Assembly: GCF_003967355.1 (NCBI RefSeq)
Contig: NZ_BIFH01000018.1
Span: forward strand, 124,001-188,000
Source: Embleya hyalina
Lineage (GTDB): Bacteria > Actinomycetota > Actinomycetes > Streptomycetales > Streptomycetaceae
Length of the DNA stretch: 64,000 nucleotides
Reading direction: 5' to 3'
The notes below the pieces were generated by a model. It did no database searches and had not been told where the DNA came from. It saw only the letters and a program-made list of their open reading frames with translations. The position numbers were made by a program, and so were the translations under genes. Shown here in pieces: positions 1-64,000 of this stretch. The number at the start of each line of letters is the position of its first letter. The stretch's first letter is position 1.

Positions 1-300
1 CACGGGAACGGTGCCGCCGGAGGGGCCGGCGCCGGGGCCGGTGCCGGACGTGCTCGCGGCGAGCAGTGCCTCCAGGGCGATCGGTCCCAGTACGGTGACC
101 GTGAGCTTCGCGGCCTGCTCGATCGTGATCTCGCCGCCCTGGCTCATCATCAGCCGGGCCACCTCGACGGTCAGCGCCGGCAGACCCTGCTTGACCACCA
201 CCCCGCAGGCGACCAGCGATCCCGCCAGGCTCGCCGCACACACCGTCCGGCCGAGCGCGCGCACGCCCGACGCTCGATTCGAGGACACACCGAAGGACAT
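1..300 (-). CDS. putative lipoprotein, 3' end outside window
   Basis: An open frame of 100 codons runs from an ATG whose complement ends at base 300 to the left edge without a stop, so the gene is partial. Residues 14-32 look like a signal peptide: an Arg-containing n-region, then an Ala/Leu-rich stretch ending in a lipobox-like SLVAC with Cys32. The rest is amphipathic and turns into a Gly/Pro/Ser/Thr-rich linker (residues 84-98) at the edge. A G-rich stretch (GGTGGGGGT) lies about 9 bases upstream of the ATG and can serve as ribosome site. I do not recognise the family. A cytoplasmic or membrane-anchored small protein is also possible. The 231 bases between this gene and the next show nothing I can name. 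Confidence 0.5.
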   Translation of the reverse strand, partial: MSFGVSSNRASGVRALGRTVCAASLAGSLVACGVVVKQGLPALTVEVARLMMSQGGEITIEQAAKLTVTVLGPIALEALLAASTSGTGPGAGPSGGTVPV

Positions 301-531
301 GCCGAATACCCCCACCGTCTCACCGCGGCCGGTGACCGGCGCCCGGTGGACGCGGATACCGACGCGCTCCCCCCACGGTCGCCGCGCACCACCGCGTACG
401 ACCCTCCCCGATCAGGGTAGGCGGACTCGCTTGCGCCGGCAGGGGTTTCGTGGAGATGGCGGCGGTGGGCGCCGGCGAAAGCGGCGCCTTGGCAGGGGCC
501 GCCTTCGCCGGGGTGGTGGGCGGTGGTCGAA

Positions 532-1026
532 TCAGTCCTCGACGTCGTGCCGCGCCGGTGTGTTCGCGTCGACGGGTTCGAGGACGAAGACCGGGATTCG
601 GCGGTCGGTCCGGAGTTGGTAGTCGGCGAAGTCCGGGTACGCGGCCACGGCTCGGCTCCACCACACGGCCTTCTCGTCGTCGAACACCTCGCGCGCCCGG
701 TACCCGCCGGCGGCCGTGCCGTCCTGGAGCCCGATGACCGGTTCGGCGACGAGGGAGGCGTACCACTGCGGGTTGGTCGGCTCGCCGCCCTTGGACGCGA
801 CGGCCGCGTAGCGCCCCTCGTGCTCGACACGCATCACCGGTGTCTTGCGGATCTTGCCGGACCTGGCGCCCCGATAGGTGAGCAGCACGGTGGGCAGGCC
901 CTTGATGGTGACGCCCACGGTGGTCCCGGTGCGCATGATCTGCTCGACGTGCTCGCGGACCCACGGCGACGCGCTCGGTTCGTAGTCGCCGGTGGGTATC
1001 GCGCTCTGGTCGATGTCGGTGGTCAT
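532..1026 (-). CDS. F420-type nitroreductase-family (DDN-like) protein
   Basis: The product is 164 residues and matches the deazaflavin (F420)-dependent nitroreductase-like split-barrel family of actinobacteria: a segment TYRGARSGKIRKTPVMRVEH (the usual family signature with Arg/Ser-Gly-Lys-x-Arg-x-x-Pro), a VASKGG turn, and a late RIPVF strand. Members bind F420 or similar cofactors and reduce varied substrates; the substrate here is unknown. I chose the ATG at 1026 because GGAG lies about 6 bases upstream. An in-frame ATG at 1080 would add 18 residues but lies inside the tandem palindrome at 1065-1102, which is more likely the control site of this gene. Family assignment is firm, substrate is not. 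Confidence 0.85.
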   Translation of the reverse strand: MTTDIDQSAIPTGDYEPSASPWVREHVEQIMRTGTTVGVTIKGLPTVLLTYRGARSGKIRKTPVMRVEHEGRYAAVASKGGEPTNPQWYASLVAEPVIGLQDGTAAGGYRAREVFDDEKAVWWSRAVAAYPDFADYQLRTDRRIPVFVLEPVDANTPARHDVED

Positions 1027-1064
1027 GGGCTCTCCTCGACGGGCTGTGCCTGTGCCTGACGGCA

Positions 1065-1102
1065 GATTGCTTATGCGCATAAGATTATGCGCATAAGCAA
1101 TC
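1065..1102. promoter_or_regulatory. tandem perfect palindrome, likely repressor operator
   Basis: Two identical copies of the 12-base palindrome TTATGCGCATAA lie at 1071-1082 and 1085-1096, separated by GA. The flanks extend the symmetry, so that 1065-1082 and 1085-1102 are perfect 18-base inverted arms (left arm GATTGCTTATGCGCATAA). The site is 39 bases upstream of the nitroreductase-like start at 1026. Such repeated dyads are typical of dimeric repressors bound in pairs. The MarR gene at 1925-2470 is the nearest regulator, but nothing here proves that it is the one acting. Confidence 0.6.
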
Positions 1103-1123
1103 CTGTGTCGAGAGCCGGGTGCG

Positions 1124-1768
1124 TCAGTGGCGGGTGGTGGTGCTCCCGGAGCGGCCCGCGCCGAAGCGTTCCAGCGCGGTGTCGATCGTGTCGGGATCGG
1201 CGCGGCCGACGGCCAGGACCGCGACGCGCTCGCCGTCCTGGGCCAGGAGGGTCGGGTACGCCGTCACGCCCAGCTCGGCCGCCCGCCGAAAGTCGGCCTC
1301 GGCCGCGTGACGGGCGGCCGGCCCGTCGAGCGCGGCGCCGATCTCCGTCGTGTCGAGGCCGGCCGCGGCGGCGACGCGGAGGAACGTACGGGGGTCCGAC
1401 AGGCTCAGCCCGTCGCGGTAGAACGCGGCCTGCACGTCGTTCGCCAGTGCCGCCGCCCGATCCGGCGCCGCCTGCCGAAGCACCGCCATGCCGTGCGCGG
1501 CCGCCGCGGAGTCCATGACGAACGATCCGTCTGCGATCAGCCGCTCGTACGCCGGCCCGAACACGACCCCGGTCAGCTCGCCGATCCGGGCATTCGCCCC
1601 CTGTACGTAGCCGAACTCGCGGATCGGCACGGCGCGTGGGCCGGTGAACAGTCCTCCCGACACCACCTCGACGGGCAGCTCGGGGTGGCGCGCGGTGACC
1701 TCGGCCAGGGTGGGGGCGAAGCCGTAGGACCAGCCGCAGTATGCGTCGAAGACGTAGACGAGTTTCAC
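1124..1768 (-). CDS. DsbA-family (FrnE-like) thioredoxin-fold protein
   Basis: The 214-residue product begins MKLVYVFDAYCGWSYGF, the first strand and redox motif of the DsbA/FrnE thioredoxin-fold group, and has the cis-proline segment near its end (VTAYPTLL). The active site reads Cys-Gly-Trp-Ser instead of CxxC, so it has one cysteine only; such CxxS variants cannot make the usual intramolecular disulfide and may act on glutathione- or mycothiol-type adducts or as isomerases. There is no signal peptide, so it should be cytoplasmic. The GTG at 1768 is preceded by GAAGG and places the conserved strand at the N terminus; a longer start would only add an Arg/Pro-rich leader. It lies downstream of a MarR gene on the same strand. 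Confidence 0.8.
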   Translation of the reverse strand: MKLVYVFDAYCGWSYGFAPTLAEVTARHPELPVEVVSGGLFTGPRAVPIREFGYVQGANARIGELTGVVFGPAYERLIADGSFVMDSAAAAHGMAVLRQAAPDRAAALANDVQAAFYRDGLSLSDPRTFLRVAAAAGLDTTEIGAALDGPAARHAAEADFRRAAELGVTAYPTLLAQDGERVAVLAVGRADPDTIDTALERFGAGRSGSTTTRH

Positions 1769-1843
1769 GGGAAGGGGCCTTCGTGGGAGGGGATGGCTCG
1801 GGTGCGGGCATCGCTCCGGCTGCGATCGCCGCTCGAAGCAATG

Positions 1844-1876
1844 TATCTGCTCCAACAGTATCTGTTCCGTCAGATA
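1844..1876. promoter_or_regulatory. TATCTG repeats, candidate operator
   Basis: In the 156-base gap between the MarR stop and the DsbA-like start, TATCTG occurs at 1844-1849 and 1859-1864 as a direct repeat, and its inverse CAGATA at 1871-1876, so the last two form an inverted repeat with a 6-base spacer. Position just upstream of the DsbA-like gene fits an operator for the adjacent MarR protein. The pattern is short, so the call is tentative. Confidence 0.35.
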
Positions 1877-1924
1877 TTCCCTCGTGCTCGATCGTACGAT
1901 TCGGCGAGCCCTGTCCGTCTCCGC

Positions 1925-2470
1925 CTAGCGCAGCCGCGGGAGGGCGTCGCGGGCCGCGTGGGACAGGATGCGCAGGCACTCCATGAACTGTTCCCGGGCC
2001 TCCTCGGGCAGTGGTGCCAGGAAGTGGCGGCGGATGTTCCGCACGTGGAGTCGACTGGCCCGCACCACGACGTCCCGACCGTGCGCGGTGAGCCGTACCA
2101 GCTTGCCGCGGCGATCCGTGGGGTCGTCGGTGCGCGCCACCAGGCCGGCCGCCTCCATACGGTCCACCAGGCGGGTCATCCCACCCGTGGTCAGGACCCG
2201 CTCCTGCGCGATCGCGCGCATCGACATGCCGGCGCCACCCGCCCGGCCCACGATCAGCAGCACCTCGTACATCAGGTGACTGATCCCGAACTCCTCCTCG
2301 ATCGCGCCGCCGAGCAGGTACTCCAGCCGCCCGGCCGCCCCCTGCAACCGCCCGAACGCGAGCACCAGCTCGTCGTTCGCGGCATCCTGCGCCGACTCGA
2401 TCCCGGCGACCTCGCCGTCGTCCACGCCCCGCCCCCTTCGCTCGCCCGATCCGACTTCCGCGACGATCAT
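1925..2470 (-). CDS. MarR-family transcriptional regulator
   Basis: The 181-residue protein has the MarR winged-helix layout: an N-terminal dimerisation helix, the recognition region (VLTTGGMTRLVDRMEAAGLV, about residues 93-112), and the wing with the signature DPTDRRGKLVRLTAHG. Helices after it close the dimer. It most likely represses the DsbA-like gene directly downstream, through the TATCTG repeats at 1844-1876, and perhaps the nitroreductase-like gene further down, in response to an oxidant or a phenolic ligand; that is inference from position. The start is uncertain: the ATG at 2470 has GAAGG with a very short spacer, and a GTG at 2425 has the better GAAGGGGG at good distance. Confidence 0.9.
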   Translation of the reverse strand: MIVAEVGSGERRGRGVDDGEVAGIESAQDAANDELVLAFGRLQGAAGRLEYLLGGAIEEEFGISHLMYEVLLIVGRAGGAGMSMRAIAQERVLTTGGMTRLVDRMEAAGLVARTDDPTDRRGKLVRLTAHGRDVVVRASRLHVRNIRRHFLAPLPEEAREQFMECLRILSHAARDALPRLR

Positions 2471-2647
2471 CGCGCCTTCGAGAGCTCGCCCCTCGCACTC
2501 CCGGCCCGCGCCGTGGTCCGGCGCGAGGACGGCCCCGTGTGTTCAGCCGAACGAGGGATGGCATCGCGCCGTCCCGCGCCCTCACGCTGGAGGTCGACAA
2601 CGGTGCCGGACCCGGGACGCGGCGGCGGAGAGGCGGGCGGGTGCGGC

Positions 2648-3733
2648 ATGACCGCGCGTAGGGACTTCCTCGGAGGCGTGACGGCCGTCGGCGCCTCGAC
2701 GTTCCTCGGCGGCAGCGGGACCGCGGCGGCGGGCGATCCGGGGTCGGACCCGGACGGCCCCGAACTCCGGGCCCGCAACACGATCGTCGCGATCGACGGC
2801 CACACGCAGCGCCACTACGACACGCTCCGGGCCGAGCTGATCCCGCACCTCGGTCCGGTCGTCGTCGTGGAGAACGACTCCCGAGGCGGCCTGTTCACCC
2901 TCGTCCACGAGGGCCGACGGGAGTCCCTGTGGCCCGTCTCCGACATCTTCGAACTGGCCAAGTCGATCGCCCACGTGCCGTTGGGCATCCTCTCGATCCT
3001 CGCGCCGTACCTGAGCCGGCGAATCCCGAACCCGCCCGATGCCGCGCGCCTGGACCGGCACGACGTGGACATGGTGGCGTTCAAGGGCCCCGGTACGAAC
3101 GCGTGGATCGCTCCGCTTCGGGCGTTCGGCGCCACCCTGGCCGACGCTCGGCGGCACCTCGACGACGCGCGCCTGCCCGGTCGGCTCGACGCGGCGAGCC
3201 GGCGAATCCTGGACGCGGCGCTGGAGTTCATCGCGGAATCGGTCAGCCGGGCCGCCTTCGACGCGCGGTCGTTCGAGGACTTCGCGGGCGGCCTGGGCGA
3301 GGCCATCGCCACCGACATCGAGTTCGCGGCCCGGGCGCAGATCGACGGCGTGGCCGCGTTGATGAACCGGTGGCGGGACGAGGTCGGCCCCGGCGATTGG
3401 CCCGGCCTGTACGTCGTCGTCCTGTCGATCTGGACCACGTCCGCCCCGAACCAGAACTCGATCATCGTCAAACGGTTCATGGACCCCGCGACCGCCGACT
3501 CGCACCTGATCGACGTCGCGACCGCCCAACCGCCCACCGACCCGGTCCTCGTCGCCCTCGACAACCTGGCCCGGATCGTGCAGGACAACGTCGCGGCGGA
3601 ACTCGTGTTCCCGCACGATCGGCGCTCGGCCGACGCGTTGAAGGGCCGCGAGGATCTGCTCGCCCGGGAGATCCTGCACCAACTGGCCTGCCCCTACCGG
3701 AGTTCCGAGCGGCCGAGAGGCACGGCGCGGTAG
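2648..3733 (+). CDS. Tat-exported protein of unknown function
   Basis: The 361-residue product starts MTARRDFLGGVTAVGAS, a twin-arginine signal (RRDFLGG) followed by a short Ala/Gly-rich core ending near GTAAA, so it should be exported folded by the Tat system. The mature part begins with a strand NTIVAIDGHT, contains a possible membrane-active segment (about residues 107-120, IAHVPLGILSILAPYL), and several helical stretches; one central strand reads LYVVVLSIWTTSAPNQNS. I do not recognise the family and see no cofactor or catalytic motif. The ATG at 2648 is chosen because it gives the Tat motif right at the N terminus; open reading extends far upstream only because of high G+C. It stands alone between the MarR gene and an LRR gene. 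Confidence 0.75.
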   Translation: MTARRDFLGGVTAVGASTFLGGSGTAAAGDPGSDPDGPELRARNTIVAIDGHTQRHYDTLRAELIPHLGPVVVVENDSRGGLFTLVHEGRRESLWPVSDIFELAKSIAHVPLGILSILAPYLSRRIPNPPDAARLDRHDVDMVAFKGPGTNAWIAPLRAFGATLADARRHLDDARLPGRLDAASRRILDAALEFIAESVSRAAFDARSFEDFAGGLGEAIATDIEFAARAQIDGVAALMNRWRDEVGPGDWPGLYVVVLSIWTTSAPNQNSIIVKRFMDPATADSHLIDVATAQPPTDPVLVALDNLARIVQDNVAAELVFPHDRRSADALKGREDLLAREILHQLACPYRSSERPRGTAR

Positions 3734-3803
3734 CGCGCGTCGTGGCGGTGGGGTCGGACCGTGCCGGCCGGTGTGTCGGGGGCTGCCCTTAGTGTTGCCC
3801 GGC

Positions 3804-4715
3804 ATGGGAGTTGCGTCGTTGGAGCGAATACTGTGTGCGGATCCGGGAGATCTCGGCACCTGGCGGGCCTACGGTGAGCTGTTGCGGGAGCGGGGTGACG
3901 CCCGTGGCCGGCTGATCGAGTTGGATCTGCGTCTCGCGCGCGAGGACCGGGACGACCGACGGCGGGCGCTGTCGGCCGAGATCGAACTCCTGACGCAGGA
4001 GCACCGGGAGCGCTGGGACGCCGAACTGCCGGCGGGCGTACAGGCCGTGGCGCGCGTGCACGGCTTCGCCACGAAGGTGGCCGTCGCCTGGGAGCCGGAG
4101 GCACCCGCGCGGATCGCCGAGGCCCTGACGAGCCGCCTCGTGACCGGGTTGCGGATCCGGCCGGGCAGCGCCGCCGAGGAGGCGGACGCCGAATACCTGA
4201 GCGACGCACCCGACTTCGACGAGCACGACATGCCGCTCCCGCCGCCGCCCCACGAGGCGGACGCCCTCGCGGATCTCGACTTCGGCGGAATCCGCGAACT
4301 GGACCTCTCGTACTTCCGCTTCGCCGACCCCGGCGCCCGACACCTCGCCGCGGCGACCTCCGGTGGGCGGATCGACACCCTGGACCTGCGCTACTGCGGC
4401 ATCGGCGACGACGGCGTGGCGGCCCTGGCCGCCTCCCCGATCTTCGCCGACGTCCGGCGGCTGCACCTGCAACACAACCGACTCACCGGCGCGGGTGTAC
4501 GCGAACTGACCCGCTTCGCGCGGCTTCGCGAGCTCGACCTCCGCTACAACCGCATCGGTGCCGACGGTGCACGGGCCCTGGCCGAGGCGCCGTTCGCCGG
4601 TTCGCTGCGGCGACTGCTCGCCCACCGCCAGGACGTCTCCGACGCCGGCGTGCGGATTCTGGCGTCCGCCACCGGGCTTCCGAGCGCACTGCGCAGCTTC
4701 TGGAGGAGCGTGTGA
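3804..4715 (+). CDS. leucine-rich repeat protein with TIGR02996-like N-domain
   Basis: Residues 1-50 (ending YGELLRERGDARGRLIELDL) match the repeat-companion domain TIGR02996, which precedes LRR or other repeats in planctomycetes, myxobacteria and some actinomycetes. From about residue 160 there are ribonuclease-inhibitor-type leucine-rich repeats with the LDLRYxxIGxxGAxAL pattern (for example IDTLDLRYCGIGDDGVAAL and LRELDLRYNRIGADGARAL), giving about five repeats. No signal peptide is present, so it should act in the cytoplasm as a protein-binding module. The stop overlaps the GTG of the next gene (GTGA at 4712-4715), so the two are translationally coupled and probably work together. No clear ribosome site precedes the ATG. 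The partner and role are unknown. Confidence 0.85.
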   Translation: MGVASLERILCADPGDLGTWRAYGELLRERGDARGRLIELDLRLAREDRDDRRRALSAEIELLTQEHRERWDAELPAGVQAVARVHGFATKVAVAWEPEAPARIAEALTSRLVTGLRIRPGSAAEEADAEYLSDAPDFDEHDMPLPPPPHEADALADLDFGGIRELDLSYFRFADPGARHLAAATSGGRIDTLDLRYCGIGDDGVAALAASPIFADVRRLHLQHNRLTGAGVRELTRFARLRELDLRYNRIGADGARALAEAPFAGSLRRLLAHRQDVSDAGVRILASATGLPSALRSFWRSV

Positions 4716-6733
4716 GCACCATCGAACCCATCGAACTCCGCGACCGTTTCTTCGTGTTGTCGGCCGGCTCGGCCGACGAAGACGAGGTGGCCCGCTACCG
4801 CGCCGAGGTCGACTCGATCGACACCGGGGCGGCCGCCGTCGTCGACGGGCTGGCGGTGTCCTGGCATCCGACGGCACGCTTCAAGGCGGTGCGATTCGTC
4901 GACGCGGACCGCATCGACCCGGCGGTGCGGGAGCGGTTCGCCCGGCCGAGTGCGGAAGTCCCCTATCTCGCCGCCGTGTTCGTGGATCCGCGCGAACTGT
5001 CGTTCCGAACCTTCGAGAACATCGTGCCCCTGGACCGGCTCTTCGAGGGGGTCCCACTGGACTGCGCGCTCGACGAACCGGTGGAACTCGCGCGGGACGC
5101 CTACTCGGCGCGGCTGCGGTTGCCCGACGCCGCCCGCGCCCGTCTCGAGGGCCTGGACGCGTGCGACCTCTACGTCCCGCCGCTCAACGGCGGCTCCCGT
5201 GGCGGCGAACGTTTCATCTTCCATTCGGCGCTCCTGGCCGACGCGCTCACCGAGGCGGTGTCCCGGGCCCTGCCCGAGGCGCTGCTCGACGGCTTCTCGC
5301 ACGTCAACCCGGTATTCCGGTGCAACCGCTTCGAGCCCGGCGACGCCAGGTTCCACCGGCATCGGGACACGCCCTACTACGACGCCGCACGCGGGCACGT
5401 TTCCCGGTACACGGTGCTGCTCTACCTCACCGGCGGCTCGGGGGAGCCCGCGCTCGACCTGACCGGGGGCGTCGCGCTCACCGACATCGAGGCTTTCGAC
5501 TGCGTCGTCTTCGACCAGCGGTACGAGCACGAAGGCGCGCCCTACCGGGACGGCCGCAAGGTGTTCCTGCGTACCGAACTCGTGCACCACCGGGCCGAGT
5601 CCGACATCGGCCACGATCCCGGGATCGGCGCGGCGTTCGGCAAGGCGTGCTACCTCACCGGCGAAAGCGTCTTCGCCCCGGAGCTGGCCCGATACGCCGA
5701 CGCCTACTACAACCGGGTCGCCGCCGCGCACTGGAACGTGCCGACCGCCGACGACGCCCGGTGCGAACCGTTCGTCCACAAGCGGTTCCGCGGGGTGGAC
5801 TTCGTCGCGAACGGCTACGACTTCTGGTTCGGGCGGCGCGAGGGGTTGTCGCTCGCGGCGTGTGCCGCGATCACCCTGCTGGACTACTTCAACTGCAAGC
5901 TCGGCGACACGGCGTTCCGTGACACGTGCGAGTCGGTCGTGATCGAGGCCGAGGACGCGGACTGGATCCCCGCCTTCCTCGCCGAGCGACGGGGCGCGGC
6001 CACGGGCGAGTTCGCGGACGCACGGCCCGCGGACGCCGTCGCACCCTTCGACAAGTCCCTGCTCTTCCCCGAATCGGAGGAGTCGAACGGCGCCTGCTGT
6101 CCGTTCCACGACCTCCTCGGCCTCGACGCCACGCGCCTCGACGACATCGTCGAACTCAACGAGGCGGCACAGGACTTCGCCAAGGCGCACATCATGCCCG
6201 CGCCGATTCTGATGCTCGGCCAGGACGTGGTTCTGGATCCGGAGAAGTTCGTCGTCCGGGACGATCGCATCCATGTGCTCGGCAAGGATCCGCTGACCCC
6301 GGTGAACTTCGCGGCCTGCTGGAACTCGGGCGGCACGGAGGCGAATTACCTCGATGTGGCGGCCACGGTCGGCGCCGCCCACTTCCTCGTCCCACCGATC
6401 CTGTTCACCGAGACGGACGACTGCTTCCACCTGCGGTTCGACTTCTTCCGCAACACCTGGATGGTGAAGCACCACCAACTGTCGGTCCCCGTCCCCAGGA
6501 TCCGCGGCTTCGAGGAAATGGACTTCGATCCCGACGAATGGGACGACCCGGTCCCCACGGCCGAGGCGTACCCCTGGATGACCGCGATCGACGGCTCACT
6601 GCTCGTCGACGCCGCGGGCGAACCCCGCCCCACCCCGTGGTGGGCGGAGGAGAGCGCTCGTGCGGCCGACCTCCGCGGCCACCTCCTGGACATCGAGGAG
6701 GAAGAGGACGACGAGGACGACGAGGACGAGTGA
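4712..6733 (+). CDS. 2-oxoglutarate/Fe(II) oxygenase-like protein with large unknown C-domain
   Basis: The 673-residue protein contains a prolyl-4-hydroxylase-type jelly-roll at about residues 130-295: the iron motif His217-x-Asp219 (HRHRDTPYYD), a core strand YTVLLYLTGG, the distal His273 (YEHEGAP) and an Arg about 15 residues later (KVFLRTEL) for 2-oxoglutarate. The next 350 residues are a domain I do not recognise, with conserved-looking Cys/His positions (ACCPFHD), followed by an acidic tail of Glu/Asp from residue 660. It starts inside the stop of the LRR gene with a strong GGAGG before the GTG. Hydroxylation of a protein bound by the LRR partner is the natural guess, but the substrate is unknown. 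Confidence 0.8.
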   Translation: MSTIEPIELRDRFFVLSAGSADEDEVARYRAEVDSIDTGAAAVVDGLAVSWHPTARFKAVRFVDADRIDPAVRERFARPSAEVPYLAAVFVDPRELSFRTFENIVPLDRLFEGVPLDCALDEPVELARDAYSARLRLPDAARARLEGLDACDLYVPPLNGGSRGGERFIFHSALLADALTEAVSRALPEALLDGFSHVNPVFRCNRFEPGDARFHRHRDTPYYDAARGHVSRYTVLLYLTGGSGEPALDLTGGVALTDIEAFDCVVFDQRYEHEGAPYRDGRKVFLRTELVHHRAESDIGHDPGIGAAFGKACYLTGESVFAPELARYADAYYNRVAAAHWNVPTADDARCEPFVHKRFRGVDFVANGYDFWFGRREGLSLAACAAITLLDYFNCKLGDTAFRDTCESVVIEAEDADWIPAFLAERRGAATGEFADARPADAVAPFDKSLLFPESEESNGACCPFHDLLGLDATRLDDIVELNEAAQDFAKAHIMPAPILMLGQDVVLDPEKFVVRDDRIHVLGKDPLTPVNFAACWNSGGTEANYLDVAATVGAAHFLVPPILFTETDDCFHLRFDFFRNTWMVKHHQLSVPVPRIRGFEEMDFDPDEWDDPVPTAEAYPWMTAIDGSLLVDAAGEPRPTPWWAEESARAADLRGHLLDIEEEEDDEDDEDE

Positions 6734-6770
6734 CCCGGGCCGGGGTGGGATCGACGCCGGTGCGACGGGG

Positions 6771-7592
6771 TCAGGCGTCGCGTTTTTCGAGCAGGAGGGT
6801 CCCGAGGAGCAGGAGGATCAGGGTCTCGGCCGCGAAGACCGCGAAGCCCGGCCAGGGCCGGAACATCTTGTCCGCGGCTTCGACCGACATGACCTGGCTG
6901 CCGGCGTTGGCGGGCATCAGCTTGGCGATCCAGTCGCCGGTCTTGCCGGGGATCAGGCCGACCACGCCGCCGACCACGAAGATCAGCGCGATGCCCAGGG
7001 TGATGGCGCCCGCGGTGTGCCGCAGCAGTACGCCCAGGGCCATGCCGAACAAACCGAGGACGGCCAGGTACAGACCCGTGCCGATCAGGGACCGGATCAC
7101 GCCGGGATCGCCCAGGGCGATGCCGACGTCCTTGGCGTCGAGCATCAGGTTGGCCAGGAAGTAGCAGCAGAAGCCGGTGATCGCGCCCACCACGAACAGG
7201 ACCAGGGCCAACACCAGGGCCTTGGCGGCGAGCATCGAGGCGCGCCAGGGCACCGCGGTCAGGCTGGTCCGGATCATGCCGGTCGAGTATTCGGCCGTCA
7301 TCGACATCACGCCGAGTACCAGCGCGGCGATCTGGCCGAACGCGACGCCCACGGTGAGCAGATCCGGCGCGTCGTTCTTCTTGCCCTCGGCCACGTCCTT
7401 GGCCACATCGCTCGCGGCGAGGGCGGCGATGCCCCAGCTGATCAGCACGCTCACCACGAACAGGGCGAGCAGGGTCCACACGGTCGAGCGTACGGTCTTG
7501 ATCTTGGCCCACTCGGAGTCCAGGATCCGGCCGAAGGTCAGTCGCGCGCCGGGCGCGAGCGCGGTCGGCGCGGCGGGTGCGGTAGTCGTCAT
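6771..7592 (-). CDS. ABC-2 type transporter permease
   Basis: The 273-residue protein has a short polar N terminus, then about six hydrophobic segments (for example VWTLLALFVVSVLISWGIA, a long stretch around ALVLALVLFVVGAITGFCCY, and a last one before LLLEKRDA), the normal layout of an ABC-2 permease. The ATG at 7592 is only 7 bases downstream of the stop of the ATPase gene, so both form one operon. The family exports peptides, lipids or drugs; nothing in the sequence fixes the substrate. It converges with the oxygenase gene across a 37-base gap. Confidence 0.9.
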   Translation of the reverse strand: MTTTAPAAPTALAPGARLTFGRILDSEWAKIKTVRSTVWTLLALFVVSVLISWGIAALAASDVAKDVAEGKKNDAPDLLTVGVAFGQIAALVLGVMSMTAEYSTGMIRTSLTAVPWRASMLAAKALVLALVLFVVGAITGFCCYFLANLMLDAKDVGIALGDPGVIRSLIGTGLYLAVLGLFGMALGVLLRHTAGAITLGIALIFVVGGVVGLIPGKTGDWIAKLMPANAGSQVMSVEAADKMFRPWPGFAVFAAETLILLLLGTLLLEKRDA

Positions 7593-7599
7593 CGTGGCC

Positions 7600-8574
7600 T
7601 CATCCGATCCGGTCGGCGACGGTCGGCGGACCCCACCCGGGGACCGCCTCGGCGGCGGTCTTCGGGGGTGTGCCGCCGGTGTGGTATTCGACGCTGTCGG
7701 CGGTGAGCCGCATGAACGCCTCTTCGAGCGAGGCCTCGACCTTCGCCAGTTCGTGCAGGAACACCCCGTTGTGCCCGGCGAGATCACCGACCTGATCGGT
7801 GGTCACCTCCTGGACCAGCAGCGCCCCCGCCGGGTCCCGGCTCACCTGCCAGCCCGCCGCCGCGGCGAGTTCGGCGAGCCGATCCGCCTGCGGGGAGCGC
7901 ACCTTCACGTGGCTGACCGAGTTCTCCGCGATGAACTGGGCGACGCCCGTGTCGGCGAGGATCCGCCCGCGCCCGATGACCAGGAGGTGATCGGCGGTCA
8001 GCGCCATCTCGCTCATCAGATGCGAGGAGACGAAGACCGTGCGGCCCTCGCCGGCGAGGCGCTTCATCAGGTTGCGGATCCACAGGATCCCCTCGGGGTC
8101 GAGCCCGTTCACGGGCTCGTCGAACAGCAGCACCCGGGGATCGCCGAGCAGCGCCCCGGCGATCCCCAGCCGCTGGCCCATGCCCAGCGAGAAGCCGCCC
8201 GAGCGCTTCTTGGCGACGGAGGTGAGGCCGACGATGTCCAGGACCTCGTCCACGCGGGTGAGCGGGATGCCGTTCGACTTGGCCAGTACCACCAGGTGGT
8301 CCCGGGCGGTCCGGCCGCCGTGCAGGGCCTTGGCGTCGATGAGCGCGCCGACCTGCACCATCGGCGCGCTCAGGTCGCGGTAGGCCCGACCGTCCACCGT
8401 GACCCGACCGGCACTGGGTCGGTCCAGACCCAGGATCATCCGCATCGTGGTGGACTTCCCCGCGCCGTTGGGTCCGAGGAACCCGGTGACCCGTCCGGGG
8501 TGGACCTCGAAGCTGACGTCGTCGACAGCCGTCTTCGCGCCGTACCTCTTGGTGAGGCTTTCCGCAACAATCAT
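7600..8574 (-). CDS. ABC transporter ATP-binding protein
   Basis: The 324-residue protein has Walker A GPNGAGKST (residues 35-43), the Q-loop region near VQVGALIDAKAL, the signature FSLGMGQR in place of LSGGQ, Walker B VLLFDEP and the switch His in SSHLMSE. The last 100 residues form the extra C-terminal domain typical of the drug-export (DRR/CcmA-like) group. It should energise the permease encoded 7 bases downstream. The start is the only ATG before the conserved first strand (MIVAESLTKRYG). Possible roles are self-resistance or lipid/peptide export; no resistance-gene partner is next to it. Confidence 0.93.
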   Translation of the reverse strand: MIVAESLTKRYGAKTAVDDVSFEVHPGRVTGFLGPNGAGKSTTMRMILGLDRPSAGRVTVDGRAYRDLSAPMVQVGALIDAKALHGGRTARDHLVVLAKSNGIPLTRVDEVLDIVGLTSVAKKRSGGFSLGMGQRLGIAGALLGDPRVLLFDEPVNGLDPEGILWIRNLMKRLAGEGRTVFVSSHLMSEMALTADHLLVIGRGRILADTGVAQFIAENSVSHVKVRSPQADRLAELAAAAGWQVSRDPAGALLVQEVTTDQVGDLAGHNGVFLHELAKVEASLEEAFMRLTADSVEYHTGGTPPKTAAEAVPGWGPPTVADRIG

Positions 8575-8692
8575 GGATATGTGCCGCTTTCTCCTCGGGC
8601 GGTCTACATGATCGCTTCTGTCGAGGAAATCCGCATCCGCGATGTGGGAAACGGGTGAACGGGCGGCCGGGCGGCGGGCTCGCGGCCCGTGG

Positions 8693-9337
8693 TCAGCAGC
8701 CGTTGAGAATGGACGTGAGGGCGCTCTTCTCGCTGCTGTCGACGGTGAGGGCGTAGTCGTGCTTGACCTGGACCCAGGCCCGGGCGTACGTGCAGCGGAA
8801 CGACGCCTGGGGCAGCCATTCGGCGGGGTCCCGGTCGCCCTTCGAGCGGTTGGACGAGGCGGAGACGGCGATGAGTTGCGGGTCGTTCACGTCGTTGGCG
8901 AACGTGCGACGACGTGTGGTGGTCCAGGCCCAGGCGCCGGAGGCCCAGGCCTCGGACAGGGGTATCACGTGGTCTATGTCGAACGTCGACGGGTCGGTCG
9001 TGACGACGTTGTCGTAGGCGCTGGTCCAGGTGCCGGACGTGGCGGTACAGGCGGAGTTCGTGCTCACGCCCACGCCGTCGCGCTTGAGTATCCACTCGCG
9101 GGTGTCGCAGGTTCCGGAGATGTTGATCCAGGTCGGGAACAGGCTGCGGTCGTAGCTGTCGCCGTGGGTCTCGGCGGTGGCGGACATGCCGGCCAGATAC
9201 GAGCGGGCGGTCGCCGCGGAGACGGGTGTCGGCAACGCGGCCTGCGCGGGAGTGGTCAGGGTCGAGGTCGCGGCGAGGGCAAGTACGGCGACACAGCCGG
9301 TGGTTGCGGCGCGGCGGAGCACGGTCGAGGTGGACAA
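8693..9337 (-). CDS. secreted HNH endonuclease (DUF1524-type)
   Basis: The 214-residue product carries a Sec signal peptide (residues 1-33, cleavage after TPAQA) and a mature domain with the HNH-type beta-beta-alpha metal motif: FDIDHVIPLSEAW (Asp-His), then NDPQLIAVSASSNRSKGDRDP with the Asn and Lys/Asp that complete the fold. This is the DUF1524-like group of exported actinobacterial nucleases, which probably degrade extracellular DNA. Cys pairs flank the domain (TCD, SACT, FRCTY, NGC) and may form disulfides outside the cell. The start is a TTG at 9337 with GGGAGG 7 bases upstream; any internal ATG would remove the signal peptide. Confidence 0.85.
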   Translation of the reverse strand: MSTSTVLRRAATTGCVAVLALAATSTLTTPAQAALPTPVSAATARSYLAGMSATAETHGDSYDRSLFPTWINISGTCDTREWILKRDGVGVSTNSACTATSGTWTSAYDNVVTTDPSTFDIDHVIPLSEAWASGAWAWTTTRRRTFANDVNDPQLIAVSASSNRSKGDRDPAEWLPQASFRCTYARAWVQVKHDYALTVDSSEKSALTSILNGC

Positions 9338-9684
9338 GGCGAGGCCTCCCGAGTGACGTGGTGGCGTCCGGCCCGGATCCGGGCACGGATCGGCGCGACC
9401 AGCGTGCCGGACCTCGCGGGGCCGCCGGGACCCTACGTGGTGTGAACATTCGGTAACCGTGACCACGACGGCGGGTGCCGGTGATCCGGCGCGAACTCGG
9501 TTGCGCGGCGGGCCGATCAGTCGCCGGGCCGTGCGCCGGGCCGCCGGGATGGTGTCGATGTCGGTCGCGGACGGTGCGCATGGACATGCGGGTCGACCTC
9601 GGCCCGAAGACCTGCACCGCGACCGTCGAGGAAGCCGGAGTCGGCCGGGGCAGCGCGTCCGAGGCCGGGTACCGGCCGGCGGGT
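9338..9684. other. 347-base intergenic region, no gene seen
   Basis: The stretch lies between the HNH nuclease start and the LysR stop, both on the minus strand. Frames stay open only because of high G+C and show no recognisable domain or ribosome site. It should hold the nuclease promoter near 9350-9460, where local A+T is higher (GAACATTCGGTAACC on the plus strand), but no clear -35/-10 pair could be assigned. Confidence 0.5.
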
Positions 9685-10620
9685 TCAGTGCGGGTTCGCC
9701 CAGTCGGGGGTCCAGGTTCCGGGGGCGTCGTGCGCGGTCGCCGTGTCGGCGAGGTGGGTGCGGAGGGTGGTCAGCGCGGGATGGGGGTTGCCGCGTCGCC
9801 ACAGGAGCGAGTGGGGGTAGACGGGCATCGGATCGGTCACCGGGATGCGGCGCAGTCCGTGGTCGGCGGGCCAGACCAGGCGGGTGTCTCCGCCCATGAA
9901 GGTGGCCAGGGCGGGGGTGTCGGCGACGGTGTCGAGCAGTGCGTCGGCGCCGAAGTTGGGGCCGGTCGCCTCGATGGTGAGGCCGAACTCGGCGACGAGG
10001 TCGTCGTAATAGGCCGCCCACTCGGTGCCGGGGACGATGCCGGGCATCCAGATCCGATGCCCGGCGAGCCCGGCGAGGGGCACCGAGCGGGCGCCGGCCA
10101 GCACGTGCGCGGGGCCGGTGAGGAGTTGGAGCGGCTCGTCGAGCACCCGGGCGGACTCGACGTCGTCGGGAAGCGGCCGGCCCGGCACGGTGACGGCACG
10201 GAAGGACGCGTCGATCGCACCGGACCGGATGGCGGCGACCGCCGTGTCGATGCCGAACAGCATCACCACGTCGAGCTCGACCTCGGGGTGTGCCCGGTGG
10301 AAGCCGCGCAAAAGGCCCGACGCCGCGCCGCGTGAGCTGAGCACGTCGACGCGCAGCGGGCGGCGGCCGATGCGTACGGACTCGACGGCCCGTTCGGCGA
10401 CGCGCAGCAGTTCCCGGGCGTGCGGCAGGAACGCCTGTCCGTCGATGGTGAGTTCGGCGCCGCGCGGGGTGCGGGTGAACAGTCGTACGCCGAGGGTGCG
10501 CTCCAGGGCGGCGATGCGTTTGGAGACGGCCTGCTGGGTGACCGCCAACTCGGCGGCGGCCTCCTGGAACTGCCCCGCCTCCGCGGCGGTGACGAAGGTC
10601 CGAACGGCGTCGAGGTCCAT
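9685..10620 (-). CDS. LysR-family transcriptional regulator
   Basis: The 311-residue protein starts MDLDAVRTFVTAAEAGQFQE and has the LysR helix-turn-helix (AAAELAVTQQAVSKRIAALE, about residues 20-39) followed by LGVRLFTRTPRGAELT, the linker helix, and a periplasmic-binding-like effector domain from about residue 87. LysR proteins usually control a divergent neighbour, but here the upstream gene (TetR) is on the same strand with 54 bases between, so the target is not evident. The effector cannot be read from the sequence. Confidence 0.92.
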   Translation of the reverse strand: MDLDAVRTFVTAAEAGQFQEAAAELAVTQQAVSKRIAALERTLGVRLFTRTPRGAELTIDGQAFLPHARELLRVAERAVESVRIGRRPLRVDVLSSRGAASGLLRGFHRAHPEVELDVVMLFGIDTAVAAIRSGAIDASFRAVTVPGRPLPDDVESARVLDEPLQLLTGPAHVLAGARSVPLAGLAGHRIWMPGIVPGTEWAAYYDDLVAEFGLTIEATGPNFGADALLDTVADTPALATFMGGDTRLVWPADHGLRRIPVTDPMPVYPHSLLWRRGNPHPALTTLRTHLADTATAHDAPGTWTPDWANPH

Positions 10621-10674
10621 GCGGACACCCTAGGGGTACAGCCATCGGTTGTGGCGCGACGGTCCGACGGTTGT

Positions 10675-11322
10675 TCAAGCCCCGGGTGTGCCGCCTGTGC
10701 CGCTGCCGGCGATCGCTGATCGGTTGTATCCGGGTCGAGACGCCGTCGTCGGAAAGGTGACCGCCCAGGCCGCCTCGATCATCCGGAAGATCTCGTCCAC
10801 CGCGGCGTCCGGGTCGGCCGCCTCACGGGCCAGCGAATGGGCGTCGGTCACGAACCTGGCGATCGTCCGGCAGGCCGTGCTGCTCGGGGGCAGGTCGAGG
10901 TCGGCGGCGATGGCCGAGGCCAGCGACTCGGCGTGGCGCAGTCGCATCGACTCCTCGTATTCGCGCAGCGCGGGCGTCGCGTCGATCATGCGCCAGGTCG
11001 GGGCGGCGCCCTCCGACGCGCAGTGGCGCACCATGGCCCGCATCTCCCGCCGCAACGCGGGGACGATCGGCTCGTCCGGCTCTCGGTCGGTGACCGCCCG
11101 GGCGAGGCGTTTTTCGAAGTCCTCGTCCCGCTCGAACACCAGGGCCTCCTTCGAGGCGAAGTGCGAGAAGAGCGTGGTGACGGCTACGTCGGCCTCGGCG
11201 GCCACGTCACGGATGCCCACCGCGTCGTATCCGCGCTCCAGGAAGAGCCGCAGGGCGGTGTCGGCGATGTTTTGGCGGGTCGCGGCCTTCTTGCGTTCGC
11301 GGCGGCCGACTGGCTCGGTCAT
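10675..11322 (-). CDS. TetR-family transcriptional regulator
   Basis: The 215-residue product has the TetR N-terminal DNA-binding domain: ATRQNIADTALRLFLERGYDAVGIRDVAAEADVAVTTLFSHFASKEAL in sequence order from residue 14, with recognition helix VAVTTLFSHF. The C-terminal ligand domain (residues 75-190) is all-helical and unremarkable. It is divergent from the NADPH:quinone-oxidoreductase-like gene at 11393, with 70 bases between and a dyad at 11367-11377, so it most likely represses that gene and itself. The inducer is unknown. Confidence 0.92.
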   Translation of the reverse strand: MTEPVGRRERKKAATRQNIADTALRLFLERGYDAVGIRDVAAEADVAVTTLFSHFASKEALVFERDEDFEKRLARAVTDREPDEPIVPALRREMRAMVRHCASEGAAPTWRMIDATPALREYEESMRLRHAESLASAIAADLDLPPSSTACRTIARFVTDAHSLAREAADPDAAVDEIFRMIEAAWAVTFPTTASRPGYNRSAIAGSGTGGTPGA

Positions 11323-11366
11323 GGCTCGATGCTATCAGATACAAGACTGAAGCAGTTTTTAAAAGC

Positions 11367-11377
11367 TAACCGTTAGT
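11367..11377. promoter_or_regulatory. dyad CTAAC-N-GTTAG, candidate TetR operator
   Basis: The sequence CTAACCGTTAG is symmetric about its central base and lies between the divergent TetR and oxidoreductase genes, 16 bases upstream of the oxidoreductase ATG, in an A+T-rich pocket (TTTTTAAAAG just before it). The position fits a TetR operator that overlaps the promoter. Confidence 0.4.
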
Positions 11378-11392
11378 GCTACGGTCCACGGC

Positions 11393-12286
11393 ATGAGGAA
11401 AGTGAGCTTCGCCGAGTTCGGCGGTCCCGATGTTCTGCACCTCCTGGACGCCGAGGAGCCCCACGCGGGTCCCGGCCGGATACGCATCGCGGTGCGGGCG
11501 GCGGGGGTGAACCCCGTCGACTGGAGGATTCGTGAAGGCCAGAAACTGTCGGCCCATCCGATCGAACTGCCCTCGGGCGTGGGGCTGGACGCCGCCGGGG
11601 TGGTGGACGAGGTCGGCGAAGGCGTCGAGGGAGTCGGGATCGGCGACCACGTGTTCGGCGAAGGGTTCGACACCTACGCCGAGTTCGCCGTGATGTCGGC
11701 CTGGGCCCGGATGCCCGAGGGGCTGAGCTTCGCGGAGGCGGCCGGATACCCGTCCGTGGTGGAGACCGCGCTGCGGGTGATCCGCGAGGTCGGTGTGGAG
11801 CCCGGGCAGACGCTGTTGGTCAGCGGCGCGTCCGGGGGAGTGGGATCGGCGGTGTTGCAGATCGCCCGCGACCGCGGCATCGCGGTGATCGGTACGGGCG
11901 GCGCCGCGAACCAGGACTATCTGCGCGGCCTGGGCGCCGTCGCCACGACGTACGGCGAGGGCTGGGTCGAGCGGGTCCGCGGGCTCGGCCGGGTGGACGC
12001 GGCGCTCGATCTGGCCGGCTCTGGGGTGATCCGCGAACTCGTCGAGCTGACCGGGGATCCGCGAAAGGTGATCTCCATCGCCGATCTCGGCGCGCCGGAC
12101 CTCGGCGTGCGCTTCTCCGGCGTGGCCGGGAGCGTGCCCGACGCGCTCGTCGAGGCCGCCGACCTCATCGCCCGGGGAAGGCTGCACATCCCGATCGAAA
12201 AGTCGTACTCCCTCACCGAGGCCGCGACAGCCCACGTCGACAGCCGAGCCGGCCACACCCGAGGCCGCCGAGTCATCGTCGTCTGA
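11393..12286 (+). CDS. zinc-independent MDR oxidoreductase (quinone-reductase type)
   Basis: The 297-residue protein is a medium-chain dehydrogenase/reductase of the NADPH:quinone oxidoreductase/zeta-crystallin branch. It has the N-terminal GroES-like fold (GPGRIRIAVRAAGVNPVDWRIR), the loop LPSGVGLDAAGVV, and the nucleotide-binding signature TLLVSGASGGVGSAVLQIA (about residues 141-159). Zinc ligands of classical alcohol dehydrogenases are missing, as in this branch. It should reduce quinones or enones with NADPH in the cytoplasm. The divergent TetR gene probably represses it. Start is the ATG at 11393 directly before the conserved KVSFAEFGGPDVL strand; no strong ribosome site precedes it. Confidence 0.9.
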   Translation: MRKVSFAEFGGPDVLHLLDAEEPHAGPGRIRIAVRAAGVNPVDWRIREGQKLSAHPIELPSGVGLDAAGVVDEVGEGVEGVGIGDHVFGEGFDTYAEFAVMSAWARMPEGLSFAEAAGYPSVVETALRVIREVGVEPGQTLLVSGASGGVGSAVLQIARDRGIAVIGTGGAANQDYLRGLGAVATTYGEGWVERVRGLGRVDAALDLAGSGVIRELVELTGDPRKVISIADLGAPDLGVRFSGVAGSVPDALVEAADLIARGRLHIPIEKSYSLTEAATAHVDSRAGHTRGRRVIVV

Positions 12287-12335
12287 CGCCCCGACCCGCC
12301 CGGCCGCCCCGCACCGGCGATCGGAAGGGGCGGGA

Positions 12336-12374
12336 GTGCGACCGGCCGGGCCGCCCGGGGCCGGCCGGTCGCAC
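12336..12374. terminator. bidirectional stem-loop terminator
   Basis: A perfect 14-base stem (GTGCGACCGGCCGG at 12336-12349 and its complement at 12361-12374) with an 11-base loop lies between the convergent oxidoreductase and htpG genes and ends 9 bases from the htpG stop. There is no T-tract, as is common for actinomycete terminators. Confidence 0.75.
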
Positions 12375-12383
12375 GCCGTTCGA

Positions 12384-14315
12384 CTACAGGCCCCGGGCCA
12401 GGTGGTTGGTCAGGAGGCGGGTGAAGCGGGCCGGGTCGGGGAGGTCGCCGCCTTCGGCGAGCAGGGCGCCGCCGTAGACGAGTTCGACGATTTCGGCGAG
12501 TGCCGGGTCCTCCGCGTTCGTCGTGTGGGCCGAGCGCAGGGCGGTGATCAACGGGTGCGTCGGGTTGAGCTCCAGGATGCGCTTGACCGGGGGCATCTCC
12601 TGGCCCATCGCCCGGTACATCTTCTCCAGGGTCGGCGTCATGTCGTGGGCGTCGCCGACGATGCAGGCCGCCGACGTGGTCAGCCGGGACGACAGACGCA
12701 CCTGCTTCACCTGCTCGGACAGCGTCGTGGTCAGCCACGGGAGCAGGGCGGCGAAGTCCTCGTCGCGCTTGGCCTTGTCCGACTCGGCCTCGCCGTCGCC
12801 GTCGGCGGGCTCGTCGAGGTCGACCTGCCCCTTGGCGATGGACCGCAGCGCGTGTCCGGAGAAGGCCGGGACCTGGTCGACCCAGACCTCGTCGACCGGG
12901 TCGGTGAGGATCAGCACCTCGTACCCCTTGGCGGCGAAGGCCTCCATGTGCGGGGAGTTCTCCACCATCGCCCGGGTCTCGCCGGTCAGGTAGTAGATCG
13001 CGTCCTGGCCGTCCTTCATGCGCTCGACGTACTCGCGCAGCGTGGTGGTCCGCTCCGGGTCGTGCGTGGAGGCGGCCGAAACCAGCTCCAGCAGCGCCTC
13101 GGTGTTGTCGGTGTCCTCGAGCAGGCCCTCCTTCAGCGCCCGACCGAACTGCGCCCACAACCTCGTGTAGCGCTCGCCGTCCTTGGCCTGCGTGTCCTTG
13201 ATCGCGCCGAGGACCTTCTTCACCAGGCGCCGGCGCACCCCGCGGATCTGCCGGTCGTGTTGCAGGATCTCGCGGGAGATGTTCAGCGACAGATCGTGCG
13301 CGTCCACGACACCCTTGACGAAGCGCAGGTAGTTCGGCATCAGCGCTTCGCAGTCGTCCATGATGAACACCCGCTTGACGTACAGCTGTACGCCGCGCTT
13401 CGTCTCGCGCGAGAACAGGTCGAACGGGGCCTGCGACGGGATGAACAGCAGCGCCTCGTACTCGAAGTTGCCCTCGGCGCGCATGTGGATCGTCTCGGCC
13501 GGGTCGAGCCCGTCGTGGCTGATCTGCTTGTAGAACTCGGCGTATTCGGCCTCGGTCACCTCGCTGCGCGGCCGGGCCCACAGCGCCTTCATCGAGTTGA
13601 GCGTGTCGACGCCGTGTGTGGTGACGCCGTCGGCGTCGGTCCGCTCCGTCGCCATCCGGATCGGCCAGCGGATGAAGTCCGAGTACTGCTTGACGATCTG
13701 CCGGATCTTCCACTCGGACAGGTAGTCGGCCAGCCCGTCCTCGCTGTCGGCGGTCTTGAGGTGCAGGGTGACCGAGGTGCCCACGGGCAGGTCGTCGACG
13801 GCCCGGATCTCGTAGGTGCCCTCGCCGTCGGACTCCCACGCGGTGCCCGAGTCGGTGCCCGCCCGCCGGGTGCGCAGGGCGACCTTGTCGGCGACCATGA
13901 ACGCCGAGTAGAAGCCGACGCCGAACTGTCCGATCAGGTTCTGCGCCGCGGCGCCGTCCTGGGTCTCCTTGGCTTCCTTGATCTTCTCCAGCAGACCGGC
14001 CGTGCCGGATTTGGCGATCGTGCCGATCAGTTCCACGAGGTCGTCCCGGCTCATGCCGATGCCGTTGTCGCGCACGGTCAACGTGCGGGCGTCCTTGTCG
14101 ACGGACAAGGCGATGTGCAGGTCGGACGTATCGACCTCGAGGTCGGAGTCGATCAGCGACTCCAGCCGCAGCTTGTCCAGAGCGTCGGAGGCGTTGGAAA
14201 TCAGCTCACGCAGGAAGATGTCCTTGTTCGAATAGATCGAATGGATCACCAACTGGAGCAACTGCCGGGTCTCGGCCTGGAATTCCAACGTTTCGACACT
14301 GCCACCCGTGCCCAC
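12384..14315 (-). CDS. htpG: molecular chaperone HtpG (Hsp90)
   Basis: The 643-residue product is a complete bacterial Hsp90. The N-terminal GHKL ATPase has ELISNASDALDKLR (catalytic Glu and Mg-binding Asn), DNGIGM, the lid region and QFGVGFYSAFMV. The middle domain follows with PSEVTEAEYAEFYKQ-like and VKRVFIMDDCEALMP segments, and a C-terminal dimerisation domain ends at LTNHLARGL. It folds client proteins in the cytoplasm and is normally heat- and stress-induced. The ATG at 14315 adds a short MGTGGSV leader before ETLEFQAE; a GGAG lies just upstream. Half-sites at 14330-14375 may control it. It converges with the oxidoreductase gene at a strong stem-loop. Confidence 0.97.
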   Translation of the reverse strand: MGTGGSVETLEFQAETRQLLQLVIHSIYSNKDIFLRELISNASDALDKLRLESLIDSDLEVDTSDLHIALSVDKDARTLTVRDNGIGMSRDDLVELIGTIAKSGTAGLLEKIKEAKETQDGAAAQNLIGQFGVGFYSAFMVADKVALRTRRAGTDSGTAWESDGEGTYEIRAVDDLPVGTSVTLHLKTADSEDGLADYLSEWKIRQIVKQYSDFIRWPIRMATERTDADGVTTHGVDTLNSMKALWARPRSEVTEAEYAEFYKQISHDGLDPAETIHMRAEGNFEYEALLFIPSQAPFDLFSRETKRGVQLYVKRVFIMDDCEALMPNYLRFVKGVVDAHDLSLNISREILQHDRQIRGVRRRLVKKVLGAIKDTQAKDGERYTRLWAQFGRALKEGLLEDTDNTEALLELVSAASTHDPERTTTLREYVERMKDGQDAIYYLTGETRAMVENSPHMEAFAAKGYEVLILTDPVDEVWVDQVPAFSGHALRSIAKGQVDLDEPADGDGEAESDKAKRDEDFAALLPWLTTTLSEQVKQVRLSSRLTTSAACIVGDAHDMTPTLEKMYRAMGQEMPPVKRILELNPTHPLITALRSAHTTNAEDPALAEIVELVYGGALLAEGGDLPDPARFTRLLTNHLARGL

Positions 14316-14329
14316 TGTGGGGTCTCCTT

Positions 14330-14375
14330 ATATCGGTGTCGTCATATCGGCCTGGTCTCAGCCACGACACGATAT
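14330..14375. promoter_or_regulatory. ATATCG half-site array upstream of htpG
   Basis: ATATCGG occurs at 14330-14336 and 14344-14350, and ATATCGGTGTCGT (14330-14342) is matched in inverted orientation, with one base missing, by ACGACACGATAT at 14364-14375. The cluster begins 15 bases upstream of the htpG ATG. It resembles neither the CIRCE nor the HAIR element that I know, so it may be an operator for another heat-shock repressor. Confidence 0.4.
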
Positions 14376-14745
14376 GGCGGAGCGCGCAAACCCGTCCACA
14401 CGACTCGCGTCCCGGCCGGTCGGCGACCGGCGATTGTAGGGGGCGGCACGCGTGGCCGGGATCGGTCCGGCAGACGAAGCGGGAGGCCGCTCGTGGTGCG
14501 GGCGGCCGATGTTCGGCCCGGGACGCGTTCGTAGGGTCGTGCACGTTCATACGAGGCATCCGCGCGTCCCCCCACCCGCCCCGCCGGATTGCGGACCCTG
14601 CCGCCGCCCGTGCCGCCGCACGCCGATCCGTTCCGCGCCGGGACGCGGGTCGCCACGCGGTGACGCGTCGCCTCGACAGTGCGCCGACAGCCGTGACCGG
14701 AGCGGGTGTTCGGGTGCGTCCGCGGATCGGACTCCGGAGACGAGC
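14376..14745. other. intergenic region between divergent htpG and peptidase genes
   Basis: No gene can be supported here. The frame of the peptidase stays open through most of the stretch, but the encoded residues are Arg/Pro-rich with no domain, and the signal peptide begins only after 14746. It should hold the promoters of both divergent genes; I could not assign -35/-10 pairs with confidence. Confidence 0.5.
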
Positions 14746-16392
14746 ATGACGAGAACGTCAGCGCACCGAACGAGTGAACACCACCCCGACGCGGCGATCG
14801 CCACGGTGACGGCGATGGCACCCCGTCGGCGCGCCCGCCCCGCACGCCGGGTCCTGGCCGTGGGCCTGGCGCTCGCCGCCTGTCTGGGCGCGATATCGGC
14901 GACGGCGTCGGCGGCCGAACCCGACGACGCCGGCAGCGCGGCGAACTCCGCCGCCGGACTGGAGCGTTACCACCATCAACGGCTCGACTGGCGCAGTTGC
15001 GTCCTGGGCCCGGACGACACCGTGGGCCACGATCTCGAACGCGGCGGCGCCCGCTGCGCCGACGTCACCGTTCCGCTCGACTACACCGATCCCCGGGGTC
15101 GCACGATCACCGTCGCGATCTCGCGGATCCGGGCGAGCGACACCCGACACCGGATCGGCACGATGCTGACCAACCCGGGCGGCCCCGGTGGTTCGGGCCT
15201 CGACCTGACCCCGGGCCTGCGTACCGCGATGAAGGAGGTCGGCGCGCGCTACGACCTGATCGGCATGGATCCGCGCTTCGTCGGCCGCAGTACGGCGCTG
15301 GACTGCGGATGGCCCATCGGGACCAACCTGTTCTCGGCCGGCCTGAGTCGGGCGAGCTTCGACCGGCAGGTCGCGCTGCAGAAGGATCTGGCCGACCGGT
15401 GCCGGGCGAGCAACGGGGCGGTGCTGCCGTACATCACCACCCGCAACACCGCCCGCGACATGGACGTCGTGCGGGCCGCGCTCGGCGAGCGGCGCGTGTC
15501 CTACTTCGGCTATTCGTACGGCACCTACCTCGGGACGGTCTACACCCAGATGTTCCCCGGCCGCGTCGACCGGGTCGTCCTGGACGGCGCGCTCGACCCG
15601 CGCCGGTACGGCCCCCGGGTGTTGCGCGGCAGCGAGGGCGAGAACGATCGGGCACTGTCCGACTGGGCGGCCTGGACCGCGCTTCGGGACGACACCTACC
15701 ACCTCGGCCGAACCCGTGCCGAGGTGCTGGCCACGGTGACCCGCGTCCAGGAGGCGTCGGCGCGCGACCCGCTCGTCGTCGGTACCGCCCCGGAGGTCTT
15801 CCGGCTGGACGACAGCCGGGTCGGGTTGGTGCTGCTGATGGACAACGCGGACGACACCGACGCGGCGCGGGCGGCGTTCGCCGACGAGATGGCCACCCTC
15901 GCCAGGGCCGCGGCGGGGCAACCGGCGCCGCTGTCCCCGGAGTTCGCGGGGAAGTTGCGGATGTTCCTGACCGCCGCGACCGGTCCCACCGGCGTCCAGA
16001 CCGCCATCCTGTGCGGGGACGTGGCCGCGCCGCGCGATCCGGAGGTGTACTGGCGCGACATCGAGGCCGCCCGCGTCGCGCACCCGCTGTACGGCCCGTT
16101 CACCAACAACATCGTGCCGTGCGCCTTCTGGGACGCGCCGCGCGAGGAGCCGGTGCGGGTACGGCGTGACGTGCCGATGCTGATCGTGGCCGCCGACGGC
16201 GACCCGCGGACCCCGTACACCGGCAGCGTGGCGCTGCGTGCGCTGGTGCCGAGTTCCAGGCTGCTCACCCTTCGGGGAGCCAACCGGCACGCCGTCTACG
16301 GGCTCTACGGCAACTCCTGCGTGGACGACCGGGTCAACGACTACCTGGCCACGGGCCGACTGCCGAAGACGGACCGGACCTGCGTGAAGTAG
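14746..16392 (+). CDS. secreted alpha/beta hydrolase, tripeptidyl-aminopeptidase type (S33-like)
   Basis: The 548-residue protein has an N-terminal export signal (RR-rich n-region at residues 26-38, hydrophobic core to about residue 58 ending TASAAEP). The mature enzyme has the oxyanion motif TNPGGPGGSG, DPRFVGRST, the nucleophile elbow GYSYGTYLG (Ser), a DGDPRTPYTG acid loop and the catalytic His in GANRHAVYG near the end, matching the Streptomyces tripeptidyl aminopeptidase (Tap) group with its C-terminal TAP-like domain. Such enzymes remove N-terminal tripeptides or short peptides outside the cell. The ATG at 14746 has GGAG 9 bases upstream. It ends at a good stem-loop facing alkB. Confidence 0.9.
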   Translation: MTRTSAHRTSEHHPDAAIATVTAMAPRRRARPARRVLAVGLALAACLGAISATASAAEPDDAGSAANSAAGLERYHHQRLDWRSCVLGPDDTVGHDLERGGARCADVTVPLDYTDPRGRTITVAISRIRASDTRHRIGTMLTNPGGPGGSGLDLTPGLRTAMKEVGARYDLIGMDPRFVGRSTALDCGWPIGTNLFSAGLSRASFDRQVALQKDLADRCRASNGAVLPYITTRNTARDMDVVRAALGERRVSYFGYSYGTYLGTVYTQMFPGRVDRVVLDGALDPRRYGPRVLRGSEGENDRALSDWAAWTALRDDTYHLGRTRAEVLATVTRVQEASARDPLVVGTAPEVFRLDDSRVGLVLLMDNADDTDAARAAFADEMATLARAAAGQPAPLSPEFAGKLRMFLTAATGPTGVQTAILCGDVAAPRDPEVYWRDIEAARVAHPLYGPFTNNIVPCAFWDAPREEPVRVRRDVPMLIVAADGDPRTPYTGSVALRALVPSSRLLTLRGANRHAVYGLYGNSCVDDRVNDYLATGRLPKTDRTCVK

Positions 16393-16403
16393 CCGGGAGG
16401 CGA

Positions 16404-16434
16404 GTGCCCCGCCGACCCGAGGTCGGTGGGGCAC
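16404..16434. terminator. stem-loop terminator between convergent genes
   Basis: GTGCCCCGCCGACC (16404-16417) pairs with GGTCGGTGGGGCAC (16421-16434) over 14 positions with one G-U wobble and a CGA loop. It sits between the peptidase stop and the alkB-like stop and can serve both. Confidence 0.75.
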
Positions 16435-16449
16435 CGTGCCGCGGCCGGC

Positions 16450-17079
16450 TCAGCCGACACCGCGTGGGCGGAACTGGATGCTGATGCGCGGTCCCGTGGC
16501 CCTGGTCGTCTTGGGGATCGCGTGCTCCCAGGCGCGTTGGCAGGAGCCGCCCATCACGATCAGGTCGCCGTGTCCGAGCGGGCGGCGCAGCACCGGCTCG
16601 CCGCCGCCGCGCGGCCGGAGCAACAGATCGCGCGGCGTGCCGACGGACGCGATGGCGACCATGGTGTCGGCGTGGGCGCCGCGGCCGTCGCGGTCGCCGT
16701 GCCAGGCGACGCTGTCCCGGCCGTCGCGGTACAGGCACAGGCCGACGCCGACGAAGGGCTCGCCCAGCTCCGCCGCGTAGTGCGCGGAGAGCCGGTCGCG
16801 CGCCTCGGCGAGGGCGGGATGCGGCAGCGCGTCGGCGGCGCGGTAGTGGGCGAGCAGCCGGGGGACGTCGACGACACGTTCGTACATCAGCCGTCGTTCG
16901 GCCCGCCAGGGAACCGACTCGGCGAGTGCCGTGAACAGGGTGTCGGCGCCCTCGACCCACCCGGGCAACTCGTCGATCCAGGCCCCGCGGCCCAACACGG
17001 TGCGGCGCAGCCCGCGTGGCGGGCCGACGTGGACGACGTCGCCCTGGTCGAAGAGCGAACCCTGGAGTGAGCCGGACAT
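16450..17079 (-). CDS. alkB: AlkB-family 2-oxoglutarate dioxygenase (alkylated DNA repair)
   Basis: The 209-residue product has the AlkB layout: a nucleotide-recognition lid (ERRLMYERVVDVPR), the iron motif WHGDRD (His-x-Asp), the distal His in WEHAIPK, and the 2-oxoglutarate Arg pair in GPRISIQFR. AlkB removes methyl groups such as 1-methyladenine and 3-methylcytosine from DNA or RNA by oxidation. The ATG at 17079 (MSGSLQGSLF) is preferred over one 6 codons upstream, which has no ribosome site. It stands alone, with no ada or alkA next to it. Confidence 0.9.
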   Translation of the reverse strand: MSGSLQGSLFDQGDVVHVGPPRGLRRTVLGRGAWIDELPGWVEGADTLFTALAESVPWRAERRLMYERVVDVPRLLAHYRAADALPHPALAEARDRLSAHYAAELGEPFVGVGLCLYRDGRDSVAWHGDRDGRGAHADTMVAIASVGTPRDLLLRPRGGGEPVLRRPLGHGDLIVMGGSCQRAWEHAIPKTTRATGPRISIQFRPRGVG

Positions 17080-17139
17080 TCCGCCACGATACCCCATCGA
17101 ATCGAACGCATATTCGAACGATCCTCGGTGCGGCCCCCG

Positions 17140-17865
17140 CTACCGGTCGACCGGCTCCCACCCGGGCCGGGGTTCGCCGGCGCCCGGTGGCCGGGCGTCG
17201 CGGCTGCGGTAGACGACGTACGGGCGGAACAGGTAGCCCACCGGCGCGCTGAAGGCGTGCACCAGGCGGGTGAACGGGAACAGCGCGAACAGCAGCATCG
17301 CGAGCACCACGTGCACCTGGTAGGTGATCGGCGCCCGAGCCATCAGCTCGGTCCTCGGACGCAGGTAGGACAGGCTGCGAAACCACGGGGAGATGGTCTC
17401 GCGGTAGTTGTGCTCGTGCGGGCCCACCGTGTTCCACAGCGTGGCGGCGGTGCCGGCGAGGATGGTGCCGGCGAGGAAGAGGTACATCAGCTTGTCGTTG
17501 CGGGTGGTGGCCAGGAAGACCGGCCCCGTGGTGCGCCGGCGGCGGATCAGCAGCACGATGCCCGCGATGGTCGCCGCGGCCGCGGCCAGGCCCAGGGCGG
17601 TGGCCGCCACGTGGTAGGCGTGTTCGCCGACGCCCACCGCGTTCGTCCACGACTGCGGGACGAGCAGGCCCACGACGTGGCCGGCGACCACGAACAGCAG
17701 CCCGTAGTGGAACAGCGGGCTGCCGACGCGCAGCAGTCGCGACTCGTAGAGCTGGGACGAGCGGGTGGTCCAGCCGAAGCGGTCGTAGCGGTGCCGCCAG
17801 ACGGTGCCGCCGATCAGGACGACCAGGGACAGGTAGGGCAGCACCGCCCACAACATGGTGTTCAT
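17140..17865 (-). CDS. narI: respiratory nitrate reductase gamma subunit NarI
   Basis: The 241-residue membrane protein has five hydrophobic segments and the NarI landmarks: WAVLPYLSLVVLIGG first helix, SPLFHYGLLFVVAGHVVGLL (haem His pair), and ALFPFTRLVHAFSAPVGYLFRPY at the end with further haem His. It is the cytochrome b that takes electrons from menaquinol and passes them to NarH. The start ATG overlaps the narJ stop (ATGA at 17862-17865), so it is coupled. Last gene of the narGHJI operon. Confidence 0.93.
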   Translation of the reverse strand: MNTMLWAVLPYLSLVVLIGGTVWRHRYDRFGWTTRSSQLYESRLLRVGSPLFHYGLLFVVAGHVVGLLVPQSWTNAVGVGEHAYHVAATALGLAAAAATIAGIVLLIRRRRTTGPVFLATTRNDKLMYLFLAGTILAGTAATLWNTVGPHEHNYRETISPWFRSLSYLRPRTELMARAPITYQVHVVLAMLLFALFPFTRLVHAFSAPVGYLFRPYVVYRSRDARPPGAGEPRPGWEPVDR

Positions 17866-18551
17866 CGGCCGGCTCCGGGGTGTGCGATGGCGGGGGCGTC
17901 GCCGAACGCGGCCAGGCCGACGTCCTCGCGCGGCGGTCCCGCGTGGGCCAGGGCGCGGGCCTCGGCCCGATCCCTGGGGGAGGGGCCGGGCAGCGTCGCG
18001 CACACGGCCTCCAGGACTCGCGCGTACGGGGTCCGCGCGTCGTGCAGCGCGAAACGCAACAGTTCGATGCCGGGGCGGTGTTCGCACAGCAGCGCGGTGC
18101 CGGCCTCGGCCGCCTCCGGACCGCCGACGGCGGCGAACTCCAGTACGGCGGGCAGGAAGTCCGGCAGTTCCGTGCCGACGAAGTCCAGACCGTGCGCGCG
18201 GTAGAGGCGCTTGAAGCCGACCAGCGCGGTGCCGCGTCGGCGGGTGTCCCCCTCGCGCCACCAACTCAGGTACAGGCTGCGCCGGTTGCGCAGGTCGAAG
18301 ACGGTGACGTAGTGCGCGGCGAGCCGGTCGGCCGGCCAGGCGCACACCTCGTCGAGGAAGTCGGTGAGCGGCACCGCGGCCGGGCTCGGGGCGATCTCGG
18401 CCAGCGCGGCGCGCAGCAGCGGTACCCGGGCGTGGAAGTCCCGGTCGGGGTAGTGCAGGCACAGCGCGGCGGCCTGGCGGAGCACCGCGGTGGTGTGCCG
18501 GTGGCGGGTTCGGCCCGCGCGGGGCCGGAAGCGGTCGGTGAACGCCTTCAT
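17862..18551 (-). CDS. narJ: nitrate reductase assembly chaperone NarJ
   Basis: The 229-residue protein is a NarJ/TorD-type chaperone with the typical HYVTVFDLRNRRSLYLSWWREGDTRRRG region (about residues 81-108) and LPDFLPAVLEF. It inserts or checks the molybdenum cofactor in NarG before the complex attaches to the membrane and is not part of the final enzyme. The C-terminal 30 residues are rich in Ala/Gly/Pro and variable. Start overlaps the narH stop (ATGA at 18548-18551). Confidence 0.9.
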   Translation of the reverse strand: MKAFTDRFRPRAGRTRHRHTTAVLRQAAALCLHYPDRDFHARVPLLRAALAEIAPSPAAVPLTDFLDEVCAWPADRLAAHYVTVFDLRNRRSLYLSWWREGDTRRRGTALVGFKRLYRAHGLDFVGTELPDFLPAVLEFAAVGGPEAAEAGTALLCEHRPGIELLRFALHDARTPYARVLEAVCATLPGPSPRDRAEARALAHAGPPREDVGLAAFGDAPAIAHPGAGR

Positions 18552-20251
18552 CGGTCGGTCTCTCCCGGGTCGTCGCGCCGCGCCTCGTCGTGGGGTGGGA
18601 ACAGCCCGGCCGGGCGGCCGTTTCCGTCCCAGTTGAGCAGGTTGACCCGTGCGCCGGGCCCGGCGGTGTCGGCGGGTCGGTCCGCGGTGCCCCGGTCGCG
18701 CAGGGCGTGGAAGTTCTCCACGCTCACCGGTACCGGCCGCCCGGACGCCTCGCCGAACGGGCCGGATCCGCCCATGCCCGGGCCGCCCGCGAAGTCCAGG
18801 CTGCAGCCGTCGGGCAGGGCGGACTCCTCCAGGCGGGCGGCGTCGCCGATCGCCGCGGTCGGGATCACGTAGCGTTCGTCGTACTTGGCGATGGCCAACA
18901 GCCGGTACAGGTCCCGGACTTGCGTGCCGGTCAGCCCGACCCGGGCGGGGATCGCCTCGTCCGGCTCCTCGTCGAGGTTGATCGCCCGCATGTAGGAGCG
19001 CATCGCCGCCAGTCGCTCCAGCGCGGCGCGCACCGGCGCGGGGTCGCCGGCGGTGAACAACTCGGCGAGGTATTCGAGCGGTACGCGCAGGGTGTCGATC
19101 GCGCCGAAGAGGTTGCCGGCGTCCTCGCCGTCGTGGCCGGTCGAGGTCAGCGCGTCGACCACCGGGGACAGCGGCGGGATGTACCAGACCATCGGCATGG
19201 TGCGGAATTCCGGATGCAGGGGGAGTGCCACCCGATACTCGGCGATCAGCGTGCGCACCGGTGAGCGGCGGGCCGCCTCGATCCAGTCGTGCGTGATGCC
19301 GGCCGCCTCGGCCGCGCGCCGCACGGCCGGGTCCTCGGGGTCGAGGAACACGCCCAACTGGGCGGGATACAGGTCGTGTTCGTTCTCGACGGAGGCGGCG
19401 GCGAGTACCGCGTCCGCGTCGTAGAGCAGGACACCGAGGTAGCGCAGCCGGCCGACGCACGTCTCCGAGCACACCGTCGGCAGGCCCACCTCGATCCGCG
19501 GGTAGCACATGGTGCACTTCTCGGCCTTGCCGGTCTTGTGGTTGAAGTAGACCTTCTTGTACGGACAGGCGGTCACGCACATCCGCCAGCCCCGACAGCC
19601 GTCCTGGTCGACCAGCACGATGCCGTCCTCGACCCGCTTGTACATCGCGCCGGACGGACACGCGGACACGCACGAGGGGTTGAGGCAGTGTTCGCAGATC
19701 CTCGGCAGGTAGAACATGAAGGTCTGCTCGAACTCGAAACGAATCCTGTCGGCGACCTTCTCCCGGGTCCTGGCCACCATCGGGTCCAAGTGGCCGAGTT
19801 CGCCGGTGCCGCCGAGATCGTCGTCCCAGTTGGAACTCCAGGTGATCTCCATCGGCTTGCCGGTGAGCAGGGAGCGTGGGCGGGCGACCGGGATGTCGTC
19901 GCCGAGCGGGGCGTCGGTCAGGGTGCGGTAGTCGTAGGTCCAGGGCTCGTAGTAGTCCGTGATGGTGGGCAGCCTGGGGTTGGCGAAGATCCGGCTCAGC
20001 CGGTGCCACCGGCCGCCGGAGGCGAGTCGCAGTCGGCCGCGCCGGTTGCGCCGCCAGCCGCCCTGCCAGGTGTCCTGGTCCTGCCAGCGGCGCGGATAAC
20101 CCTGCCCGGGGCGGGTCTCGACGTTGTTGAACCAGGCGTACTCGACGCCGCCCCGGTTGGTCCACGTCTGTTTGCAGGTGACCGAGCAGGTGTGGCAGCC
20201 GATGCACTTGTCGAGGTTCATCACCATGGCGATCTGGGCCATCACGCGCAT
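18548..20251 (-). CDS. narH: respiratory nitrate reductase beta subunit NarH
   Basis: The 567-residue iron-sulfur protein has four ferredoxin-type cysteine groups: CIGCHTCSVTC at residues 16-26, a second at ICEHCLNPSCVSACPSG, a third at GCRGWRMCVTACPYKK with the Trp that marks the 3Fe-4S centre in NarH, and a fourth at KCTMCYPRIEVGLPTVCSETC. It carries electrons from NarI to NarG. Length is a little above the usual 510-520 because of an extended C terminus rich in Pro/Gly. One base separates its start from the narG stop, so the two are tightly coupled. Confidence 0.97.
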   Translation of the reverse strand: MRVMAQIAMVMNLDKCIGCHTCSVTCKQTWTNRGGVEYAWFNNVETRPGQGYPRRWQDQDTWQGGWRRNRRGRLRLASGGRWHRLSRIFANPRLPTITDYYEPWTYDYRTLTDAPLGDDIPVARPRSLLTGKPMEITWSSNWDDDLGGTGELGHLDPMVARTREKVADRIRFEFEQTFMFYLPRICEHCLNPSCVSACPSGAMYKRVEDGIVLVDQDGCRGWRMCVTACPYKKVYFNHKTGKAEKCTMCYPRIEVGLPTVCSETCVGRLRYLGVLLYDADAVLAAASVENEHDLYPAQLGVFLDPEDPAVRRAAEAAGITHDWIEAARRSPVRTLIAEYRVALPLHPEFRTMPMVWYIPPLSPVVDALTSTGHDGEDAGNLFGAIDTLRVPLEYLAELFTAGDPAPVRAALERLAAMRSYMRAINLDEEPDEAIPARVGLTGTQVRDLYRLLAIAKYDERYVIPTAAIGDAARLEESALPDGCSLDFAGGPGMGGSGPFGEASGRPVPVSVENFHALRDRGTADRPADTAGPGARVNLLNWDGNGRPAGLFPPHDEARRDDPGETDR

Positions 20252-20252
20252 C

Positions 20253-23200
20253 TCAGTACTCCACGTCCTGCGAGCGGCGGCGGATCACGGTGACCTCGTC
20301 GCGTTGGTTGCCGGTGGGGCCCAGATAGTTGAACGCCCAGCTCAGTTGCGCGTATCCGCCGATCAGATGGGTGGGCTTGAGGAGCACGCGGGTGAGCGTG
20401 TTGTGGATCCCGCCGCGCCGGCCGGTGCTCTGTGCCCTGGGGACCCCGACGGTGCGGTCCTGGGCGTGGTGCATGTAGACGGTGCCGGTGGGCATGCGGT
20501 GCGAGACCACCGCGCGGGCGGTGACCACGCCGTTGCGGTTGACCGCCTCGATCCAGTCGTTGTCGCGCACCCCGATCGCCCGCGCGTCGGCGGTGCTCAG
20601 CCAGATGGTCTGGCCGCCGCGCGAGAGGGAGAGCATGAGCAGGTTGTCCTGGTATTCGGAGTGGATCGACCACTTGTTGTGCGGGGTCAGGTAGCGGACC
20701 GTCACCTCGTGGGCGCCGTCCGGGCCGAGCACGGGCTCGCCGAACAGCCGGTGCATGTCCAGCGGCGGCCGGTACACCGGCAGCGCCTCGCCGAGTTCGT
20801 GCATCCAGTCGTGGTCGAGGAAGAAGTGCTGGCGGCCGGTGAGGGTGTGCCAGGGCTTGAGGTGTTCGGTGTTGAGGGTGAACGCGGTGTAGCGCCGACC
20901 GCCGGCCTCGCTGCCGGACCATTCCGGCGAGGTGATCACCGGCTCGGGCCGGGCCTGGGTGTCCGCGTAGCCGATCCGCCTGCCCTCGTGTTCGGCGGCC
21001 AGGTGCGCCATCGCCTGCCCGGTGCGCGCCTCGAGGGTACGGAAACCCTGAACGGCCAATCTGCCGTTGGTCGTTCCGGACAGCGCCAGGATCGTGTCGC
21101 AGGCCCGGACCGCGGTGTCGATCAGCGGCCGACCGGCGGCGACACCGGTGCGGGCGGTGCCGTTGAGCCGGCGCAGGTCCTCGACCTCGGCGCCCACGTC
21201 GAAGGCGATTCCCTTGACGGGCAGGCCCAACTGCTCGGCGAGCGGGCCCAGCGCGGCCATCTTGGCGGCGACGGCCGTGTAGTCGCGCTCGACCACGGTC
21301 AGGTTCGGCATGGTCCGGCCCGGCACCGGCGGGCAGTGGCCGGCCCGCCAGTCCGCCGCGATCCCGCCGGGTTGGGCGATCTCCCCGGGGGTGTCGTGTT
21401 GGAGGGCGGTGGCCACCAGGTCACGGCGGGTGTCCAGGTGCCCGCGCGCCAGTTCGCCGAACCGCGCCGCGATCGTGTGGAACGCCTCGAAGTCGGTACG
21501 GGCCTGCCACGGCGGGTCGATCGCGGGGGTGAACGCGTGTACGAAGGGGTGCATGTCGGTCGAGGACAGGTCGTGCTTCTCGTACCAGGTCGCGGCGGGC
21601 AGCACCACGTCGGACATCAGCGTGGTGGACGTCATCCGGAAGTCCAGCGACAGCAGCAGGTCGAGTTTGCCCTCCGGGGCCTGGTCGTGCCAGCGCACGC
21701 CCTGCGGGCGGGAGCCCGGCGGCGCCTCCTCGGCGCGCAGCGAACTGTCGGTGCCCAGAAGGTGTTTGGCGAAGTATTCGGCGCCCTTGGCGGAGGAGCC
21801 GAGCAGGTTGGAACGCCATACGGTGAGCACTCTCGGCCAGTTGTGCGGCGCGTCCGGGTCCTCGCACGCGAAGCCCAACGCGCCGGAGCGCAGCGCCTCG
21901 ACGGTGTGCTCGACCGGGTCGACGCCGGCGCGTTCGGCCTCGTCGACCAGGTCGAGCGGGTTGCGGTCGAAGGTGGGGTAGGAGGGCATCCAACCCAGTC
22001 GCGCCGAGGTGGCCAGGCAGTCGGCGGCGGTCGTCCCGGTCAGGTCGCCCGCGCCCAGCGGGGAGGCCAGGACGTCGGTGGTGAACCCGTCGTAGCGCCA
22101 CTGGTCGGTGTTCAGGTACCAGTAGGCCGTGCCGATCATCTGCCTCGGCGGCCGGGACCAGTCGTTGGCGCTCGCGAGGGTGGCCCACCCCGTGGCCGGC
22201 CGGCACTTCTCCTGGCCCACGTAGTGTGCCCAGCCGCCGCCGTTGCGGCCCTGGCAGCCGGTGAGTTGCAGCAGGGCCAGGAAGGTGCGGTAGATCGTCT
22301 CGGAGTGGAACCAGTGGTTGGTCCCGGCGCCCATCAGGATCATGCAGCGGCCCCCGGACCGCTCGGCGGTGTCGGCGAACTCCCGCGCGATCGCGACGGC
22401 GCGCGCGGCGGGCACCGAGGTCAGCGTCTCCTGCCAGGCGGGCGTGCCCGGTTGGGTCGCGTCGTCGTAGCCGACGGGCCACGTGCCGGGCAGGCCGTCG
22501 CGGGGTACCCCGTACTGGGCCAGAAGCAGGTCGAACACGGTGGTGACCAGCGGGCCGCCGGGGCCGAGGCGGCGGGCCGGCACCCCCCGGCGCAGCACCT
22601 CGCCGCGACCCTGACCGTGCTCGCCGCCCTCGGTGTCGAAGCGGGGCAGCAGGACCTCGACGCCGCGTGCGGTGGGGTCGCGGTACAGGGTGAGCCGGGG
22701 GCGGACGCCGGCCAGGTCGAGGTTCCAGCGGCCCCGGCCCGATTCGGTCCAGCGGAAGCCGATCGAGCCGCCGGGCACCACCGGCTCGCCCGTCGCGTCG
22801 TCGAGCAGGACCGTCTTCCAGTCCGCGCCCTCCTGGGTCGAGGCGGCCCCGTCGGCGGCGAGGTCGGCGGCGCGGACGAACTTGGCGGGGGTGTACGCGC
22901 CCGGCTCGTCCGCGCGTTCGGTCAGCGTGACCAGGAACGGCAGGTCGGTGAACTGCTTGACATAGGTGTCGAAGAACTCGACGGTCCGGTCGACGAAACA
23001 TTCCTTGAGGACCACGTGGCCCATCGCCATGGCCAGCGCGGCATCGGTGCCCGGGTGCGGGTGCAGCCATTCGTCGGCGAACTTCGCGTTGTCCGCGTAG
23101 TCCGGCGCGACCACCACCACCTTCTGCCCGCGGTAGCGCGCCTCGGCCATCCAGTGCGCGTCGGGCGTGCGGGTGACGGGCACGTTGGTGCCCCACATGA

Positions 23201-24014
23201 TCAGGTACGCCGCGTCCCACCAGTCGCCCGACTCGGGCACGTCGGTCTGGTCGCCGAACACCTGCGGGGAGGCCACCGGCAGGTCGGCGTACCAGTCGTA
23301 GAAGGACAACATCGGCGCGCCGATCAGGCTCATGAAGCGGGCGCCGGCCGCGTGCGAGACCATCGACATCGCCGGGATGGGGGAGAACCCGGCGATCCGG
23401 TCCGGTCCGTGGCGCGCGATGGTGTGCACATGCGCCGCGGCGACGATCTCCACCGCCTCGTCCCACGTGGCCCGGACCAGGCCGCCCCGGCCCCGGGCGC
23501 GTTGGTAGCGCCGCCGGCGCTCGGGGTCGGCGACCACGTCGGCCCAGGCCAGGACCGGGTCGCCCAGGCGTTGTCGGGCCTCGCGGTACAGCTCCAGGAG
23601 CACGCCGCGCACGTAGGGGTAGCGCACCCGGGTGGGTGAGTAGGTGTACCAGGAGAACGCGGCGCCGCGCGGGCAGCCGCGCGGTTCGTACTCGGGGCGA
23701 TCGGGTCCCACCGAGGGGTAGTCGGTGGCCTGGGTCTCCCAGGTGATCACGCCGTCCTTGACGTAGACCTTCCAGCGGCAGGAGCCGGTGCAGTTGACGC
23801 CGTGGGTGGAGGTGACGACCTTGTCGTGGCTCCAGCGCTCGCGGTAGAAGACGTCGCCCTGTCGGCCGCCCTTCAGGTATTGGGCGCGCAGGTCCGGCGA
23901 GACCACCGCGTCGCGGCGGAAGAAGCGCCCGGTACGCAGGAGCAGGTCGCTCGCGCGGCCGTCCAGGCCGGGGGCCGGGGGTGGGTCGGTGGGCGGGGGC
24001 GAACCGGTGTCCAT
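20253..24014 (-). CDS. narG: respiratory nitrate reductase alpha subunit NarG
   Basis: The 1253-residue protein is the molybdopterin catalytic subunit. It starts with the NarG leader region, then the FS0 cluster motif with His71, Cys75 and Cys79 (THGVNCTGSCRW) and a fourth Cys near ERGCPRG-like position 113. The molybdopterin domains follow (WGTNVPVTRTPDAHW, PDYADNAKFADEW, GAGTNHWFHSETIYR) and the C-terminal dinucleotide-binding domain ends at ITPEW/ISPEW-like and YLGPTGNQRDEV. It reduces nitrate to nitrite on the cytoplasmic face during anaerobic or microaerobic respiration. First gene of narGHJI; GAAGG precedes the ATG. No narK transporter or nitrate sensor lies next to it, and I see no FNR-like site in the 280-base upstream gap. 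Confidence 0.98.
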   Translation of the reverse strand: MDTGSPPPTDPPPAPGLDGRASDLLLRTGRFFRRDAVVSPDLRAQYLKGGRQGDVFYRERWSHDKVVTSTHGVNCTGSCRWKVYVKDGVITWETQATDYPSVGPDRPEYEPRGCPRGAAFSWYTYSPTRVRYPYVRGVLLELYREARQRLGDPVLAWADVVADPERRRRYQRARGRGGLVRATWDEAVEIVAAAHVHTIARHGPDRIAGFSPIPAMSMVSHAAGARFMSLIGAPMLSFYDWYADLPVASPQVFGDQTDVPESGDWWDAAYLIMWGTNVPVTRTPDAHWMAEARYRGQKVVVVAPDYADNAKFADEWLHPHPGTDAALAMAMGHVVLKECFVDRTVEFFDTYVKQFTDLPFLVTLTERADEPGAYTPAKFVRAADLAADGAASTQEGADWKTVLLDDATGEPVVPGGSIGFRWTESGRGRWNLDLAGVRPRLTLYRDPTARGVEVLLPRFDTEGGEHGQGRGEVLRRGVPARRLGPGGPLVTTVFDLLLAQYGVPRDGLPGTWPVGYDDATQPGTPAWQETLTSVPAARAVAIAREFADTAERSGGRCMILMGAGTNHWFHSETIYRTFLALLQLTGCQGRNGGGWAHYVGQEKCRPATGWATLASANDWSRPPRQMIGTAYWYLNTDQWRYDGFTTDVLASPLGAGDLTGTTAADCLATSARLGWMPSYPTFDRNPLDLVDEAERAGVDPVEHTVEALRSGALGFACEDPDAPHNWPRVLTVWRSNLLGSSAKGAEYFAKHLLGTDSSLRAEEAPPGSRPQGVRWHDQAPEGKLDLLLSLDFRMTSTTLMSDVVLPAATWYEKHDLSSTDMHPFVHAFTPAIDPPWQARTDFEAFHTIAARFGELARGHLDTRRDLVATALQHDTPGEIAQPGGIAADWRAGHCPPVPGRTMPNLTVVERDYTAVAAKMAALGPLAEQLGLPVKGIAFDVGAEVEDLRRLNGTARTGVAAGRPLIDTAVRACDTILALSGTTNGRLAVQGFRTLEARTGQAMAHLAAEHEGRRIGYADTQARPEPVITSPEWSGSEAGGRRYTAFTLNTEHLKPWHTLTGRQHFFLDHDWMHELGEALPVYRPPLDMHRLFGEPVLGPDGAHEVTVRYLTPHNKWSIHSEYQDNLLMLSLSRGGQTIWLSTADARAIGVRDNDWIEAVNRNGVVTARAVVSHRMPTGTVYMHHAQDRTVGVPRAQSTGRRGGIHNTLTRVLLKPTHLIGGYAQLSWAFNYLGPTGNQRDEVTVIRRRSQDVEY

Positions 24015-24294
24015 GACGACCCTTCGGGATGAGGCTCCGCATGCCGAGTTGCAGTAAATGTCCTATATGTAGGGCTTCGATGGTGGGACGCGGGTGCTCG
24101 GCTCACCGTGTCCGCCCGTCGGGACGTGTTGTTCGCGCGGACGTGGCGGATGATCAACCGGAACACGCCTCGGCGGATTCCTGCCCGCGATTGGGTGGCA
24201 GCGGCCCGATCCGCGTGGACCGGGCCGCATCGAGCAGGGTGCGTCCCATCCCCCGAACGATGGGCGCGCGCACCCGTTGAGGAGCTGAGAGCCC

Positions 24295-24888
24295 GTGTCA
24301 CCCATCCGTCGCCGCCCCGCGACCGCGCTCGCCCTGACCGCGCTGCTCGCGGCCGGACTCACCACGGCCGCACCCGTCGTGTGGGCCGCCCCGTCCGAGC
24401 CGACCGCCGCCGCACGGACCGGTGTTCCCGCCATCGACCTCGACCGCGCCGCCGCCGGCGACTTCGGCCCCTGCACCACCACGGTGCGCGGCGTGCTGAG
24501 CAAGCCGCTCACGATCGCGTCGGGCATCACCTGCCTGGACGGCGCCACGGTGCGGGGCCCGGTCCGGGTCGAGCCGGGCGCGGGCCTGATCGCCACCAGG
24601 TCGACCGTCACCGGCCCGGTCTCGGCACACGGCGCGACCGCCCTCGTCCTGGCCGACACCACGGTCGGCGGCCCCGTCACGGGCACCGACGCGATCGGCG
24701 TCACCGCACTCCTGTGGTCCCGCGTCGGCGGCCCCGTGCACCTGGCCGGAAACAAGGGCCCGAGCCAGGTGCTCGCCAACACCGTCGGCGGCCCGCTGAA
24801 CTGCGCGGGCAACACCCCCGAGCCGACGAACGCCGGCCTGCCGAACACGGTGAAGGGCCCGAAGTCCGGCCAGTGCGCGTCGCTGTAG
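24295..24888 (+). CDS. secreted protein with beta-helix-like repeats, unknown function
   Basis: The 197-residue product has a Sec signal peptide (to about residue 32, ending VWAAP) and a mature part made of short repeats of the type hydrophobic-x-GPV, such as ATVRGPVRVEPG, STVTGPVSAHG, TTVGGPVTGTD, SRVGGPVHLAG and NTVGGPLNCAG, spaced 20-25 residues. Such spacing suggests a small right-handed beta-helix or bactofilin-like solenoid on the cell surface. Two Cys pairs (PCTTT/ITCLD and LNCAG/GQCASL) may form disulfides. Start is a GTG with GAGGAG upstream. Divergent from narG; function not known. Confidence 0.7.
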   Translation: MSPIRRRPATALALTALLAAGLTTAAPVVWAAPSEPTAAARTGVPAIDLDRAAAGDFGPCTTTVRGVLSKPLTIASGITCLDGATVRGPVRVEPGAGLIATRSTVTGPVSAHGATALVLADTTVGGPVTGTDAIGVTALLWSRVGGPVHLAGNKGPSQVLANTVGGPLNCAGNTPEPTNAGLPNTVKGPKSGQCASL

Positions 24889-24924
24889 CGCCGCGGCGGC
24901 CACGCGCCGCACCGTGACCGACCG

Positions 24925-24961
24925 CGCCCCGTACGACCGCTCCCGGCGGCCGTACGGGGCG
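24925..24961. terminator. stem-loop between convergent genes
   Basis: CGCCCCGTACG (24925-24935) pairs perfectly with 24951-24961, leaving a 15-base loop. The right arm touches the stop codon of the caspase-like gene at 24962, and the left lies 37 bases after the stop of the secreted repeat protein, so it can stop both. Confidence 0.6.
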
Positions 24962-26362
24962 TCACCCGGCGGGTTCCAGGGGTGGCAGGGCGATGGTGGG
25001 GTCGCCCAGGAGGACCAGGCTTTGGCGGTCGAGGGCCGCCACGCGGAGTCTGGTGAGGGTTTCCCGGACCGAGGTGTCGCCGTTGGCCAGGGCGTCGCGC
25101 AGGCGGGCCCAGCGGGTGTGCAACTCGCCGACGTCGGCGCGGTATTCGGCCAGGGCCAGGCCCAAGGGCTCGCCCGCGTACAGGTGGCCGGACAGCGCGG
25201 AGACCAGGCGGCCGCCGAGACCCTGGCCGGTGTCGTCGACGCGCAGGGTCCAGCTGAAGGTCGGCTCCACGTGGCCGATCACGGCCCGCACCGGGTGTTC
25301 GCGACCGAGCAGTTCCAGCGGCGCCGGGGCCACCATCGTGCCCAGGCCCGCGACCGCCTCCACCGTGCCGAGCGCGGAGCTGCCGACCGGAAGCAGCCCG
25401 GCGTAGAAGCTCTCGCCGGCCGCACCGGCCGAGCAGCACGCCTGGGCGTACCACACACACCCACCCGGCATGCCGTCGCACAACGTGCGCAGCGGCACGG
25501 TGGTGTGCGTGGCGTCCACCGGCAGCCCGAGCATCGCGCGCATCTCGGCGGGAGCGTCCAGCGGACCGGTGCGGCCGTGACCGGAGGTGGCGAGCAGCCC
25601 GGGGCGGAGGTCGGCGAGGGCGCCCACGAGTGCGTCGCCGGTCGCCTCGGCCGCGGTGACGTCGCGGAATTCGGCGAGCGGGGGCGGGGTGAGCCGCGCC
25701 GCCAGCGGAGCGGCGATCACCGCGCGCATCAACGCCGTGATGTCCAGCGGACCGTGGTCGACCGTCCAGGTCACCGCCCGGTCGGTACGCGCCTCGGCGC
25801 CGGCCCAATCCGCGAGCAGCGCCCGGACGTAGTGGGCGAGCGCGTCCCCGGCCAGCGGGATGCGCCCGACCAGGTGCCTGGTGCCCAGCGCGTACTGCAC
25901 GGACCAGGGGATCACGTCGGGGCCGCCGATGATCGCCACGTACTTCGGGAGCCGGCCCCGCCCGGTCCCGAACTCCGACAGTCCGATGGCCGGTTCCTGG
26001 GGCGGGTCGGCGGCGAAGTACCGGCGCAGCAGGTGGTCGGGCAGCTCCGGACTCCAGCGCAACACCGCGGTGCCCGGCCGCGCCGCCAACAACTCGCGCA
26101 CCGGTGCGGCGGCGTCCTCGCCGGCCGCCTTCGCCGCGTCGGACACCTGCGGATCGGTGCTGTCCGGCAGCAGGATCCCGTAGCCGACGTCGGCCGAGCG
26201 CCAGTCCCTCGGGTCGGCCGGGGCCTCGAACGGAAGCACCGCCTGGGAGCGCGGCATGCCGCCTTTTCCGGCACCCCACGAGGCCGCGCCGGCGTCGATC
26301 GTGGCCCGCGCGACCTCCTCCCCGGTCCAGGCGTCGAGTTGGATGTCCGCCGGCAGCGTCAT
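24962..26362 (-). CDS. caspase-fold (C25/CHAT-like) cysteine peptidase
   Basis: The 466-residue protein has the two signatures of a caspase-haemoglobinase fold: a strand ending in the catalytic His (LLATSGHGRTGP, His262) and, about 47 residues later, a strand ending in the catalytic Cys (GCVWYAQACCSAGAAG, Cys309 or Cys310). A preceding strand YVAIIGGPDVIPW resembles gingipain/C25 peptidases. No signal peptide is seen, so it is likely cytoplasmic. It is the last gene of a four-gene set; its ATG overlaps the stop of the CHAT gene (ATGA at 26359-26362). I infer that it is an effector or processing peptidase triggered by its neighbours; the substrate is unknown. Confidence 0.75.
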   Translation of the reverse strand: MTLPADIQLDAWTGEEVARATIDAGAASWGAGKGGMPRSQAVLPFEAPADPRDWRSADVGYGILLPDSTDPQVSDAAKAAGEDAAAPVRELLAARPGTAVLRWSPELPDHLLRRYFAADPPQEPAIGLSEFGTGRGRLPKYVAIIGGPDVIPWSVQYALGTRHLVGRIPLAGDALAHYVRALLADWAGAEARTDRAVTWTVDHGPLDITALMRAVIAAPLAARLTPPPLAEFRDVTAAEATGDALVGALADLRPGLLATSGHGRTGPLDAPAEMRAMLGLPVDATHTTVPLRTLCDGMPGGCVWYAQACCSAGAAGESFYAGLLPVGSSALGTVEAVAGLGTMVAPAPLELLGREHPVRAVIGHVEPTFSWTLRVDDTGQGLGGRLVSALSGHLYAGEPLGLALAEYRADVGELHTRWARLRDALANGDTSVRETLTRLRVAALDRQSLVLLGDPTIALPPLEPAG

Positions 26363-27639
26363 CGGCCCGCACCCGCCAAGCGTGCCCGCAGATCGGCGAT
26401 CAACGCGTCCACCTGCGCCAACAGCGCCGGATCCGTGGTGACCGGATCCAGCGTCGCCCGGAAACGCTCGTGCGTGTCGAGCCGCCCCTGGAGGTTCGCC
26501 AACTCGGACGAATCCGCCGCCGAACTCGCCGCGATCCGCAGCGGGTCGTCCTGGAGGTAGAGCACGGGGTCCGACCACGCCTCGCTCTCGTCCGGATCGT
26601 CCCGGGCCAGCGCCTGGCGCGGGGCGGTGAAGGTGGCCGCCCAGTCGATCTCGTGCTCGCCCGGGTCCTCCAGCGTGCCGCGGACGGTGGCGAGCACCTC
26701 CGGATACAGCGCCGCGCAGAATCGATCCGTGTCGTTCAGGTCGACCAGCCTGCGCATGCCCGCGACCGCCGGCAACCCCTGCGAGACGAGGTCGTGGGCG
26801 AGCGAGAGCGTGTCGGACGTCTGCGCCGTCCGACACGCGCCCAGGACCACCAGCCACGGCGCGCACGGGATCAACGCGACCACCAGGTCCGGCAGTTTCA
26901 ACTGCACCGAGCCCACGGGCTCCCCCGCGTCGAAGTCCGCCGTGTGGGCGAAGGCGAGCGTTCGCACACCGCCGGCCGCGCCACCGTGACACAGCAGGTG
27001 CACCAGGTGCGGCTTGGCCGCGGTGATCCGCTTGGCCAACTCCGGCGCGGTACCCGGGAGCACGTCGGCGGTGACGTCGGGGCGGCCGGCCGCCGCGACG
27101 CGGTCGAGCACGGCCCGCTCGGCGCTGATCACATGCAGCCGGGTGTCCAGCGCCCGCGCGTCGGGCAGCGCGCCGGCCGCGAGCAGCGCGTCGAGTTGGG
27201 ACACGCCGGTGCGCCCCGCCGCGGACAGGACGGCGACGATGCGCAGCGGTGGGGTGAACGTGCGGCGATCGACGGGGCTGCGGATCGCGGCGATGCGCAC
27301 GATCGGCCAGCGCGCGTCGAGCGCGATGAACCCCTGCGCCGCGGAGTGGAGTTGTTCCCAGGGCAGCCGGTCGGCCAGGTTCGAGACCATGTGCAGGTAC
27401 AGCGGAGTCGGTCCGGCGGCGGGCGGCCGGGCGAGGGCGGCGCTCAGGCCCTGGCTGACCGCCGGGTGCCGGCACAGCCGTTTCAGCAGCGCCTCGCCCC
27501 GGCCGGCGACGGTGCCGCCGGGATCGGAGACGTCGGTGACCCGATTGGCGCCGAGCCCCGGGATGTTGGCGGGCGCCTCGCGCAGTTTGAGCACGGTGCG
27601 CTCGTCCCCCAGCGGTTCGAAGCCGAGCACGGTGCGCAT
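26359..27639 (-). CDS. CHAT-domain (caspase-like) peptidase
   Basis: The 426-residue protein carries a CHAT domain at about residues 75-330: LHMVSNLADRLPWEQLH (the early ...PWE.L. motif), the catalytic His218 in HLVHLLCHGG, and the catalytic Cys269 in LVVLGACRTAQTSD, followed by SLAHDLVSQGLPAVAGMRR, the usual region after the active Cys. The C-terminal 60 residues are helical and charged. CHAT proteins are caspase relatives often found in toxin or defence modules and as proteases activated by a partner. It overlaps the upstream pseudo-CHAT gene by one base (TGATG) and the downstream peptidase gene by four, so three caspase-fold proteins are made in fixed proportion. Confidence 0.85.
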   Translation of the reverse strand: MRTVLGFEPLGDERTVLKLREAPANIPGLGANRVTDVSDPGGTVAGRGEALLKRLCRHPAVSQGLSAALARPPAAGPTPLYLHMVSNLADRLPWEQLHSAAQGFIALDARWPIVRIAAIRSPVDRRTFTPPLRIVAVLSAAGRTGVSQLDALLAAGALPDARALDTRLHVISAERAVLDRVAAAGRPDVTADVLPGTAPELAKRITAAKPHLVHLLCHGGAAGGVRTLAFAHTADFDAGEPVGSVQLKLPDLVVALIPCAPWLVVLGACRTAQTSDTLSLAHDLVSQGLPAVAGMRRLVDLNDTDRFCAALYPEVLATVRGTLEDPGEHEIDWAATFTAPRQALARDDPDESEAWSDPVLYLQDDPLRIAASSAADSSELANLQGRLDTHERFRATLDPVTTDPALLAQVDALIADLRARLAGAGR

Positions 27640-29096
27640 CACGTCTCCCGGATACGTTCGTCGACGAGCGCGCGCAACTCGGCGATGGCCTGGCCGACTC
27701 CCAGGTCGTACGCCTGCTTGGCGGCCGGGGTCTCGCCGGGGACGCCGGCGGTGCGGACCAGCGACGCCACCTGGTTCTCGATGTAGCGCGTGGAGGAGGC
27801 GACCCACATCGGCACCGAGTCGGCGTTCGCGTAGCGCGCGGTGATCTCGTCGCCGCCGGCCATGCCGAGCGCGTGCGGCAGGACCTCGGTGCTGCTCCTC
27901 GAATCCGCGATCGGCGCCCGCCCGCTGAGCCAGGACATCCCGGGCGCCTCCGGATCGGGCCAGGCGTCGCGGAGCGCGGCGCCGACGAACTCGGGCTGGA
28001 GGTGCACGAACAGCGACGGGTCGCGCGGGATCGGCACGGTGCCCGGTTCGCCGGCGATGAACGCGTGCGCCTGGGCCAACGCGTATCCGGCGGGATCCCG
28101 CGCCACCGAGCTGTAGAACGTCGGCCCGGCACGGCGCAGACCGATGTGGTCGGCCATCATGCGGATCGCCGAGTCGCACGGATTGTCCGGCGGTGAACCG
28201 AGGGACAGCACGGTCGCCCCGACGCGGTCGGCGAGGCGTCGTACCCGGTCGGCGGTGACGAACGCGCGGGTGGACCGGTCGGTGCCCGTCGCGGGATCGG
28301 GGTTCACCGACAGCACCGGTCGGATGCCGTCGAACGTGCCGTCGGTGACGATGTGCAGCGCTCGCACCGCCTTGCCGTCGAGTCCGCCGGCGATCCAATT
28401 GCCCCACAGCGGCGGTCCGGTGGCCGGGCCCGGGCCATCGGGTCGCGGCGGTCCGGACCGGGCGTAGCGCCGTGCGCCGTCGGGGTCGTGGACGTGGATC
28501 AGGTCTCCGTCGCGCCCGGTCGACAACAGCGCCCGCAACGCCTGTTCGCCGCCCCGCTCGGTGAATACGTGTACGTCCACCCGGCCCGCGACGCAGGCGC
28601 GAAGGGAGGCCACGAACGCCGAGAGGTATCCGGCCACCCACGGCGCGTCCGGCGCGGTGGACAGCGCGACCGCCACGGTCCACATCCGTCCCGGATCGGA
28701 TCCGGGCGGCAGGCGATCGGGCACCCGGACCAGCGGCCGACCCGCGGCCGCGACGAGGGCGCCCTCCCACGGCACCCCGCCCAGGTGGCCGTAGGGCGGG
28801 ACCAGCCGCAACCAGAGCGCGGTATCCGCCGGGAACTCGGCGCTCAGGCAGCCCACGACGCCCTCGACCAGATCGTCCGGCACGGTCGGGTCGCACGGGG
28901 GTTCGACACCTTCCGAGAGCCCGAATCCGCCGTAGTCGAAGTCGCCCCGCCAGTACGTCCTCGGGCCCTTCGGCGTCGGGCCCTCCGGGGGGAAGCCGAG
29001 CAGTTCGACCGTCGCGATCGGCGACGCGCGCCCGAGGTCGAGCCGCACCCGAAGCATCGCCAAGTGCCATTTCTCGACCGGGGCCTCGGACATCAC
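27639..29096 (-). CDS. CHAT-like protein lacking the catalytic pair
   Basis: The 485-residue protein follows the CHAT pattern: WLRLVPPYGHLGGVPWEGALV corresponds to the early PWE motif, GDLIHVHDPDG (residues 197-207) to the strand that normally ends in CHG, and GATVLSLGSPPDNP (about 293-306) to the strand that normally ends in the catalytic Cys. At the last position there is Gly/Leu instead of Cys, and the His strand ends in Asp-Pro-Asp-Gly. I therefore read it as a dead CHAT paralogue, perhaps an inhibitor or sensor for its active neighbour, as pseudo-caspases are elsewhere. The similarity is by eye and needs a profile search. The start at 29096 (ATG ATG) lies 75 bases after the hydrolase stop. 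Confidence 0.7.
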   Translation of the reverse strand: MMSEAPVEKWHLAMLRVRLDLGRASPIATVELLGFPPEGPTPKGPRTYWRGDFDYGGFGLSEGVEPPCDPTVPDDLVEGVVGCLSAEFPADTALWLRLVPPYGHLGGVPWEGALVAAAGRPLVRVPDRLPPGSDPGRMWTVAVALSTAPDAPWVAGYLSAFVASLRACVAGRVDVHVFTERGGEQALRALLSTGRDGDLIHVHDPDGARRYARSGPPRPDGPGPATGPPLWGNWIAGGLDGKAVRALHIVTDGTFDGIRPVLSVNPDPATGTDRSTRAFVTADRVRRLADRVGATVLSLGSPPDNPCDSAIRMMADHIGLRRAGPTFYSSVARDPAGYALAQAHAFIAGEPGTVPIPRDPSLFVHLQPEFVGAALRDAWPDPEAPGMSWLSGRAPIADSRSSTEVLPHALGMAGGDEITARYANADSVPMWVASSTRYIENQVASLVRTAGVPGETPAAKQAYDLGVGQAIAELRALVDERIRET

Positions 29097-29171
29097 GACT
29101 CCTTCGATGCGGGCGGCGAAACCGCGGCTTCCCGGCGATTCGGGCCGCGGCGGGTCGGCGGATCCGGTTCC

Positions 29172-30506
29172 TCAGCCCGGTCCGGCCAGGGCGTGCATGG
29201 CCCACCAGGTCGCCGGATTGCTGACGTCGCCGTGTCCGGAGATGGCGGGATTCCCGTCGATCTCGACCCCGCCGTCGACGGCGATCACCCGAAGGCCGCC
29301 GCCGAGGTCGTAGTGCTCCGAACCGGGTACGGCGGCGGATCGCCGGGTGGAGACGGCGTCGACCCCGGCGGGGCCGAACCCGCCCAGTGCGCCGTACAGT
29401 TCCGGATCGCCGATCGCGGCCACACCCGGTTCGCCCAGTTGACCGCCGCGCATCGCGAGATGAAAGAACCGGGTCAGCGGATCGTCGAACGCGGAGAACG
29501 TGGTGAGCAGGGGCCGGTCCACCAGGTCGAGGGCGGCGTGGTAGCCGCCGGAGCGGCCGGTGCCGGCGACGTCGGCCGCGAAGCACCAGCGGTTGACGGC
29601 CGCCTGGAGCAGCAACATCGACCGGGCGGGCCGGGTCGGCGCGGCGGCCACGAGCGCCGACAAGACGACCTTCGCGCCGAACGAGTGGCCGATCAGATGC
29701 AGCCGCACCGCGCTCTCACGCAGGATGTGCGCGACGAGCGGGCCCACCCCCTTGGCGCCCACGTCACCCGCACGGGCCTTCATCGTCCACACCGTCGCGG
29801 TCCGCAGCAGGCTGCGCGGATCGAAGCCGCCGCCCGCGACCAGCAGCCCCGGCGTGGTGGGGTGCGCGACGCCGAAATCGTCCGGGGCGGCCGGTGGGGC
29901 CGCGGCTCCGCCGCCGTCCAACGCCGCCCAGACGCCCAGGAATTCCTCGGCGGTGGGTGGCGGTGAGCCGTCGTCCGGGTCGCGCCCGGCGCGCAGCGAG
30001 TCGAGCACGATCTCGGCGGCGCGTCGCGCGTCGGCGGCGTCGATCGTGGTGCGGCCGTCCACCAACTCGACGAACTCCGGGTCGGATTCGGCCTTCAGGG
30101 CGCCGGTGACCAGCCCGAACATCTCCTCGACCTGCCGGGCTCCGGCACCGTCGGGATCCGGCTCGGCGGCGATGTCGGGGCCGGCCTCCCACGGCATGAC
30201 GAAGCTCGTGGAGGGCCAGATGACGCCGATCAGCAGCGGTTTGTAGTCCGGCGGGAGCGGGAGGGCGAACTGCCGCCGCTGCTCGATGAACCCGTTGACG
30301 AAGCTGCGATAGCGGTCGAGGGCCTGCGCGAACACGTTGTTCCAGCCGTGCGAGAACAGGAAGACGTCGCTCACCCCGGCGAGCCGGTCCTTGATCTCCT
30401 GTTCGGCGACCGGGCTGCGCAGTCCTCCGTCGCGGTCGTAGCGGAGCAGGTAGAGATCCGCCGTCGAGCCCCCTTCGAGCGGAAACTGTTGAAAAGGACC
30501 AGACAT
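29172..30506 (-). CDS. alpha/beta hydrolase, first gene of the CHAT operon
   Basis: The 444-residue protein has an alpha/beta-hydrolase frame: an oxyanion-type strand VFLFSHGWNN at residues 48-57, the strand LLIGVIWPS, and the nucleophile elbow LHLIGHSFGAK with Ser275, followed much later by a possible acid and by His residues near AISGHGD. The long insert between oxyanion strand and elbow (Asp/Glu- and Pro-rich, residues 110-230) is unusual. It lacks a signal peptide. It is 75 bases upstream of the pseudo-CHAT gene on the same strand and most likely co-transcribed. It could be a lipase-type effector cleaving membrane lipids when the CHAT peptidase is active; that is inference. The ATG at 30506 has GGAG about 9 bases upstream. 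Confidence 0.75.
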   Translation of the reverse strand: MSGPFQQFPLEGGSTADLYLLRYDRDGGLRSPVAEQEIKDRLAGVSDVFLFSHGWNNVFAQALDRYRSFVNGFIEQRRQFALPLPPDYKPLLIGVIWPSTSFVMPWEAGPDIAAEPDPDGAGARQVEEMFGLVTGALKAESDPEFVELVDGRTTIDAADARRAAEIVLDSLRAGRDPDDGSPPPTAEEFLGVWAALDGGGAAAPPAAPDDFGVAHPTTPGLLVAGGGFDPRSLLRTATVWTMKARAGDVGAKGVGPLVAHILRESAVRLHLIGHSFGAKVVLSALVAAAPTRPARSMLLLQAAVNRWCFAADVAGTGRSGGYHAALDLVDRPLLTTFSAFDDPLTRFFHLAMRGGQLGEPGVAAIGDPELYGALGGFGPAGVDAVSTRRSAAVPGSEHYDLGGGLRVIAVDGGVEIDGNPAISGHGDVSNPATWWAMHALAGPG

Positions 30507-30733
30507 CGTCCGGCTCCATGTTCGTGCGACAACGGCGCTCCGTACGAGTGCGGAGCGATCCTGCTTCCATGCTTCCCCTCCCTCCGGACCGGGGCAAGCG
30601 GGGGCGGGCCGGTGCGGTCGGGCGGGTGCGGCCGGGGCGCGGCCGTCGGGGCGGACCGGGTCGGGGCCGGGCGCCCGGGGACGGCGGGGGCGAGTCGGGT
30701 CGGGTGGTGCCGCCCGGCCGGGTTCGGGCCGGG

Positions 30734-31732
30734 TCAGCCCGTGTCGCGGGTCAGGAGTCCGGTCGCCTGTGCCTGCACGGTGCCGTTCGGGAAGGCGGTG
30801 TAGTAGTCGTACTTGAGCTTGTTGCCCGGGACCCTGTCGAGCACGACCCAGCCGCCGCGCGCGCACCGCTGCCCCGGATCGCGGACGATGTCCTCGCGCA
30901 GGACGACCCGGTCGGCGCGGACGGCGGCGCGGTCCTCGGTCTCCAGGGTCAGGGTTCCGGAGCAGTTGCCGCCGGGGTAGTCCGACTCGCCGACGACGGT
31001 TCCGGCCTTGCCCACGTGCAGTCGCAGGGTGACGGTGAAGGTGGCGGTACCGACGGCGCTCCCGCGCCAACGCGCGGCGAAGTCGGCCGGCAGTCGGCGG
31101 GTGGTCGGCTGCGCGGTCGGGCGCGGGCTCGTGCTCGTGCTCCTGCTCGGCCCGGAGCCGGTGGGCGGCGGACCGTCGGGCGGCCTCGTGGTGGTCGACC
31201 GGGCGCTCGGACGGGTGCTCGCGCTCGCGTCGGTGCCCGGATTCGTTCCCGGGCTCGCGCCGCCGTCCGGGGAATCGATCGTGATGGTGGTGCCCGGGTC
31301 GGCCTCGAGCAGCACCCGCCCCGGCGAGAACTCCTGGACAACCCGGCCCTCCAGCGTCACCCGCAGCCCCTTCGCGGCGGCCACCCGGTAGACGTCCTCC
31401 TTGACCCGGCCGTCCTCGCGATGCCGGATCACCACGACGAGTTCGTTGCCGGCGGTCGCGGCCTTCCTCGAGTAGTCGACGCCGCCGTCGACGCTGAACG
31501 TGCCCGCCGGGGTGACCCAGCGCGCCCCGAGCGACACGGAGATCTTCCCGCGCGTCGAGATGGAGAACCTGATCGGCCCGATGGCGTAGCCGAGCACCGG
31601 GTCGTCGAGACCCGCCTTCCGCTCGCCGTCCTCGTCGAATCCCAGGTAGCCGCACGACGTGGCGCCGAACAACGCCATCACCGTGCATACCGTGACCAGT
31701 CCCGCCCGTGTCCCGACCCGCCGCACCCGCAT
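30734..31732 (-). CDS. putative lipoprotein with Ser/Thr/Pro-rich linker, unknown function
   Basis: The 332-residue product has a lipoprotein signal (RVGTRAGLVTVCTVMALFG, lipobox GATSC with Cys27). The mature part has a first all-beta domain (about residues 45-150, with GRISVSLG-like strands), a linker of Ser, Thr and Pro (residues 155-215), and a second domain starting RWRGSAVGTATFTVTLRLH that resembles the extracellular C-terminal domains of some Streptomyces Ser/Thr kinases and related envelope proteins. I do not know its role. GGGAGG lies 6-7 bases before the ATG at 31732. It is upstream of the CHAT operon on the same strand, but 227 bases separate them, so it is probably a separate unit. 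Confidence 0.75.
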   Translation of the reverse strand: MRVRRVGTRAGLVTVCTVMALFGATSCGYLGFDEDGERKAGLDDPVLGYAIGPIRFSISTRGKISVSLGARWVTPAGTFSVDGGVDYSRKAATAGNELVVVIRHREDGRVKEDVYRVAAAKGLRVTLEGRVVQEFSPGRVLLEADPGTTITIDSPDGGASPGTNPGTDASASTRPSARSTTTRPPDGPPPTGSGPSRSTSTSPRPTAQPTTRRLPADFAARWRGSAVGTATFTVTLRLHVGKAGTVVGESDYPGGNCSGTLTLETEDRAAVRADRVVLREDIVRDPGQRCARGGWVVLDRVPGNKLKYDYYTAFPNGTVQAQATGLLTRDTG

Positions 31733-31823
31733 CGCGTTCCTCCCCCGAGAACACCCGCCGTGGAGACGAGTATGCGCCCGAAATCGGCCGAACGTGCGGA
31801 AACCGCCTCGGTGGGGGCACGCG

Positions 31824-31858
31824 GGTGTCGCCCGGCGGGGAATCCGCCGGGCGACACC
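31824..31858. terminator. strong stem-loop downstream of the chitinase
   Basis: GGTGTCGCCCGGCGG (31824-31838) pairs perfectly with 31844-31858, leaving the 5-base loop GGAAT. It starts 26 bases after the chitinase stop on the minus strand and should end that transcript before the lipoprotein gene. Confidence 0.75.
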
Positions 31859-31883
31859 GTTCATCCGTGCGTTCGGGCCGGTC

Positions 31884-33401
31884 TCAGCAGGCGCCGAGGT
31901 CCTGCCAGACGCCCCACTGGCCGGTGGTGCCGGGCGTCTCGCCGGTCGTCCACCACTTGGCCTTCCAGGTGTGGCCCTGGTACGAGACCTGTTGTCCGCC
32001 GGTGTAGACCGTGCCGGAGGCCCACGGCGGGGCCGTGCACTGGTGGCCGTTGCCGCCGGTGATGGTGAGCGTGTAGCTCGCCGAGTGGCTGACGGACGTG
32101 CCGACGCCGGTCACCGTCAGGGTGTACGTACCCGAGACGGCCGCCGTCGTCGTGGTGATGGCCAGCGTCGAACTGCCGCCCGCCGTCACCGATGTCGGAC
32201 TGAGCGAGACCGAGACGCCGGTCGGGGCGCCGGAGACGGTGAGGTTCACCGTCTGCGCCGAACCCGCCGTCACCGAGGTGTTCACCGTGCTGGTGGTCGA
32301 GTTGCCCGCGGCGACCGTTCCGGAGGCGGGCGTCGTCTGTACCGCGAAGTCGTCGGTCGGGGTCGTCGTGCCGCTGGTGAACGGCGCGAAGACGTGGCTG
32401 AAGTCCCACTGGTTGCCCGGGATCCCCGAGCAACTGTCGGAGGAGGCACCGCAGTTGCCGCGGTCCCGCTGGAGCGCCCAGAAGGAGAGCGTGTTGATGC
32501 CCTTCGACACCGCCCAGTTGTACACCTGCTTGGCGTTGGCCAGGGTGAACGTCTCGGCCGCGCCGAAGTCGTCGATGCCGGGCATCTCGGTGACGCCGAT
32601 CATGCCCCAGAGCTGCGTGGGGGTCTTGCCCGGGTAGAGCTGCGCGAGGGTGTTGTACAGGCCCTGCGCGGCCGTCTCGGTGTCGTCGGCCATGTTGTGC
32701 GTGGCGTTGTCGTAGTAGTCGAACGTCATCAGGTTGACCACGTCGACCCGCGTGCCGTTGCTCACCGCGTTGCGCAGCAGCGCCACGCTGTTCTCGGCGA
32801 GGCCGTGGGTGGTGGTGGGCAGCGTGTAGGAGATCTCGATCTTGCGCCCGTTGGCCGCGGCCCAGTCCTGGACCAGCTTGATCGCCTTGTTGCGGCGGTC
32901 GATGCCGGCCGTCTTGTCGAGCGCGTCGACCTCGATGTCCATGTCGAGGCGGGAGATGTCGTAGGTCGTGATGACCTTCTTGTACACCTCGGCGATCTGG
33001 TTGACGTCGGTGCAGCTGTCCGCGATCTCGGTGTTCGTGGTGTCCGCGGTGTAGCCGCCGAAGGAGGGGATCACGTCCCCGCCTCGGCCCTGGATCGTCT
33101 TGATGTCGGCGCCGAACGTGGACTGGGCGATCGGCATGCCGGTGTCGCCGTTCCAGTACGCCGTGCAGGAGCCCGAGGTGGCGGTCTGCAGGAATGCCAT
33201 GGTCAGGTGCTTCGCGCCCGACTGGGCGGACAGCGCGGCCGGGCTGTCTCCGGTCCACGCCTCGAAGTAGGGGGCGAAGACGTGCGCGGGCAGGGGAGTC
33301 GCGGCCTGGGCGGGGCCGGCTCCGAAGGCGGTGAGGCTCACCGCCGCGGCGGCGGTGACGGTGGCGGCGACGGCCGCTCGTAACGTACGGAGGAGTCGCA
33401 T
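31884..33401 (-). CDS. secreted GH18 chitinase with carbohydrate-binding module
   Basis: The 505-residue product has a Sec signal peptide (to about residue 33, ending GPAQAAT), then a GH18 barrel with the catalytic motif SRLDMDIEVD in the DxxDxDxE pattern, and VVNLMTFDYYDN as the later active-site strand. From about residue 355 there is a Ser/Thr-rich stretch and a beta-sandwich module (residues 360-450), and the last 50 residues are a CBM5/12 chitin-binding module (PPWASGTVYTGGQQVSYQGH, then KWWTTGETPG). It degrades chitin outside the cell. Two DasR-like sites lie 97-124 bases upstream, so expression should respond to glucosamine phosphates as for other Streptomyces chitinases. Confidence 0.93.
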   Translation of the reverse strand: MRLLRTLRAAVAATVTAAAAVSLTAFGAGPAQAATPLPAHVFAPYFEAWTGDSPAALSAQSGAKHLTMAFLQTATSGSCTAYWNGDTGMPIAQSTFGADIKTIQGRGGDVIPSFGGYTADTTNTEIADSCTDVNQIAEVYKKVITTYDISRLDMDIEVDALDKTAGIDRRNKAIKLVQDWAAANGRKIEISYTLPTTTHGLAENSVALLRNAVSNGTRVDVVNLMTFDYYDNATHNMADDTETAAQGLYNTLAQLYPGKTPTQLWGMIGVTEMPGIDDFGAAETFTLANAKQVYNWAVSKGINTLSFWALQRDRGNCGASSDSCSGIPGNQWDFSHVFAPFTSGTTTPTDDFAVQTTPASGTVAAGNSTTSTVNTSVTAGSAQTVNLTVSGAPTGVSVSLSPTSVTAGGSSTLAITTTTAAVSGTYTLTVTGVGTSVSHSASYTLTITGGNGHQCTAPPWASGTVYTGGQQVSYQGHTWKAKWWTTGETPGTTGQWGVWQDLGAC

Positions 33402-33497
33402 GTGCGTGCGTCCAGACTGTGAGAGGGGACGGACCGCCGTCGCTTCGCGTGGCTCGGCGGCATCGGTATGAGATAGCTCACGCGGTATCCAAGTCAA

Positions 33498-33525
33498 TGG
33501 TCTGGACCAAAAATGGACTAGACCA
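33498..33525. promoter_or_regulatory. two DasR-responsive-element-like sites
   Basis: TGGTCTGGACCA (33498-33509) and TGGACTAGACCA (33514-33525) each differ by one base from the DasR core TGGTCTAGACCA known from Streptomyces chitinase and N-acetylglucosamine genes. Their starts are 16 bases apart. The pair lies about 100 bases upstream of the chitinase start, at the place expected for its promoter. A local A+T-rich flank (AAAAATGG, CCATTTTT) supports a promoter here. Confidence 0.7.
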
Positions 33526-33775
33526 TTTTTGCGAGCCGCGACGCCCCGCCCCTGGCCGGACCCGTTTCGGGGCGGCCGACCACTCGCGTGGGCAATGTTC
33601 GCCAACCCTTTTGTCGCGGGCGCCGGCAGGCCCGGCCGGGTCCCGGTGCGCGCTTGTCGTCGCCGTTGGCGAGGCCGGTGTGTGCCATGAGGGGCGACTC
33701 GCGTCCCGCCGTGGTCACCTTTGGGTTCCTCGGGCACCGGAAAGTGCGTTCTTCCAGGTCAGCGTTCGCTCTCCT
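33526..33775. other. intergenic region between chitinase and RidA genes
   Basis: The full gap from the chitinase start to the RidA start is 418 bases. Apart from the DasR-like sites and a dyad at 33776-33794 I see no gene and no further repeat. A short open frame on the minus strand has no ribosome site or domain. Confidence 0.45.
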
Positions 33776-33794
33776 ATGGTTTCCGAGTAACCAT
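33776..33794. promoter_or_regulatory. inverted repeat ATGGTT-N7-AACCAT upstream of RidA
   Basis: ATGGTT at 33776-33781 and AACCAT at 33789-33794 form a dyad that ends 25 bases upstream of the RidA ATG, next to the ribosome site GGAGG. It could be a repressor site or a small hairpin near the transcript start. Confidence 0.3.
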
Positions 33795-33819
33795 CGGAGA
33801 CCACTACGGAGGTAGCGCC

Positions 33820-34227
33820 ATGGCCGTCACCCTCACGAACCCCGCCGGACTACCGGAGATCGACGTGTATCGGCAGGTGTCGGTCGGCACCGGGTCGAAG
33901 CTGGTCTTCCTCGCCGGGCAGGTGGCCTGGGACGCCGACGGAGTCACGGTCGGCGAGGGCGATCTCGCCGCCCAGGTCGAACAGTGCTACCGCAACGTCG
34001 GCACCGCCCTGGCCGGTGTCGGCGCGACCTTCGACGACGTCGCCAAGCTCACCGTGCACGTGGTCGACTGGACGCCCGACAAGATGCCGCAACTCCTCGA
34101 CGGCATCGCCCGCGCCGCCGCCGCGCTGGGTGTCACGCCGGTGGCCCCGGCCACCCTCCTGGGCGTCGCCGCCCTGGACGTTCCCGCCCATCTGGTCGAG
34201 GTGGAGGCCATCGCGATCCTGGACTGA
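33820..34227 (+). CDS. RidA-family protein
   Basis: The 135-residue product has the RidA (YjgF/YER057c) fold: a strand LVFLAGQVAWDADG, the helix LAAQVEQCYRNVGTALAGVGATFDDVAKLTVHVVDW in order, and the closing VAPATLLGVAALDVPAHLVEVEAIA. The Arg of classical RidA (usually in an ...NRIR.. or R at the end of the last strands) is not clear here, so it may belong to a subgroup that does not hydrolyse 2-aminoacrylate. The ATG at 33820 has GGAGG 8 bases upstream. A 36-base palindrome lies directly after its stop. Confidence 0.92.
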   Translation: MAVTLTNPAGLPEIDVYRQVSVGTGSKLVFLAGQVAWDADGVTVGEGDLAAQVEQCYRNVGTALAGVGATFDDVAKLTVHVVDWTPDKMPQLLDGIARAAAALGVTPVAPATLLGVAALDVPAHLVEVEAIAILD

Positions 34228-34239
34228 ACCGACTTCCCC

Positions 34240-34275
34240 GAACTCCTTGTCCACCGATCGGTGGACAAGGAGTTC
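34240..34275. promoter_or_regulatory. perfect 36-base palindrome between RidA and MMPL genes
   Basis: The sequence is exactly self-complementary; the left half is GAACTCCTTGTCCACCGA and the right half is its complement. It begins 12 bases after the RidA stop and ends 49 bases before the MMPL ATG. It could be a terminator of RidA (no T-tract) or, since the core ACCGATCGGT and outer TTGTCCACC resemble TetR-type operators, a control site for the exporter. No TetR gene is adjacent. Confidence 0.6.
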
Positions 34276-34324
34276 CGTCGGTCGAGGCTGTCGAGCCAAC
34301 CGGCCCGACGAACAGGATTCGGAC

Positions 34325-36538
34325 ATGACGAAACTTCCTGTTCGAGTGGCCGGGTGGAGTGCTCGGCGTCCCTGGTGGGCGATCGCCGGCTGGGTGCTGT
34401 TTGTCGCGTTGTGCCTGGGGGCCGGCATCGCCGCCGGGACGAACACGGCCACCAGCGAGGACTATCGGGTGGGCGAGGCAGGGCGCGGGGAAGCGCTGGC
34501 CGCCCAGGGCGGCCTGGAGCAGCGCCCGATGGAGCGGGTGCTGATCACCGCCGAGGCCGGCGCGGAACGAGTGGGCCCCGAGGCGGACGCCGCGGCCGCC
34601 GAGATCGCGGACCGGATGCGGCGACTGCCCGAGGTGTCGTCGGTCGGCGCGCCGGTGCGCTCGGCCGACGGCAGGGCGCTGCGCGTCGACGTCACGATGA
34701 AGGGCGAGGAACAGGACGGGAAGAAGCACGTCGACCCGCTCCTGGCGCAGACCGCGAAGGTGCGGGCGGAACACCCGAAGCTGCGGATCGCGGAGAGCGG
34801 CGGCCCCTCGATCAGCAAGGACGTCCAGGGCCAACGCGGCGACGACCTCGCCAAGACCGAGATGATCGCCCTGCCGATCACGCTGATCACCCTGTTCATC
34901 GTGTTCCGCTCGGCGGCGATGGCCGCCGTGCCGCTGGTGCTCGCGCTGTCCGCGATCGCGGCGGCCGTCGGCCTGTCCATGCTCGCGTCGCACGTCTTCC
35001 CGGACGCCGGGGTCGGCACCAACGTGATCCTGCTGATCGGCCTGGCCGTCGGCGTCGACTACGCGCTCTTCTACCTCAAGCGCGAACGCGAGGAACGGGC
35101 CCGCTCGGGCGGGCGGCTCGACTCCCGAGCCCTGGTCGAACTGGCCGCCGCCACCTCCGGACACGCCGTCGTGGTCTCCGGGCTCGCGGTCGCCGCCTCC
35201 AGCGCGACGCTGTTCCTCGCCGACGACGTGATCTTCTCCTCGATCGCCCTCGGCGCGATCGTGGTCACGGTGGTCGCGGTGATCGGCTCGTTGACCGCGC
35301 TGCCCGCGCTGCTGGTCAAGCTCGGTGCCCGGGCCGAACGCCGCGCCGCCGCCAGGGCCGAGCGCGCGGCCCGCCGGGGCAAGCCGGTCGCCGCGAAGCC
35401 CGCGCGCAGTGGTGCCGGCCGGATCACCTCCGCCGTGTTGCGGGTCACCGCCGCCCGCCCGGCCGCGACGCTCGCCGTCTCCGTGTTCGCCATGCTGGCC
35501 CTGGCCGCCCCGCTCGCGCACCTGAAGCTGACCGACATCGGCCGCGAGACCTACTCCAGGGACCTGCCCGCCATGGACACCTGGCATCGGCAGAACGAGG
35601 CGTTCCCGGAGCTGAAGTCGATGCACCAGGTCGTGGTCCGCGCCGACGCCGGCCGGGCCGACGAGGTGGCCGGCGCGCTGCGCGAGCTGGAACGGCGGGC
35701 CGAGACCGACCCGGCGCTCTCCGGCATCGCCGAACTGCGCACCTCGCCCGACCGCCGGATCACCATGCTGGAGCTGCGCGTACCGCACTTCGTCAGCACC
35801 GACGCGGCGCAGGACTCGCTCGATCGGGTCCGCGACGACCACGTACCGGCCACGGTCGGCCGGCTGCGCGGGGTCGACGTGGCGGTCACCGGCGACGTGG
35901 CCCGCTACGCGGACTATCCCGAACACCAGAAGACCAGGCTGCCGATGATCGTCACGTCACTGCTCCTGGTGACCTTCGTGATCACCGTGATCGCGTTCGG
36001 CTCGGTGGTCCTGGGCCTGCTCGGCATGCTGCTCAACCTGCTGTCGGCCGGCGCCGCGCTCGGGCTGCTCGTCCTGGTCTTCCAGGGGAGTTGGGCCGAG
36101 GGGCTGCTCGACTTCGACTCGACCGGTTCGATCGGCTCCAGGGTGCCGCTGTTCCTGTTCGTGATCCTGTTCGGATTGTCCATGGACTACCAGGTGTTCG
36201 TGATCAGTCGGATCCGCGAGGCCGTGCGGCGCGGGGCGACGACCCGGCGGGCCGTACTCGACGGGATCGGCAACTCGGCGGGCGTGGTCACCAGCGCCGC
36301 GTTCGTGATGGTCACCGTGTTCGCCAGTTTCATCGGCCTGCACCTGATCGAGATGAAGCAGTTCGGCTTCAGCCTCGCGGTGGCCGTGCTCCTGGACGCG
36401 TTCGTGATCCGGATCATGATCCTGCCCGCCGCCATGCTGCTGCTGGGCGAGCGCAGCTGGTGGCCGGCGATCGGGCTGCGCCGGAGCCGCGAGCGCACCC
36501 CCTCCGCCGAGGTTCGACCGGTCCGAAACGTAGGCTGA
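34325..36538 (+). CDS. MMPL/RND-family transporter
   Basis: The 737-residue membrane protein has the two-half RND layout of actinobacterial MMPL proteins: helix 1 at residues 17-37, an extracytoplasmic loop to about residue 180, helices 2-6 (about 182-335), a charged Ala/Arg-rich cytoplasmic loop, helix 7 near residue 385, the second extracytoplasmic loop, and helices 8-12 (about 540-710). The conserved GLAVGVDYALFYLKR and LFGLSMDYQVFVISR segments carry the acidic and Tyr residues of the proton path. It probably exports a lipid or drug using the proton gradient. It is followed after 5 bases by a histidine kinase and a response regulator, which may control it. Confidence 0.95.
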   Translation: MTKLPVRVAGWSARRPWWAIAGWVLFVALCLGAGIAAGTNTATSEDYRVGEAGRGEALAAQGGLEQRPMERVLITAEAGAERVGPEADAAAAEIADRMRRLPEVSSVGAPVRSADGRALRVDVTMKGEEQDGKKHVDPLLAQTAKVRAEHPKLRIAESGGPSISKDVQGQRGDDLAKTEMIALPITLITLFIVFRSAAMAAVPLVLALSAIAAAVGLSMLASHVFPDAGVGTNVILLIGLAVGVDYALFYLKREREERARSGGRLDSRALVELAAATSGHAVVVSGLAVAASSATLFLADDVIFSSIALGAIVVTVVAVIGSLTALPALLVKLGARAERRAAARAERAARRGKPVAAKPARSGAGRITSAVLRVTAARPAATLAVSVFAMLALAAPLAHLKLTDIGRETYSRDLPAMDTWHRQNEAFPELKSMHQVVVRADAGRADEVAGALRELERRAETDPALSGIAELRTSPDRRITMLELRVPHFVSTDAAQDSLDRVRDDHVPATVGRLRGVDVAVTGDVARYADYPEHQKTRLPMIVTSLLLVTFVITVIAFGSVVLGLLGMLLNLLSAGAALGLLVLVFQGSWAEGLLDFDSTGSIGSRVPLFLFVILFGLSMDYQVFVISRIREAVRRGATTRRAVLDGIGNSAGVVTSAAFVMVTVFASFIGLHLIEMKQFGFSLAVAVLLDAFVIRIMILPAAMLLLGERSWWPAIGLRRSRERTPSAEVRPVRNVG

Positions 36539-36543
36539 GCGCC

Positions 36544-37776
36544 ATGTCCGAACGGCCGCGGTCCACCGAACGTTTCCCGATGTGGACGCTGCACCGCTGG
36601 TACATCCTGTTCTGGGTGCTGCTCGGGCTCGCCCCGATGGCCCTGGCCGGGGCGGGCGATTGTGGGGCGAGGCGGCTGTGGGCGGTCGGGCTGCCGGTCC
36701 TGCTCGGCCTGTGCTACCTGGTCGTACGGGTGTTCCCGGGGAACCGGGTGCTGCGGCCGAGCGCCTTCCCGGCGGTGCTGATCGTCGGCCTGGTCGCGCT
36801 GGCCTACGTGCGCGACGGCGGTGCGTCGTTGTACGTGGCGAGCCTTCCGCACTTCTGGTTCGCCGCCCGCGCCCCGTATCCCTCGATCATGCGCAGCGGC
36901 GTCGCCGCCGCCGGCACCGTGCTCGGCGGCGTCGCCTCGCAGGGCTGGAGCCCGGACCTGCTCACCGGCAACACCACGGCGACCCTGATCGCCTACGCGG
37001 TGAGCGTGCCGGTCGGGCTGTCGGTTCATCGCTACATCGAGCAGAACGGGGCCCGTGTGCGGGCCCTGGACAGCGAACTGGCCGGCGCCCGGGAGCGGTT
37101 GGCGGACGCCGATCTGCGCCGGGGCGCCGCGGAGGAGCGGGAGCGGCTGGCCCGGGAGATCCACGACACCCTCGCCCAGGGGTTCGCCTCCATCGTGGTG
37201 TTGGCGGAGGCCGCGCGCTCGGGCCTGGCGAGCGATCCCGACACGAGCGGGCGGCAGTTGTTGTCGATCGAGCGCACCGCCCGGGAGAACCTGGCCGAGG
37301 CGCGGGTACTGGTCGGCTCGGCTCCGCAGAGCGGCCTGGTCACCGGGTCGCCGGCCCGGGTGCTGCGTCGGACCCTGGACCGCTTCGCCCAGGACACGGG
37401 GATCACGGTGGACGCCGAACTGCCGGACGTCGAGTGTGATCAGCGCACCCGGATCGCGCTGCTGCGCTGTACGCAGGAGTCGCTGGCCAACATCCGCAAA
37501 CACGCGGACGCCGGCACCGTGGGCGTGGTGCTCACCCGGGTCGCCGACGGTGTGGAACTGGAGATCACCGACGACGGGCGGGGGTTCGTGGTCGACGAGG
37601 CCCGAGGTTTCGGCCTGGACGGGATGCGTCGGCGACTGGCCGAGCTGGGCGGCGAGTTGACGGTCACCAGCTCGGTCGGGGACGGTACGCGGATCCTGGC
37701 GATGATTCCCGTCGACGGCGCGGCCGAGGCGGGTGTGGCGGACGTGCACGACTACCGGCGGGAGAGCGCGACATGA
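36544..37776 (+). CDS. two-component sensor histidine kinase (NarL-system type)
   Basis: The 410-residue kinase has an N-terminal membrane part with about five hydrophobic segments (residues 20-160), a short coiled linker, a HisKA_3 dimerisation domain with the phosphoacceptor in ERLAREIHDTLAQGFAS, and a HATPase domain with an N-box CTQESLANIRKHADAG and G-box DDGRGFVVDEARGFGLDG. It should autophosphorylate and pass phosphate to the response regulator that overlaps its stop (ATGA at 37773-37776). The 5-base distance from the MMPL stop suggests one transcript. No sensor domain other than the membrane part is visible, which suggests envelope stress or membrane-active drugs as signal. Confidence 0.92.
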   Translation: MSERPRSTERFPMWTLHRWYILFWVLLGLAPMALAGAGDCGARRLWAVGLPVLLGLCYLVVRVFPGNRVLRPSAFPAVLIVGLVALAYVRDGGASLYVASLPHFWFAARAPYPSIMRSGVAAAGTVLGGVASQGWSPDLLTGNTTATLIAYAVSVPVGLSVHRYIEQNGARVRALDSELAGARERLADADLRRGAAEERERLAREIHDTLAQGFASIVVLAEAARSGLASDPDTSGRQLLSIERTARENLAEARVLVGSAPQSGLVTGSPARVLRRTLDRFAQDTGITVDAELPDVECDQRTRIALLRCTQESLANIRKHADAGTVGVVLTRVADGVELEITDDGRGFVVDEARGFGLDGMRRRLAELGGELTVTSSVGDGTRILAMIPVDGAAEAGVADVHDYRRESAT

Positions 37777-38453
37777 GCGGCGACACGAGCGGGGACACGC
37801 TGCGCGTGGTCGTGGTCGACGACCACTCGGTGATGCGGGCGGGGGTGGTCGCGCTGCTGGCCGCGGACGCCACGATCGAGATCGTCGGGGAGGCGGGCGA
37901 CGGGCTGGCCGCGGTCGAGTTGGTCGAGCGCCTCGAACCGGACGTGGCGCTGCTCGACCTGCGCATGCCGGTGTTGGGCGGGGTGGCCGCCACCGCTCGC
38001 ATCGTGGCCCTGCGCACGCGGACCCGGGTGTTGATCCTGACCACCTACGACACCGACGCCGAGATCGAGAGCGCGGTCGAGGCCGGCGCCATCGGCTACC
38101 TGCTCAAGGACGCCACCCGCGAACAACTCGTCGACGCCATCCGCTCGGCGGCCCGGGGCCAGACCGTGCTGGCGCCCAGGGTCGCGGAGCGCCTGGTCGC
38201 CCGGATGCGCCGACCCGCTCCGGTGGTGCTCACCTCCCGCGAGATCCAGGTCCTGAACGCGGTGGCGGACGGGCTGTCCAACGCGGACATCGGCGCCCGA
38301 CTGGTGATCGCGGAGGCCACGGTCAAGACCCACCTGCTCCGCATCTTCGCCAAACTCGACGTCAGCGACCGCACGCACGCGGTGGTCACCGCGATCGAGA
38401 CGGGGTTGCTGCCCCGCGGCGAGGGCGGCGACGGGAACGCGACGCGCGGGTGA
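37773..38453 (+). CDS. response regulator, NarL/LuxR type
   Basis: The 226-residue protein has a receiver domain (VVVVDDHSVMRAGVVALL with the acidic pair; phospho-Asp in VALLDLRMPV; Thr in ILTTYD; Lys in GYLLKDA) and a C-terminal LuxR-type helix-turn-helix (LTSREIQVLNAVADGLSNADIGARL, then EATVKTHLLRIFAKL). It is coupled to the upstream kinase by an ATGA overlap. The likely target is the operon with the MMPL exporter. The promoter bound is unknown. Confidence 0.95.
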   Translation: MSGDTSGDTLRVVVVDDHSVMRAGVVALLAADATIEIVGEAGDGLAAVELVERLEPDVALLDLRMPVLGGVAATARIVALRTRTRVLILTTYDTDAEIESAVEAGAIGYLLKDATREQLVDAIRSAARGQTVLAPRVAERLVARMRRPAPVVLTSREIQVLNAVADGLSNADIGARLVIAEATVKTHLLRIFAKLDVSDRTHAVVTAIETGLLPRGEGGDGNATRG

Positions 38454-38644
38454 GCCCGCGAGTGGATGATCGCGGACACCCGGGCCGCGGCCGGTCGGGT
38501 CGGGCGCGGTGCGGGCGGCGGGCGGCGGGTGTCGTCGGGGGCCACGTGACGAGGGAGCGCAGGTCCACGCCCGCGGTCGTGATCGACCTCGTCGCGGCAC
38601 GCCGACGCCGCCGTCCCACGCGCCGGGGGTAGCGTGAGCGTGGA

Positions 38645-38666
38645 ACCCTCACGTCGATGTGAGGGT
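38645..38666. promoter_or_regulatory. MerR-type operator upstream of merR gene
   Basis: ACCCTCAC (38645-38652) and GTGAGGGT (38659-38666) form a perfect inverted repeat with a 6-base centre, 28 bases upstream of the MerR-family start. The same arms occur at 39092-39113 before the MFS gene, which supports one regulator acting on both. Confidence 0.6.
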
Positions 38667-38693
38667 CGACGCAGTCGTCGAGGGGTGGATCGG

Positions 38694-39092
38694 GTGAGGA
38701 TCGGAGAGTTGTCCCGGCTGACCGGGGTCAGTGTGCGGGCGTTGCGCTACTACGAGGAAGAGGGGCTGATCCGGCCCGCACGCGGCGGCAACGGCTATCG
38801 CGAATACTGCGCCGGAGCGGACGAGGTGGTGCGGCGGATTCGCGGGCTGATCGATTCCGGGCTGCCCACTCGGATCATCCGCGACATCCTGCCCTACCTC
38901 GACGGTCCCGCCGACCTGCTGCCGCAGATCCCGTGCGCGCGGATGCTCGATCAGGTCGCGGCGGAGCGGGAACAACTCGACCGCCGTATCCGGTGCCTCA
39001 CCCGCAATCGCGACGCCATCGACGCCTACCTGAGCGCCGCTCGGACGGCGGCCCGAGGGGACCGGGACCACGACGGGGCGGTGCGCGCTTGA
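38694..39092 (+). CDS. MerR-family transcriptional regulator
   Basis: The 132-residue product begins MRIGELSRLTGVSVRALRYYEEEGLIRPARGGNGYREY, the winged helix of MerR proteins, followed by the long dimerisation helix (LDQVAAEREQLDRRIRCL). A single Cys pair at residues 81 and 103 approximately (IPCARM, RCLTRN) is not the metal-site arrangement of CueR or MerR, so it more likely senses a small molecule or drug, as BmrR/TipA relatives do, though it lacks a C-terminal ligand domain. The GTG at 38694 has GAGGGG 8 bases upstream; a GTG 9 bases earlier lacks spacing. It should regulate itself and the MFS gene next to it. Confidence 0.88.
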   Translation: MRIGELSRLTGVSVRALRYYEEEGLIRPARGGNGYREYCAGADEVVRRIRGLIDSGLPTRIIRDILPYLDGPADLLPQIPCARMLDQVAAEREQLDRRIRCLTRNRDAIDAYLSAARTAARGDRDHDGAVRA

Positions 39093-39119
39093 CCCTCACG
39101 CAAACGTGAGGGTTCTACC
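39089..39119 (+). promoter_or_regulatory. MerR-type promoter with operator in a 19-base spacer
   Basis: TTGACC (39089-39094) and TCTACC (39114-39119) flank a 19-base spacer, the length typical of MerR-controlled promoters. The inverted repeat ACCCTCACG-CAAA-CGTGAGGGT (39092-39113) fills that spacer. The start of transcription would fall near 39126, so the MFS mRNA, with ATG at 39128, would be leaderless or nearly so. The -35 overlaps the stop codon of the MerR gene. Confidence 0.6.
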
Positions 39120-39127
39120 GTCCGGGC

Positions 39128-40345
39128 ATGACTTCGACAACCGATTCCCTCCCGGCCGCGGACACCGTGCCGGGCACGCCGCGATGGCCGCTCGGCGGGC
39201 TGCTCGTGCTGTCCGGCGCCACCTTCGTGACGATCCTCACCGAGGCCCTGCCGGCCGGTGTGCTGCCGGCCATGAGCGCCGACCTGCACGTGAGCGAGGC
39301 CCGCGCCGGGCTGCTGGTCACGGTCTACGCGCTGGCCGCCGCGCTGACCGCGATACCGATGACGGCCCGGACGCTGATCGTGCCGCGGCGCACCCTGCTG
39401 GTGGCGCTGCTCCTGGGCTTCGCCGGCACCAACGCGGTGACGGCGGTGTCCGGCGAGTTCGCCCTGACGCTCGGCGCCCGTGTGGTCTCCGGGGTGTTCG
39501 CCGGACTGCTGTGGGCCATGGTGCCCGCGTACGCCGCACGACTGGCCCCGGAGCGCAGCGGCAGGGCGATCGCCACCGCGCTGGCCGGGATGACCGTCGG
39601 GCTCTCGCTCGGTATCCCGGCCGGCACCGCGCTCGGCGGCCTGATCGGCCGGCGCTGGACCTTCGCCCTGCTCACCCTGGCGGCCGTGGCCCTGCTCGGC
39701 GCGGCACTTCGGTGGCTGCCGCAACTGCCCGGTGAGCGGGCGCGGCGCGGCGGAGGGCTGACGGCCACGATCAGGACACCCGGGGTCGCCGCGATCAACA
39801 CCGCCTCGATGGCGATGGTCCTCGGCTTCTACGTGCTCTACACCTACATCGCACCCTTCCTGGAGCGGGCGGATCCGGGCGTCGGCACCGGCACCGTGCT
39901 CTTCGTCTTCGGCCTCGGCTCGATGGTCGGCGTCTGGGTCGCCGGCCTCACCGCCGACCGCCGGCTGCGCGCCGCGACCCTCGTCCTGCTGACCCTGGCC
40001 ACGCTGTGCCTGGCGGCTTTCGGGTTGTTCGCGGACGTCACCGCGGCCGTGCTGCTCGGCGCGTTCCTGTGGGGCGCGACGCACGGCGGCATCCCCACCC
40101 TGATGCAGACCGCGGGCGTCCGGGCGGCACCGCGGGACCCCGACACCGCCAATTCGTTGTGGGTCACCGGTTGGAACATCGGCATGGCCGGCGGATCCCT
40201 CCTCGGCGGCACCGTCCTCGCCGGCGCCGGCAGCGAGGCCCTGCCGTGGACGGCCTCCGCCCTCCTCGCCGCAGCCGTCCTGACCACCGCCCTCGCCCGC
40301 CGTACCGGCTTCCCTCCGCCGCGCCGAGCAGCCGAGCACGCATAG
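39128..40345 (+). CDS. MFS transporter (DHA1-type drug or sugar exporter)
   Basis: The 405-residue protein has twelve predicted membrane segments. The first starts GGLLVLSGATFVTILTEALPAGVLPAM, and the helix 2-3 loop has the region ALTAIPMTARTLIVPRRTLL in place of the classical GxLaDrxGrr motif. Motif C-like glycines occur in helix 5 (VGLSLGIPAGTALGGLIG). This is the AraJ/YdhP-like branch of drug:H+ antiporters. Expression probably depends on the MerR protein encoded directly upstream through the promoter at 39089-39119. No ribosome site is visible, which agrees with a leaderless transcript. The substrate is unknown. Confidence 0.93.
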   Translation: MTSTTDSLPAADTVPGTPRWPLGGLLVLSGATFVTILTEALPAGVLPAMSADLHVSEARAGLLVTVYALAAALTAIPMTARTLIVPRRTLLVALLLGFAGTNAVTAVSGEFALTLGARVVSGVFAGLLWAMVPAYAARLAPERSGRAIATALAGMTVGLSLGIPAGTALGGLIGRRWTFALLTLAAVALLGAALRWLPQLPGERARRGGGLTATIRTPGVAAINTASMAMVLGFYVLYTYIAPFLERADPGVGTGTVLFVFGLGSMVGVWVAGLTADRRLRAATLVLLTLATLCLAAFGLFADVTAAVLLGAFLWGATHGGIPTLMQTAGVRAAPRDPDTANSLWVTGWNIGMAGGSLLGGTVLAGAGSEALPWTASALLAAAVLTTALARRTGFPPPRRAAEHA

Positions 40346-40355
40346 CGCCCGCATC

Positions 40356-40388
40356 GCCCGGCCGACCGACGGCCCCGGTCGTCCGGGC
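40356..40388 (+). terminator. stem-loop after the MFS gene
   Basis: GCCCGGCCGACCG (40356-40368) pairs with CGGTCGTCCGGGC (40376-40388) with one mismatch and a 7-base loop. It begins 10 bases after the MFS stop. Confidence 0.55.
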
Positions 40389-40656
40389 AGTTCGCGGACG
40401 CCGCCGATCATCCGCGTGGAAGGGGCCCGGCAGAAAAAGGAATCGGTGACCGTGAGCGTGTCGAGAACGGCATCGCGCGGGGCTCCGGCGCACCCGTGGG
40501 CGGGTTCGGGGGATGGTTCGCGAGGGTTGGGGCCAAGGTCTTCGGGGAGGCGTTCAGCAGGCCGCTCGCGGGGTTGGCATACCGGCTCTGACCTGGTGTT
40601 TTCCCGGGATTTGCCTAGGCTGGGGTGTCCTGTCGGAAGTTGTCGAAGGGGACATC
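40389..40656 (+). other. upstream region of the GyrB-like gene, no gene seen
   Basis: The complete gap after the MFS gene is 311 bases. The frame of the GyrB-like gene stays open into it, but the residues encoded before 40657 match nothing in GyrB. A more A+T-rich patch at about 40597-40622 (GTGTTTTCCCGGGATTTGCC, then TAGGCT) is the likely promoter, but the spacing does not fit a clear -35/-10 pair. Confidence 0.4.
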
Positions 40657-41817
40657 GTGAGCGACGACGCCAACACGTACGACGCGAGCCGCATCCGGGT
40701 GCTCGAGTGGCCGGAAGCCGTTCGGAAACGGCCCGGGATGTACATCGGCTCGACCGGTGAACGCGGCCTGGAGCACATGGTGTACGAGGTCGCCGACCGG
40801 GCGGTGAACGAAATCCTGGCCGGCACCGGCGGCTCCGTCGACATCACGCTCATGCCCGACGGCGGCGTGTGCGTCGCCGACGACGGGCCGGGCATTCCCG
40901 TCGACGCGGCGGGCGATGTCGCGGAGCCCGGCCTGAAAGCCCGGTTGACCCGGATGTCCGTCGGGGCGCGGCCCATCGGCCGTCGCGACGTGACACTGCC
41001 GTACGGCGCGGATCTCTCCATCGTCAACGCCCTGTCGAGCCGGCTGACGGCCGAGGTGCGGCGGGACGGGGCCCGTTGGGTACTGGAGTACGAACGGGGC
41101 GAGGCCGTCACCCCGCCCACCGAGTCGGGGGCGGCGACCGGGAGCGGGACCACCATCACCTTTCGGCCCGATGCCGAGATCTTCACCACCGCGGCGTACT
41201 CGTTCGACCGGTTGGCCGAGCGCTTCCGGGAACTGGCTTTCCTGTACCGGGAGTTGGATATCTCGCTGACGGATCGGCGGGGTCCCGGCGAGGGTGCGAC
41301 GGTGCGGTATCGGTTCGTGGGCGGGGTACGGGACTTCGTCGCGTTTCTCGACGATTCGGCGGCGGTGCGCGCCGCCGCGGACATCGTCCACGTCGAGCGC
41401 GAGGACTCGCGGATGGCGGGGACGCTGGAGGTGGCCCTGCGCTGGGGCGGCTCCACCGAGGAGCGCGTTCGCGGCTTCGCCAACAGCCGGCCCACCGTCG
41501 GCGGCACGCACGTGGAGGGCTTCCGCGACGGGCTGACCGCCGCGCTCACCGCGTACGCGCGCGAGCGAGGGCTGCTGACGGCGACGGACCCCGACCTCGG
41601 CATGGACCGGATCGGGGTGGGTCTGACCGCGGTCGTGTCGGTGAAGCTGGACGCCCCCGAGTTCGAGGGCTCCACCCGTGCGGTGCTGGGCAACTCCCCG
41701 GTGTGCGCCTGCGTCCGCGAGGCCGTTCGGGAACGGCTCGCCGGGTGGCTGGGCGAGCACCCCGAGGCCGCCCTCGGGCTCGTCGAGCGCGTCGTCCGGC
41801 GTTCCGGCGGGGGGTGA
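40657..41817 (+). CDS. GyrB-like ATPase/transducer fragment protein, catalytic residues altered
   Basis: The 386-residue product aligns with the N-terminal half of gyrase B: YDASRIRVLEWPEAVRKRPG and MYIGSTGERGLEHMVYEV, then DDGPGIPV, then VNALSSRL, and a transducer domain with GFANSRPTVGGTHVEGF. It stops where GyrB would go on to TOPRIM, so it cannot cleave DNA. Compared with GyrB, the Mg-binding Asn46 is Arg48, the ATP-lid glycines (HGVGVS) read PYGADLS, and the QTK loop with Lys337 reads STR at residues 339-341. It is therefore probably unable to hydrolyse ATP. Asp47 and Glu44 are kept. It may bind gyrase, or a gyrase poison or nucleotide. GAAGGGG precedes the GTG start. Confidence 0.8.
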   Translation: MSDDANTYDASRIRVLEWPEAVRKRPGMYIGSTGERGLEHMVYEVADRAVNEILAGTGGSVDITLMPDGGVCVADDGPGIPVDAAGDVAEPGLKARLTRMSVGARPIGRRDVTLPYGADLSIVNALSSRLTAEVRRDGARWVLEYERGEAVTPPTESGAATGSGTTITFRPDAEIFTTAAYSFDRLAERFRELAFLYRELDISLTDRRGPGEGATVRYRFVGGVRDFVAFLDDSAAVRAAADIVHVEREDSRMAGTLEVALRWGGSTEERVRGFANSRPTVGGTHVEGFRDGLTAALTAYARERGLLTATDPDLGMDRIGVGLTAVVSVKLDAPEFEGSTRAVLGNSPVCACVREAVRERLAGWLGEHPEAALGLVERVVRRSGGG

Positions 41818-41844
41818 TACGACGCGTGGCCGCCGCGCCGGGTC

Positions 41845-41869
41845 GCATGCTCGCGGGCGGGCCGGGTAC
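41845..41869 (+). promoter_or_regulatory. SigB-type promoter candidate
   Basis: GCAT (41845-41848), a 15-base spacer and GGGTAC (41864-41869) fit the Streptomyces SigB-group consensus GNNT-N14-16-GGGTAC/T. It lies 45 bases upstream of the Rho-N-domain gene, and a SigB/F-type sigma gene is at 44603-45445. Confidence 0.45.
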
Positions 41870-41914
41870 GGGCAGTGTCGTCCGATTTTCACTCGGTGAG
41901 ACAGGAGGGGCGCC

Positions 41915-42238
41915 ATGCCCAGGGGATCGAGTCCCAAGCGGGAACGGCAGTACGAGCACATCAGGGACAGCGCGAGGAAGCGCGGTGAATCCACCGAGCG
42001 CGCCGAGGAGATCGCGGCCCGCACGGTGAACAAGGAACGTGCTCGGGCGGGCGAGTCCAAGACCGCGAGCCGCACGTCCCTGAAAGACATGCCGGCGAGT
42101 CGCCGAGGTGGCGAACATTCGCACTCCGGGTCCACCGGGCCCACCTACGACCAGCTCTACGCGGACGCCAGACGCCGCAATATCAAAGGCCGTTCCTCGA
42201 TGAACAAGAAGCAGCTCCGGCAGGCGCTCGGCACCTGA
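41915..42238 (+). CDS. small basic protein with Rho N-terminal-like (SAP-type) tail
   Basis: The 107-residue protein is very basic. Its first half (KRERQYEHIRDSARKRGES and TERAEEIAARTVNKERARAGES) matches the actinobacterial family often labelled plasmid stabilisation protein or DUF7218, and its end TYDQLYADARRRNIKGRSSMNKKQLRQAL is a Rho-N/SAP-like helix-extended-helix that binds nucleic acid. It should be a nucleoid- or RNA-associated stress protein. A strong ribosome site (AGGAGGGG) precedes the ATG, and a SigB-type promoter candidate lies upstream. A perfect palindromic terminator follows. Confidence 0.75.
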   Translation: MPRGSSPKRERQYEHIRDSARKRGESTERAEEIAARTVNKERARAGESKTASRTSLKDMPASRRGGEHSHSGSTGPTYDQLYADARRRNIKGRSSMNKKQLRQALGT

Positions 42239-42245
42239 CCGCCGC

Positions 42246-42277
42246 CCGGCCGCGCCTTCGCGCGAAGGCGCGGCCGG
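42246..42277. terminator. perfect 32-base palindrome, bidirectional terminator
   Basis: The sequence is exactly self-complementary (left half CCGGCCGCGCCTTCGC). It sits between the convergent Rho-N-like and PfpI genes, 7 bases after the first stop and 14 before the second. Confidence 0.8.
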
Positions 42278-42291
42278 CCACCGCCGGTCGT

Positions 42292-42852
42292 TCACCCGCC
42301 GAGGATCGTTTCGATCTGTCCGAGGAAGTCCTTGATGTCGCCCGGGTTGCGTGAGGTGATCATCACGAAGCCGCCCGTGTCGTCGCGGACCACCGACTCG
42401 TCGAGCCAACGGCCGCCGGCGTTGCGGATGTCCGTCGCGACCGAGGGATACGAGGTGAGCGTACGGTCGCGGACGACGTCGGCCTCGACCAGCAACCACG
42501 CACCGTGGCAGATGGCGGCCACGGGGCGGCCGGACGTGGTGAAGGAGCGGACGATCGCGAGCGCGGTGTCGTTCAGCCGCAGCGAGTCGGCGTTGAGCGT
42601 GCCGCCGGGCACGAGCAGCAGGTCGTAGCCGGCGGGGTCCACGTCCGTGAGTACGAGCGTGGGTTCCACGGCCACGCCCGGGTCCTTGTCGCTCACGAGC
42701 GTGCGGATCGGGTCCGCCGAGGGCGCCGCGATGGTCACCTCCGCGCCGGACGCGCGCAGTTCCCGGACGGGGACGACCAGTTCGTCCTGCTCGACCCCGT
42801 AGTTGGTGACGATCGCCAGGACGCGCCGGTCGGACAGGTCGTTCTCGGTCAT
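42292..42852 (-). CDS. DJ-1/PfpI-family protein
   Basis: The 186-residue product has the DJ-1/PfpI class I amidotransferase-like fold: VLAIVTNYGVEQDEL, the acidic residue in GVEQDE, the nucleophile elbow VAAICHGAWLLVEAD with the reactive Cys, and a C-terminal ITSRNPGDIKDFLGQI. Members act as glyoxalase/deglycase-type enzymes or peptidases under stress. The ATG at 42852 is the first before the conserved strand. It lies in a group of likely stress genes (response regulator, small membrane proteins, sigma factor). Confidence 0.9.
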   Translation of the reverse strand: MTENDLSDRRVLAIVTNYGVEQDELVVPVRELRASGAEVTIAAPSADPIRTLVSDKDPGVAVEPTLVLTDVDPAGYDLLLVPGGTLNADSLRLNDTALAIVRSFTTSGRPVAAICHGAWLLVEADVVRDRTLTSYPSVATDIRNAGGRWLDESVVRDDTGGFVMITSRNPGDIKDFLGQIETILGG

Positions 42853-42930
42853 GGTGCCGGGCCTTTCGATTCACGGTTCACGGTCACGGCGCCGACTCGT
42901 CGGCCGGCCGTGTGGTGCGCGGCCCCGTGT

Positions 42931-43371
42931 TCACACCTGGTCGGGCAGGCGCACGATCGAGCGGAAGAAGTCGTCGACCCCGCGGACGATCGCCACGAAG
43001 TCGTCCAGGTTCACGGGCTTGGTCACATACGCGTTGGCGTGCAGGTCGTAGCTGCGCAGGATGTCCTCCTCGGCGGACGAGGAGGCGAGCACCACCACGG
43101 GTATCCGCCGCAGGTCGGCATCCGCCTTCAGGTGTTCGAGCACCTCGCGGCCGCTCATCCGGGGCAACTGCAGATCCAGCAGGATCAGGTCCGGCCGGGG
43201 CGCGTCCTCGTACCCCGCGCGTCGGTACAGGAAGTCCAGGGCCGCGACGCCGTCGCCCACCACGTGCAGGGAACTGGGGACACCGTCCGCGAATGCCTCC
43301 CGCGTCAGCAGCACGTCCCCGGGATCGTCCTCGACCAGCAGGACCTCGATCGCCACCCCACGCTCGTTCAC
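42931..43371 (-). CDS. single-domain response regulator (Rcp1/phytochrome-partner type)
   Basis: The product is a receiver domain only: VLLVEDDPGDVLLTREAF with the acidic pair, phospho-Asp in LILLDLQLPRMSG, Ser/Thr in VVLASSSAEED, and Lys in AYVTKPVNLDDFVAIV. It has no output domain and matches the Rcp1-like group that passes phosphate in phosphorelays or to light/stress kinases; no kinase gene is adjacent. I chose the GTG at 43371 because homologues start a few residues before this strand. An ATG at 43431, overlapping the stop of the next upstream gene (TGATG), would add 20 poorly structured residues and is a real alternative. Confidence 0.85.
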   Translation of the reverse strand: MNERGVAIEVLLVEDDPGDVLLTREAFADGVPSSLHVVGDGVAALDFLYRRAGYEDAPRPDLILLDLQLPRMSGREVLEHLKADADLRRIPVVVLASSSAEEDILRSYDLHANAYVTKPVNLDDFVAIVRGVDDFFRSIVRLPDQV

Positions 43372-43430
43372 CCCCGAAGTCTGGCCCGAGACCGGTCCGG
43401 TCAAACCGGGTCCCGGCCGGTACCCGATCA

Positions 43431-43715
43431 TCAGCCCCCGCCGTCCTCGCGCGGGTCGGCGGGGCGAGTGCCGAGATTGCCGAAGCCGGGCTGCTCGTGC
43501 GGGCCGCGCCGGCGGCCGTCCCGAGGAACCTCGGAGGGTTCCCGCCCGCCGATGGCGTCGGGTGTCGTCGAGCCGCCGGGGACCCCGCCGTGCGGCGGCG
43601 GGGGCGGCGGGCGGCGCCTGCGGCGGACACCGCTCACCACCGGGATGACGAGCAGGACGGCGAGCAGGAGCACGGCGGCGATGCCCACCGCGGCAAGGGG
43701 CGTCACGTCTGTCAT
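43431..43715 (-). CDS. small single-pass membrane protein (DUF6479-like)
   Basis: The 94-residue protein has one membrane helix (PLAAVGIAAVLLLAVLLVIP, residues 5-24), a block of Arg, then Pro-rich and polar residues with a cytoplasmic tail. This layout matches the small Streptomyces proteins named DUF6479. Function is not known. It lies directly upstream of the response regulator on the same strand, so the two may be co-expressed. Confidence 0.6.
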   Translation of the reverse strand: MTDVTPLAAVGIAAVLLLAVLLVIPVVSGVRRRRRPPPPPPHGGVPGGSTTPDAIGGREPSEVPRDGRRRGPHEQPGFGNLGTRPADPREDGGG

Positions 43716-44017
43716 GCCCGCACGGCTACCCCGACTTCGCGTCGGCACCGGGTGTGGCGGTGATTTTTTCGGGGCCTGCGCCGCGGCACGGAACACGGAG
43801 CCGAATCCACGGGAATTCTCTTCGGTCGACGGGAATACGCGCCGAGGGGAATGCGTGTCGCGGCCCACGAGGCTCGCCGGAATCCCACGAGGTTCGTGGG
43901 AATACCGAGGTGCGTGGGAGAACCGGGAAAGGCGGGTACGCCGGTGCGATGCTCGGAATCCGAACGCACCGTCGCCCCGCCTTCCGGAGGCCGCGCCGTC
44001 GAGGCGCGTATTTCGGG
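43716..44017. other. intergenic stretch with repeated GGGAAT motifs
   Basis: This 302-base gap between two small membrane-protein genes contains no credible gene. It is marked by an array of GGGAAT-like words (see the repeat at 43811-43903) and a small hairpin TCCCACG-N5-CGTGGGA at 43883-43901. Confidence 0.5.
43811..43903 (+). repeat. GGGAAT word array
   Basis: GGGAAT occurs at 43811, 43831, 43847 and 43898, and CGGAAT at 43878, giving spacings of 20, 16, 31 and 20 bases. The flanks also repeat (ACGGGAAT at 43810 and 43830; GAGGGG, CGTGGGA). Such phased words may be binding sites for a regulator or a decaying direct repeat. Confidence 0.4.
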
Positions 44018-44188
44018 TTACCAGCGGTACCAGCGGCCTCTGCCCCCACCGGTGCCGGTCGAGCGGAAGAGGAAGCCCAGCAGCCAGATGACCAGGACGG
44101 CCACGGCGACCCACCACAGCACCTTGAGCGCGAATCCGGCGCCGAAAAGGATCAGGGCCAGAAGCAGGACGACGAGAAGGGGAATCAT
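44018..44188 (-). CDS. very small hydrophobic membrane protein (DUF5670/Lmo0937-like)
   Basis: The 56-residue product is almost wholly hydrophobic: MIPLLVVLLLALILFGAGFA and VLWWVAVAVLVIWLLGFLF form two membrane helices, followed by a Gly/Arg-rich tail RGRWYRW. This matches the Lmo0937/DUF5670 family of small stress-associated membrane proteins. The ATG at 44188 has GGAGG 9 bases upstream. A GGGTAC word lies at 44231-44226 on the same strand, as in SigB-group -10 boxes, but no matching -35 is present. Confidence 0.75.
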   Translation of the reverse strand: MIPLLVVLLLALILFGAGFALKVLWWVAVAVLVIWLLGFLFRSTGTGGGRGRWYRW

Positions 44189-44602
44189 GGTTTTCACCTC
44201 CGTTCCGTGCGTGCCCCGGTCTCCGGTACCCATTCCCGAAGGCGGCCAGGTTTTTCCGACGACTGCGGCCCGCCTCGGTGAATCCCGCGATGCCCGTGGA
44301 TTTCCGCACGGCGGGTCGGCGCGAAGTTCGGGCGACCGTGTGTTCCCCTGGAAATGTCCCTGTGTCATCGGGACGGCGGACAGCGTGATACGGCGACGCC
44401 CCGAATGGCGCCCCGTGTACTGGGCCTCGTTCCCGCCGGTTCCGTGTCGCCGGGCGTCGCCCGCCCGCTCCCCCGACGGGGTGTGGGCGGGCCATGAGGT
44501 GGAAGGGATCACAGGGTGGCCCCGCCCCGGGCCGTGCTCGACGTCCACCCGCCCCAGGGCCCCCGGCGTCCGTCGCATCCTCGTTCGGAGGCCCGTTTCG
44601 CG
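44189..44602. other. 414-base divergent promoter region of the sigma-factor gene
   Basis: No gene is visible. The stretch should hold promoters for the divergent small membrane protein and the sigma factor. I could not find a convincing promoter for the latter, nor an anti-sigma gene here. Confidence 0.45.
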
Positions 44603-45445
44603 ATGACCGATCGCCGCAACAACGCCGAAGCCCTCGCGCGTCTGCGTGCCGAGACCGACCGCAACCTCACCCGTCTCGCGACCCTGGAACCCGGTACCCA
44701 CGCGTACGCCCGAGTGCGCAACGACATCGTCGAGGACAACCTCAACCTGGTCGCCTACGCCTGTGCGCGCTACACCCGCCGCACCGACCTGCGCGAGGAC
44801 CTGCGCCAGGTCGCCGCGATCGGACTGATCAAGGCCGTCGACGGCTACCGCCCCGGTCGCGGCCCCGGATTCCTCGCCTACGCCGTCCCGACCATCGCGG
44901 GCGAACTCAAACGCTACTTCCGCGACCACACCTGGGCCGTGCACGCGTGCCGCGGCGAGCAGGAGTTGTACCTGAGGCTGGTCCGCGCCCGGGACGAACT
45001 CGGCGCCCGCCTGGGCCGCGACTGCGACCACGCCGAACTCGCCCGCCACCTCGGCCTGGACCGGGACACCGTGCGCATGGGCCTGGAAACGGGCGCGGCG
45101 CTGCGCACCGAATCCCTCGACACCCCGGCCGCCGAGACCGAGCGCGGCGACGGCGGCGGCACCGGATACGACCGGCACGGCGGCCCCGACCCCGCGCTGG
45201 AACTGGTCGTCGACCGCGAATCGTTGCGCCCGCTGATCGCCGAACTCGGCGAACGCGACCGCCGCATCCTCAAGCTGCGCTTTTGGGACGACCTCACCCA
45301 GGCCGAGATCGGCGACCGGCTGGGACTGTCCCAGATGCACGTCTCACGCCTGCTGAGCCGTGCCTTCACCACCTTGCGAGCGGGGATGCTCGGGCCGACG
45401 GGGGCGGGCTCGCCGGCGGCGTGTGCCGTCGGGGCGAAGGGCTGA
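44603..45445 (+). CDS. SigB/SigF-subfamily RNA polymerase sigma factor
   Basis: The 280-residue protein has sigma regions 2 to 4 of the SigB/F/G group. Region 2 includes IVEDNLNLVAYACARYTRR, EDLRQVAAIGLIKAVDGYRPGRG and FLAYAVPTIAGELKRYFRDHTW. Region 3 follows (ELGARLGRDCDHAELARHLGL), and region 4 has the helix-turn-helix LTQAEIGDRLGLSQMHVSRLLSRAFTTLR. Such factors direct general-stress or sporulation genes with GNNT/GGGTAC promoters and are usually held by an anti-sigma kinase. None is next to it. GGAGG lies about 12 bases before the ATG. The C-terminal 20 residues are Gly/Ala-rich and variable. Confidence 0.92.
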   Translation: MTDRRNNAEALARLRAETDRNLTRLATLEPGTHAYARVRNDIVEDNLNLVAYACARYTRRTDLREDLRQVAAIGLIKAVDGYRPGRGPGFLAYAVPTIAGELKRYFRDHTWAVHACRGEQELYLRLVRARDELGARLGRDCDHAELARHLGLDRDTVRMGLETGAALRTESLDTPAAETERGDGGGTGYDRHGGPDPALELVVDRESLRPLIAELGERDRRILKLRFWDDLTQAEIGDRLGLSQMHVSRLLSRAFTTLRAGMLGPTGAGSPAACAVGAKG

Positions 45446-45579
45446 GCAGGCCGAAACGCGCACCGCCCGGTACGACTCCCGGAGTGGGTCGGCCGAGCCG
45501 ACGAGGATCCGGACCCGGACCCGGCCCGACAGGGCCCGGGAGCACTCGCGTTCGGCGACCGTGGTGCGCGGGGGCCGAT

Positions 45580-46419
45580 CTACATATTCCCTCGCGCGAT
45601 GCGCCGTCCGGTGCGGAGGACGGTCAGGTAGCGGCGTGGCGCCCGGTTTCCCATGCGGGTGCGGACGCGTTCGGCGATGGCGTCGAGCAGGGGTTCGCGG
45701 ACGTCGTGGTCGAGGCCGCGGTACGGCGAGGTCGAGCGGAGGAGATCGGCGAAGCCGTCCCCGTCGAACCATTGGACGGTGGGGTACCGGCGCACGATCC
45801 CCGGTTCGAAGAGCGCGCCCAAGTCGTCGACCGGACCCCAGCCCTCGTCGCGGGCGCGCACGTCGTCCTCCGACGGTGGATGGCCCCAGTCGGGGTTCCC
45901 GGGGGAGAACCGCTCGTGGAGATCGGCCGTCTCGGCGTAAACCTCCGGCTCTTCGGGCCGGCGCACGACGACGTGGTCGAGCAGTGCCACCCAGCCTCCG
46001 GGATCGAGCACGTCGTACGCCCGCCGCCAAACGATCGCCGGGTCGACCCAGTGCCACGACGACGCGGCCACGAGCACGTCGAAGCGACGCCCGCGGTCGT
46101 CCCACCCCTCGAACGTCGACGTCTCGACGTCGACGTCGCGGAAGGCGGCGAGCCGGCGGCGAGCGAGGGCGGCCAGGCCCACGCCCGGCTCGACGGCGGT
46201 GATCGGGCATCCGAGCGCCGCGAGCGAACGGGTCGCCTGACCGGTGCCGCAGCCCACCTCCAGGACCGACGAGGCGTCGTCCAGGCCGGTGACGGCGACA
46301 AGATCCGCGAACAGTTCGTCGGGATAGCCCGGCCGAACACGGTCGTAGAGCGCGGGCACCTCGTTGAACACCCCGCCGAGGTGCCGTCGATCCGGGCGCG
46401 TCCTCGCGTCGTCGGCCAC
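45580..46419 (-). CDS. class I SAM-dependent methyltransferase
   Basis: The 279-residue protein has a Rossmann methyltransferase domain with the SAM motif VLEVGCGTGQATRSLAALG (about residues 45-63), the acidic turn AVEPG, and FDVLVAASSWHWVDP, which is typical of the YcgJ/UbiE-like group with a catalytic-loop Trp-His. The C-terminal third (from VRRPEEPEVYAET) is the additional domain of trans-aconitate- or Tam-like enzymes. Substrate unknown. GTG at 46419 is used; no strong ribosome site is seen. It is convergent with the sigma-factor gene and 83 bases from the flavoprotein gene on the same strand. Confidence 0.85.
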   Translation of the reverse strand: MADDARTRPDRRHLGGVFNEVPALYDRVRPGYPDELFADLVAVTGLDDASSVLEVGCGTGQATRSLAALGCPITAVEPGVGLAALARRRLAAFRDVDVETSTFEGWDDRGRRFDVLVAASSWHWVDPAIVWRRAYDVLDPGGWVALLDHVVVRRPEEPEVYAETADLHERFSPGNPDWGHPPSEDDVRARDEGWGPVDDLGALFEPGIVRRYPTVQWFDGDGFADLLRSTSPYRGLDHDVREPLLDAIAERVRTRMGNRAPRRYLTVLRTGRRIARGNM

Positions 46420-46502
46420 GACCGCACATGCTACGCGGCCCACCGCCGAAGGGTGGCGAGCCGAGGGCGCGCGGGCGGCGGTTCGCACGTCCCCGGCCGG
46501 CG

Positions 46503-47894
46503 TCAGTCGGCGAGCAGTCGGAGCAGGTGGGTGCGGGTGAGGGGCCGAGGGGTGGGATCGGGCGAGGTGGGATCGGGGTGAGGGGTTCGGAGTCTGGTTC
46601 GGATGGTCGGACGGGTGAGGACGTCCCGGGGGAGGGCCAGGCAGGTGGCGGTTTCCAGGAGGGCGCGGAAGAGGTCGGCGTCGTGGAACGCGGCCGCGCC
46701 GAACGGGCTTGGTGTGGAGGGCGGTTCGGTGGTGCGGTCCGGGTTCATCGCGGCGGCGCGGGCGCGGTCGGCGATCAGTTGGTCGTCGTGGAACGGGGTG
46801 ACGACACGTTCGGTGGCCTCGTCCCAGGCCAGGGGGAACTCGGCCGGGGCGTCGGCGTGTTCGCGTAGTACGTCGCGCAGCAGTTGGGCCTGGACCAGGC
46901 CGACGCTGAGGCCGCGGGCGGCGGTGGGGTTGGTACACGCCCACGCGTCGCCGACGGCCGCGAAGCCGGTGGCCACCGGGCGGCCGTCCACCACGAACCG
47001 GCGGCGGCAGTCGAGGATTCCGGCCATCACCACGATGTCGGTGACGGGCGTACCGGCCAGCCAGTGGGCCTGGGCCGGGCAGGCCGCGACGACCCGGGTG
47101 AAGATCTCCGGATCGCGGAGCGCCTTGAGCGGCGCGTCGCCCGAGGTGGTGACGACGGTGACGGACCAGGTGTCGTTGTCGCCCGGAATGGTCAGCAGGG
47201 CGAACGTGTCGTACTCGGTGTACGGCGCGCCGCGCCGCACCGGCTGCCGCGGGCCGGTGAAGTAGCGTGTGTAGTAGGCGAATCCGCCGTCCTCGGCGTC
47301 GACGGACGGCTCCGGCGCGCCGACGTCGGCGAGCCAACGCGCGGAGCGGGTGCGGCGGCCCGTGGCATCGATCACCAGGTCGGCGTGCGCCTTCGCGCCG
47401 GCGGCGGTGCGGACGCCGCTCACGTGGGTGGTGTCCGCGAGCACCGGTGCGCCGGTGAGCAGGCCGGCGATCCGGACGCCGCGATGTACGCGGATCCCGG
47501 CGGCGACCGCGGCCGCCGCGAACACCGCCTCGACGACGGGGCGTCGGCCGGTGAGGAAACGGAAACGATCGTCCTCGGGCCGGGGCGCGTGGTCGGTGAT
47601 GCTCGGCGGCAGCGGATGCAGCGCGCTGCCCTCGAAGCAGCCGGCCGCCACGAGCCGCTCGATCACATCGGGCAGTTCCTCGGCGAGTACGCCCCGAAAC
47701 CGGGGCAGCAGGTTGTGCGGTTGGCGAAACTGCGCCACGCCCGGACGCCGCCACGCGGTCCACGCCTGTGCGGGGTCCTCGGGCGGGACGGATGGGTCGC
47801 CCTCGTACACGGTCACCTCGTGCCCGTCGCGGGCCAGCAACAGGGCCGTGGTCAGACCCACCACGCCGGCGCCGCAGATGATGACCGATGCCAT
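46503..47894 (-). CDS. FAD-dependent oxidoreductase/monooxygenase
   Basis: The 463-residue protein has the GxGxxG dinucleotide fold at its start (SVIICGAGVVGLTTALLLARDGHEV) and the acidic end of strand 2 (YEGDPS), the ATGRR segment of group A flavoproteins (LVIDATGRRTRSARW), and the FAD ribityl motif GFAAVGDAWACTNPTAARGLSVGL. It resembles styrene-monooxygenase or tryptophan-halogenase-like single-component flavoproteins, but the halogenase WxWxIP motif is missing. The Pro/Arg/Thr-rich C terminus (residues 430-463) is unusual. GAGGGAGG precedes the ATG at 47894. No pathway partner is next to it. Confidence 0.88.
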   Translation of the reverse strand: MASVIICGAGVVGLTTALLLARDGHEVTVYEGDPSVPPEDPAQAWTAWRRPGVAQFRQPHNLLPRFRGVLAEELPDVIERLVAAGCFEGSALHPLPPSITDHAPRPEDDRFRFLTGRRPVVEAVFAAAAVAAGIRVHRGVRIAGLLTGAPVLADTTHVSGVRTAAGAKAHADLVIDATGRRTRSARWLADVGAPEPSVDAEDGGFAYYTRYFTGPRQPVRRGAPYTEYDTFALLTIPGDNDTWSVTVVTTSGDAPLKALRDPEIFTRVVAACPAQAHWLAGTPVTDIVVMAGILDCRRRFVVDGRPVATGFAAVGDAWACTNPTAARGLSVGLVQAQLLRDVLREHADAPAEFPLAWDEATERVVTPFHDDQLIADRARAAAMNPDRTTEPPSTPSPFGAAAFHDADLFRALLETATCLALPRDVLTRPTIRTRLRTPHPDPTSPDPTPRPLTRTHLLRLLAD

Positions 47895-48004
47895 CGGACC
47901 TCCCTCGTGTCGATCCGCCACGGTGGCACGCGGCACGGGCGCGATGCGACCGAATTCGGGGACCGGGGCCGCGACGGGCGGGCGACCGCTCGGATCCGTG
48001 CCGG

Positions 48005-48448
48005 TCAGGCCGCGAGGGCGCCGGTGTGGCGGAGCAGCGGGAGGATGTGGTCGGTGACCGCGGGGGCCAGGCGCAGCCGGTCGTCCCGGCCGGACGTCCA
48101 GCGCAGGTCGGCCAGTTCGGCGGCCGGCACGGGGTCGCGGTCCAGGCGGGTCTCGAAGACGGTGAGTCGCATGGGTACCCCCTCCAGGGCGGCGACGGAG
48201 TCGAAGTCGGCGAGGAAGCGCGGTGCCACGAGTCGCGCGCCCAGTTCCTCGTCCAGTTCGCGGCGCAGCGTCTGCAGGGGGCTCTCGCCCGGGTCGGGTT
48301 TGCCGCCGGGCAGGTAGAACAGGTCCGGCGCCGCCTTCTTGCTCACCACCATGAGACGCCGCGCGTGCACGATGGCCGCCGCGACGACGATCAGCGGACC
48401 GTTCGGGTCGAGAATGGGTATGGAATCCGTCCGATCCTGGTGCGTCAT
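48005..48448 (-). CDS. NUDIX hydrolase
   Basis: The 147-residue product has a complete NUDIX box, GGKPDPGESPLQTLRRELDEELG (Gly-x5-Glu-x7-Arg-Glu-Leu-x-Glu-Glu), after the strand FYLPGG, and the fold opens with LIVVAAAIVHARRLMVV. It should hydrolyse a nucleoside diphosphate linked to another moiety; specificity is unknown. The ATG at 48448 gives a normal length; the ribosome site is weak. Confidence 0.88.
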   Translation of the reverse strand: MTHQDRTDSIPILDPNGPLIVVAAAIVHARRLMVVSKKAAPDLFYLPGGKPDPGESPLQTLRRELDEELGARLVAPRFLADFDSVAALEGVPMRLTVFETRLDRDPVPAAELADLRWTSGRDDRLRLAPAVTDHILPLLRHTGALAA

Positions 48449-48668
48449 GTACCGAATTCTGTCATCCGGGTCCGGAGGCGCGGGTTGCGAGGTCGTACCG
48501 CGGTCGACCCGAACCACCGGGTTCTCGGTTCCCCAACGGAGCGCACGGCAGGAATGAGTGTGCCCGGGGCGGGCAGACGGCCGGTCACGGAATTGTGCGG
48601 GGCGGGTACGCACCGAAGCCCGAACCGCGGCCGTAGCCCTGCCCGTAGCGGAAGAAGGGTCGCGTGTG

Positions 48669-49166
48669 ATGCCCGAGTCGAAGAACGTGACGGACACGGT
48701 GGCGGTGGCGCCCGAGGTCGCCGGCGGCGCGGAACTCGCGCCTGGCGGGCCGGATCGCTCGCCGCGAACGGTCCGGCCGCCGGCCGCGGGAACGCGCGGT
48801 CGCACCGCGATCGCCGACGGCGTGGTCGCGAAGATAACCGGTATGGCCGCCCGGGAGATCGAGGGCGTGCACGCCCTGGGCGGCTCGGTGGCGCGAGCCC
48901 TGGACGCGGTGCGGCAGCGGGTACCCGGAGGTCGGCCGAACGTGGCGCACGGGGTGAGCGTGGAGGTCGGCGAGCGCCAGTGCGCCCTCGATCTGAACCT
49001 GGTGGTGGAGTACGGCGTCCCGATCGCCGAACTGGGTCAGGCGGTACGCGGGAACGTCATCGCCACGGTCGAGCGCATGACCGGCCTGGAAGTGGTCGAG
49101 GTCAACGTGGCCGTGGACGACATCCACCTGCCCGACGACGAACACACGTCCACCCGGGTCGCCTAG
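48669..49166 (+). CDS. Asp23/Gls24-family envelope stress protein
   Basis: The 165-residue protein has an N-terminal Ala/Pro-rich tail and then the Asp23 domain: TAIADGVVAKITGMAAREIEGVHALG, VEVGERQCALDLNLVVEYGVPIAELG, and VERMTGLEVVEVNVAVDDIHLP. Family members form abundant membrane-associated stress proteins. The ATG at 48669 overlaps a GTG three bases earlier; AAGAAGGG lies upstream. A GGGTAC word at 48604-48609 could be a SigB-group -10, but the -35 match is poor. Confidence 0.85.
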   Translation: MPESKNVTDTVAVAPEVAGGAELAPGGPDRSPRTVRPPAAGTRGRTAIADGVVAKITGMAAREIEGVHALGGSVARALDAVRQRVPGGRPNVAHGVSVEVGERQCALDLNLVVEYGVPIAELGQAVRGNVIATVERMTGLEVVEVNVAVDDIHLPDDEHTSTRVA

Positions 49167-49384
49167 TCACGCCCGCCGTTCGCCGTACGCACCCCGCACG
49201 GCACACCCGCTTCAGGCCACTGTCCACAACGCGCCCACCTCGTGCATCCCGCCTGCCTCGTACGTCGATTCACGTGTCTCGAGGCGCCTGCCGGAGGGCA
49301 TCGGCGCGGACATGGGTGGACGATGGAGAAGTGGTCGGGGCACTCGGGGGCCGGCCGCACCGAGACGCGAGGAGGTGTGCGGCG

Positions 49385-49633
49385 ATGGCGACCTTCATGG
49401 ATGTCCACACCGGCATGACCGGCATCACCGGCGAACAACTGGCAGCGGCCCACCGGGCCGACCTGGCGATCGAGGCAGAGGAGGGCGTGCACTTCAAGCA
49501 GGCGTGGGCCGACCCGGAGTCCGGCACGGTGTACTGCCTGTCGGAGGCCCCCACGGCCGACGCGGTGCGACGCGTCCACGAACGCACCGGCCACCCGGCG
49601 GACAAGATCCACCCGGTCCCGGTCACGGTGTAG
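49385..49633 (+). CDS. small DUF4242/nickel-binding-like protein
   Basis: The 82-residue product starts MATFMDVHTGMTGITGEQL and has a ferredoxin-like alpha/beta fold with VHFKQAWADPESGTVYCLSEAP, ADAVRRVHERTGHPADKIHPV. It matches the DUF4242 family and the small nickel-binding Streptomyces proteins with His and Cys in these positions. A strong GAGGAGG lies before the ATG. It is the last gene before the nucleoside cluster and probably not part of it. Confidence 0.8.
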   Translation: MATFMDVHTGMTGITGEQLAAAHRADLAIEAEEGVHFKQAWADPESGTVYCLSEAPTADAVRRVHERTGHPADKIHPVPVTV

Positions 49634-49736
49634 TGGTGCCGATTCTCAGATAAGCGCTCCGTATTCTCGGGTCATTGAATTCCGATAGAAATATCATTCG
49701 TTGATTCGTGCATACGGGCGAATACCGACAAACCGG

Positions 49737-49766
49737 TTGCATGGTTCCGGGATGGCGACCTAGATT
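49737..49766 (+). promoter_or_regulatory. HrdB/sigma70-like promoter of the nucleoside cluster
   Basis: TTGCAT (49737-49742), an 18-base spacer and TAGATT (49761-49766) lie in an A+T-rich island (49640-49800) just upstream of the first biosynthetic gene. The start of transcription would be near 49773, giving a leader of about 36 bases before the TTG start. Confidence 0.5.
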
Positions 49767-49808
49767 GATGTTGCCAACCCGCCGACCGGGAAGTCGAGAC
49801 GGATTCAA

Positions 49809-51020
49809 TTGCGCACTGATTCCAGTACACGAACCGTAATCGTCTCCGGAGCGGAATTCGGCTGGGGCAGCTCGGGAAAACTCGGCGCGATCCTGACGGC
49901 CCTGCGCAAACGCACGGCCGTGCCGCTACGGTTCGTCGGCTTGGCCTCCGGGCTCGGCCGGCCCGTGTTGGCCGAACACGCCATCGAGCGCTGGTACGAC
50001 CTGCCGGACGACGCCGAGGACCTACCCGAAGCCGTCACCGCCATCAGCGGCGCGGAAGCGGCGGCGGCCGCGGTCGTCGTCCTGGACGGTGTCGTCGCGA
50101 AGGCGACGGAGGCGGCCGGCGTACCCACCGTGTTCGTGGACAGCCTGCCGTTCATGTGGGGCGAGGGGGACCGGGCGGCGCTGCCCCTGGAGGCGACGGT
50201 CTACTGCGCGCAGAAGTGCGTCGAACTGCCCGCCGAATGCCGCGACGTGCTGGCATCGGTGCGAGCGCTGCGCTGGGTCGGCGCCATCGTCGGCACCTCG
50301 GCCCGCGCCGAAAGGACGGCCTCCGCCGCCGGCCGCGCCCACCGCTCCGCACTGGTCAGTCTCGGCGGCCTGCGCGCACCTCGGCTCGTCGATTGCACGG
50401 CCTACCCGCGCATCGTCGTCCCCGCGGTCCTGGAAGCACTCGCCGCCCACGGGGTGCGCGAGGTGCACCTCGCCGGGAACCTGCCCGCCGACCTCGCCGG
50501 ACGCCTGGTGGACGCGTCGATCACCCCGCCACACGTGACCACGGGCGCGCTCGCACACGGCGCGTTCCTGGATCGGCTCGCCGACTGCGACGTGCTGCTG
50601 ACCTCCCCGGGCCTGACCACCCTCCTCGAAGCCGGCCGACGGCACGTCCCCACCCTGTGCCTGCCGCCGCAGAACCTCAGCCAGATCTTCAACGGGCGTT
50701 TCCACAGCCGCGCGATCGGTACGAAGACCCGAATCACCTGGCCCAAGGCGGTGTTCGCCGAGGAGGAGGCGCTGTCGCTGCGCACCCGCGGCGAGGACCA
50801 CGCCCTGGAACGCATCTACGCCGGAATCGCCGCGGCGGCCGCGGACACGGCGGGCCGGGGCACGGCGGTCGTGCTGCGCGACGACATCCTGACCGCGCTG
50901 CGCGCCGCCGCCGAGGTCGCCGACTGGGGCGCGCTGACCGCGACCGTCGGTGTCGACGGGGCCGCGGAAGTGGCCGACGCCCTGCTCGCGCTGCTGCCGG
51001 ACGTACCCCGCGCCGCCTGA
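49809..51020 (+). CDS. blsD: cytosylglucuronate synthase-like glycosyltransferase
   Basis: The 403-residue protein has a GT-B glycosyltransferase layout: an N-terminal Rossmann strand and Gly-rich loop (VIVSGAEFGWGSSGKLGAIL), a middle strand VFVDSLPFMWG, and a C-terminal nucleotide-sugar domain with LTSPGLTTLLEAGRRHVPTLCLPPQN. In the blasticidin/mildiomycin context this family (BlsD/MilC) joins cytosine and UDP-glucuronate to cytosylglucuronic acid. The assignment rests on family resemblance plus the surrounding genes. The start is a TTG behind an A+T-rich leader; no better start exists before the conserved first strand. It is the first gene of the cluster. Confidence 0.8.
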   Translation: MRTDSSTRTVIVSGAEFGWGSSGKLGAILTALRKRTAVPLRFVGLASGLGRPVLAEHAIERWYDLPDDAEDLPEAVTAISGAEAAAAAVVVLDGVVAKATEAAGVPTVFVDSLPFMWGEGDRAALPLEATVYCAQKCVELPAECRDVLASVRALRWVGAIVGTSARAERTASAAGRAHRSALVSLGGLRAPRLVDCTAYPRIVVPAVLEALAAHGVREVHLAGNLPADLAGRLVDASITPPHVTTGALAHGAFLDRLADCDVLLTSPGLTTLLEAGRRHVPTLCLPPQNLSQIFNGRFHSRAIGTKTRITWPKAVFAEEEALSLRTRGEDHALERIYAGIAAAAADTAGRGTAVVLRDDILTALRAAAEVADWGALTATVGVDGAAEVADALLALLPDVPRAA

Positions 51021-51096
51021 CCACCACTCGCCCCGATCATCGCTCCCCGCCACACCCATGTCCGCCCCGCCTCCGACCGGCCCGAAGGGGTCCCCC

Positions 51097-52086
51097 GTGC
51101 GTGAGCGTCATCGTTATCTGTTCATCCGGATTCTGGAAGCCTGCAACGCCGACTGTTTCATGTGCGACTTCGCATTGTCGCGCGACACATTTCGCTTTTC
51201 GCGCGAGGACTTCGCCGAACTGCTGCCGAAAGCCCGCGCGGCCGGCGTGGCCTACGTGCGCTTCACCGGCGGCGAACCACTCATGCACCCGGACGTGGTG
51301 GACCTGGTGCGCTCGGGCACGGCGGCCGGCATGAAGATGTCCCTGATCACCAACGGCTCGATGTTGCCCAGGATGGCCGAGCGGCTGGCCGAGGCCGGCC
51401 TGGCCCAGGTGATCGTCAGCCTCGACGGGGCGTCCGCCGCGACCCACGACGTCTACCGCCGTTCGCCCGGCATGTTCGACAGCGGGCTGCGCGGACTGCG
51501 CGCCGCCGCCGACCTCGGCGTCCTGCCCCGGGTCAACACCGTGGTCGGACCGCACAACTACCACGAAATGCCGTTGCTCCAGGAGGTGTTGACGCGGGCC
51601 GGAGTGCGACAGTGGGAGCTGTCCGCGCTGAAACTGGACCGCAGCATCACCTACCCCGACCCCGACGACGTGCGCCGCGTCGGCGACCGCGTCTACGGCG
51701 CGGACCCGAACGTGCTGCTCGTGCCGATGGGCAAACGCTTCTACGGGGACGAACCGGCGGAACAGGAACGCTACTTCGCCGAGTCCGTCACCCCGCGCGC
51801 GTCGCTGCCGCAGTGCCACGTCGCCGACGACGTCATCTACATCGACGGCAAGTACGGGCGGATGTACGCGTGCAGCTGCATCCCGCATCGCGAAGGGGAC
51901 GACGGGCCCGGCGGCGCGCCGCTGCGCGAGGCCGGGGTGATCGACCTGGACACGCCGGCGTTCCGCGAGCACGCCGACTTCTATCGCGAACGCGGGCCCC
52001 TGGTGTGCAACGGCTGTTCCACCACGGCGGCCGGCTACAGCGACGACGTCGCCCGGTTGGGGACGGTGACGGCATGGCGGTACTGA
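51097..52086 (+). CDS. blsE: radical SAM enzyme acting on cytosylglucuronate (BlsE/MilG-like)
   Basis: The 329-residue protein has the radical SAM motif with Cys16, Cys20 and Cys23 (CNADCFMC), the GGE motif (VRFTGGEPLMHPDVV), and ITNGSML. Later Cys residues (CHVADD, YACSCIPH, CNGCST) could hold an auxiliary cluster. BlsE/MilG-type enzymes act on the glucuronate ring of cytosylglucuronic acid; both decarboxylation and radical dehydration at C3'/C4' have been described for BlsE. The GTG at 51097 has GAAGGGG 6 bases upstream and is preferred over the ATG at 51058. Its end overlaps the next gene by 13 bases. Confidence 0.88.
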   Translation: MRERHRYLFIRILEACNADCFMCDFALSRDTFRFSREDFAELLPKARAAGVAYVRFTGGEPLMHPDVVDLVRSGTAAGMKMSLITNGSMLPRMAERLAEAGLAQVIVSLDGASAATHDVYRRSPGMFDSGLRGLRAAADLGVLPRVNTVVGPHNYHEMPLLQEVLTRAGVRQWELSALKLDRSITYPDPDDVRRVGDRVYGADPNVLLVPMGKRFYGDEPAEQERYFAESVTPRASLPQCHVADDVIYIDGKYGRMYACSCIPHREGDDGPGGAPLREAGVIDLDTPAFREHADFYRERGPLVCNGCSTTAAGYSDDVARLGTVTAWRY

Positions 52087-53051
52087 CTCCCCGGGAAGGG
52101 GCCGACGCGCGACGGACGGCCGCCGAGGACCCCGGACCGGGCCCCGCCCCGCCGCCTGCCGAGTCCGCGCGGCGGATCCTCCTGGTCTCCCGCGACGAGC
52201 ATCTGGACTCGCTGCTCGCCCGGCGCCGGATCGCCGCCCATCTCGGCGACCTGAGGCCGGTCCGGGAGGCGCCCGACGAGCCGCCGCCGGACGTGGTGTT
52301 GGTCTGCGACGACGAGGACGCCACGGGCCGACTCCGCGCGTCCGGCGTGCCGGTCGTGCACCTGACGTCCGGTCACCGGCACCCGAGCGACCCGCCCGCC
52401 CGCGTCGCCGGTGCGCTGCATCGGGTCCACCGGCCCGGATGGTTGCCCGACCCCGTGCCCGGGGCCACCGAGGCCCGGCCCACCGGCCTGCTCGGGCCCG
52501 CCCGGTCGGCGCGCCGGCGACAACGCGGCGGAACCCTGCTGCTGTTGTCGGCGTGGGGGGTGCCGGCCGCCGAGGCGGACACCTTCGCCGCCGAGACGCT
52601 GCCCGCGCTGGTTCGCGCGGCGCTGCGCCGGACCGGCCGGTGCGACGTGGTCTGCGATACGCGGCTGAAGCCGATCCGCGCCGCGCTGGCGGGCCTGGGC
52701 GACGCCCAGCGGGTGCGGGTGAGTCGCGCGGTCGACGTGGACGTGGACGCGCTGCACGCCGAGGCCGAAGTCTTCCTGGCCGCACCGACGTTGGGTGCCG
52801 TCGGTCTGGCCCGGGTCCGGCGGGCACCGCTCGCCTTCCTGCCGGCACTGGGTGATGCCCAGCGCGATCTCGACGCGCGAGTGCGGCGGTTGGTACCGAT
52901 TCCGCTCGTCGACGATCCCGAGCACGACTCCGTATGGGAATCGTCCGACGACGCCGTGCCGTGGGATGTACTCGACCCCGAACCGGACGATCTGCGCGGC
53001 GCGCAACGCGTCGCCCGCACACTCCGCCAACTCGCCCTCGCACCGCTGTGA
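52074..53051 (+). CDS. CGA-synthase-related protein of the nucleoside cluster
   Basis: The 325-residue protein has no signal peptide. After a Pro/Ala-rich N terminus it shows alternating strands (ILLVSRDEHLDSLL, DVVLVCDDEDA, VPVVHLTSG, GTLLLLSAWGVPAAEADTF, CDVVCDTRL) in a Rossmann-like order that recalls half of a GT-B glycosyltransferase, and a Thr/Gly region TLGAVGLARVRRAP near the place of the nucleotide loop. It corresponds in position to blsF of the blasticidin cluster, whose product is described as related to the CGA synthase without a proven role. It may support or regulate the synthase. No catalytic motif can be named. A 155-base gap follows. Confidence 0.6.
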   Translation: MAVLTPREGADARRTAAEDPGPGPAPPPAESARRILLVSRDEHLDSLLARRRIAAHLGDLRPVREAPDEPPPDVVLVCDDEDATGRLRASGVPVVHLTSGHRHPSDPPARVAGALHRVHRPGWLPDPVPGATEARPTGLLGPARSARRRQRGGTLLLLSAWGVPAAEADTFAAETLPALVRAALRRTGRCDVVCDTRLKPIRAALAGLGDAQRVRVSRAVDVDVDALHAEAEVFLAAPTLGAVGLARVRRAPLAFLPALGDAQRDLDARVRRLVPIPLVDDPEHDSVWESSDDAVPWDVLDPEPDDLRGAQRVARTLRQLALAPL

Positions 53052-53206
53052 GCATCCCGCGACCCGGTCGGGCTTTCGGCCGGGTCTCCGCCCGGCCGCA
53101 CCGCCCCCGCTGAGCGTCCGCGCCGGCACCACCCGACCGGGCTCCGCCCCGCGCGCCCCGACCGAACCCCTCGCGTCGCCGAAGGTCCGTCAACCCTGGA
53201 GCCGCC

Positions 53207-54373
53207 ATGTCCGCCACCCCTCTCGACACCGACACCCAGGCCGCCCCCACGATCGTGCGCCCCGATGTCCCCGACTCGGACTGGAACGACTGGCACTGGC
53301 ACATGCGTCGACGCATCACCAACGTCGACAAGGCCCGGCAGTGGATCAACCTCAGCCCCGAGGAGGAGCAGGCGATCGCCGGGGTGGCCGGGCGGTATCG
53401 CTGGAGCGTCACGCCCTACTACGCCTCGCTGATGGATCCCGACGACCCGCAGTGTCCCGTGCGACAACAGGCCGTGCCCGCCGGGGGCGAACTGGTCGAG
53501 TTCTCCGGTGCGGAGGTCGACCCCGTCGGCGACACGTACTACCGCAAGACGAACCGCGTCGTGCACAAGTATCCCGACCGGGTCATCCTGCTGGTCACGG
53601 AGGCGTGCCCGGTGTACTGCCGGCACTGCACGCGCAAGTTCCACACCACCGACGTCAACGGCACCTACTTCCGCGACGACGAGGGCGAGTCCTTCGACGA
53701 GGATCTGCGCTACATCGCCGAACACCCCGAGATCCGGGACGTGTTGCTGACCGGCGGGGATCCGCTGTCCTATCGGGACGGCAAGCTCGAGGAGATCATC
53801 GCGGGACTGCGGGCGATCCCGAGCGTGGAGATCATCCGGATCGGCAGTCGATTCCCGGTGTTGTTGCCGCAGCGCATCACCGACGACCTGTGCGAGATGC
53901 TGGCCCGCCATCACCCGGTGTGGGTCAACACCCACTTCAACCACCCCAAGGAGATCACCCCGGAGGCGAGCGCGGCGGTGGACCGCATGTTGCGCCACGG
54001 GATCCCGGTCGGGAACCAGACCGTGCTGCTGCGCGGGATCAACGACGACGTCGCGACCATGCGCACGCTGATGACGGAACTGCTGCGCATCCGGGTCCGC
54101 CCGTACTACCTGTACCACTGCGACAACGTCACCGGCGTCTCGCACTTCATGACCTCCGTGGCCAAGGGCTGGGAGATCATGGAGGGCCTCCAGGGCCACA
54201 TCACCGGCTTCGGGGTGCCGCAGTACGTGCTGACCACCCGCCTCGGCAAGATCCCCATCGCGCGGCCCTACTTCACCGTCACCCCCGACGGCCTGCGCCT
54301 GCGCAACCACAAGGGTGAGGAAATGCTCGTCGACAACGCGGTGTACCCGATCACGGAGGCCGACGCGCGATGA
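53207..54373 (+). CDS. blsG: arginine 2,3-aminomutase-like radical SAM enzyme (KamA family)
   Basis: The 388-residue protein is a complete KamA-type aminomutase: radical SAM Cys134, Cys138, Cys141 (ACPVYCRHC), GGDPLS, RIGSR, and the PLP Lys348 in LGKIPI. Of the two Asp residues that hold the lysine side chain in lysine 2,3-aminomutase, the first is kept (Asp306, HCDNVTG), but the VVDAPGGGGK loop reads VLTTRLGK, with the second Asp replaced and two residues deleted. This fits a longer, guanidino substrate, as for BlsG, which converts arginine to beta-arginine. It lacks the deblocking partners known for other aminomutases here. Coupled to the aminotransferase gene (ATGA at 54370-54373). Confidence 0.9.
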   Translation: MSATPLDTDTQAAPTIVRPDVPDSDWNDWHWHMRRRITNVDKARQWINLSPEEEQAIAGVAGRYRWSVTPYYASLMDPDDPQCPVRQQAVPAGGELVEFSGAEVDPVGDTYYRKTNRVVHKYPDRVILLVTEACPVYCRHCTRKFHTTDVNGTYFRDDEGESFDEDLRYIAEHPEIRDVLLTGGDPLSYRDGKLEEIIAGLRAIPSVEIIRIGSRFPVLLPQRITDDLCEMLARHHPVWVNTHFNHPKEITPEASAAVDRMLRHGIPVGNQTVLLRGINDDVATMRTLMTELLRIRVRPYYLYHCDNVTGVSHFMTSVAKGWEIMEGLQGHITGFGVPQYVLTTRLGKIPIARPYFTVTPDGLRLRNHKGEEMLVDNAVYPITEADAR

Positions 54374-55548
54374 CCCTGGACAAGCGACTGGGACAACGTT
54401 TCCTGCCCTACGGCGCGAACTGGCTCGACTGGTCCGACATGACGGAGCTGCGGGAGGTGATCGACCAGCAGGTCTTGTTCCGCTACCAGACCGAAACCGA
54501 GAGCATGGCCTCGCGGTTGGAGCGGGTCACCTGCGAACGCCTGGGTGTCGCCCACACGTTGGCCGTGCACAACTGCACCGAGGCGTTGCGGCTCGCGCTG
54601 ATCGCCACCCGCCCGCGCGTCGGCGACCGGGTGTACATGCCGGCCGTCACGTTCGTGGCGGTGGCCGGCGCGGTGTTGTCCTGCGGGCTGATCCCGGTAC
54701 TGGTCGACGCCGACGACTCGTTGTCGCTGGACCCCACGCTGCTGCCGTCCGACGCCGAACGGGTGATCGTGGCCCACATGGAGGGCACGGTGGCCACGCT
54801 GCCCGAGGGGGTGCCGTATCTCATCGAGGACTGCGCCCAGTCCCTCGGCGCCCGCTTCCCGGACGGCCGCTCGGTGGGGACCGCGGGCTACGCGGGGACC
54901 TTCAGCTTCCATCACAACAAGGTGCTCACCTCGGGCGAGGGCGGGTTGGTGACCACCGGCGACGCGCAGGCGTGGGCGGCGATGCGCCGCTACCACGACC
55001 ACGGCTCGGCGCGGGTGCCCGGGCGCTATCCCACCTGGAACGAAGACGCCCACTATGGCGAGAACTTCGTCACCGGCGAGCAGGTCGCCGCGGTCCAGTG
55101 CCAGCAGTTCCGCCACCTCGACGAACTCCTCGAGGGGCTGGAGCGCATGTACGCCATCGCGATGCGGGACCTGCCGGACCGTGCGGACCTGGAGGTACGG
55201 CCGCGCGCGGCGGGCGACGCGAAGGTCAGCCTGCGCTTCCGCTGCCGCGACCGTGCCCTGCGCGACGCCGCCGTGGCCGCGCTGACCGCCGAGGGCATCG
55301 CCAACTGGACGCTGAACAAGTACCTGTTGCCGGAGCATCCGGTACTCACCGGCCGCCGCTCGCTCTACGCCGACGGCTTCCCGTGGAACCACGCCCCCGA
55401 AGGCTCGCTCATGCTCAGCCACGACGGATTCGCCCGCACCCGCGACCGGTTGGACCGCACGCTGTGCGTACCGCTGGCGCCGGAGTTGCCGGAGGCGGAA
55501 CAGGTCGCCGCGGTCAAGGCGATCCGACGCGTGCTGGAGGCGGTGTGA
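54370..55548 (+). CDS. blsH: DegT/DnrJ/EryC1 aminotransferase (BlsH-like)
   Basis: The 392-residue protein is a sugar aminotransferase of the DegT/DnrJ/EryC1 family: HTLAVHNCTEALRLAL for PLP phosphate, the long VYMPAVTFVAVAGAVL strand, the Asp/Gln in YLIEDCAQSLGARF, and the PLP Lys in TFSFHHNKVLTSGEGG. In the cluster it should aminate the 4'-keto sugar nucleoside made after the radical SAM step, leading toward cytosinine, as BlsH does. The start overlaps the aminomutase stop and its stop overlaps the ATP-grasp start, so expression is coupled. Confidence 0.9.
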   Translation: MTLDKRLGQRFLPYGANWLDWSDMTELREVIDQQVLFRYQTETESMASRLERVTCERLGVAHTLAVHNCTEALRLALIATRPRVGDRVYMPAVTFVAVAGAVLSCGLIPVLVDADDSLSLDPTLLPSDAERVIVAHMEGTVATLPEGVPYLIEDCAQSLGARFPDGRSVGTAGYAGTFSFHHNKVLTSGEGGLVTTGDAQAWAAMRRYHDHGSARVPGRYPTWNEDAHYGENFVTGEQVAAVQCQQFRHLDELLEGLERMYAIAMRDLPDRADLEVRPRAAGDAKVSLRFRCRDRALRDAAVAALTAEGIANWTLNKYLLPEHPVLTGRRSLYADGFPWNHAPEGSLMLSHDGFARTRDRLDRTLCVPLAPELPEAEQVAAVKAIRRVLEAV

Positions 55549-56828
55549 ACACGGGGTGGGCGCCCGCGGGCCCGTCCCCGGTGCCGGCGGACTCGCGGCC
55601 CGCGCTGCTGATGGTGGACGACCGCGCCTCCTCCTTCACCCGCTACGCGGCGCGGGCGTTGCCCGAGGACCTGGTCCTGCTGCGGTTCGCCGAGTTTCGT
55701 GGCGACCTGTGCGAGGACTACCTGAGCGAGACCGCGCACCTGCCGGCGTTCTGGGTTCGCGAAGGGGTACCCCTGGCGGAGGAGGCCCGGCGCTACCGGG
55801 AGTGGGCCGCCGAACTGCCCGCGGCCCCCACCCGGTTCTGCAACCCCTCCGAGCCGCGTCAGCACGTCGCACAGCGCTTCGCCGCCCTGGCCGGGCTGCC
55901 CCACCTCGGCGAACACCAGGTGGCCTGGGTGCGCGACAAGGCCGCGATGAAGCGACGGTTCCGCGAACTGGGCCTGCGCACGGCCGCGTTCGATCGAGTG
56001 CGGTCGGCGGCGGACGTGGAGCGGTTCGCCGCCGAACACGGCTGGCCGCTGGTCCTCAAGCCGGTGGACTCGTTCGCCTGCGTCGACACCCACCTGCTGC
56101 GCGGCCGGGACGCGGTGCGGGACATCGACCTCGCCGCCCGGGACTTCATGGTCGAGCAGTACCTCGGCGGCACCGAATGGGAGGTGTGCGGGCTCATCCA
56201 CGACGGCGAGGTGCTGAGCGCCTGGCCCAGCGCGATGCCGTTCCGCCCGCTGGCCATCGTCGACGGCGCGATGAACGCCAACATCAGCGTCGGCACGGAC
56301 GAGGGCCCGGCCGTGGACCTGCCGGCCCTGCTCCAGCGCATCGTCACCGGTATGGGCATCGACCACGGATACGCCCACATGGAGTTCTTCGTGGTCGACG
56401 GGCAGGTCTACGCCGGCGAGATCGGGATCCGGCCGGCCGGCTGCGAGATCCCCGCCAACCACGGACACGCCTACGGATTCGACGTCTTCGCGGCCACGCT
56501 GGACGTGTACCTGGGACGCCGCCCCCGCCTGGACTACCGCGAACGCCGGTGCGCCGGCGATCTGCTGCTGCCCCTGCCCGGCTCGGGAACGGTACGCCGG
56601 GTCACCTCGGCGGACGAACTCCTGCGCCTGCCGGGCGTGGTCGACGCGGTCGTGCGGGCCGGGGTCGGCGACACGGTGACGGCCCGCCGCGCCTCGCACA
56701 ACGCCTCGGGACACGTCCACGTCGTGGGCGAGTCGATCGGGCAGGTCGAACAGCGCATGCGGGCGATCCTGGACGCCTTCACGATCGAGGTGGCCCCGGT
56801 CCGCGAACCCGATCCGGTGTCCGGATGA
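55545..56828 (+). CDS. ATP-grasp ligase of the nucleoside cluster
   Basis: The 427-residue protein has an N-terminal pre-ATP-grasp region, the ATP-binding strand GWPLVLKPVDSFACVDTHLL (Lys), DFMVEQYLGGTEWEVCGL, and the metal-binding acids and Asn in YAHMEFFVVDGQVYAGEIGIRPAG. The C-terminal 120 residues resemble the tail domain of carbamoyl-phosphate-synthase-like amino-acid ligases. It most likely joins the beta-arginine carboxylate to the 4'-amine of the cytosinine-like half by an acyl phosphate. Starts at a GTG overlapping the aminotransferase stop, and overlaps the MFS start (ATGA at 56825-56828). Confidence 0.85.
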   Translation: MNTGWAPAGPSPVPADSRPALLMVDDRASSFTRYAARALPEDLVLLRFAEFRGDLCEDYLSETAHLPAFWVREGVPLAEEARRYREWAAELPAAPTRFCNPSEPRQHVAQRFAALAGLPHLGEHQVAWVRDKAAMKRRFRELGLRTAAFDRVRSAADVERFAAEHGWPLVLKPVDSFACVDTHLLRGRDAVRDIDLAARDFMVEQYLGGTEWEVCGLIHDGEVLSAWPSAMPFRPLAIVDGAMNANISVGTDEGPAVDLPALLQRIVTGMGIDHGYAHMEFFVVDGQVYAGEIGIRPAGCEIPANHGHAYGFDVFAATLDVYLGRRPRLDYRERRCAGDLLLPLPGSGTVRRVTSADELLRLPGVVDAVVRAGVGDTVTARRASHNASGHVHVVGESIGQVEQRMRAILDAFTIEVAPVREPDPVSG

Positions 56829-58183
56829 CCGCCGCTCCGCGTCGGGAGGACACCGAGGCCGAACCCGAGGCCGAGGCGGACGTCGGCACGGTCGTCTCCC
56901 CGGGCCCGGTCGCCGCGAACCCGCCACCGGCGGCGGCCGCCGGGACCGGCGGCGGGCTGTTCACGCGCTTCCGTGCCCTGCTCACCCGCCCCGGCGTCGC
57001 CGGGGTGGCCTGGTGGAGCGTCGTGGCCAGGCTGCCCGTCTACCTGATGTCGCTGGCCATGGTGCTGACGATCCGCGAGCAGGGCGGGAGTTACCCGCAG
57101 GCCGGGCTGATCGCCGCGCTGTACACGGTCGGCATGGCCCTCGGCAGCCCGCTGATCGCCCGGCTGCTCGACCGCGACGGCCGCCGAGGCGTGCTGATCG
57201 TGACCGGCCTCGCCTATCCGGCCACGCTCGCCGCCCTGGTGTGGGCCACCCGGCCCGGCTCCTGGGCGCAACCCGTCCTGGCCGTCGCCTCGGGCATCGC
57301 GCTGCCGCCGACGAACGCGTGCATGCGGGCGCTGTGGGCGCGCATGCCGCTCGACGACGCGCAACGGGAGACCGCCTATCTCTGGGAGGCCCTGCTCACC
57401 GAGGTCCTGGTGATCGGCGCACCGCTGATGCTCGCCGCCCTGATGGTGTGCGGATCCGCCGCGACGGCACTGACCGTCGTCGCCGTCGTCGGCGGCGCGG
57501 GAGCCCTCGGACTGGCCTGCGTGCGGGTGCCCACGAACCCGGAGGCGGCGACCGAGCCCGACCCGCAGGGGGTCGACGCCCGCGCCGCGCCGCGCCACCC
57601 CCTGCGCGATCCCTCGATGCTCGTGCTGATGGGCGTGATGGCGGCGAGCGCCGTCCCGATCGGCCTGATGACGCTCGCCATCCCGGCGTCGGTGTCCGCG
57701 CACGGATCGAGCGACGGCACGGGAGTCGTCTACGCCTGCTGGGGGGTCGGCAGCGCACTGGGCGCGCTCTGGCTGGGACGCGCCCCGTCGCGAGTCGCGA
57801 TGCATGTGCGCTTCCCCCGGCTGGTCCTGGCCTACGCGATCGGTACGGGGCTGACCGTGCCCACCACGTCCCCGGTGACCCTGGGCATCGCCCTGGTCGT
57901 CGGGAGCATGCCGATGGCCCTGGTGTCGGCCGGCGAGATGACCCTCGTCGGCGCCCTCGCGGATCGGCGCCTGCTCGCACAGGCGTTCACGTGGGCGTCA
58001 CTGGCAACGGTCCTGGGGGACGCGGTGGGGCAACAGGTCGGTGGTCTGCTGATGGACCCGATCGGCCCACGCGGCGTGTTCACGGTCGCGTTCGGCGTGG
58101 CCCTGGCCGGGGCGGGACTGGCCTTCGCGGGGCGCGGGTTGCTCGCACCCGACACCGCGCTCCGGGCGCGGTGCGCGACGTGA
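56825..58183 (+). CDS. MFS transporter, likely exporter of the nucleoside antibiotic
   Basis: The 452-residue protein has an acidic, Pro/Ala-rich N-terminal tail of 50 residues and then twelve membrane segments. The helix 2-3 loop carries GSPLIARLLDRDGRRGVLI, the MFS motif A. Transporters of this kind export the finished antibiotic or a protected form in blasticidin-type clusters. It is translationally coupled to the ligase. No other exporter is in the cluster. Confidence 0.88.
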   Translation: MTAAPRREDTEAEPEAEADVGTVVSPGPVAANPPPAAAAGTGGGLFTRFRALLTRPGVAGVAWWSVVARLPVYLMSLAMVLTIREQGGSYPQAGLIAALYTVGMALGSPLIARLLDRDGRRGVLIVTGLAYPATLAALVWATRPGSWAQPVLAVASGIALPPTNACMRALWARMPLDDAQRETAYLWEALLTEVLVIGAPLMLAALMVCGSAATALTVVAVVGGAGALGLACVRVPTNPEAATEPDPQGVDARAAPRHPLRDPSMLVLMGVMAASAVPIGLMTLAIPASVSAHGSSDGTGVVYACWGVGSALGALWLGRAPSRVAMHVRFPRLVLAYAIGTGLTVPTTSPVTLGIALVVGSMPMALVSAGEMTLVGALADRRLLAQAFTWASLATVLGDAVGQQVGGLLMDPIGPRGVFTVAFGVALAGAGLAFAGRGLLAPDTALRARCAT

Positions 58184-58307
58184 CCACCCCGCCTCGACCG
58201 CCCCGGCCCCGCGATCACCGTCCACCGTCCGCCGAGTCCCGTCCGCCCCATCCGGTTCGTCCCGTGTCCGACCGGGCCAACCCACATCACACACGAGGTC
58301 ACCCGTC

Positions 58308-60200
58308 ATGAACGCTCCCGTTGCCGCCGCAGCACCCGACCGCCCGGATCCGACGCCCGCCGGCGCGCTGTTCACCGTGGTCGACGTCGACCGACTGCCC
58401 CGGGCGGTGGCCGAGTTCCTGGCCGCGCCCGCGCACACCCCCGTACCCGTGGCGTGCGCGCGACGCCCGGATCTGGTGCACGCCGTCGACCTGGCCTCGC
58501 GCCTGTACGCCGGGATCGCCCTTCCCGAGCCCCTGGACGTCGGCATCCTGCTCGGGGCGGAGGACCTGCCCGAGGGTTTGCCCGCGCTCGCCCGCCCGCT
58601 CGCCCGCACCTGGGTGACCGAGCACGAACTCTGCGGCACGGCCGAGGCGTTCCGGCGTCGGCACCCCGGGACGCTGCTGCTCGTCGGCTGCTACGACCGG
58701 CTCAGGCTGGATCCGATCCGCGGCCTGCTGCTGACCACCTATCGCGGTCGTGAGCCCGGCCTGACCCTGCTGAGCGGACGCGACGCGGCCTCGGTGGCCT
58801 GGAACGTGGCCAAGCAGTACACCTCGACACCGGCCGCCGGGGTCGACGCGATCGGCCTGTTCACCGACACCGACCGCCCGCCGCACCCGTCCGGGGTCCG
58901 GGTGTTCGACGACCGCGACTTCGAACGGGCGGACATCCAGGCCGAGATCCTGGGCACGCGCTGGCAGCGGGTGGCGTTCCAGGGACACGGCAAGGACGAC
59001 AGCGTGAACCTCGGCGAGTTCACGATCTGCGGCCTGAACGCGGCCGTCCCGGCCCGGGCCGGATCGCTCGGGCCGCGCTGCGCGTACGGACTGCCCTGCT
59101 ACAAGCCCGAGGACAAGCTGGTCCCGCTCAACCGCGTGGAGGCGGCCGAGGTGGTGCTCAGCGCCTGCAACAGTGGCCCACTCGCCGACCTCGCGCTGTA
59201 CGACCCCCGGTATCAACTGCTCCTCAACGCCCTGGACGGACCCGCCCGCACGGTCGTCTCCGCCGTCTCCGTACACGACTCCGACCGGCCGGAGAACGTG
59301 GCGTGGATGCGCGCGGCCCTGGCCGGCGCGGACTCCGTGGACACCCTGAACGCCGGCCTCGCCGGATCGCACCCCTACCCGGCGTTCATGCGCTTCGGAT
59401 TGCCCCGTACCCCCCGGGACATGCCCGCGCCGACCCCTTCCGAGCACCGCCCCGACCCGCTCGTACTCACCGTCGGACGACGTCTCACCACCCTGCTCAC
59501 CTCGGAACTGCTTCCGCACAACCACGCGTTGCGCCCGAGGCTGGTCAAACTCGCGCGCAAGGTGGACCTGTGGCTCGCCCGGCCGACGCATCTCGCCGAC
59601 CAGTCGCCCGAGGAGATCCGCTCCTCGCTCACGGCCGACCTCCAGTCGCTGGACCACGTGATCACCGAACAGGTCGCGGCGAACCCCGAGAACGAGATCA
59701 TGAGCTACCCCGCACACTTCGGCGACCGCAGCTCGCTCGACCCGCAGGTGCACGAGACGACCTGCCACTGCGGGCGCCCCGCCCAGGAATTCACCCGGCG
59801 CGGACTGCTCCCGCACGTCTCGGACACGATCTGTGCGGTCTGCATGCGGTGCGGCGACGTCACCTTCCGGGTGCCCGAGGCCCCGTCCCTGCTGGCGTAC
59901 GCGGCGGACGAGGTCGCGCAGGGCGGGGTGTTGGAGGTGCGCGCGGTGCTCACGGCCGCCCGGCCGGGACCGGTACGACTGGGCCTGTTCGTGCCCACGT
60001 ACCTGCGGGAGGACACGACCGTGGAACCGGCCACCGTCCGGGTCCGGGCCGTGGACGACCGACCCCGGGACGTCGCCTTCCGGGTCCGGTTCGCCGCCGA
60101 AACCGCGCCGCAGGCCTACTACTTCACGGTCTTCGCCGTGCAGGACCTCGCCGTCTCCACGGCACGCCGCCACTTCGGGGTCGTGCCGCGCCGGGCCTGA
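58308..60200 (+). CDS. caspase-fold protein with zinc-ribbon-like motif inside the nucleoside cluster
   Basis: The 630-residue protein has a caspase/C25-like pair: VAFQGHGKDDS with His227 and VVLSACNSGPLADL with Cys287, 60 residues apart, each at the end of a hydrophobic strand. Between them are Cys residues (ICG, PRCAYGLPCY). A later CHC (Cys486, Cys488) and CAVCMRC (Cys509, 512, 515) suggest a zinc ribbon, followed by a beta-sandwich domain to the end. GAGGT precedes the ATG. I know of no peptidase of this kind with a defined role in blasticidin-type pathways. It could process a peptide precursor, cut a resistance or regulatory protein, or be a non-peptidase member. It may be the counterpart of an unassigned bls gene. 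Confidence 0.8.
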   Translation: MNAPVAAAAPDRPDPTPAGALFTVVDVDRLPRAVAEFLAAPAHTPVPVACARRPDLVHAVDLASRLYAGIALPEPLDVGILLGAEDLPEGLPALARPLARTWVTEHELCGTAEAFRRRHPGTLLLVGCYDRLRLDPIRGLLLTTYRGREPGLTLLSGRDAASVAWNVAKQYTSTPAAGVDAIGLFTDTDRPPHPSGVRVFDDRDFERADIQAEILGTRWQRVAFQGHGKDDSVNLGEFTICGLNAAVPARAGSLGPRCAYGLPCYKPEDKLVPLNRVEAAEVVLSACNSGPLADLALYDPRYQLLLNALDGPARTVVSAVSVHDSDRPENVAWMRAALAGADSVDTLNAGLAGSHPYPAFMRFGLPRTPRDMPAPTPSEHRPDPLVLTVGRRLTTLLTSELLPHNHALRPRLVKLARKVDLWLARPTHLADQSPEEIRSSLTADLQSLDHVITEQVAANPENEIMSYPAHFGDRSSLDPQVHETTCHCGRPAQEFTRRGLLPHVSDTICAVCMRCGDVTFRVPEAPSLLAYAADEVAQGGVLEVRAVLTAARPGPVRLGLFVPTYLREDTTVEPATVRVRAVDDRPRDVAFRVRFAAETAPQAYYFTVFAVQDLAVSTARRHFGVVPRRA

Positions 60201-60252
60201 GCATCCGCCGGCCCCGAACCCCCTTCCCTCGTCACCGCAAAGGACGGATGTC

Positions 60253-60870
60253 ATGGAAACCCGAGACAAGCCCGAGATCGAACTCGTCGAGCAGGACGGC
60301 GAGGTGACCCTGAACATCGGCGGCGAACAGGCCATGCAGGCCTGGGAGCGCGATCTGATGTGGGCCAGCGCCGACATGTTGTGCGAGTACGGCCGGGACT
60401 TCTACGAAGTCGGCCTCGGCCTGGGGCTGTCCGCACTGCGTATCGCCGGCAACCCGGCCACCCGCAGTCACACCGTGCTCGAACTCTTCGACGAGGTCGA
60501 GGAGTTGTTTCGGAGCAAGCACCCGACACTGCCCGACAACCTCGCCATCGAGCGCGGCGACTTCTTCCGACGGGTCTTCGAACTGCCGTCCGAGAGCATC
60601 GACGGGATGTTCTTCGACCCCGCCCTGGACATGGACGTGTGGAAGGACGAGGCGCTGTGGGCGAAGACCATGCCCGAGGTGGTCCGGGCGCTGCGCCCCG
60701 GCGGGGTGTTCATCCCCTTCTTCAGCACCAGGCCGGAACTGCGGTGGCAATACCTGCCGCACTTCCGCAGCATCCGAATCGAGTCGCATCCGTACCAGGC
60801 GTACGAAGGCACCGAGTACACGTACGGCACCAGCGGCCAGGCGTACATCCAGTGTTTCCGCAAGACCTGA
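60253..60870 (+). CDS. blsL: guanidino N-methyltransferase-like (BlsL-like)
   Basis: The 205-residue protein resembles guanidinoacetate N-methyltransferase: GGEQAMQAWERDLMWASADML with the conserved Met-x-x-Trp and Asp/Glu near it, the SAM loop YEVGLGLGLSALRI, then VLELFDEVEEL and the late strand MFFDPALDMDVWKDE with a Phe-Phe-Asp-Pro catalytic-loop-like segment. BlsL-type enzymes methylate the delta-nitrogen of the beta-arginine or its coupled form, giving the blastidic acid part of blasticidin S. The ribosome site AAGGA precedes the ATG at 60253. Confidence 0.85.
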   Translation: METRDKPEIELVEQDGEVTLNIGGEQAMQAWERDLMWASADMLCEYGRDFYEVGLGLGLSALRIAGNPATRSHTVLELFDEVEELFRSKHPTLPDNLAIERGDFFRRVFELPSESIDGMFFDPALDMDVWKDEALWAKTMPEVVRALRPGGVFIPFFSTRPELRWQYLPHFRSIRIESHPYQAYEGTEYTYGTSGQAYIQCFRKT

Positions 60871-60913
60871 TCACGCCGTTCCGTTCCCACGACCTCATTC
60901 CGGAGGCAGCCGC

Positions 60914-61447
60914 ATGACCATCGCCCCCTCGACCGACCAGCTGTGCGGCCTCGACGTGAGTTCGCTGTTCCTGGCCGGGCCGTTCATCCAACTCCTGGAC
61001 CCGGCCACCGGCGAGATGCCGGAGCACGCACGGGCGCCCTTCGACGTCCTGATCCGACACTTCGAGGCACGCGGACTCGCGGTGCACAACGCGCATCGCC
61101 GCGAGGCGTGGGGCGCCGAGTTGATGCGCCCGGACCAGTGCACCGGCCTCGATCAGGACGAGATCCGCAAGGCAGACGTCTTCGTCGCGCTCCCGGGCTT
61201 TCCCGCCTCGCCGGGCACCCACATCGAGATGGGCTGGGCCAGCGCCTTCGACAAGCCCATCGTGCTGATGCTGGAGGAGGGACGCGAGTACACGTTCCTC
61301 GTCCAGGGGCTGCACACCGTGGCCACGGTGGAGTACGTGGAGTACGCGCAGGGCCGGGACATCGCGGAATACCTGCCCGAAGTCGACGCGGCGCTGCTCC
61401 GGGCGGTGTCCCGGCACCGCGAGCGCACCGGCAAGGTCGCCGGCTGA
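60914..61447 (+). CDS. blsM: CMP hydrolase, nucleoside 2-deoxyribosyltransferase family (BlsM/MilB-like)
   Basis: The 177-residue protein has the nucleoside deoxyribosyltransferase-like fold: SLFLAGPFIQLLDP at the start, DVFVALPGFPASPGTHIEMGWASA with the catalytic-type Glu, and a late YVEYAQGRDIAEYL. BlsM and MilB hydrolyse CMP (or hydroxymethyl-CMP) to the free base and ribose phosphate, which gives cytosine for the first glycosylation step. GGAGG lies 7 bases before the ATG. It is the last cluster gene that I can assign. Confidence 0.88.
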   Translation: MTIAPSTDQLCGLDVSSLFLAGPFIQLLDPATGEMPEHARAPFDVLIRHFEARGLAVHNAHRREAWGAELMRPDQCTGLDQDEIRKADVFVALPGFPASPGTHIEMGWASAFDKPIVLMLEEGREYTFLVQGLHTVATVEYVEYAQGRDIAEYLPEVDAALLRAVSRHRERTGKVAG

Positions 61448-61520
61448 CCCGCGCGTTGCCGCATCGGCGGGTGGTCGGGCGCACGCTCGGCCACCCGCCT
61501 CCGCACGTCGCCGATCCGAC

Positions 61521-61561
61521 GGGGACGGGGACGGAGCCGGGGATCGGGATGGAGACAGGGG
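61521..61561 (+). repeat. G-run array before the peptidase gene, potential G-quadruplex
   Basis: Runs of three or four G at 61521-61524, 61527-61530, 61539-61542, 61546-61548 and 61558-61561 with short spacers lie immediately upstream of the ATG at 61566. Four or more runs within 41 bases allow a G-quadruplex in the non-template strand or mRNA, which would cover the ribosome site. Confidence 0.35.
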
Positions 61562-61565
61562 TTCG

Positions 61566-62939
61566 ATGAGAATTGCCGTGGCCGCCCTTGCCGCCTTGGT
61601 CACATTCGTCGCGGGGGTCGTGGCGAACTCCGGGTCGGTGCGCCCGGACGGGACACGGGCGTTCACGGCGGAGCGGGCGGAGACGGTCCGCACGCCGGCG
61701 GCGCCCCGCTACACGGTCGAATTGGCCGGTGACGCCACGGGAAGCCGGTGGACCGGCCACGAGCGGGTGGGGTTCACCAACGTGTCGGCCGCTCCGCTCG
61801 GCGAGGTGTACCTGCGGTTGTGGGGCAACGCGCACGGTACGTGTTCCGCGCCGCCGATCGTGGTCTCCGAGGTCACCGGCGGTGTCCCGGCGGGCCTGTC
61901 GGTCGGCTGCACGGCCCTGCGGATCGTGTTGGGCAAGCCGCTGCGCCGAGGGGAGGACGCCACGATCGGCTTCCGGCTGCGGATCCGGGTCCCGGCCGGG
62001 ATCGATCGGTTCGGCCACGGCGGCGGCCACGCCTTCCTCGGCAACGCGCTGCCGGTGCTGGCGGTTCGGGACGGGACCGGCCGGCACCTGGACCCGTACA
62101 CGAACACGGGCGAATCCTTCTACTCGCTCGCGGCCGACTTCGACGTCACGCTCGACCATCCGTCGAACCTCGGGGTACCGGCCACCGGCACCTCGGTGGA
62201 CCGTCCGGGCGCACCCGGGCGTACCGTCACCACCGCGACGGCCCGCGACGTGCGGGACTTCGCCTGGGCGGCGGGGCCGTTCACCGGGATCTCCGGGACC
62301 TCCTCGACCGGCGTCCGGATCAACGTGTTCACGGCCGGCGACGTGGAACCGATCGACGCCCGGGCCATGTTGGACGTCGCGCGGACGGCCGTCGACGCCC
62401 ATGCCGGGCGCTTCGGCGCGTACCCGCACACCGAACTGGACGTCGTCCTCGACGACAACCTGTGGTTCAGCGGCATGGAGTATCCGGGCTTCGTCCTGGA
62501 CCGCGTTCGGCCCACGGCGCTCGTGCACGAACTTGCCCACCAGTGGTGGTACGGGATCGTCGGCAACGACGAGTACGGCGACCCCTGGCTCGACGAGTCG
62601 TTCGCCGAATACGCGACGGACCTCGCGCTGGGGAAGACGGGGGAGGGCTGCGGGAGCGACCTCGCCTGGGCCGCGCCGACGGAGCGGATCACCAACTCCA
62701 TGCGGTACTGGGACGCGCACCCGGCGCGTTACGAGACGGTGGTCTACGACTACGGCAAGTGCGCCCTGCACGAACTGCGGCGCCTGATCGGGGAACCCGC
62801 GATGGAGACCCTGCTGCGCGACTACGCCACCACGCACCGGTACGGGATCTCCACCACGGCGGACTTCAAGACGGCGGCCCGGGCGGCCACTGTGCGGGAC
62901 CTGACGCCCTTCTGGGCGCAGTACCGCATCGACGGTTGA
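61566..62939 (+). CDS. secreted M1-family metallopeptidase
   Basis: The 457-residue product has an N-terminal signal or anchor (VAALAALVTFVAGVVANSG) and an M1 aminopeptidase body. The N-terminal beta-domain runs to about residue 240; the exopeptidase segment reads SGMEYPGFVL in place of GAMEN. The zinc motif HELAHQWWYG follows, with the third ligand Glu in WLDESFAEY, and the transition-state Tyr region lies near YDYGKCALHELR. It is shorter than classical M1 enzymes and lacks their C-terminal helical domain. It should cut N-terminal residues from peptides outside the cell. It follows the nucleoside cluster and could remove a protecting residue, but may be unrelated. Confidence 0.88.
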   Translation: MRIAVAALAALVTFVAGVVANSGSVRPDGTRAFTAERAETVRTPAAPRYTVELAGDATGSRWTGHERVGFTNVSAAPLGEVYLRLWGNAHGTCSAPPIVVSEVTGGVPAGLSVGCTALRIVLGKPLRRGEDATIGFRLRIRVPAGIDRFGHGGGHAFLGNALPVLAVRDGTGRHLDPYTNTGESFYSLAADFDVTLDHPSNLGVPATGTSVDRPGAPGRTVTTATARDVRDFAWAAGPFTGISGTSSTGVRINVFTAGDVEPIDARAMLDVARTAVDAHAGRFGAYPHTELDVVLDDNLWFSGMEYPGFVLDRVRPTALVHELAHQWWYGIVGNDEYGDPWLDESFAEYATDLALGKTGEGCGSDLAWAAPTERITNSMRYWDAHPARYETVVYDYGKCALHELRRLIGEPAMETLLRDYATTHRYGISTTADFKTAARAATVRDLTPFWAQYRIDG

Positions 62940-63114
62940 CGGTGCGCGGGCAGGGTTTCGACCCGTAAGGGCAAACCCCGGCAACCGCGGTATGGATGCG
63001 CCGAATCGCGGCCCGAACGAACGATGGTCGGGGTCCTCCGCGCCGACGATTCGCGTGGACGGCGTGCCTCGCAGACTGATTCGGCGATGTCCCTCCGATC
63101 CTTGGGAAGAGCCA

Positions 63115-64000
63115 ATGCGCACCCGTACCTCGATTTTTGCCTCGGCACTCGTCCTGGCCCTGACCGCCGGCCCCTTGGCCGCACCCGCGTTCGCCGCGGA
63201 GGCGCCGGGTTCGGCGACCGTACACACCACGCCGAAAGGCCCGGACGCCGCCGCGTTGGCCGCCGCGTTGGCCGGATTACCGGATGCGGACGCCACCGCG
63301 GCGCTTGTTCGGGTCGGCGGCACCGAGGGGGTGTGGCGCGGCGGTTCGGGTGTGCGTGACCTGATCGATCGGCGGGACGCGGACGCCTGTGCGCGGTTCC
63401 GGGCCGGGTCGACGACCAAGGTGGTAACCGCCGCCGTGGTGCTGCAACTCGCCGCCCACAAGAAGATCGACCTGGGGGAATCCGTACAGCACTATCTTCC
63501 GGGGCTGCTGGAGTCGGGGCGGTCGAACGTGCCCTTCAAGCCGGTCACCGTCCGCCAGTTGCTGAATCACACCAGTGGGATCCGGGCCGGTGACGGTTGG
63601 GGGGACTCCTTCGAGGAGGCCTACGCGCACCGCTTCGACACCCTGACGCCCCGGGAGGTGGTGGCATCGGCGGTGGCGAAGGGCCCGGAGTTCGACCCCG
63701 GCACGCGGCAGCACTACCTCAACATCAACTACACGATCCTCGGCATGTTGATCGAGAACGTGACGGGAGACTCGTACGCGTCGCAGGCCACCCGGCGCGT
63801 GTTGCGCCCCGCCGGGATGACGAGCACGTACTTCCCCGGCACGGATCCGCGGATCCGCGGCCCGCACAACCGGGGCTACCAGGCGGTCGTGCGGGCCGAC
63901 GGCACCACCGAATTCGTCGACGTCACCGACTGGAACCAGGCGGACCGTTGGGCGGCGGGCGACATGATCTCGACGACGGCCGACCTGGAGCGGCTGATCA
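63115..64000 (+). CDS. secreted beta-lactamase-fold serine hydrolase, 3' end outside window
   Basis: The 295 residues inside the window begin with a Sec signal peptide (to about residue 28, ending PAFAAEA). The class C beta-lactamase/DD-peptidase motifs follow: SxxK in FRAGSTTKVVTAAV, YxN in QHYLNINYTILGML, and the NHTSGI loop. The family includes D-alanyl-D-alanine carboxypeptidases, esterases and beta-lactamases; which of these it is cannot be told without the C-terminal KTG region. GGGAAG lies before the ATG. The 175-base gap before it holds no gene. Confidence 0.92.
   Translation, partial: MRTRTSIFASALVLALTAGPLAAPAFAAEAPGSATVHTTPKGPDAAALAAALAGLPDADATAALVRVGGTEGVWRGGSGVRDLIDRRDADACARFRAGSTTKVVTAAVVLQLAAHKKIDLGESVQHYLPGLLESGRSNVPFKPVTVRQLLNHTSGIRAGDGWGDSFEEAYAHRFDTLTPREVVASAVAKGPEFDPGTRQHYLNINYTILGMLIENVTGDSYASQATRRVLRPAGMTSTYFPGTDPRIRGPHNRGYQAVVRADGTTEFVDVTDWNQADRWAAGDMISTTADLERLI

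Follow-up and report, generated by a model that had tools for sequence, protein, structure and literature searches.

The window analyzed here, a stretch of 64,000 nucleotides of the Embleya hyalina genome, carries on its minus strand, between positions 24962 and 30506, four co-directional genes, which encode an alpha/beta hydrolase (ABH), an apparently dead homologue of CHAT proteases (pseudo-CHAT), a CHAT protease and a C25-like protease. The locus raises the question of whether these genes form a unit, and of what a lipase-like enzyme could be doing next to two proteases and a pseudo-protease.

Organization of the locus

The ABH gene (29172-30506, minus strand, 444 aa), coding for the probable effector, precedes the three protease-type genes, as the initial annotation had reported. 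These are, on the same strand, pseudo-CHAT (27639-29093, 484 aa), which lacks the catalytic His and Cys and is probably a regulator or sensor, the CHAT protease (26359-27639, 426 aa; His218/Cys269) and a gingipain-like, C25-related cysteine protease (24962-26362, 466 aa; His262/Cys309). Pseudo-CHAT and CHAT overlap by 1 nt (27639), CHAT and the C25-like gene by 4 nt (26359-26362). Coordinates and overlaps agree with those given by the initial annotation, and the operon it described, made up of a hydrolase, a dead CHAT, a CHAT that looks active and another protease of the His/Cys type, holds.

Directly 3' of the last stop codon lies a hairpin (24925-24961, minus strand), probably the operon terminator. 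The segment 24915-24965 folds with an energy of -35.9 kcal/mol (z = -3.6), and none of 200 shuffles was equally stable; the hairpin is not listed by the terminator scan, because it has no T-run. The downstream neighbour of the cassette in the window is, by similarity to annotated genes, a nitrate reductase operon. Purifying selection acts on all four genes, with omega values between 0.16 and 0.42 in 20 comparisons (Nei-Gojobori, five locus pairs).

Families and catalytic residues

Among the four window proteins, a CHAT domain was named by Pfam in the 426-aa protein only (PF12770, E=1.4e-11, 44.8 bits against a cut-off of 24), while ABH produced a match to the DUF900 alpha/beta-hydrolase family below the family cut-off (E=0.0039); NCBIfam returned nothing above its cut-offs for the cassette proteins. 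The alignments and profiles of 13 rows used throughout leave out L007, in which two genes are broken, and L114, which was found later. The His218/Cys269 dyad of CHAT, already pointed out in the initial annotation, is invariant in all the 13 full copies aligned. From solved structures, the CHAT profile retrieved a CHAT-domain protein (E=0.085), an arginine repressor (E=0.55) and nothing else, the single CHAT protein used as query retrieved two superoxide dismutases (E about 0.07), and no match was obtained with either the ABH or the C25-like profile at E up to 1.

ABH contains the motifs GHSFG (Ser275) and HGW (at His53), and none of Ser275, Asp341, His425 and His53 varies among the 13 copies aligned. 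The serine nucleophile elbow, the Asp or Glu and the His of an alpha/beta hydrolase are thus all found in the sequence, as GHSxG, Asp341 and His425. The predicted triad is Ser275-Asp341-His425, its Asp and His being assigned from conservation and position alone. The stretch between HGW and GHSxG is about 210-255 residues long and is equally spaced in a Streptomyces-family paralogue; a gating insertion peculiar to the cassette ABH was therefore rejected, and the stretch cannot be taken as a specific gate removed by a protease.

Pseudo-CHAT was assigned to no family by Pfam, PF12770 included, in either the window protein or five orthologues (E up to 5), and its HMM found no match among 15 related proteins. 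The only comparison pointing to homology with CHAT is that of profile against profile. With 13 rows, hhalign gave a probability of 64% and a score of 45.3, to be compared with a mean of 15.2 and a maximum of 21.3 for 100 column-shuffled controls, 17.5 for the reversed profile and 17.2 against ABH; the comparison of pseudo-CHAT with CHAT was negative with five rows, and no link among the three protease-type proteins of the cassette emerged from profiles of 5 to 8 rows. In the profile alignment, CHAT His218 faces Asp251 of pseudo-CHAT and Cys269 faces Pro301, and neither His nor Cys is present in the catalytic columns of any of the 13 rows. The loss of the Cys, noticed in the initial annotation, is thus real, but the His, which had escaped it, is gone as well. 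The omega values of pseudo-CHAT (0.31-0.42 in the five locus pairs) indicate purifying selection, and therefore a maintained protein. Its AlphaFold model is poor (pLDDT 57.2); a PDB fold search with this poor model placed no caspase near the top (caspase-4 had rank 46, E=0.08); it yielded matches to a pilin and to malyl-CoA lyase, of low TM-score, and was discarded. The score of 27.1 (E=0.02) of pseudo-CHAT against the C25-like profile, both of 13 rows, was not taken as homology.

The 466-aa protein of the window has no match to PF01364 (C25), nor has any of six cassette members, and these proteins are therefore named C25-like. Their 13-row profile matches peptidases annotated as C25 in the records of Nostoc (E=1.6e-36), Planktothrix (1.3e-28) and Sinorhizobium (1.4e-26), as well as two unannotated relatives, in loci L030 and L032. 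Of these five outside relatives, L032 stays below the Pfam C25 cut-off, which the other four (L030, Nostoc, Sinorhizobium and Planktothrix) exceed. Motifs of the SHG and ACxxxG type are aligned in 8 of 8 rows of C25-like proteins and annotated C25 relatives. His262 and Cys309 are present in every one of the 13 cassette copies, and the five outside relatives have a His and a Cys aligned with them. The initial annotation had left the nucleophile between Cys309 and Cys310; the latter is invariant in the 13 cassette copies but not in the five C25-related proteins outside, so that Cys309 is the likely nucleophile. The AlphaFold model of the protein is poor (pLDDT 37.2, pTM 0.26). The 13-row profiles of CHAT and of the C25-like protein showed no similarity, and hence no sequence homology is claimed between the two.

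As for the three caspase-fold proteins initially proposed, CHAT is backed by Pfam, whereas the last protein resembles gingipains (C25) and cannot plainly be called a caspase. The assignment of the 484- and 466-aa proteins to the caspase type relies on profile comparisons, since Pfam gives nothing for them, and for all three a caspase-type fold is a prediction from sequence.

Distribution and linkage of the four genes

A scan of contigs with a pattern of the 466-aa protein identified five loci, in Embleya scabrispora (L004), Streptomyces (L005, L006 and L007) and Mycobacterium pinniadriaticum (L008), and all five contain relatives of the four genes in the same order. L007 is broken, with a transposase gene carrying integrase-core domains inside pseudo-CHAT and CHAT matches in two frames. 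The C25-like profile found matches in 4 of 396 phylum-sample genomes and 8 of 394 family-sample genomes; wherever the match was full-length, in seven genomes including the window's own, all four genes were present. The remaining matches are two variants (G602 and G311), a genome with cassette fragments only (G615) and a weak match (G211, E=6.8e-4), which was fetched as L033 and dropped, as no cassette match was found in it. A search starting from the pseudo-CHAT profile gave matches in 3 of 394 class genomes, one of them new (L114), with all four genes present. Plasmid searches, from which 12 of 25 records were taken (four with cassettes, eight entering the survey of distant ABH loci reported below), added Bradyrhizobium barranii, on a conjugative plasmid, Gemmobacter fulvus and two Embleya records.

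The complete loci number 14, all with identical gene order: the window, L004, L005, L006, L008, L025, L027, L028, L029, L087, L088, L097, L098 and L114. The hosts are Embleya, Streptomyces, Mycobacterium and other actinobacterial genomes, in addition to two alphaproteobacterial plasmids. Two further entries add nothing to the count, L010/G001, taken as the same species as L004 on the basis of agreeing identities, and L026/G524, whose sequence is that of L006; a second B. barranii plasmid (H4) stands outside the locus counts. The four genes move together: the neighbourhood survey proposed in the initial annotation found conserved linkage, and the recurrence of the order in 14 loci, together with purifying selection on all four genes, makes the quartet more than a chance assembly.

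Mobility and genomic context

The cassette moves horizontally between distantly related bacteria. The extent of the mobile unit in the window (24918-30610, minus strand) was derived from blastn blocks shared with L004 (24918-30610), L098 (24984-30608) and L097 (24990-28427 and 28478-30610). When the region 15000-42000 of the window was compared to the same three loci, similarity essentially ended at the cassette borders, the sole match outside being a patch of 256 nt (72.7%) shared with L098. Searching the whole NBC_00888 record, four places match positions 19000-38000 of the window, and flank pieces may therefore lie elsewhere in that record. On contig C31 of the window's genome the 466-aa gene occurs a second time, but only as a broken end, 87.7% identical to L004, 86.8% to L098 and 81.8% to the window copy. 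This remnant is closer to L004 and L098 and has neighbouring sequence common to both, so that the intact copy of the window belongs to a separate lineage, at another site.

The co-occurrence with defence genes, for which the initial annotation suggested looking, did not emerge. PADLOC found no match for 8 of 10 neighbour proteins from six cassette loci, and the two matches obtained, a LuxR-type protein and an ABC-type ATPase, look generic; with a nitrate reductase operon adjoining the window copy, no enrichment is seen, and a location within a defence island is rejected. An nSTAND1 partner acting in trans was likewise rejected, the one strong nSTAND1 gene of the window's genome being on contig C13, unlinked to the cassette; weaker nSTAND1 matches in that genome carry no information, as they occur in 13 of 14 control genomes too.

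Partners of ABH outside the cassette

The ABH profile matched 18 of 296 phylum-sample genomes. Leaving out three genomes with weak matches (G159, G114 and G108), 25 distant ABH loci were read, 17 chromosomal (L067-L083) and 8 on plasmids (L089-L096). A protease gene directly adjoins ABH in 14 of them. In 11 it encodes an S8 subtilase, located directly upstream (L067, L068, L069, L070, L072, L073, L090, L091, L093, L094 and L096), and in three it is a C25 and/or CHAT gene (Nostoc L089, Planktothrix L092 and Sinorhizobium L095): ABH exchanges its protease partners. The profile used for S8 derives from eight of the loci that it subsequently detected; six S8 assignments come independently from Pfam and three from the annotation of the records. 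The other 11 loci have no adjoining protease, so ABH can work without one; seven of them are a single syntenic Streptomyces-family paralogue (L071, L074-L079), and in another, L082, an S8 gene is found four genes away from ABH.

CHAT, C25-like and ABH families are found together, as in the cassette, in loci which also contain STAND NTPases. CHAT-SIR2, nSTAND1, C25-like protein and ABH are encoded in one row in G602 (L030); Nostoc (L089/L099) has ABH, C25 and two CHAT-nSTAND1-WD40 proteins, and Planktothrix (L100) has ABH, CHAT-nSTAND1, a transposase, a WD40 protein and C25. The window cassette has, instead of the STAND NTPase, the dead CHAT. The S8 pairs have ABH in common with the cassette, directly downstream of the protease in the 11 loci, with the subtilase replacing the CHAT/C25 trio. 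In a tree of 35 ABH rows, which leaves out L074, L080, L081 and L083 of the 25 loci, the 13 rows from cassettes cluster together (100/100), and their cluster pairs with the four C25-linked rows (95/87), apart from the S8-linked and Streptomyces-family rows. In L032, as read from the sequence, the C25-like relative is next to a CHAT-like fragment and, in place of ABH, another hydrolase, which we take to be LCAT-like.

Comparison with published systems

The initial annotation could not match the locus to a named system, and PADLOC did no better, its single weak match, SAVED_CHAT (E=0.0097), covering the CHAT stretch only. PMC7159879 describes MoxR-vWA conflict systems in which a caspase is accompanied by an adjacent alpha/beta hydrolase, and in which caspase domains in the effector position are mostly inactive. 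The MoxR-vWA-VMAP ternary systems of the same source resemble the cassette in having a caspase-superfamily protease next to an alpha/beta-hydrolase gene, many of the caspase domains being inactive; the cassette differs in that it lacks MoxR, vWA and VMAP and adds a C25-like protease. No Pfam domain for a MoxR ATPase or a vWA component was found in the four cassette proteins, and the words gingipain, C25 and CHAT do not occur in the text of PMC7159879.

In Hachiman, AVAST and canu, according to PMC12799240, proteases activate pro-nucleases, the nucleases being proenzymes opened by a partner protease, a caspase among these. The caspase-nuclease loci of canu and the protease-nuclease pairs of Hachiman and AVAST share with the cassette the principle that a protease is encoded next to the enzyme which it activates, but the effector is an MBL-type nuclease there, whereas in the cassette it would be an alpha/beta hydrolase, with CHAT and C25-like proteases. 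A similar protease-plus-effector logic is found in CARD-NLR systems such as LypABC, for which PMC13236601 lists an NLR-like ATPase, a CARD, a trypsin-like peptidase and an endonuclease, none of them detected in the cassette. The four proteins have no Pfam or PADLOC match to an NLR-like ATPase or a gasdermin effector, and no SAVED sensor domain (SAVED-CHAT/CBASS) by Pfam. A literature search, with subscription papers and preprints largely outside its reach, found no description of a cassette combining CHAT, C25 and alpha/beta hydrolase. The reading as a conflict module is supported in kind, by relatives adjoining nSTAND1 and SIR2 and by the caspase-alpha/beta-hydrolase pairing reported in PMC7159879.

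Proposed function

The cassette looks like a protease-controlled switch for cell death or defence. We give roughly even chances to its being a self-contained, horizontally moving effector module under protease control, with a cascade order and a substrate that are guesses. The hydrolase is read as effector, the two proteases as activators and the dead CHAT as regulator or sensor in the light of PMC7159879 and PMC12799240; a role in defence is suggested by family, by mobility and by the pairing of caspase and alpha/beta hydrolase in conflict systems (PMC7159879).

The dead CHAT would pair with the active one and hold it, or sense the trigger, thereby taking the role of the STAND NTPase that relatives carry either fused to CHAT or linked to it. 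Infection, or some other stress, would release CHAT, which might then switch on the lipase-like hydrolase, directly or via the C25-like protease, in an order that is conjectural. The hydrolase could finally damage membranes, or some other ester-containing substrate at which we can only guess, and the cell would be killed or arrested. In animals, inactive caspase paralogues pair with active ones. By analogy with caspase-8 and cFLIP, a stricter version may be envisaged, although it seems rather doubtful: a death switch free of NTPases, in which the dead CHAT senses the trigger and gates the live one, which would release the lipase by way of the gingipain-type protease, in a cascade of two proteolytic steps.

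ABH could instead be a regulatory partner or one that processes a substrate; CHAT and the C25-like protease would then be the effectors, cleaving proteins of the host or of the phage, and the dead CHAT an inhibitor. Each cassette has, indeed, two intact proteases, and in L032 the C25-like relative does without ABH, having another hydrolase and a CHAT-like fragment at its side. We consider this arrangement unlikely, since the catalytic residues of ABH are conserved and its family is found, across its tree, next to S8, C25 and CHAT proteases that are unrelated to each other, as a shared effector would be.

Similarly improbable is a proteolysis operon unrelated to defence and serving development or stress, through cell lysis or lipid turnover, in mycelial actinomycetes. 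Although many hosts are of this kind, no defence island was seen among the 10 neighbours from six loci, and seven loci of the Streptomyces family contain an ABH paralogue in fixed synteny, the cassette itself is rare and patchy (as seen from the few genomes with a C25-like match in the phylum and family samples), resides on conjugative and other plasmids of Alphaproteobacteria, has different flanks in different Embleya and has left a decayed remnant in the window's genome. A role in competition between elements (plasmid addiction or exclusion, for example) instead of defence against phages is very unlikely: mobile borders and copies on plasmids, one of them typed as conjugative, would suit it, but no antitoxin-like small gene is present and most copies were found on chromosomal or unassigned contigs.

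If the reading as a protease-controlled effector module is true, the cassette would provide a small, self-contained system for studying the control of a live protease by a pseudo-protease in the immunity of bacteria. A single family of lipase-like partners would then be linked to three classes of protease (CHAT, C25 and S8), an indication that the activation of hydrolases by proteolysis may be a theme wider than the published nuclease cases.

Genomic context and decayed copies

In the window, the cassette lies immediately upstream of a nitrate reductase operon (17140-24014, minus strand), recognized from its resemblance to genes annotated as nitrate reductase alpha and narH. Elsewhere in the same genome (G000), one strong nSTAND1 protein (413 bits) is encoded on contig C13 (586739-587902), and its gene shows no linkage to the cassette.

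Contig C31 of G000 (locus L034, about 9689-10425) carries a frameshifted remnant, the end of a second C25-like gene copy; its flanks match those of the complete Embleya cassettes L004 and L098, and the remnant is an older, decayed copy. In the broken Streptomyces copy (L007), a transposase gene with integrase-core domains (6205-7308) lies inside the pseudo-CHAT gene.

Relatives outside the cassette

Among the distant alpha/beta hydrolase (ABH) loci, a Streptomyces-family paralogue is syntenic across L071 and L074-L079, with no protease adjoining it at these loci. At L072 (5519-12035), three genes come after an S8 subtilase gene and an ABH gene: a small one, one for a caspase (PF00656) and one that carries a uracil-DNA-glycosylase domain. 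Reading of the L032 sequence (1335-4463) places a C25-like gene facing a hydrolase gene, which looks LCAT-like, and a fragment resembling CHAT where the contig ends. In genome G602, CHAT-SIR2, nSTAND1, C25-like and ABH genes form a single run (L030, 7608-14030), which is a STAND-bearing relative of the cassette.
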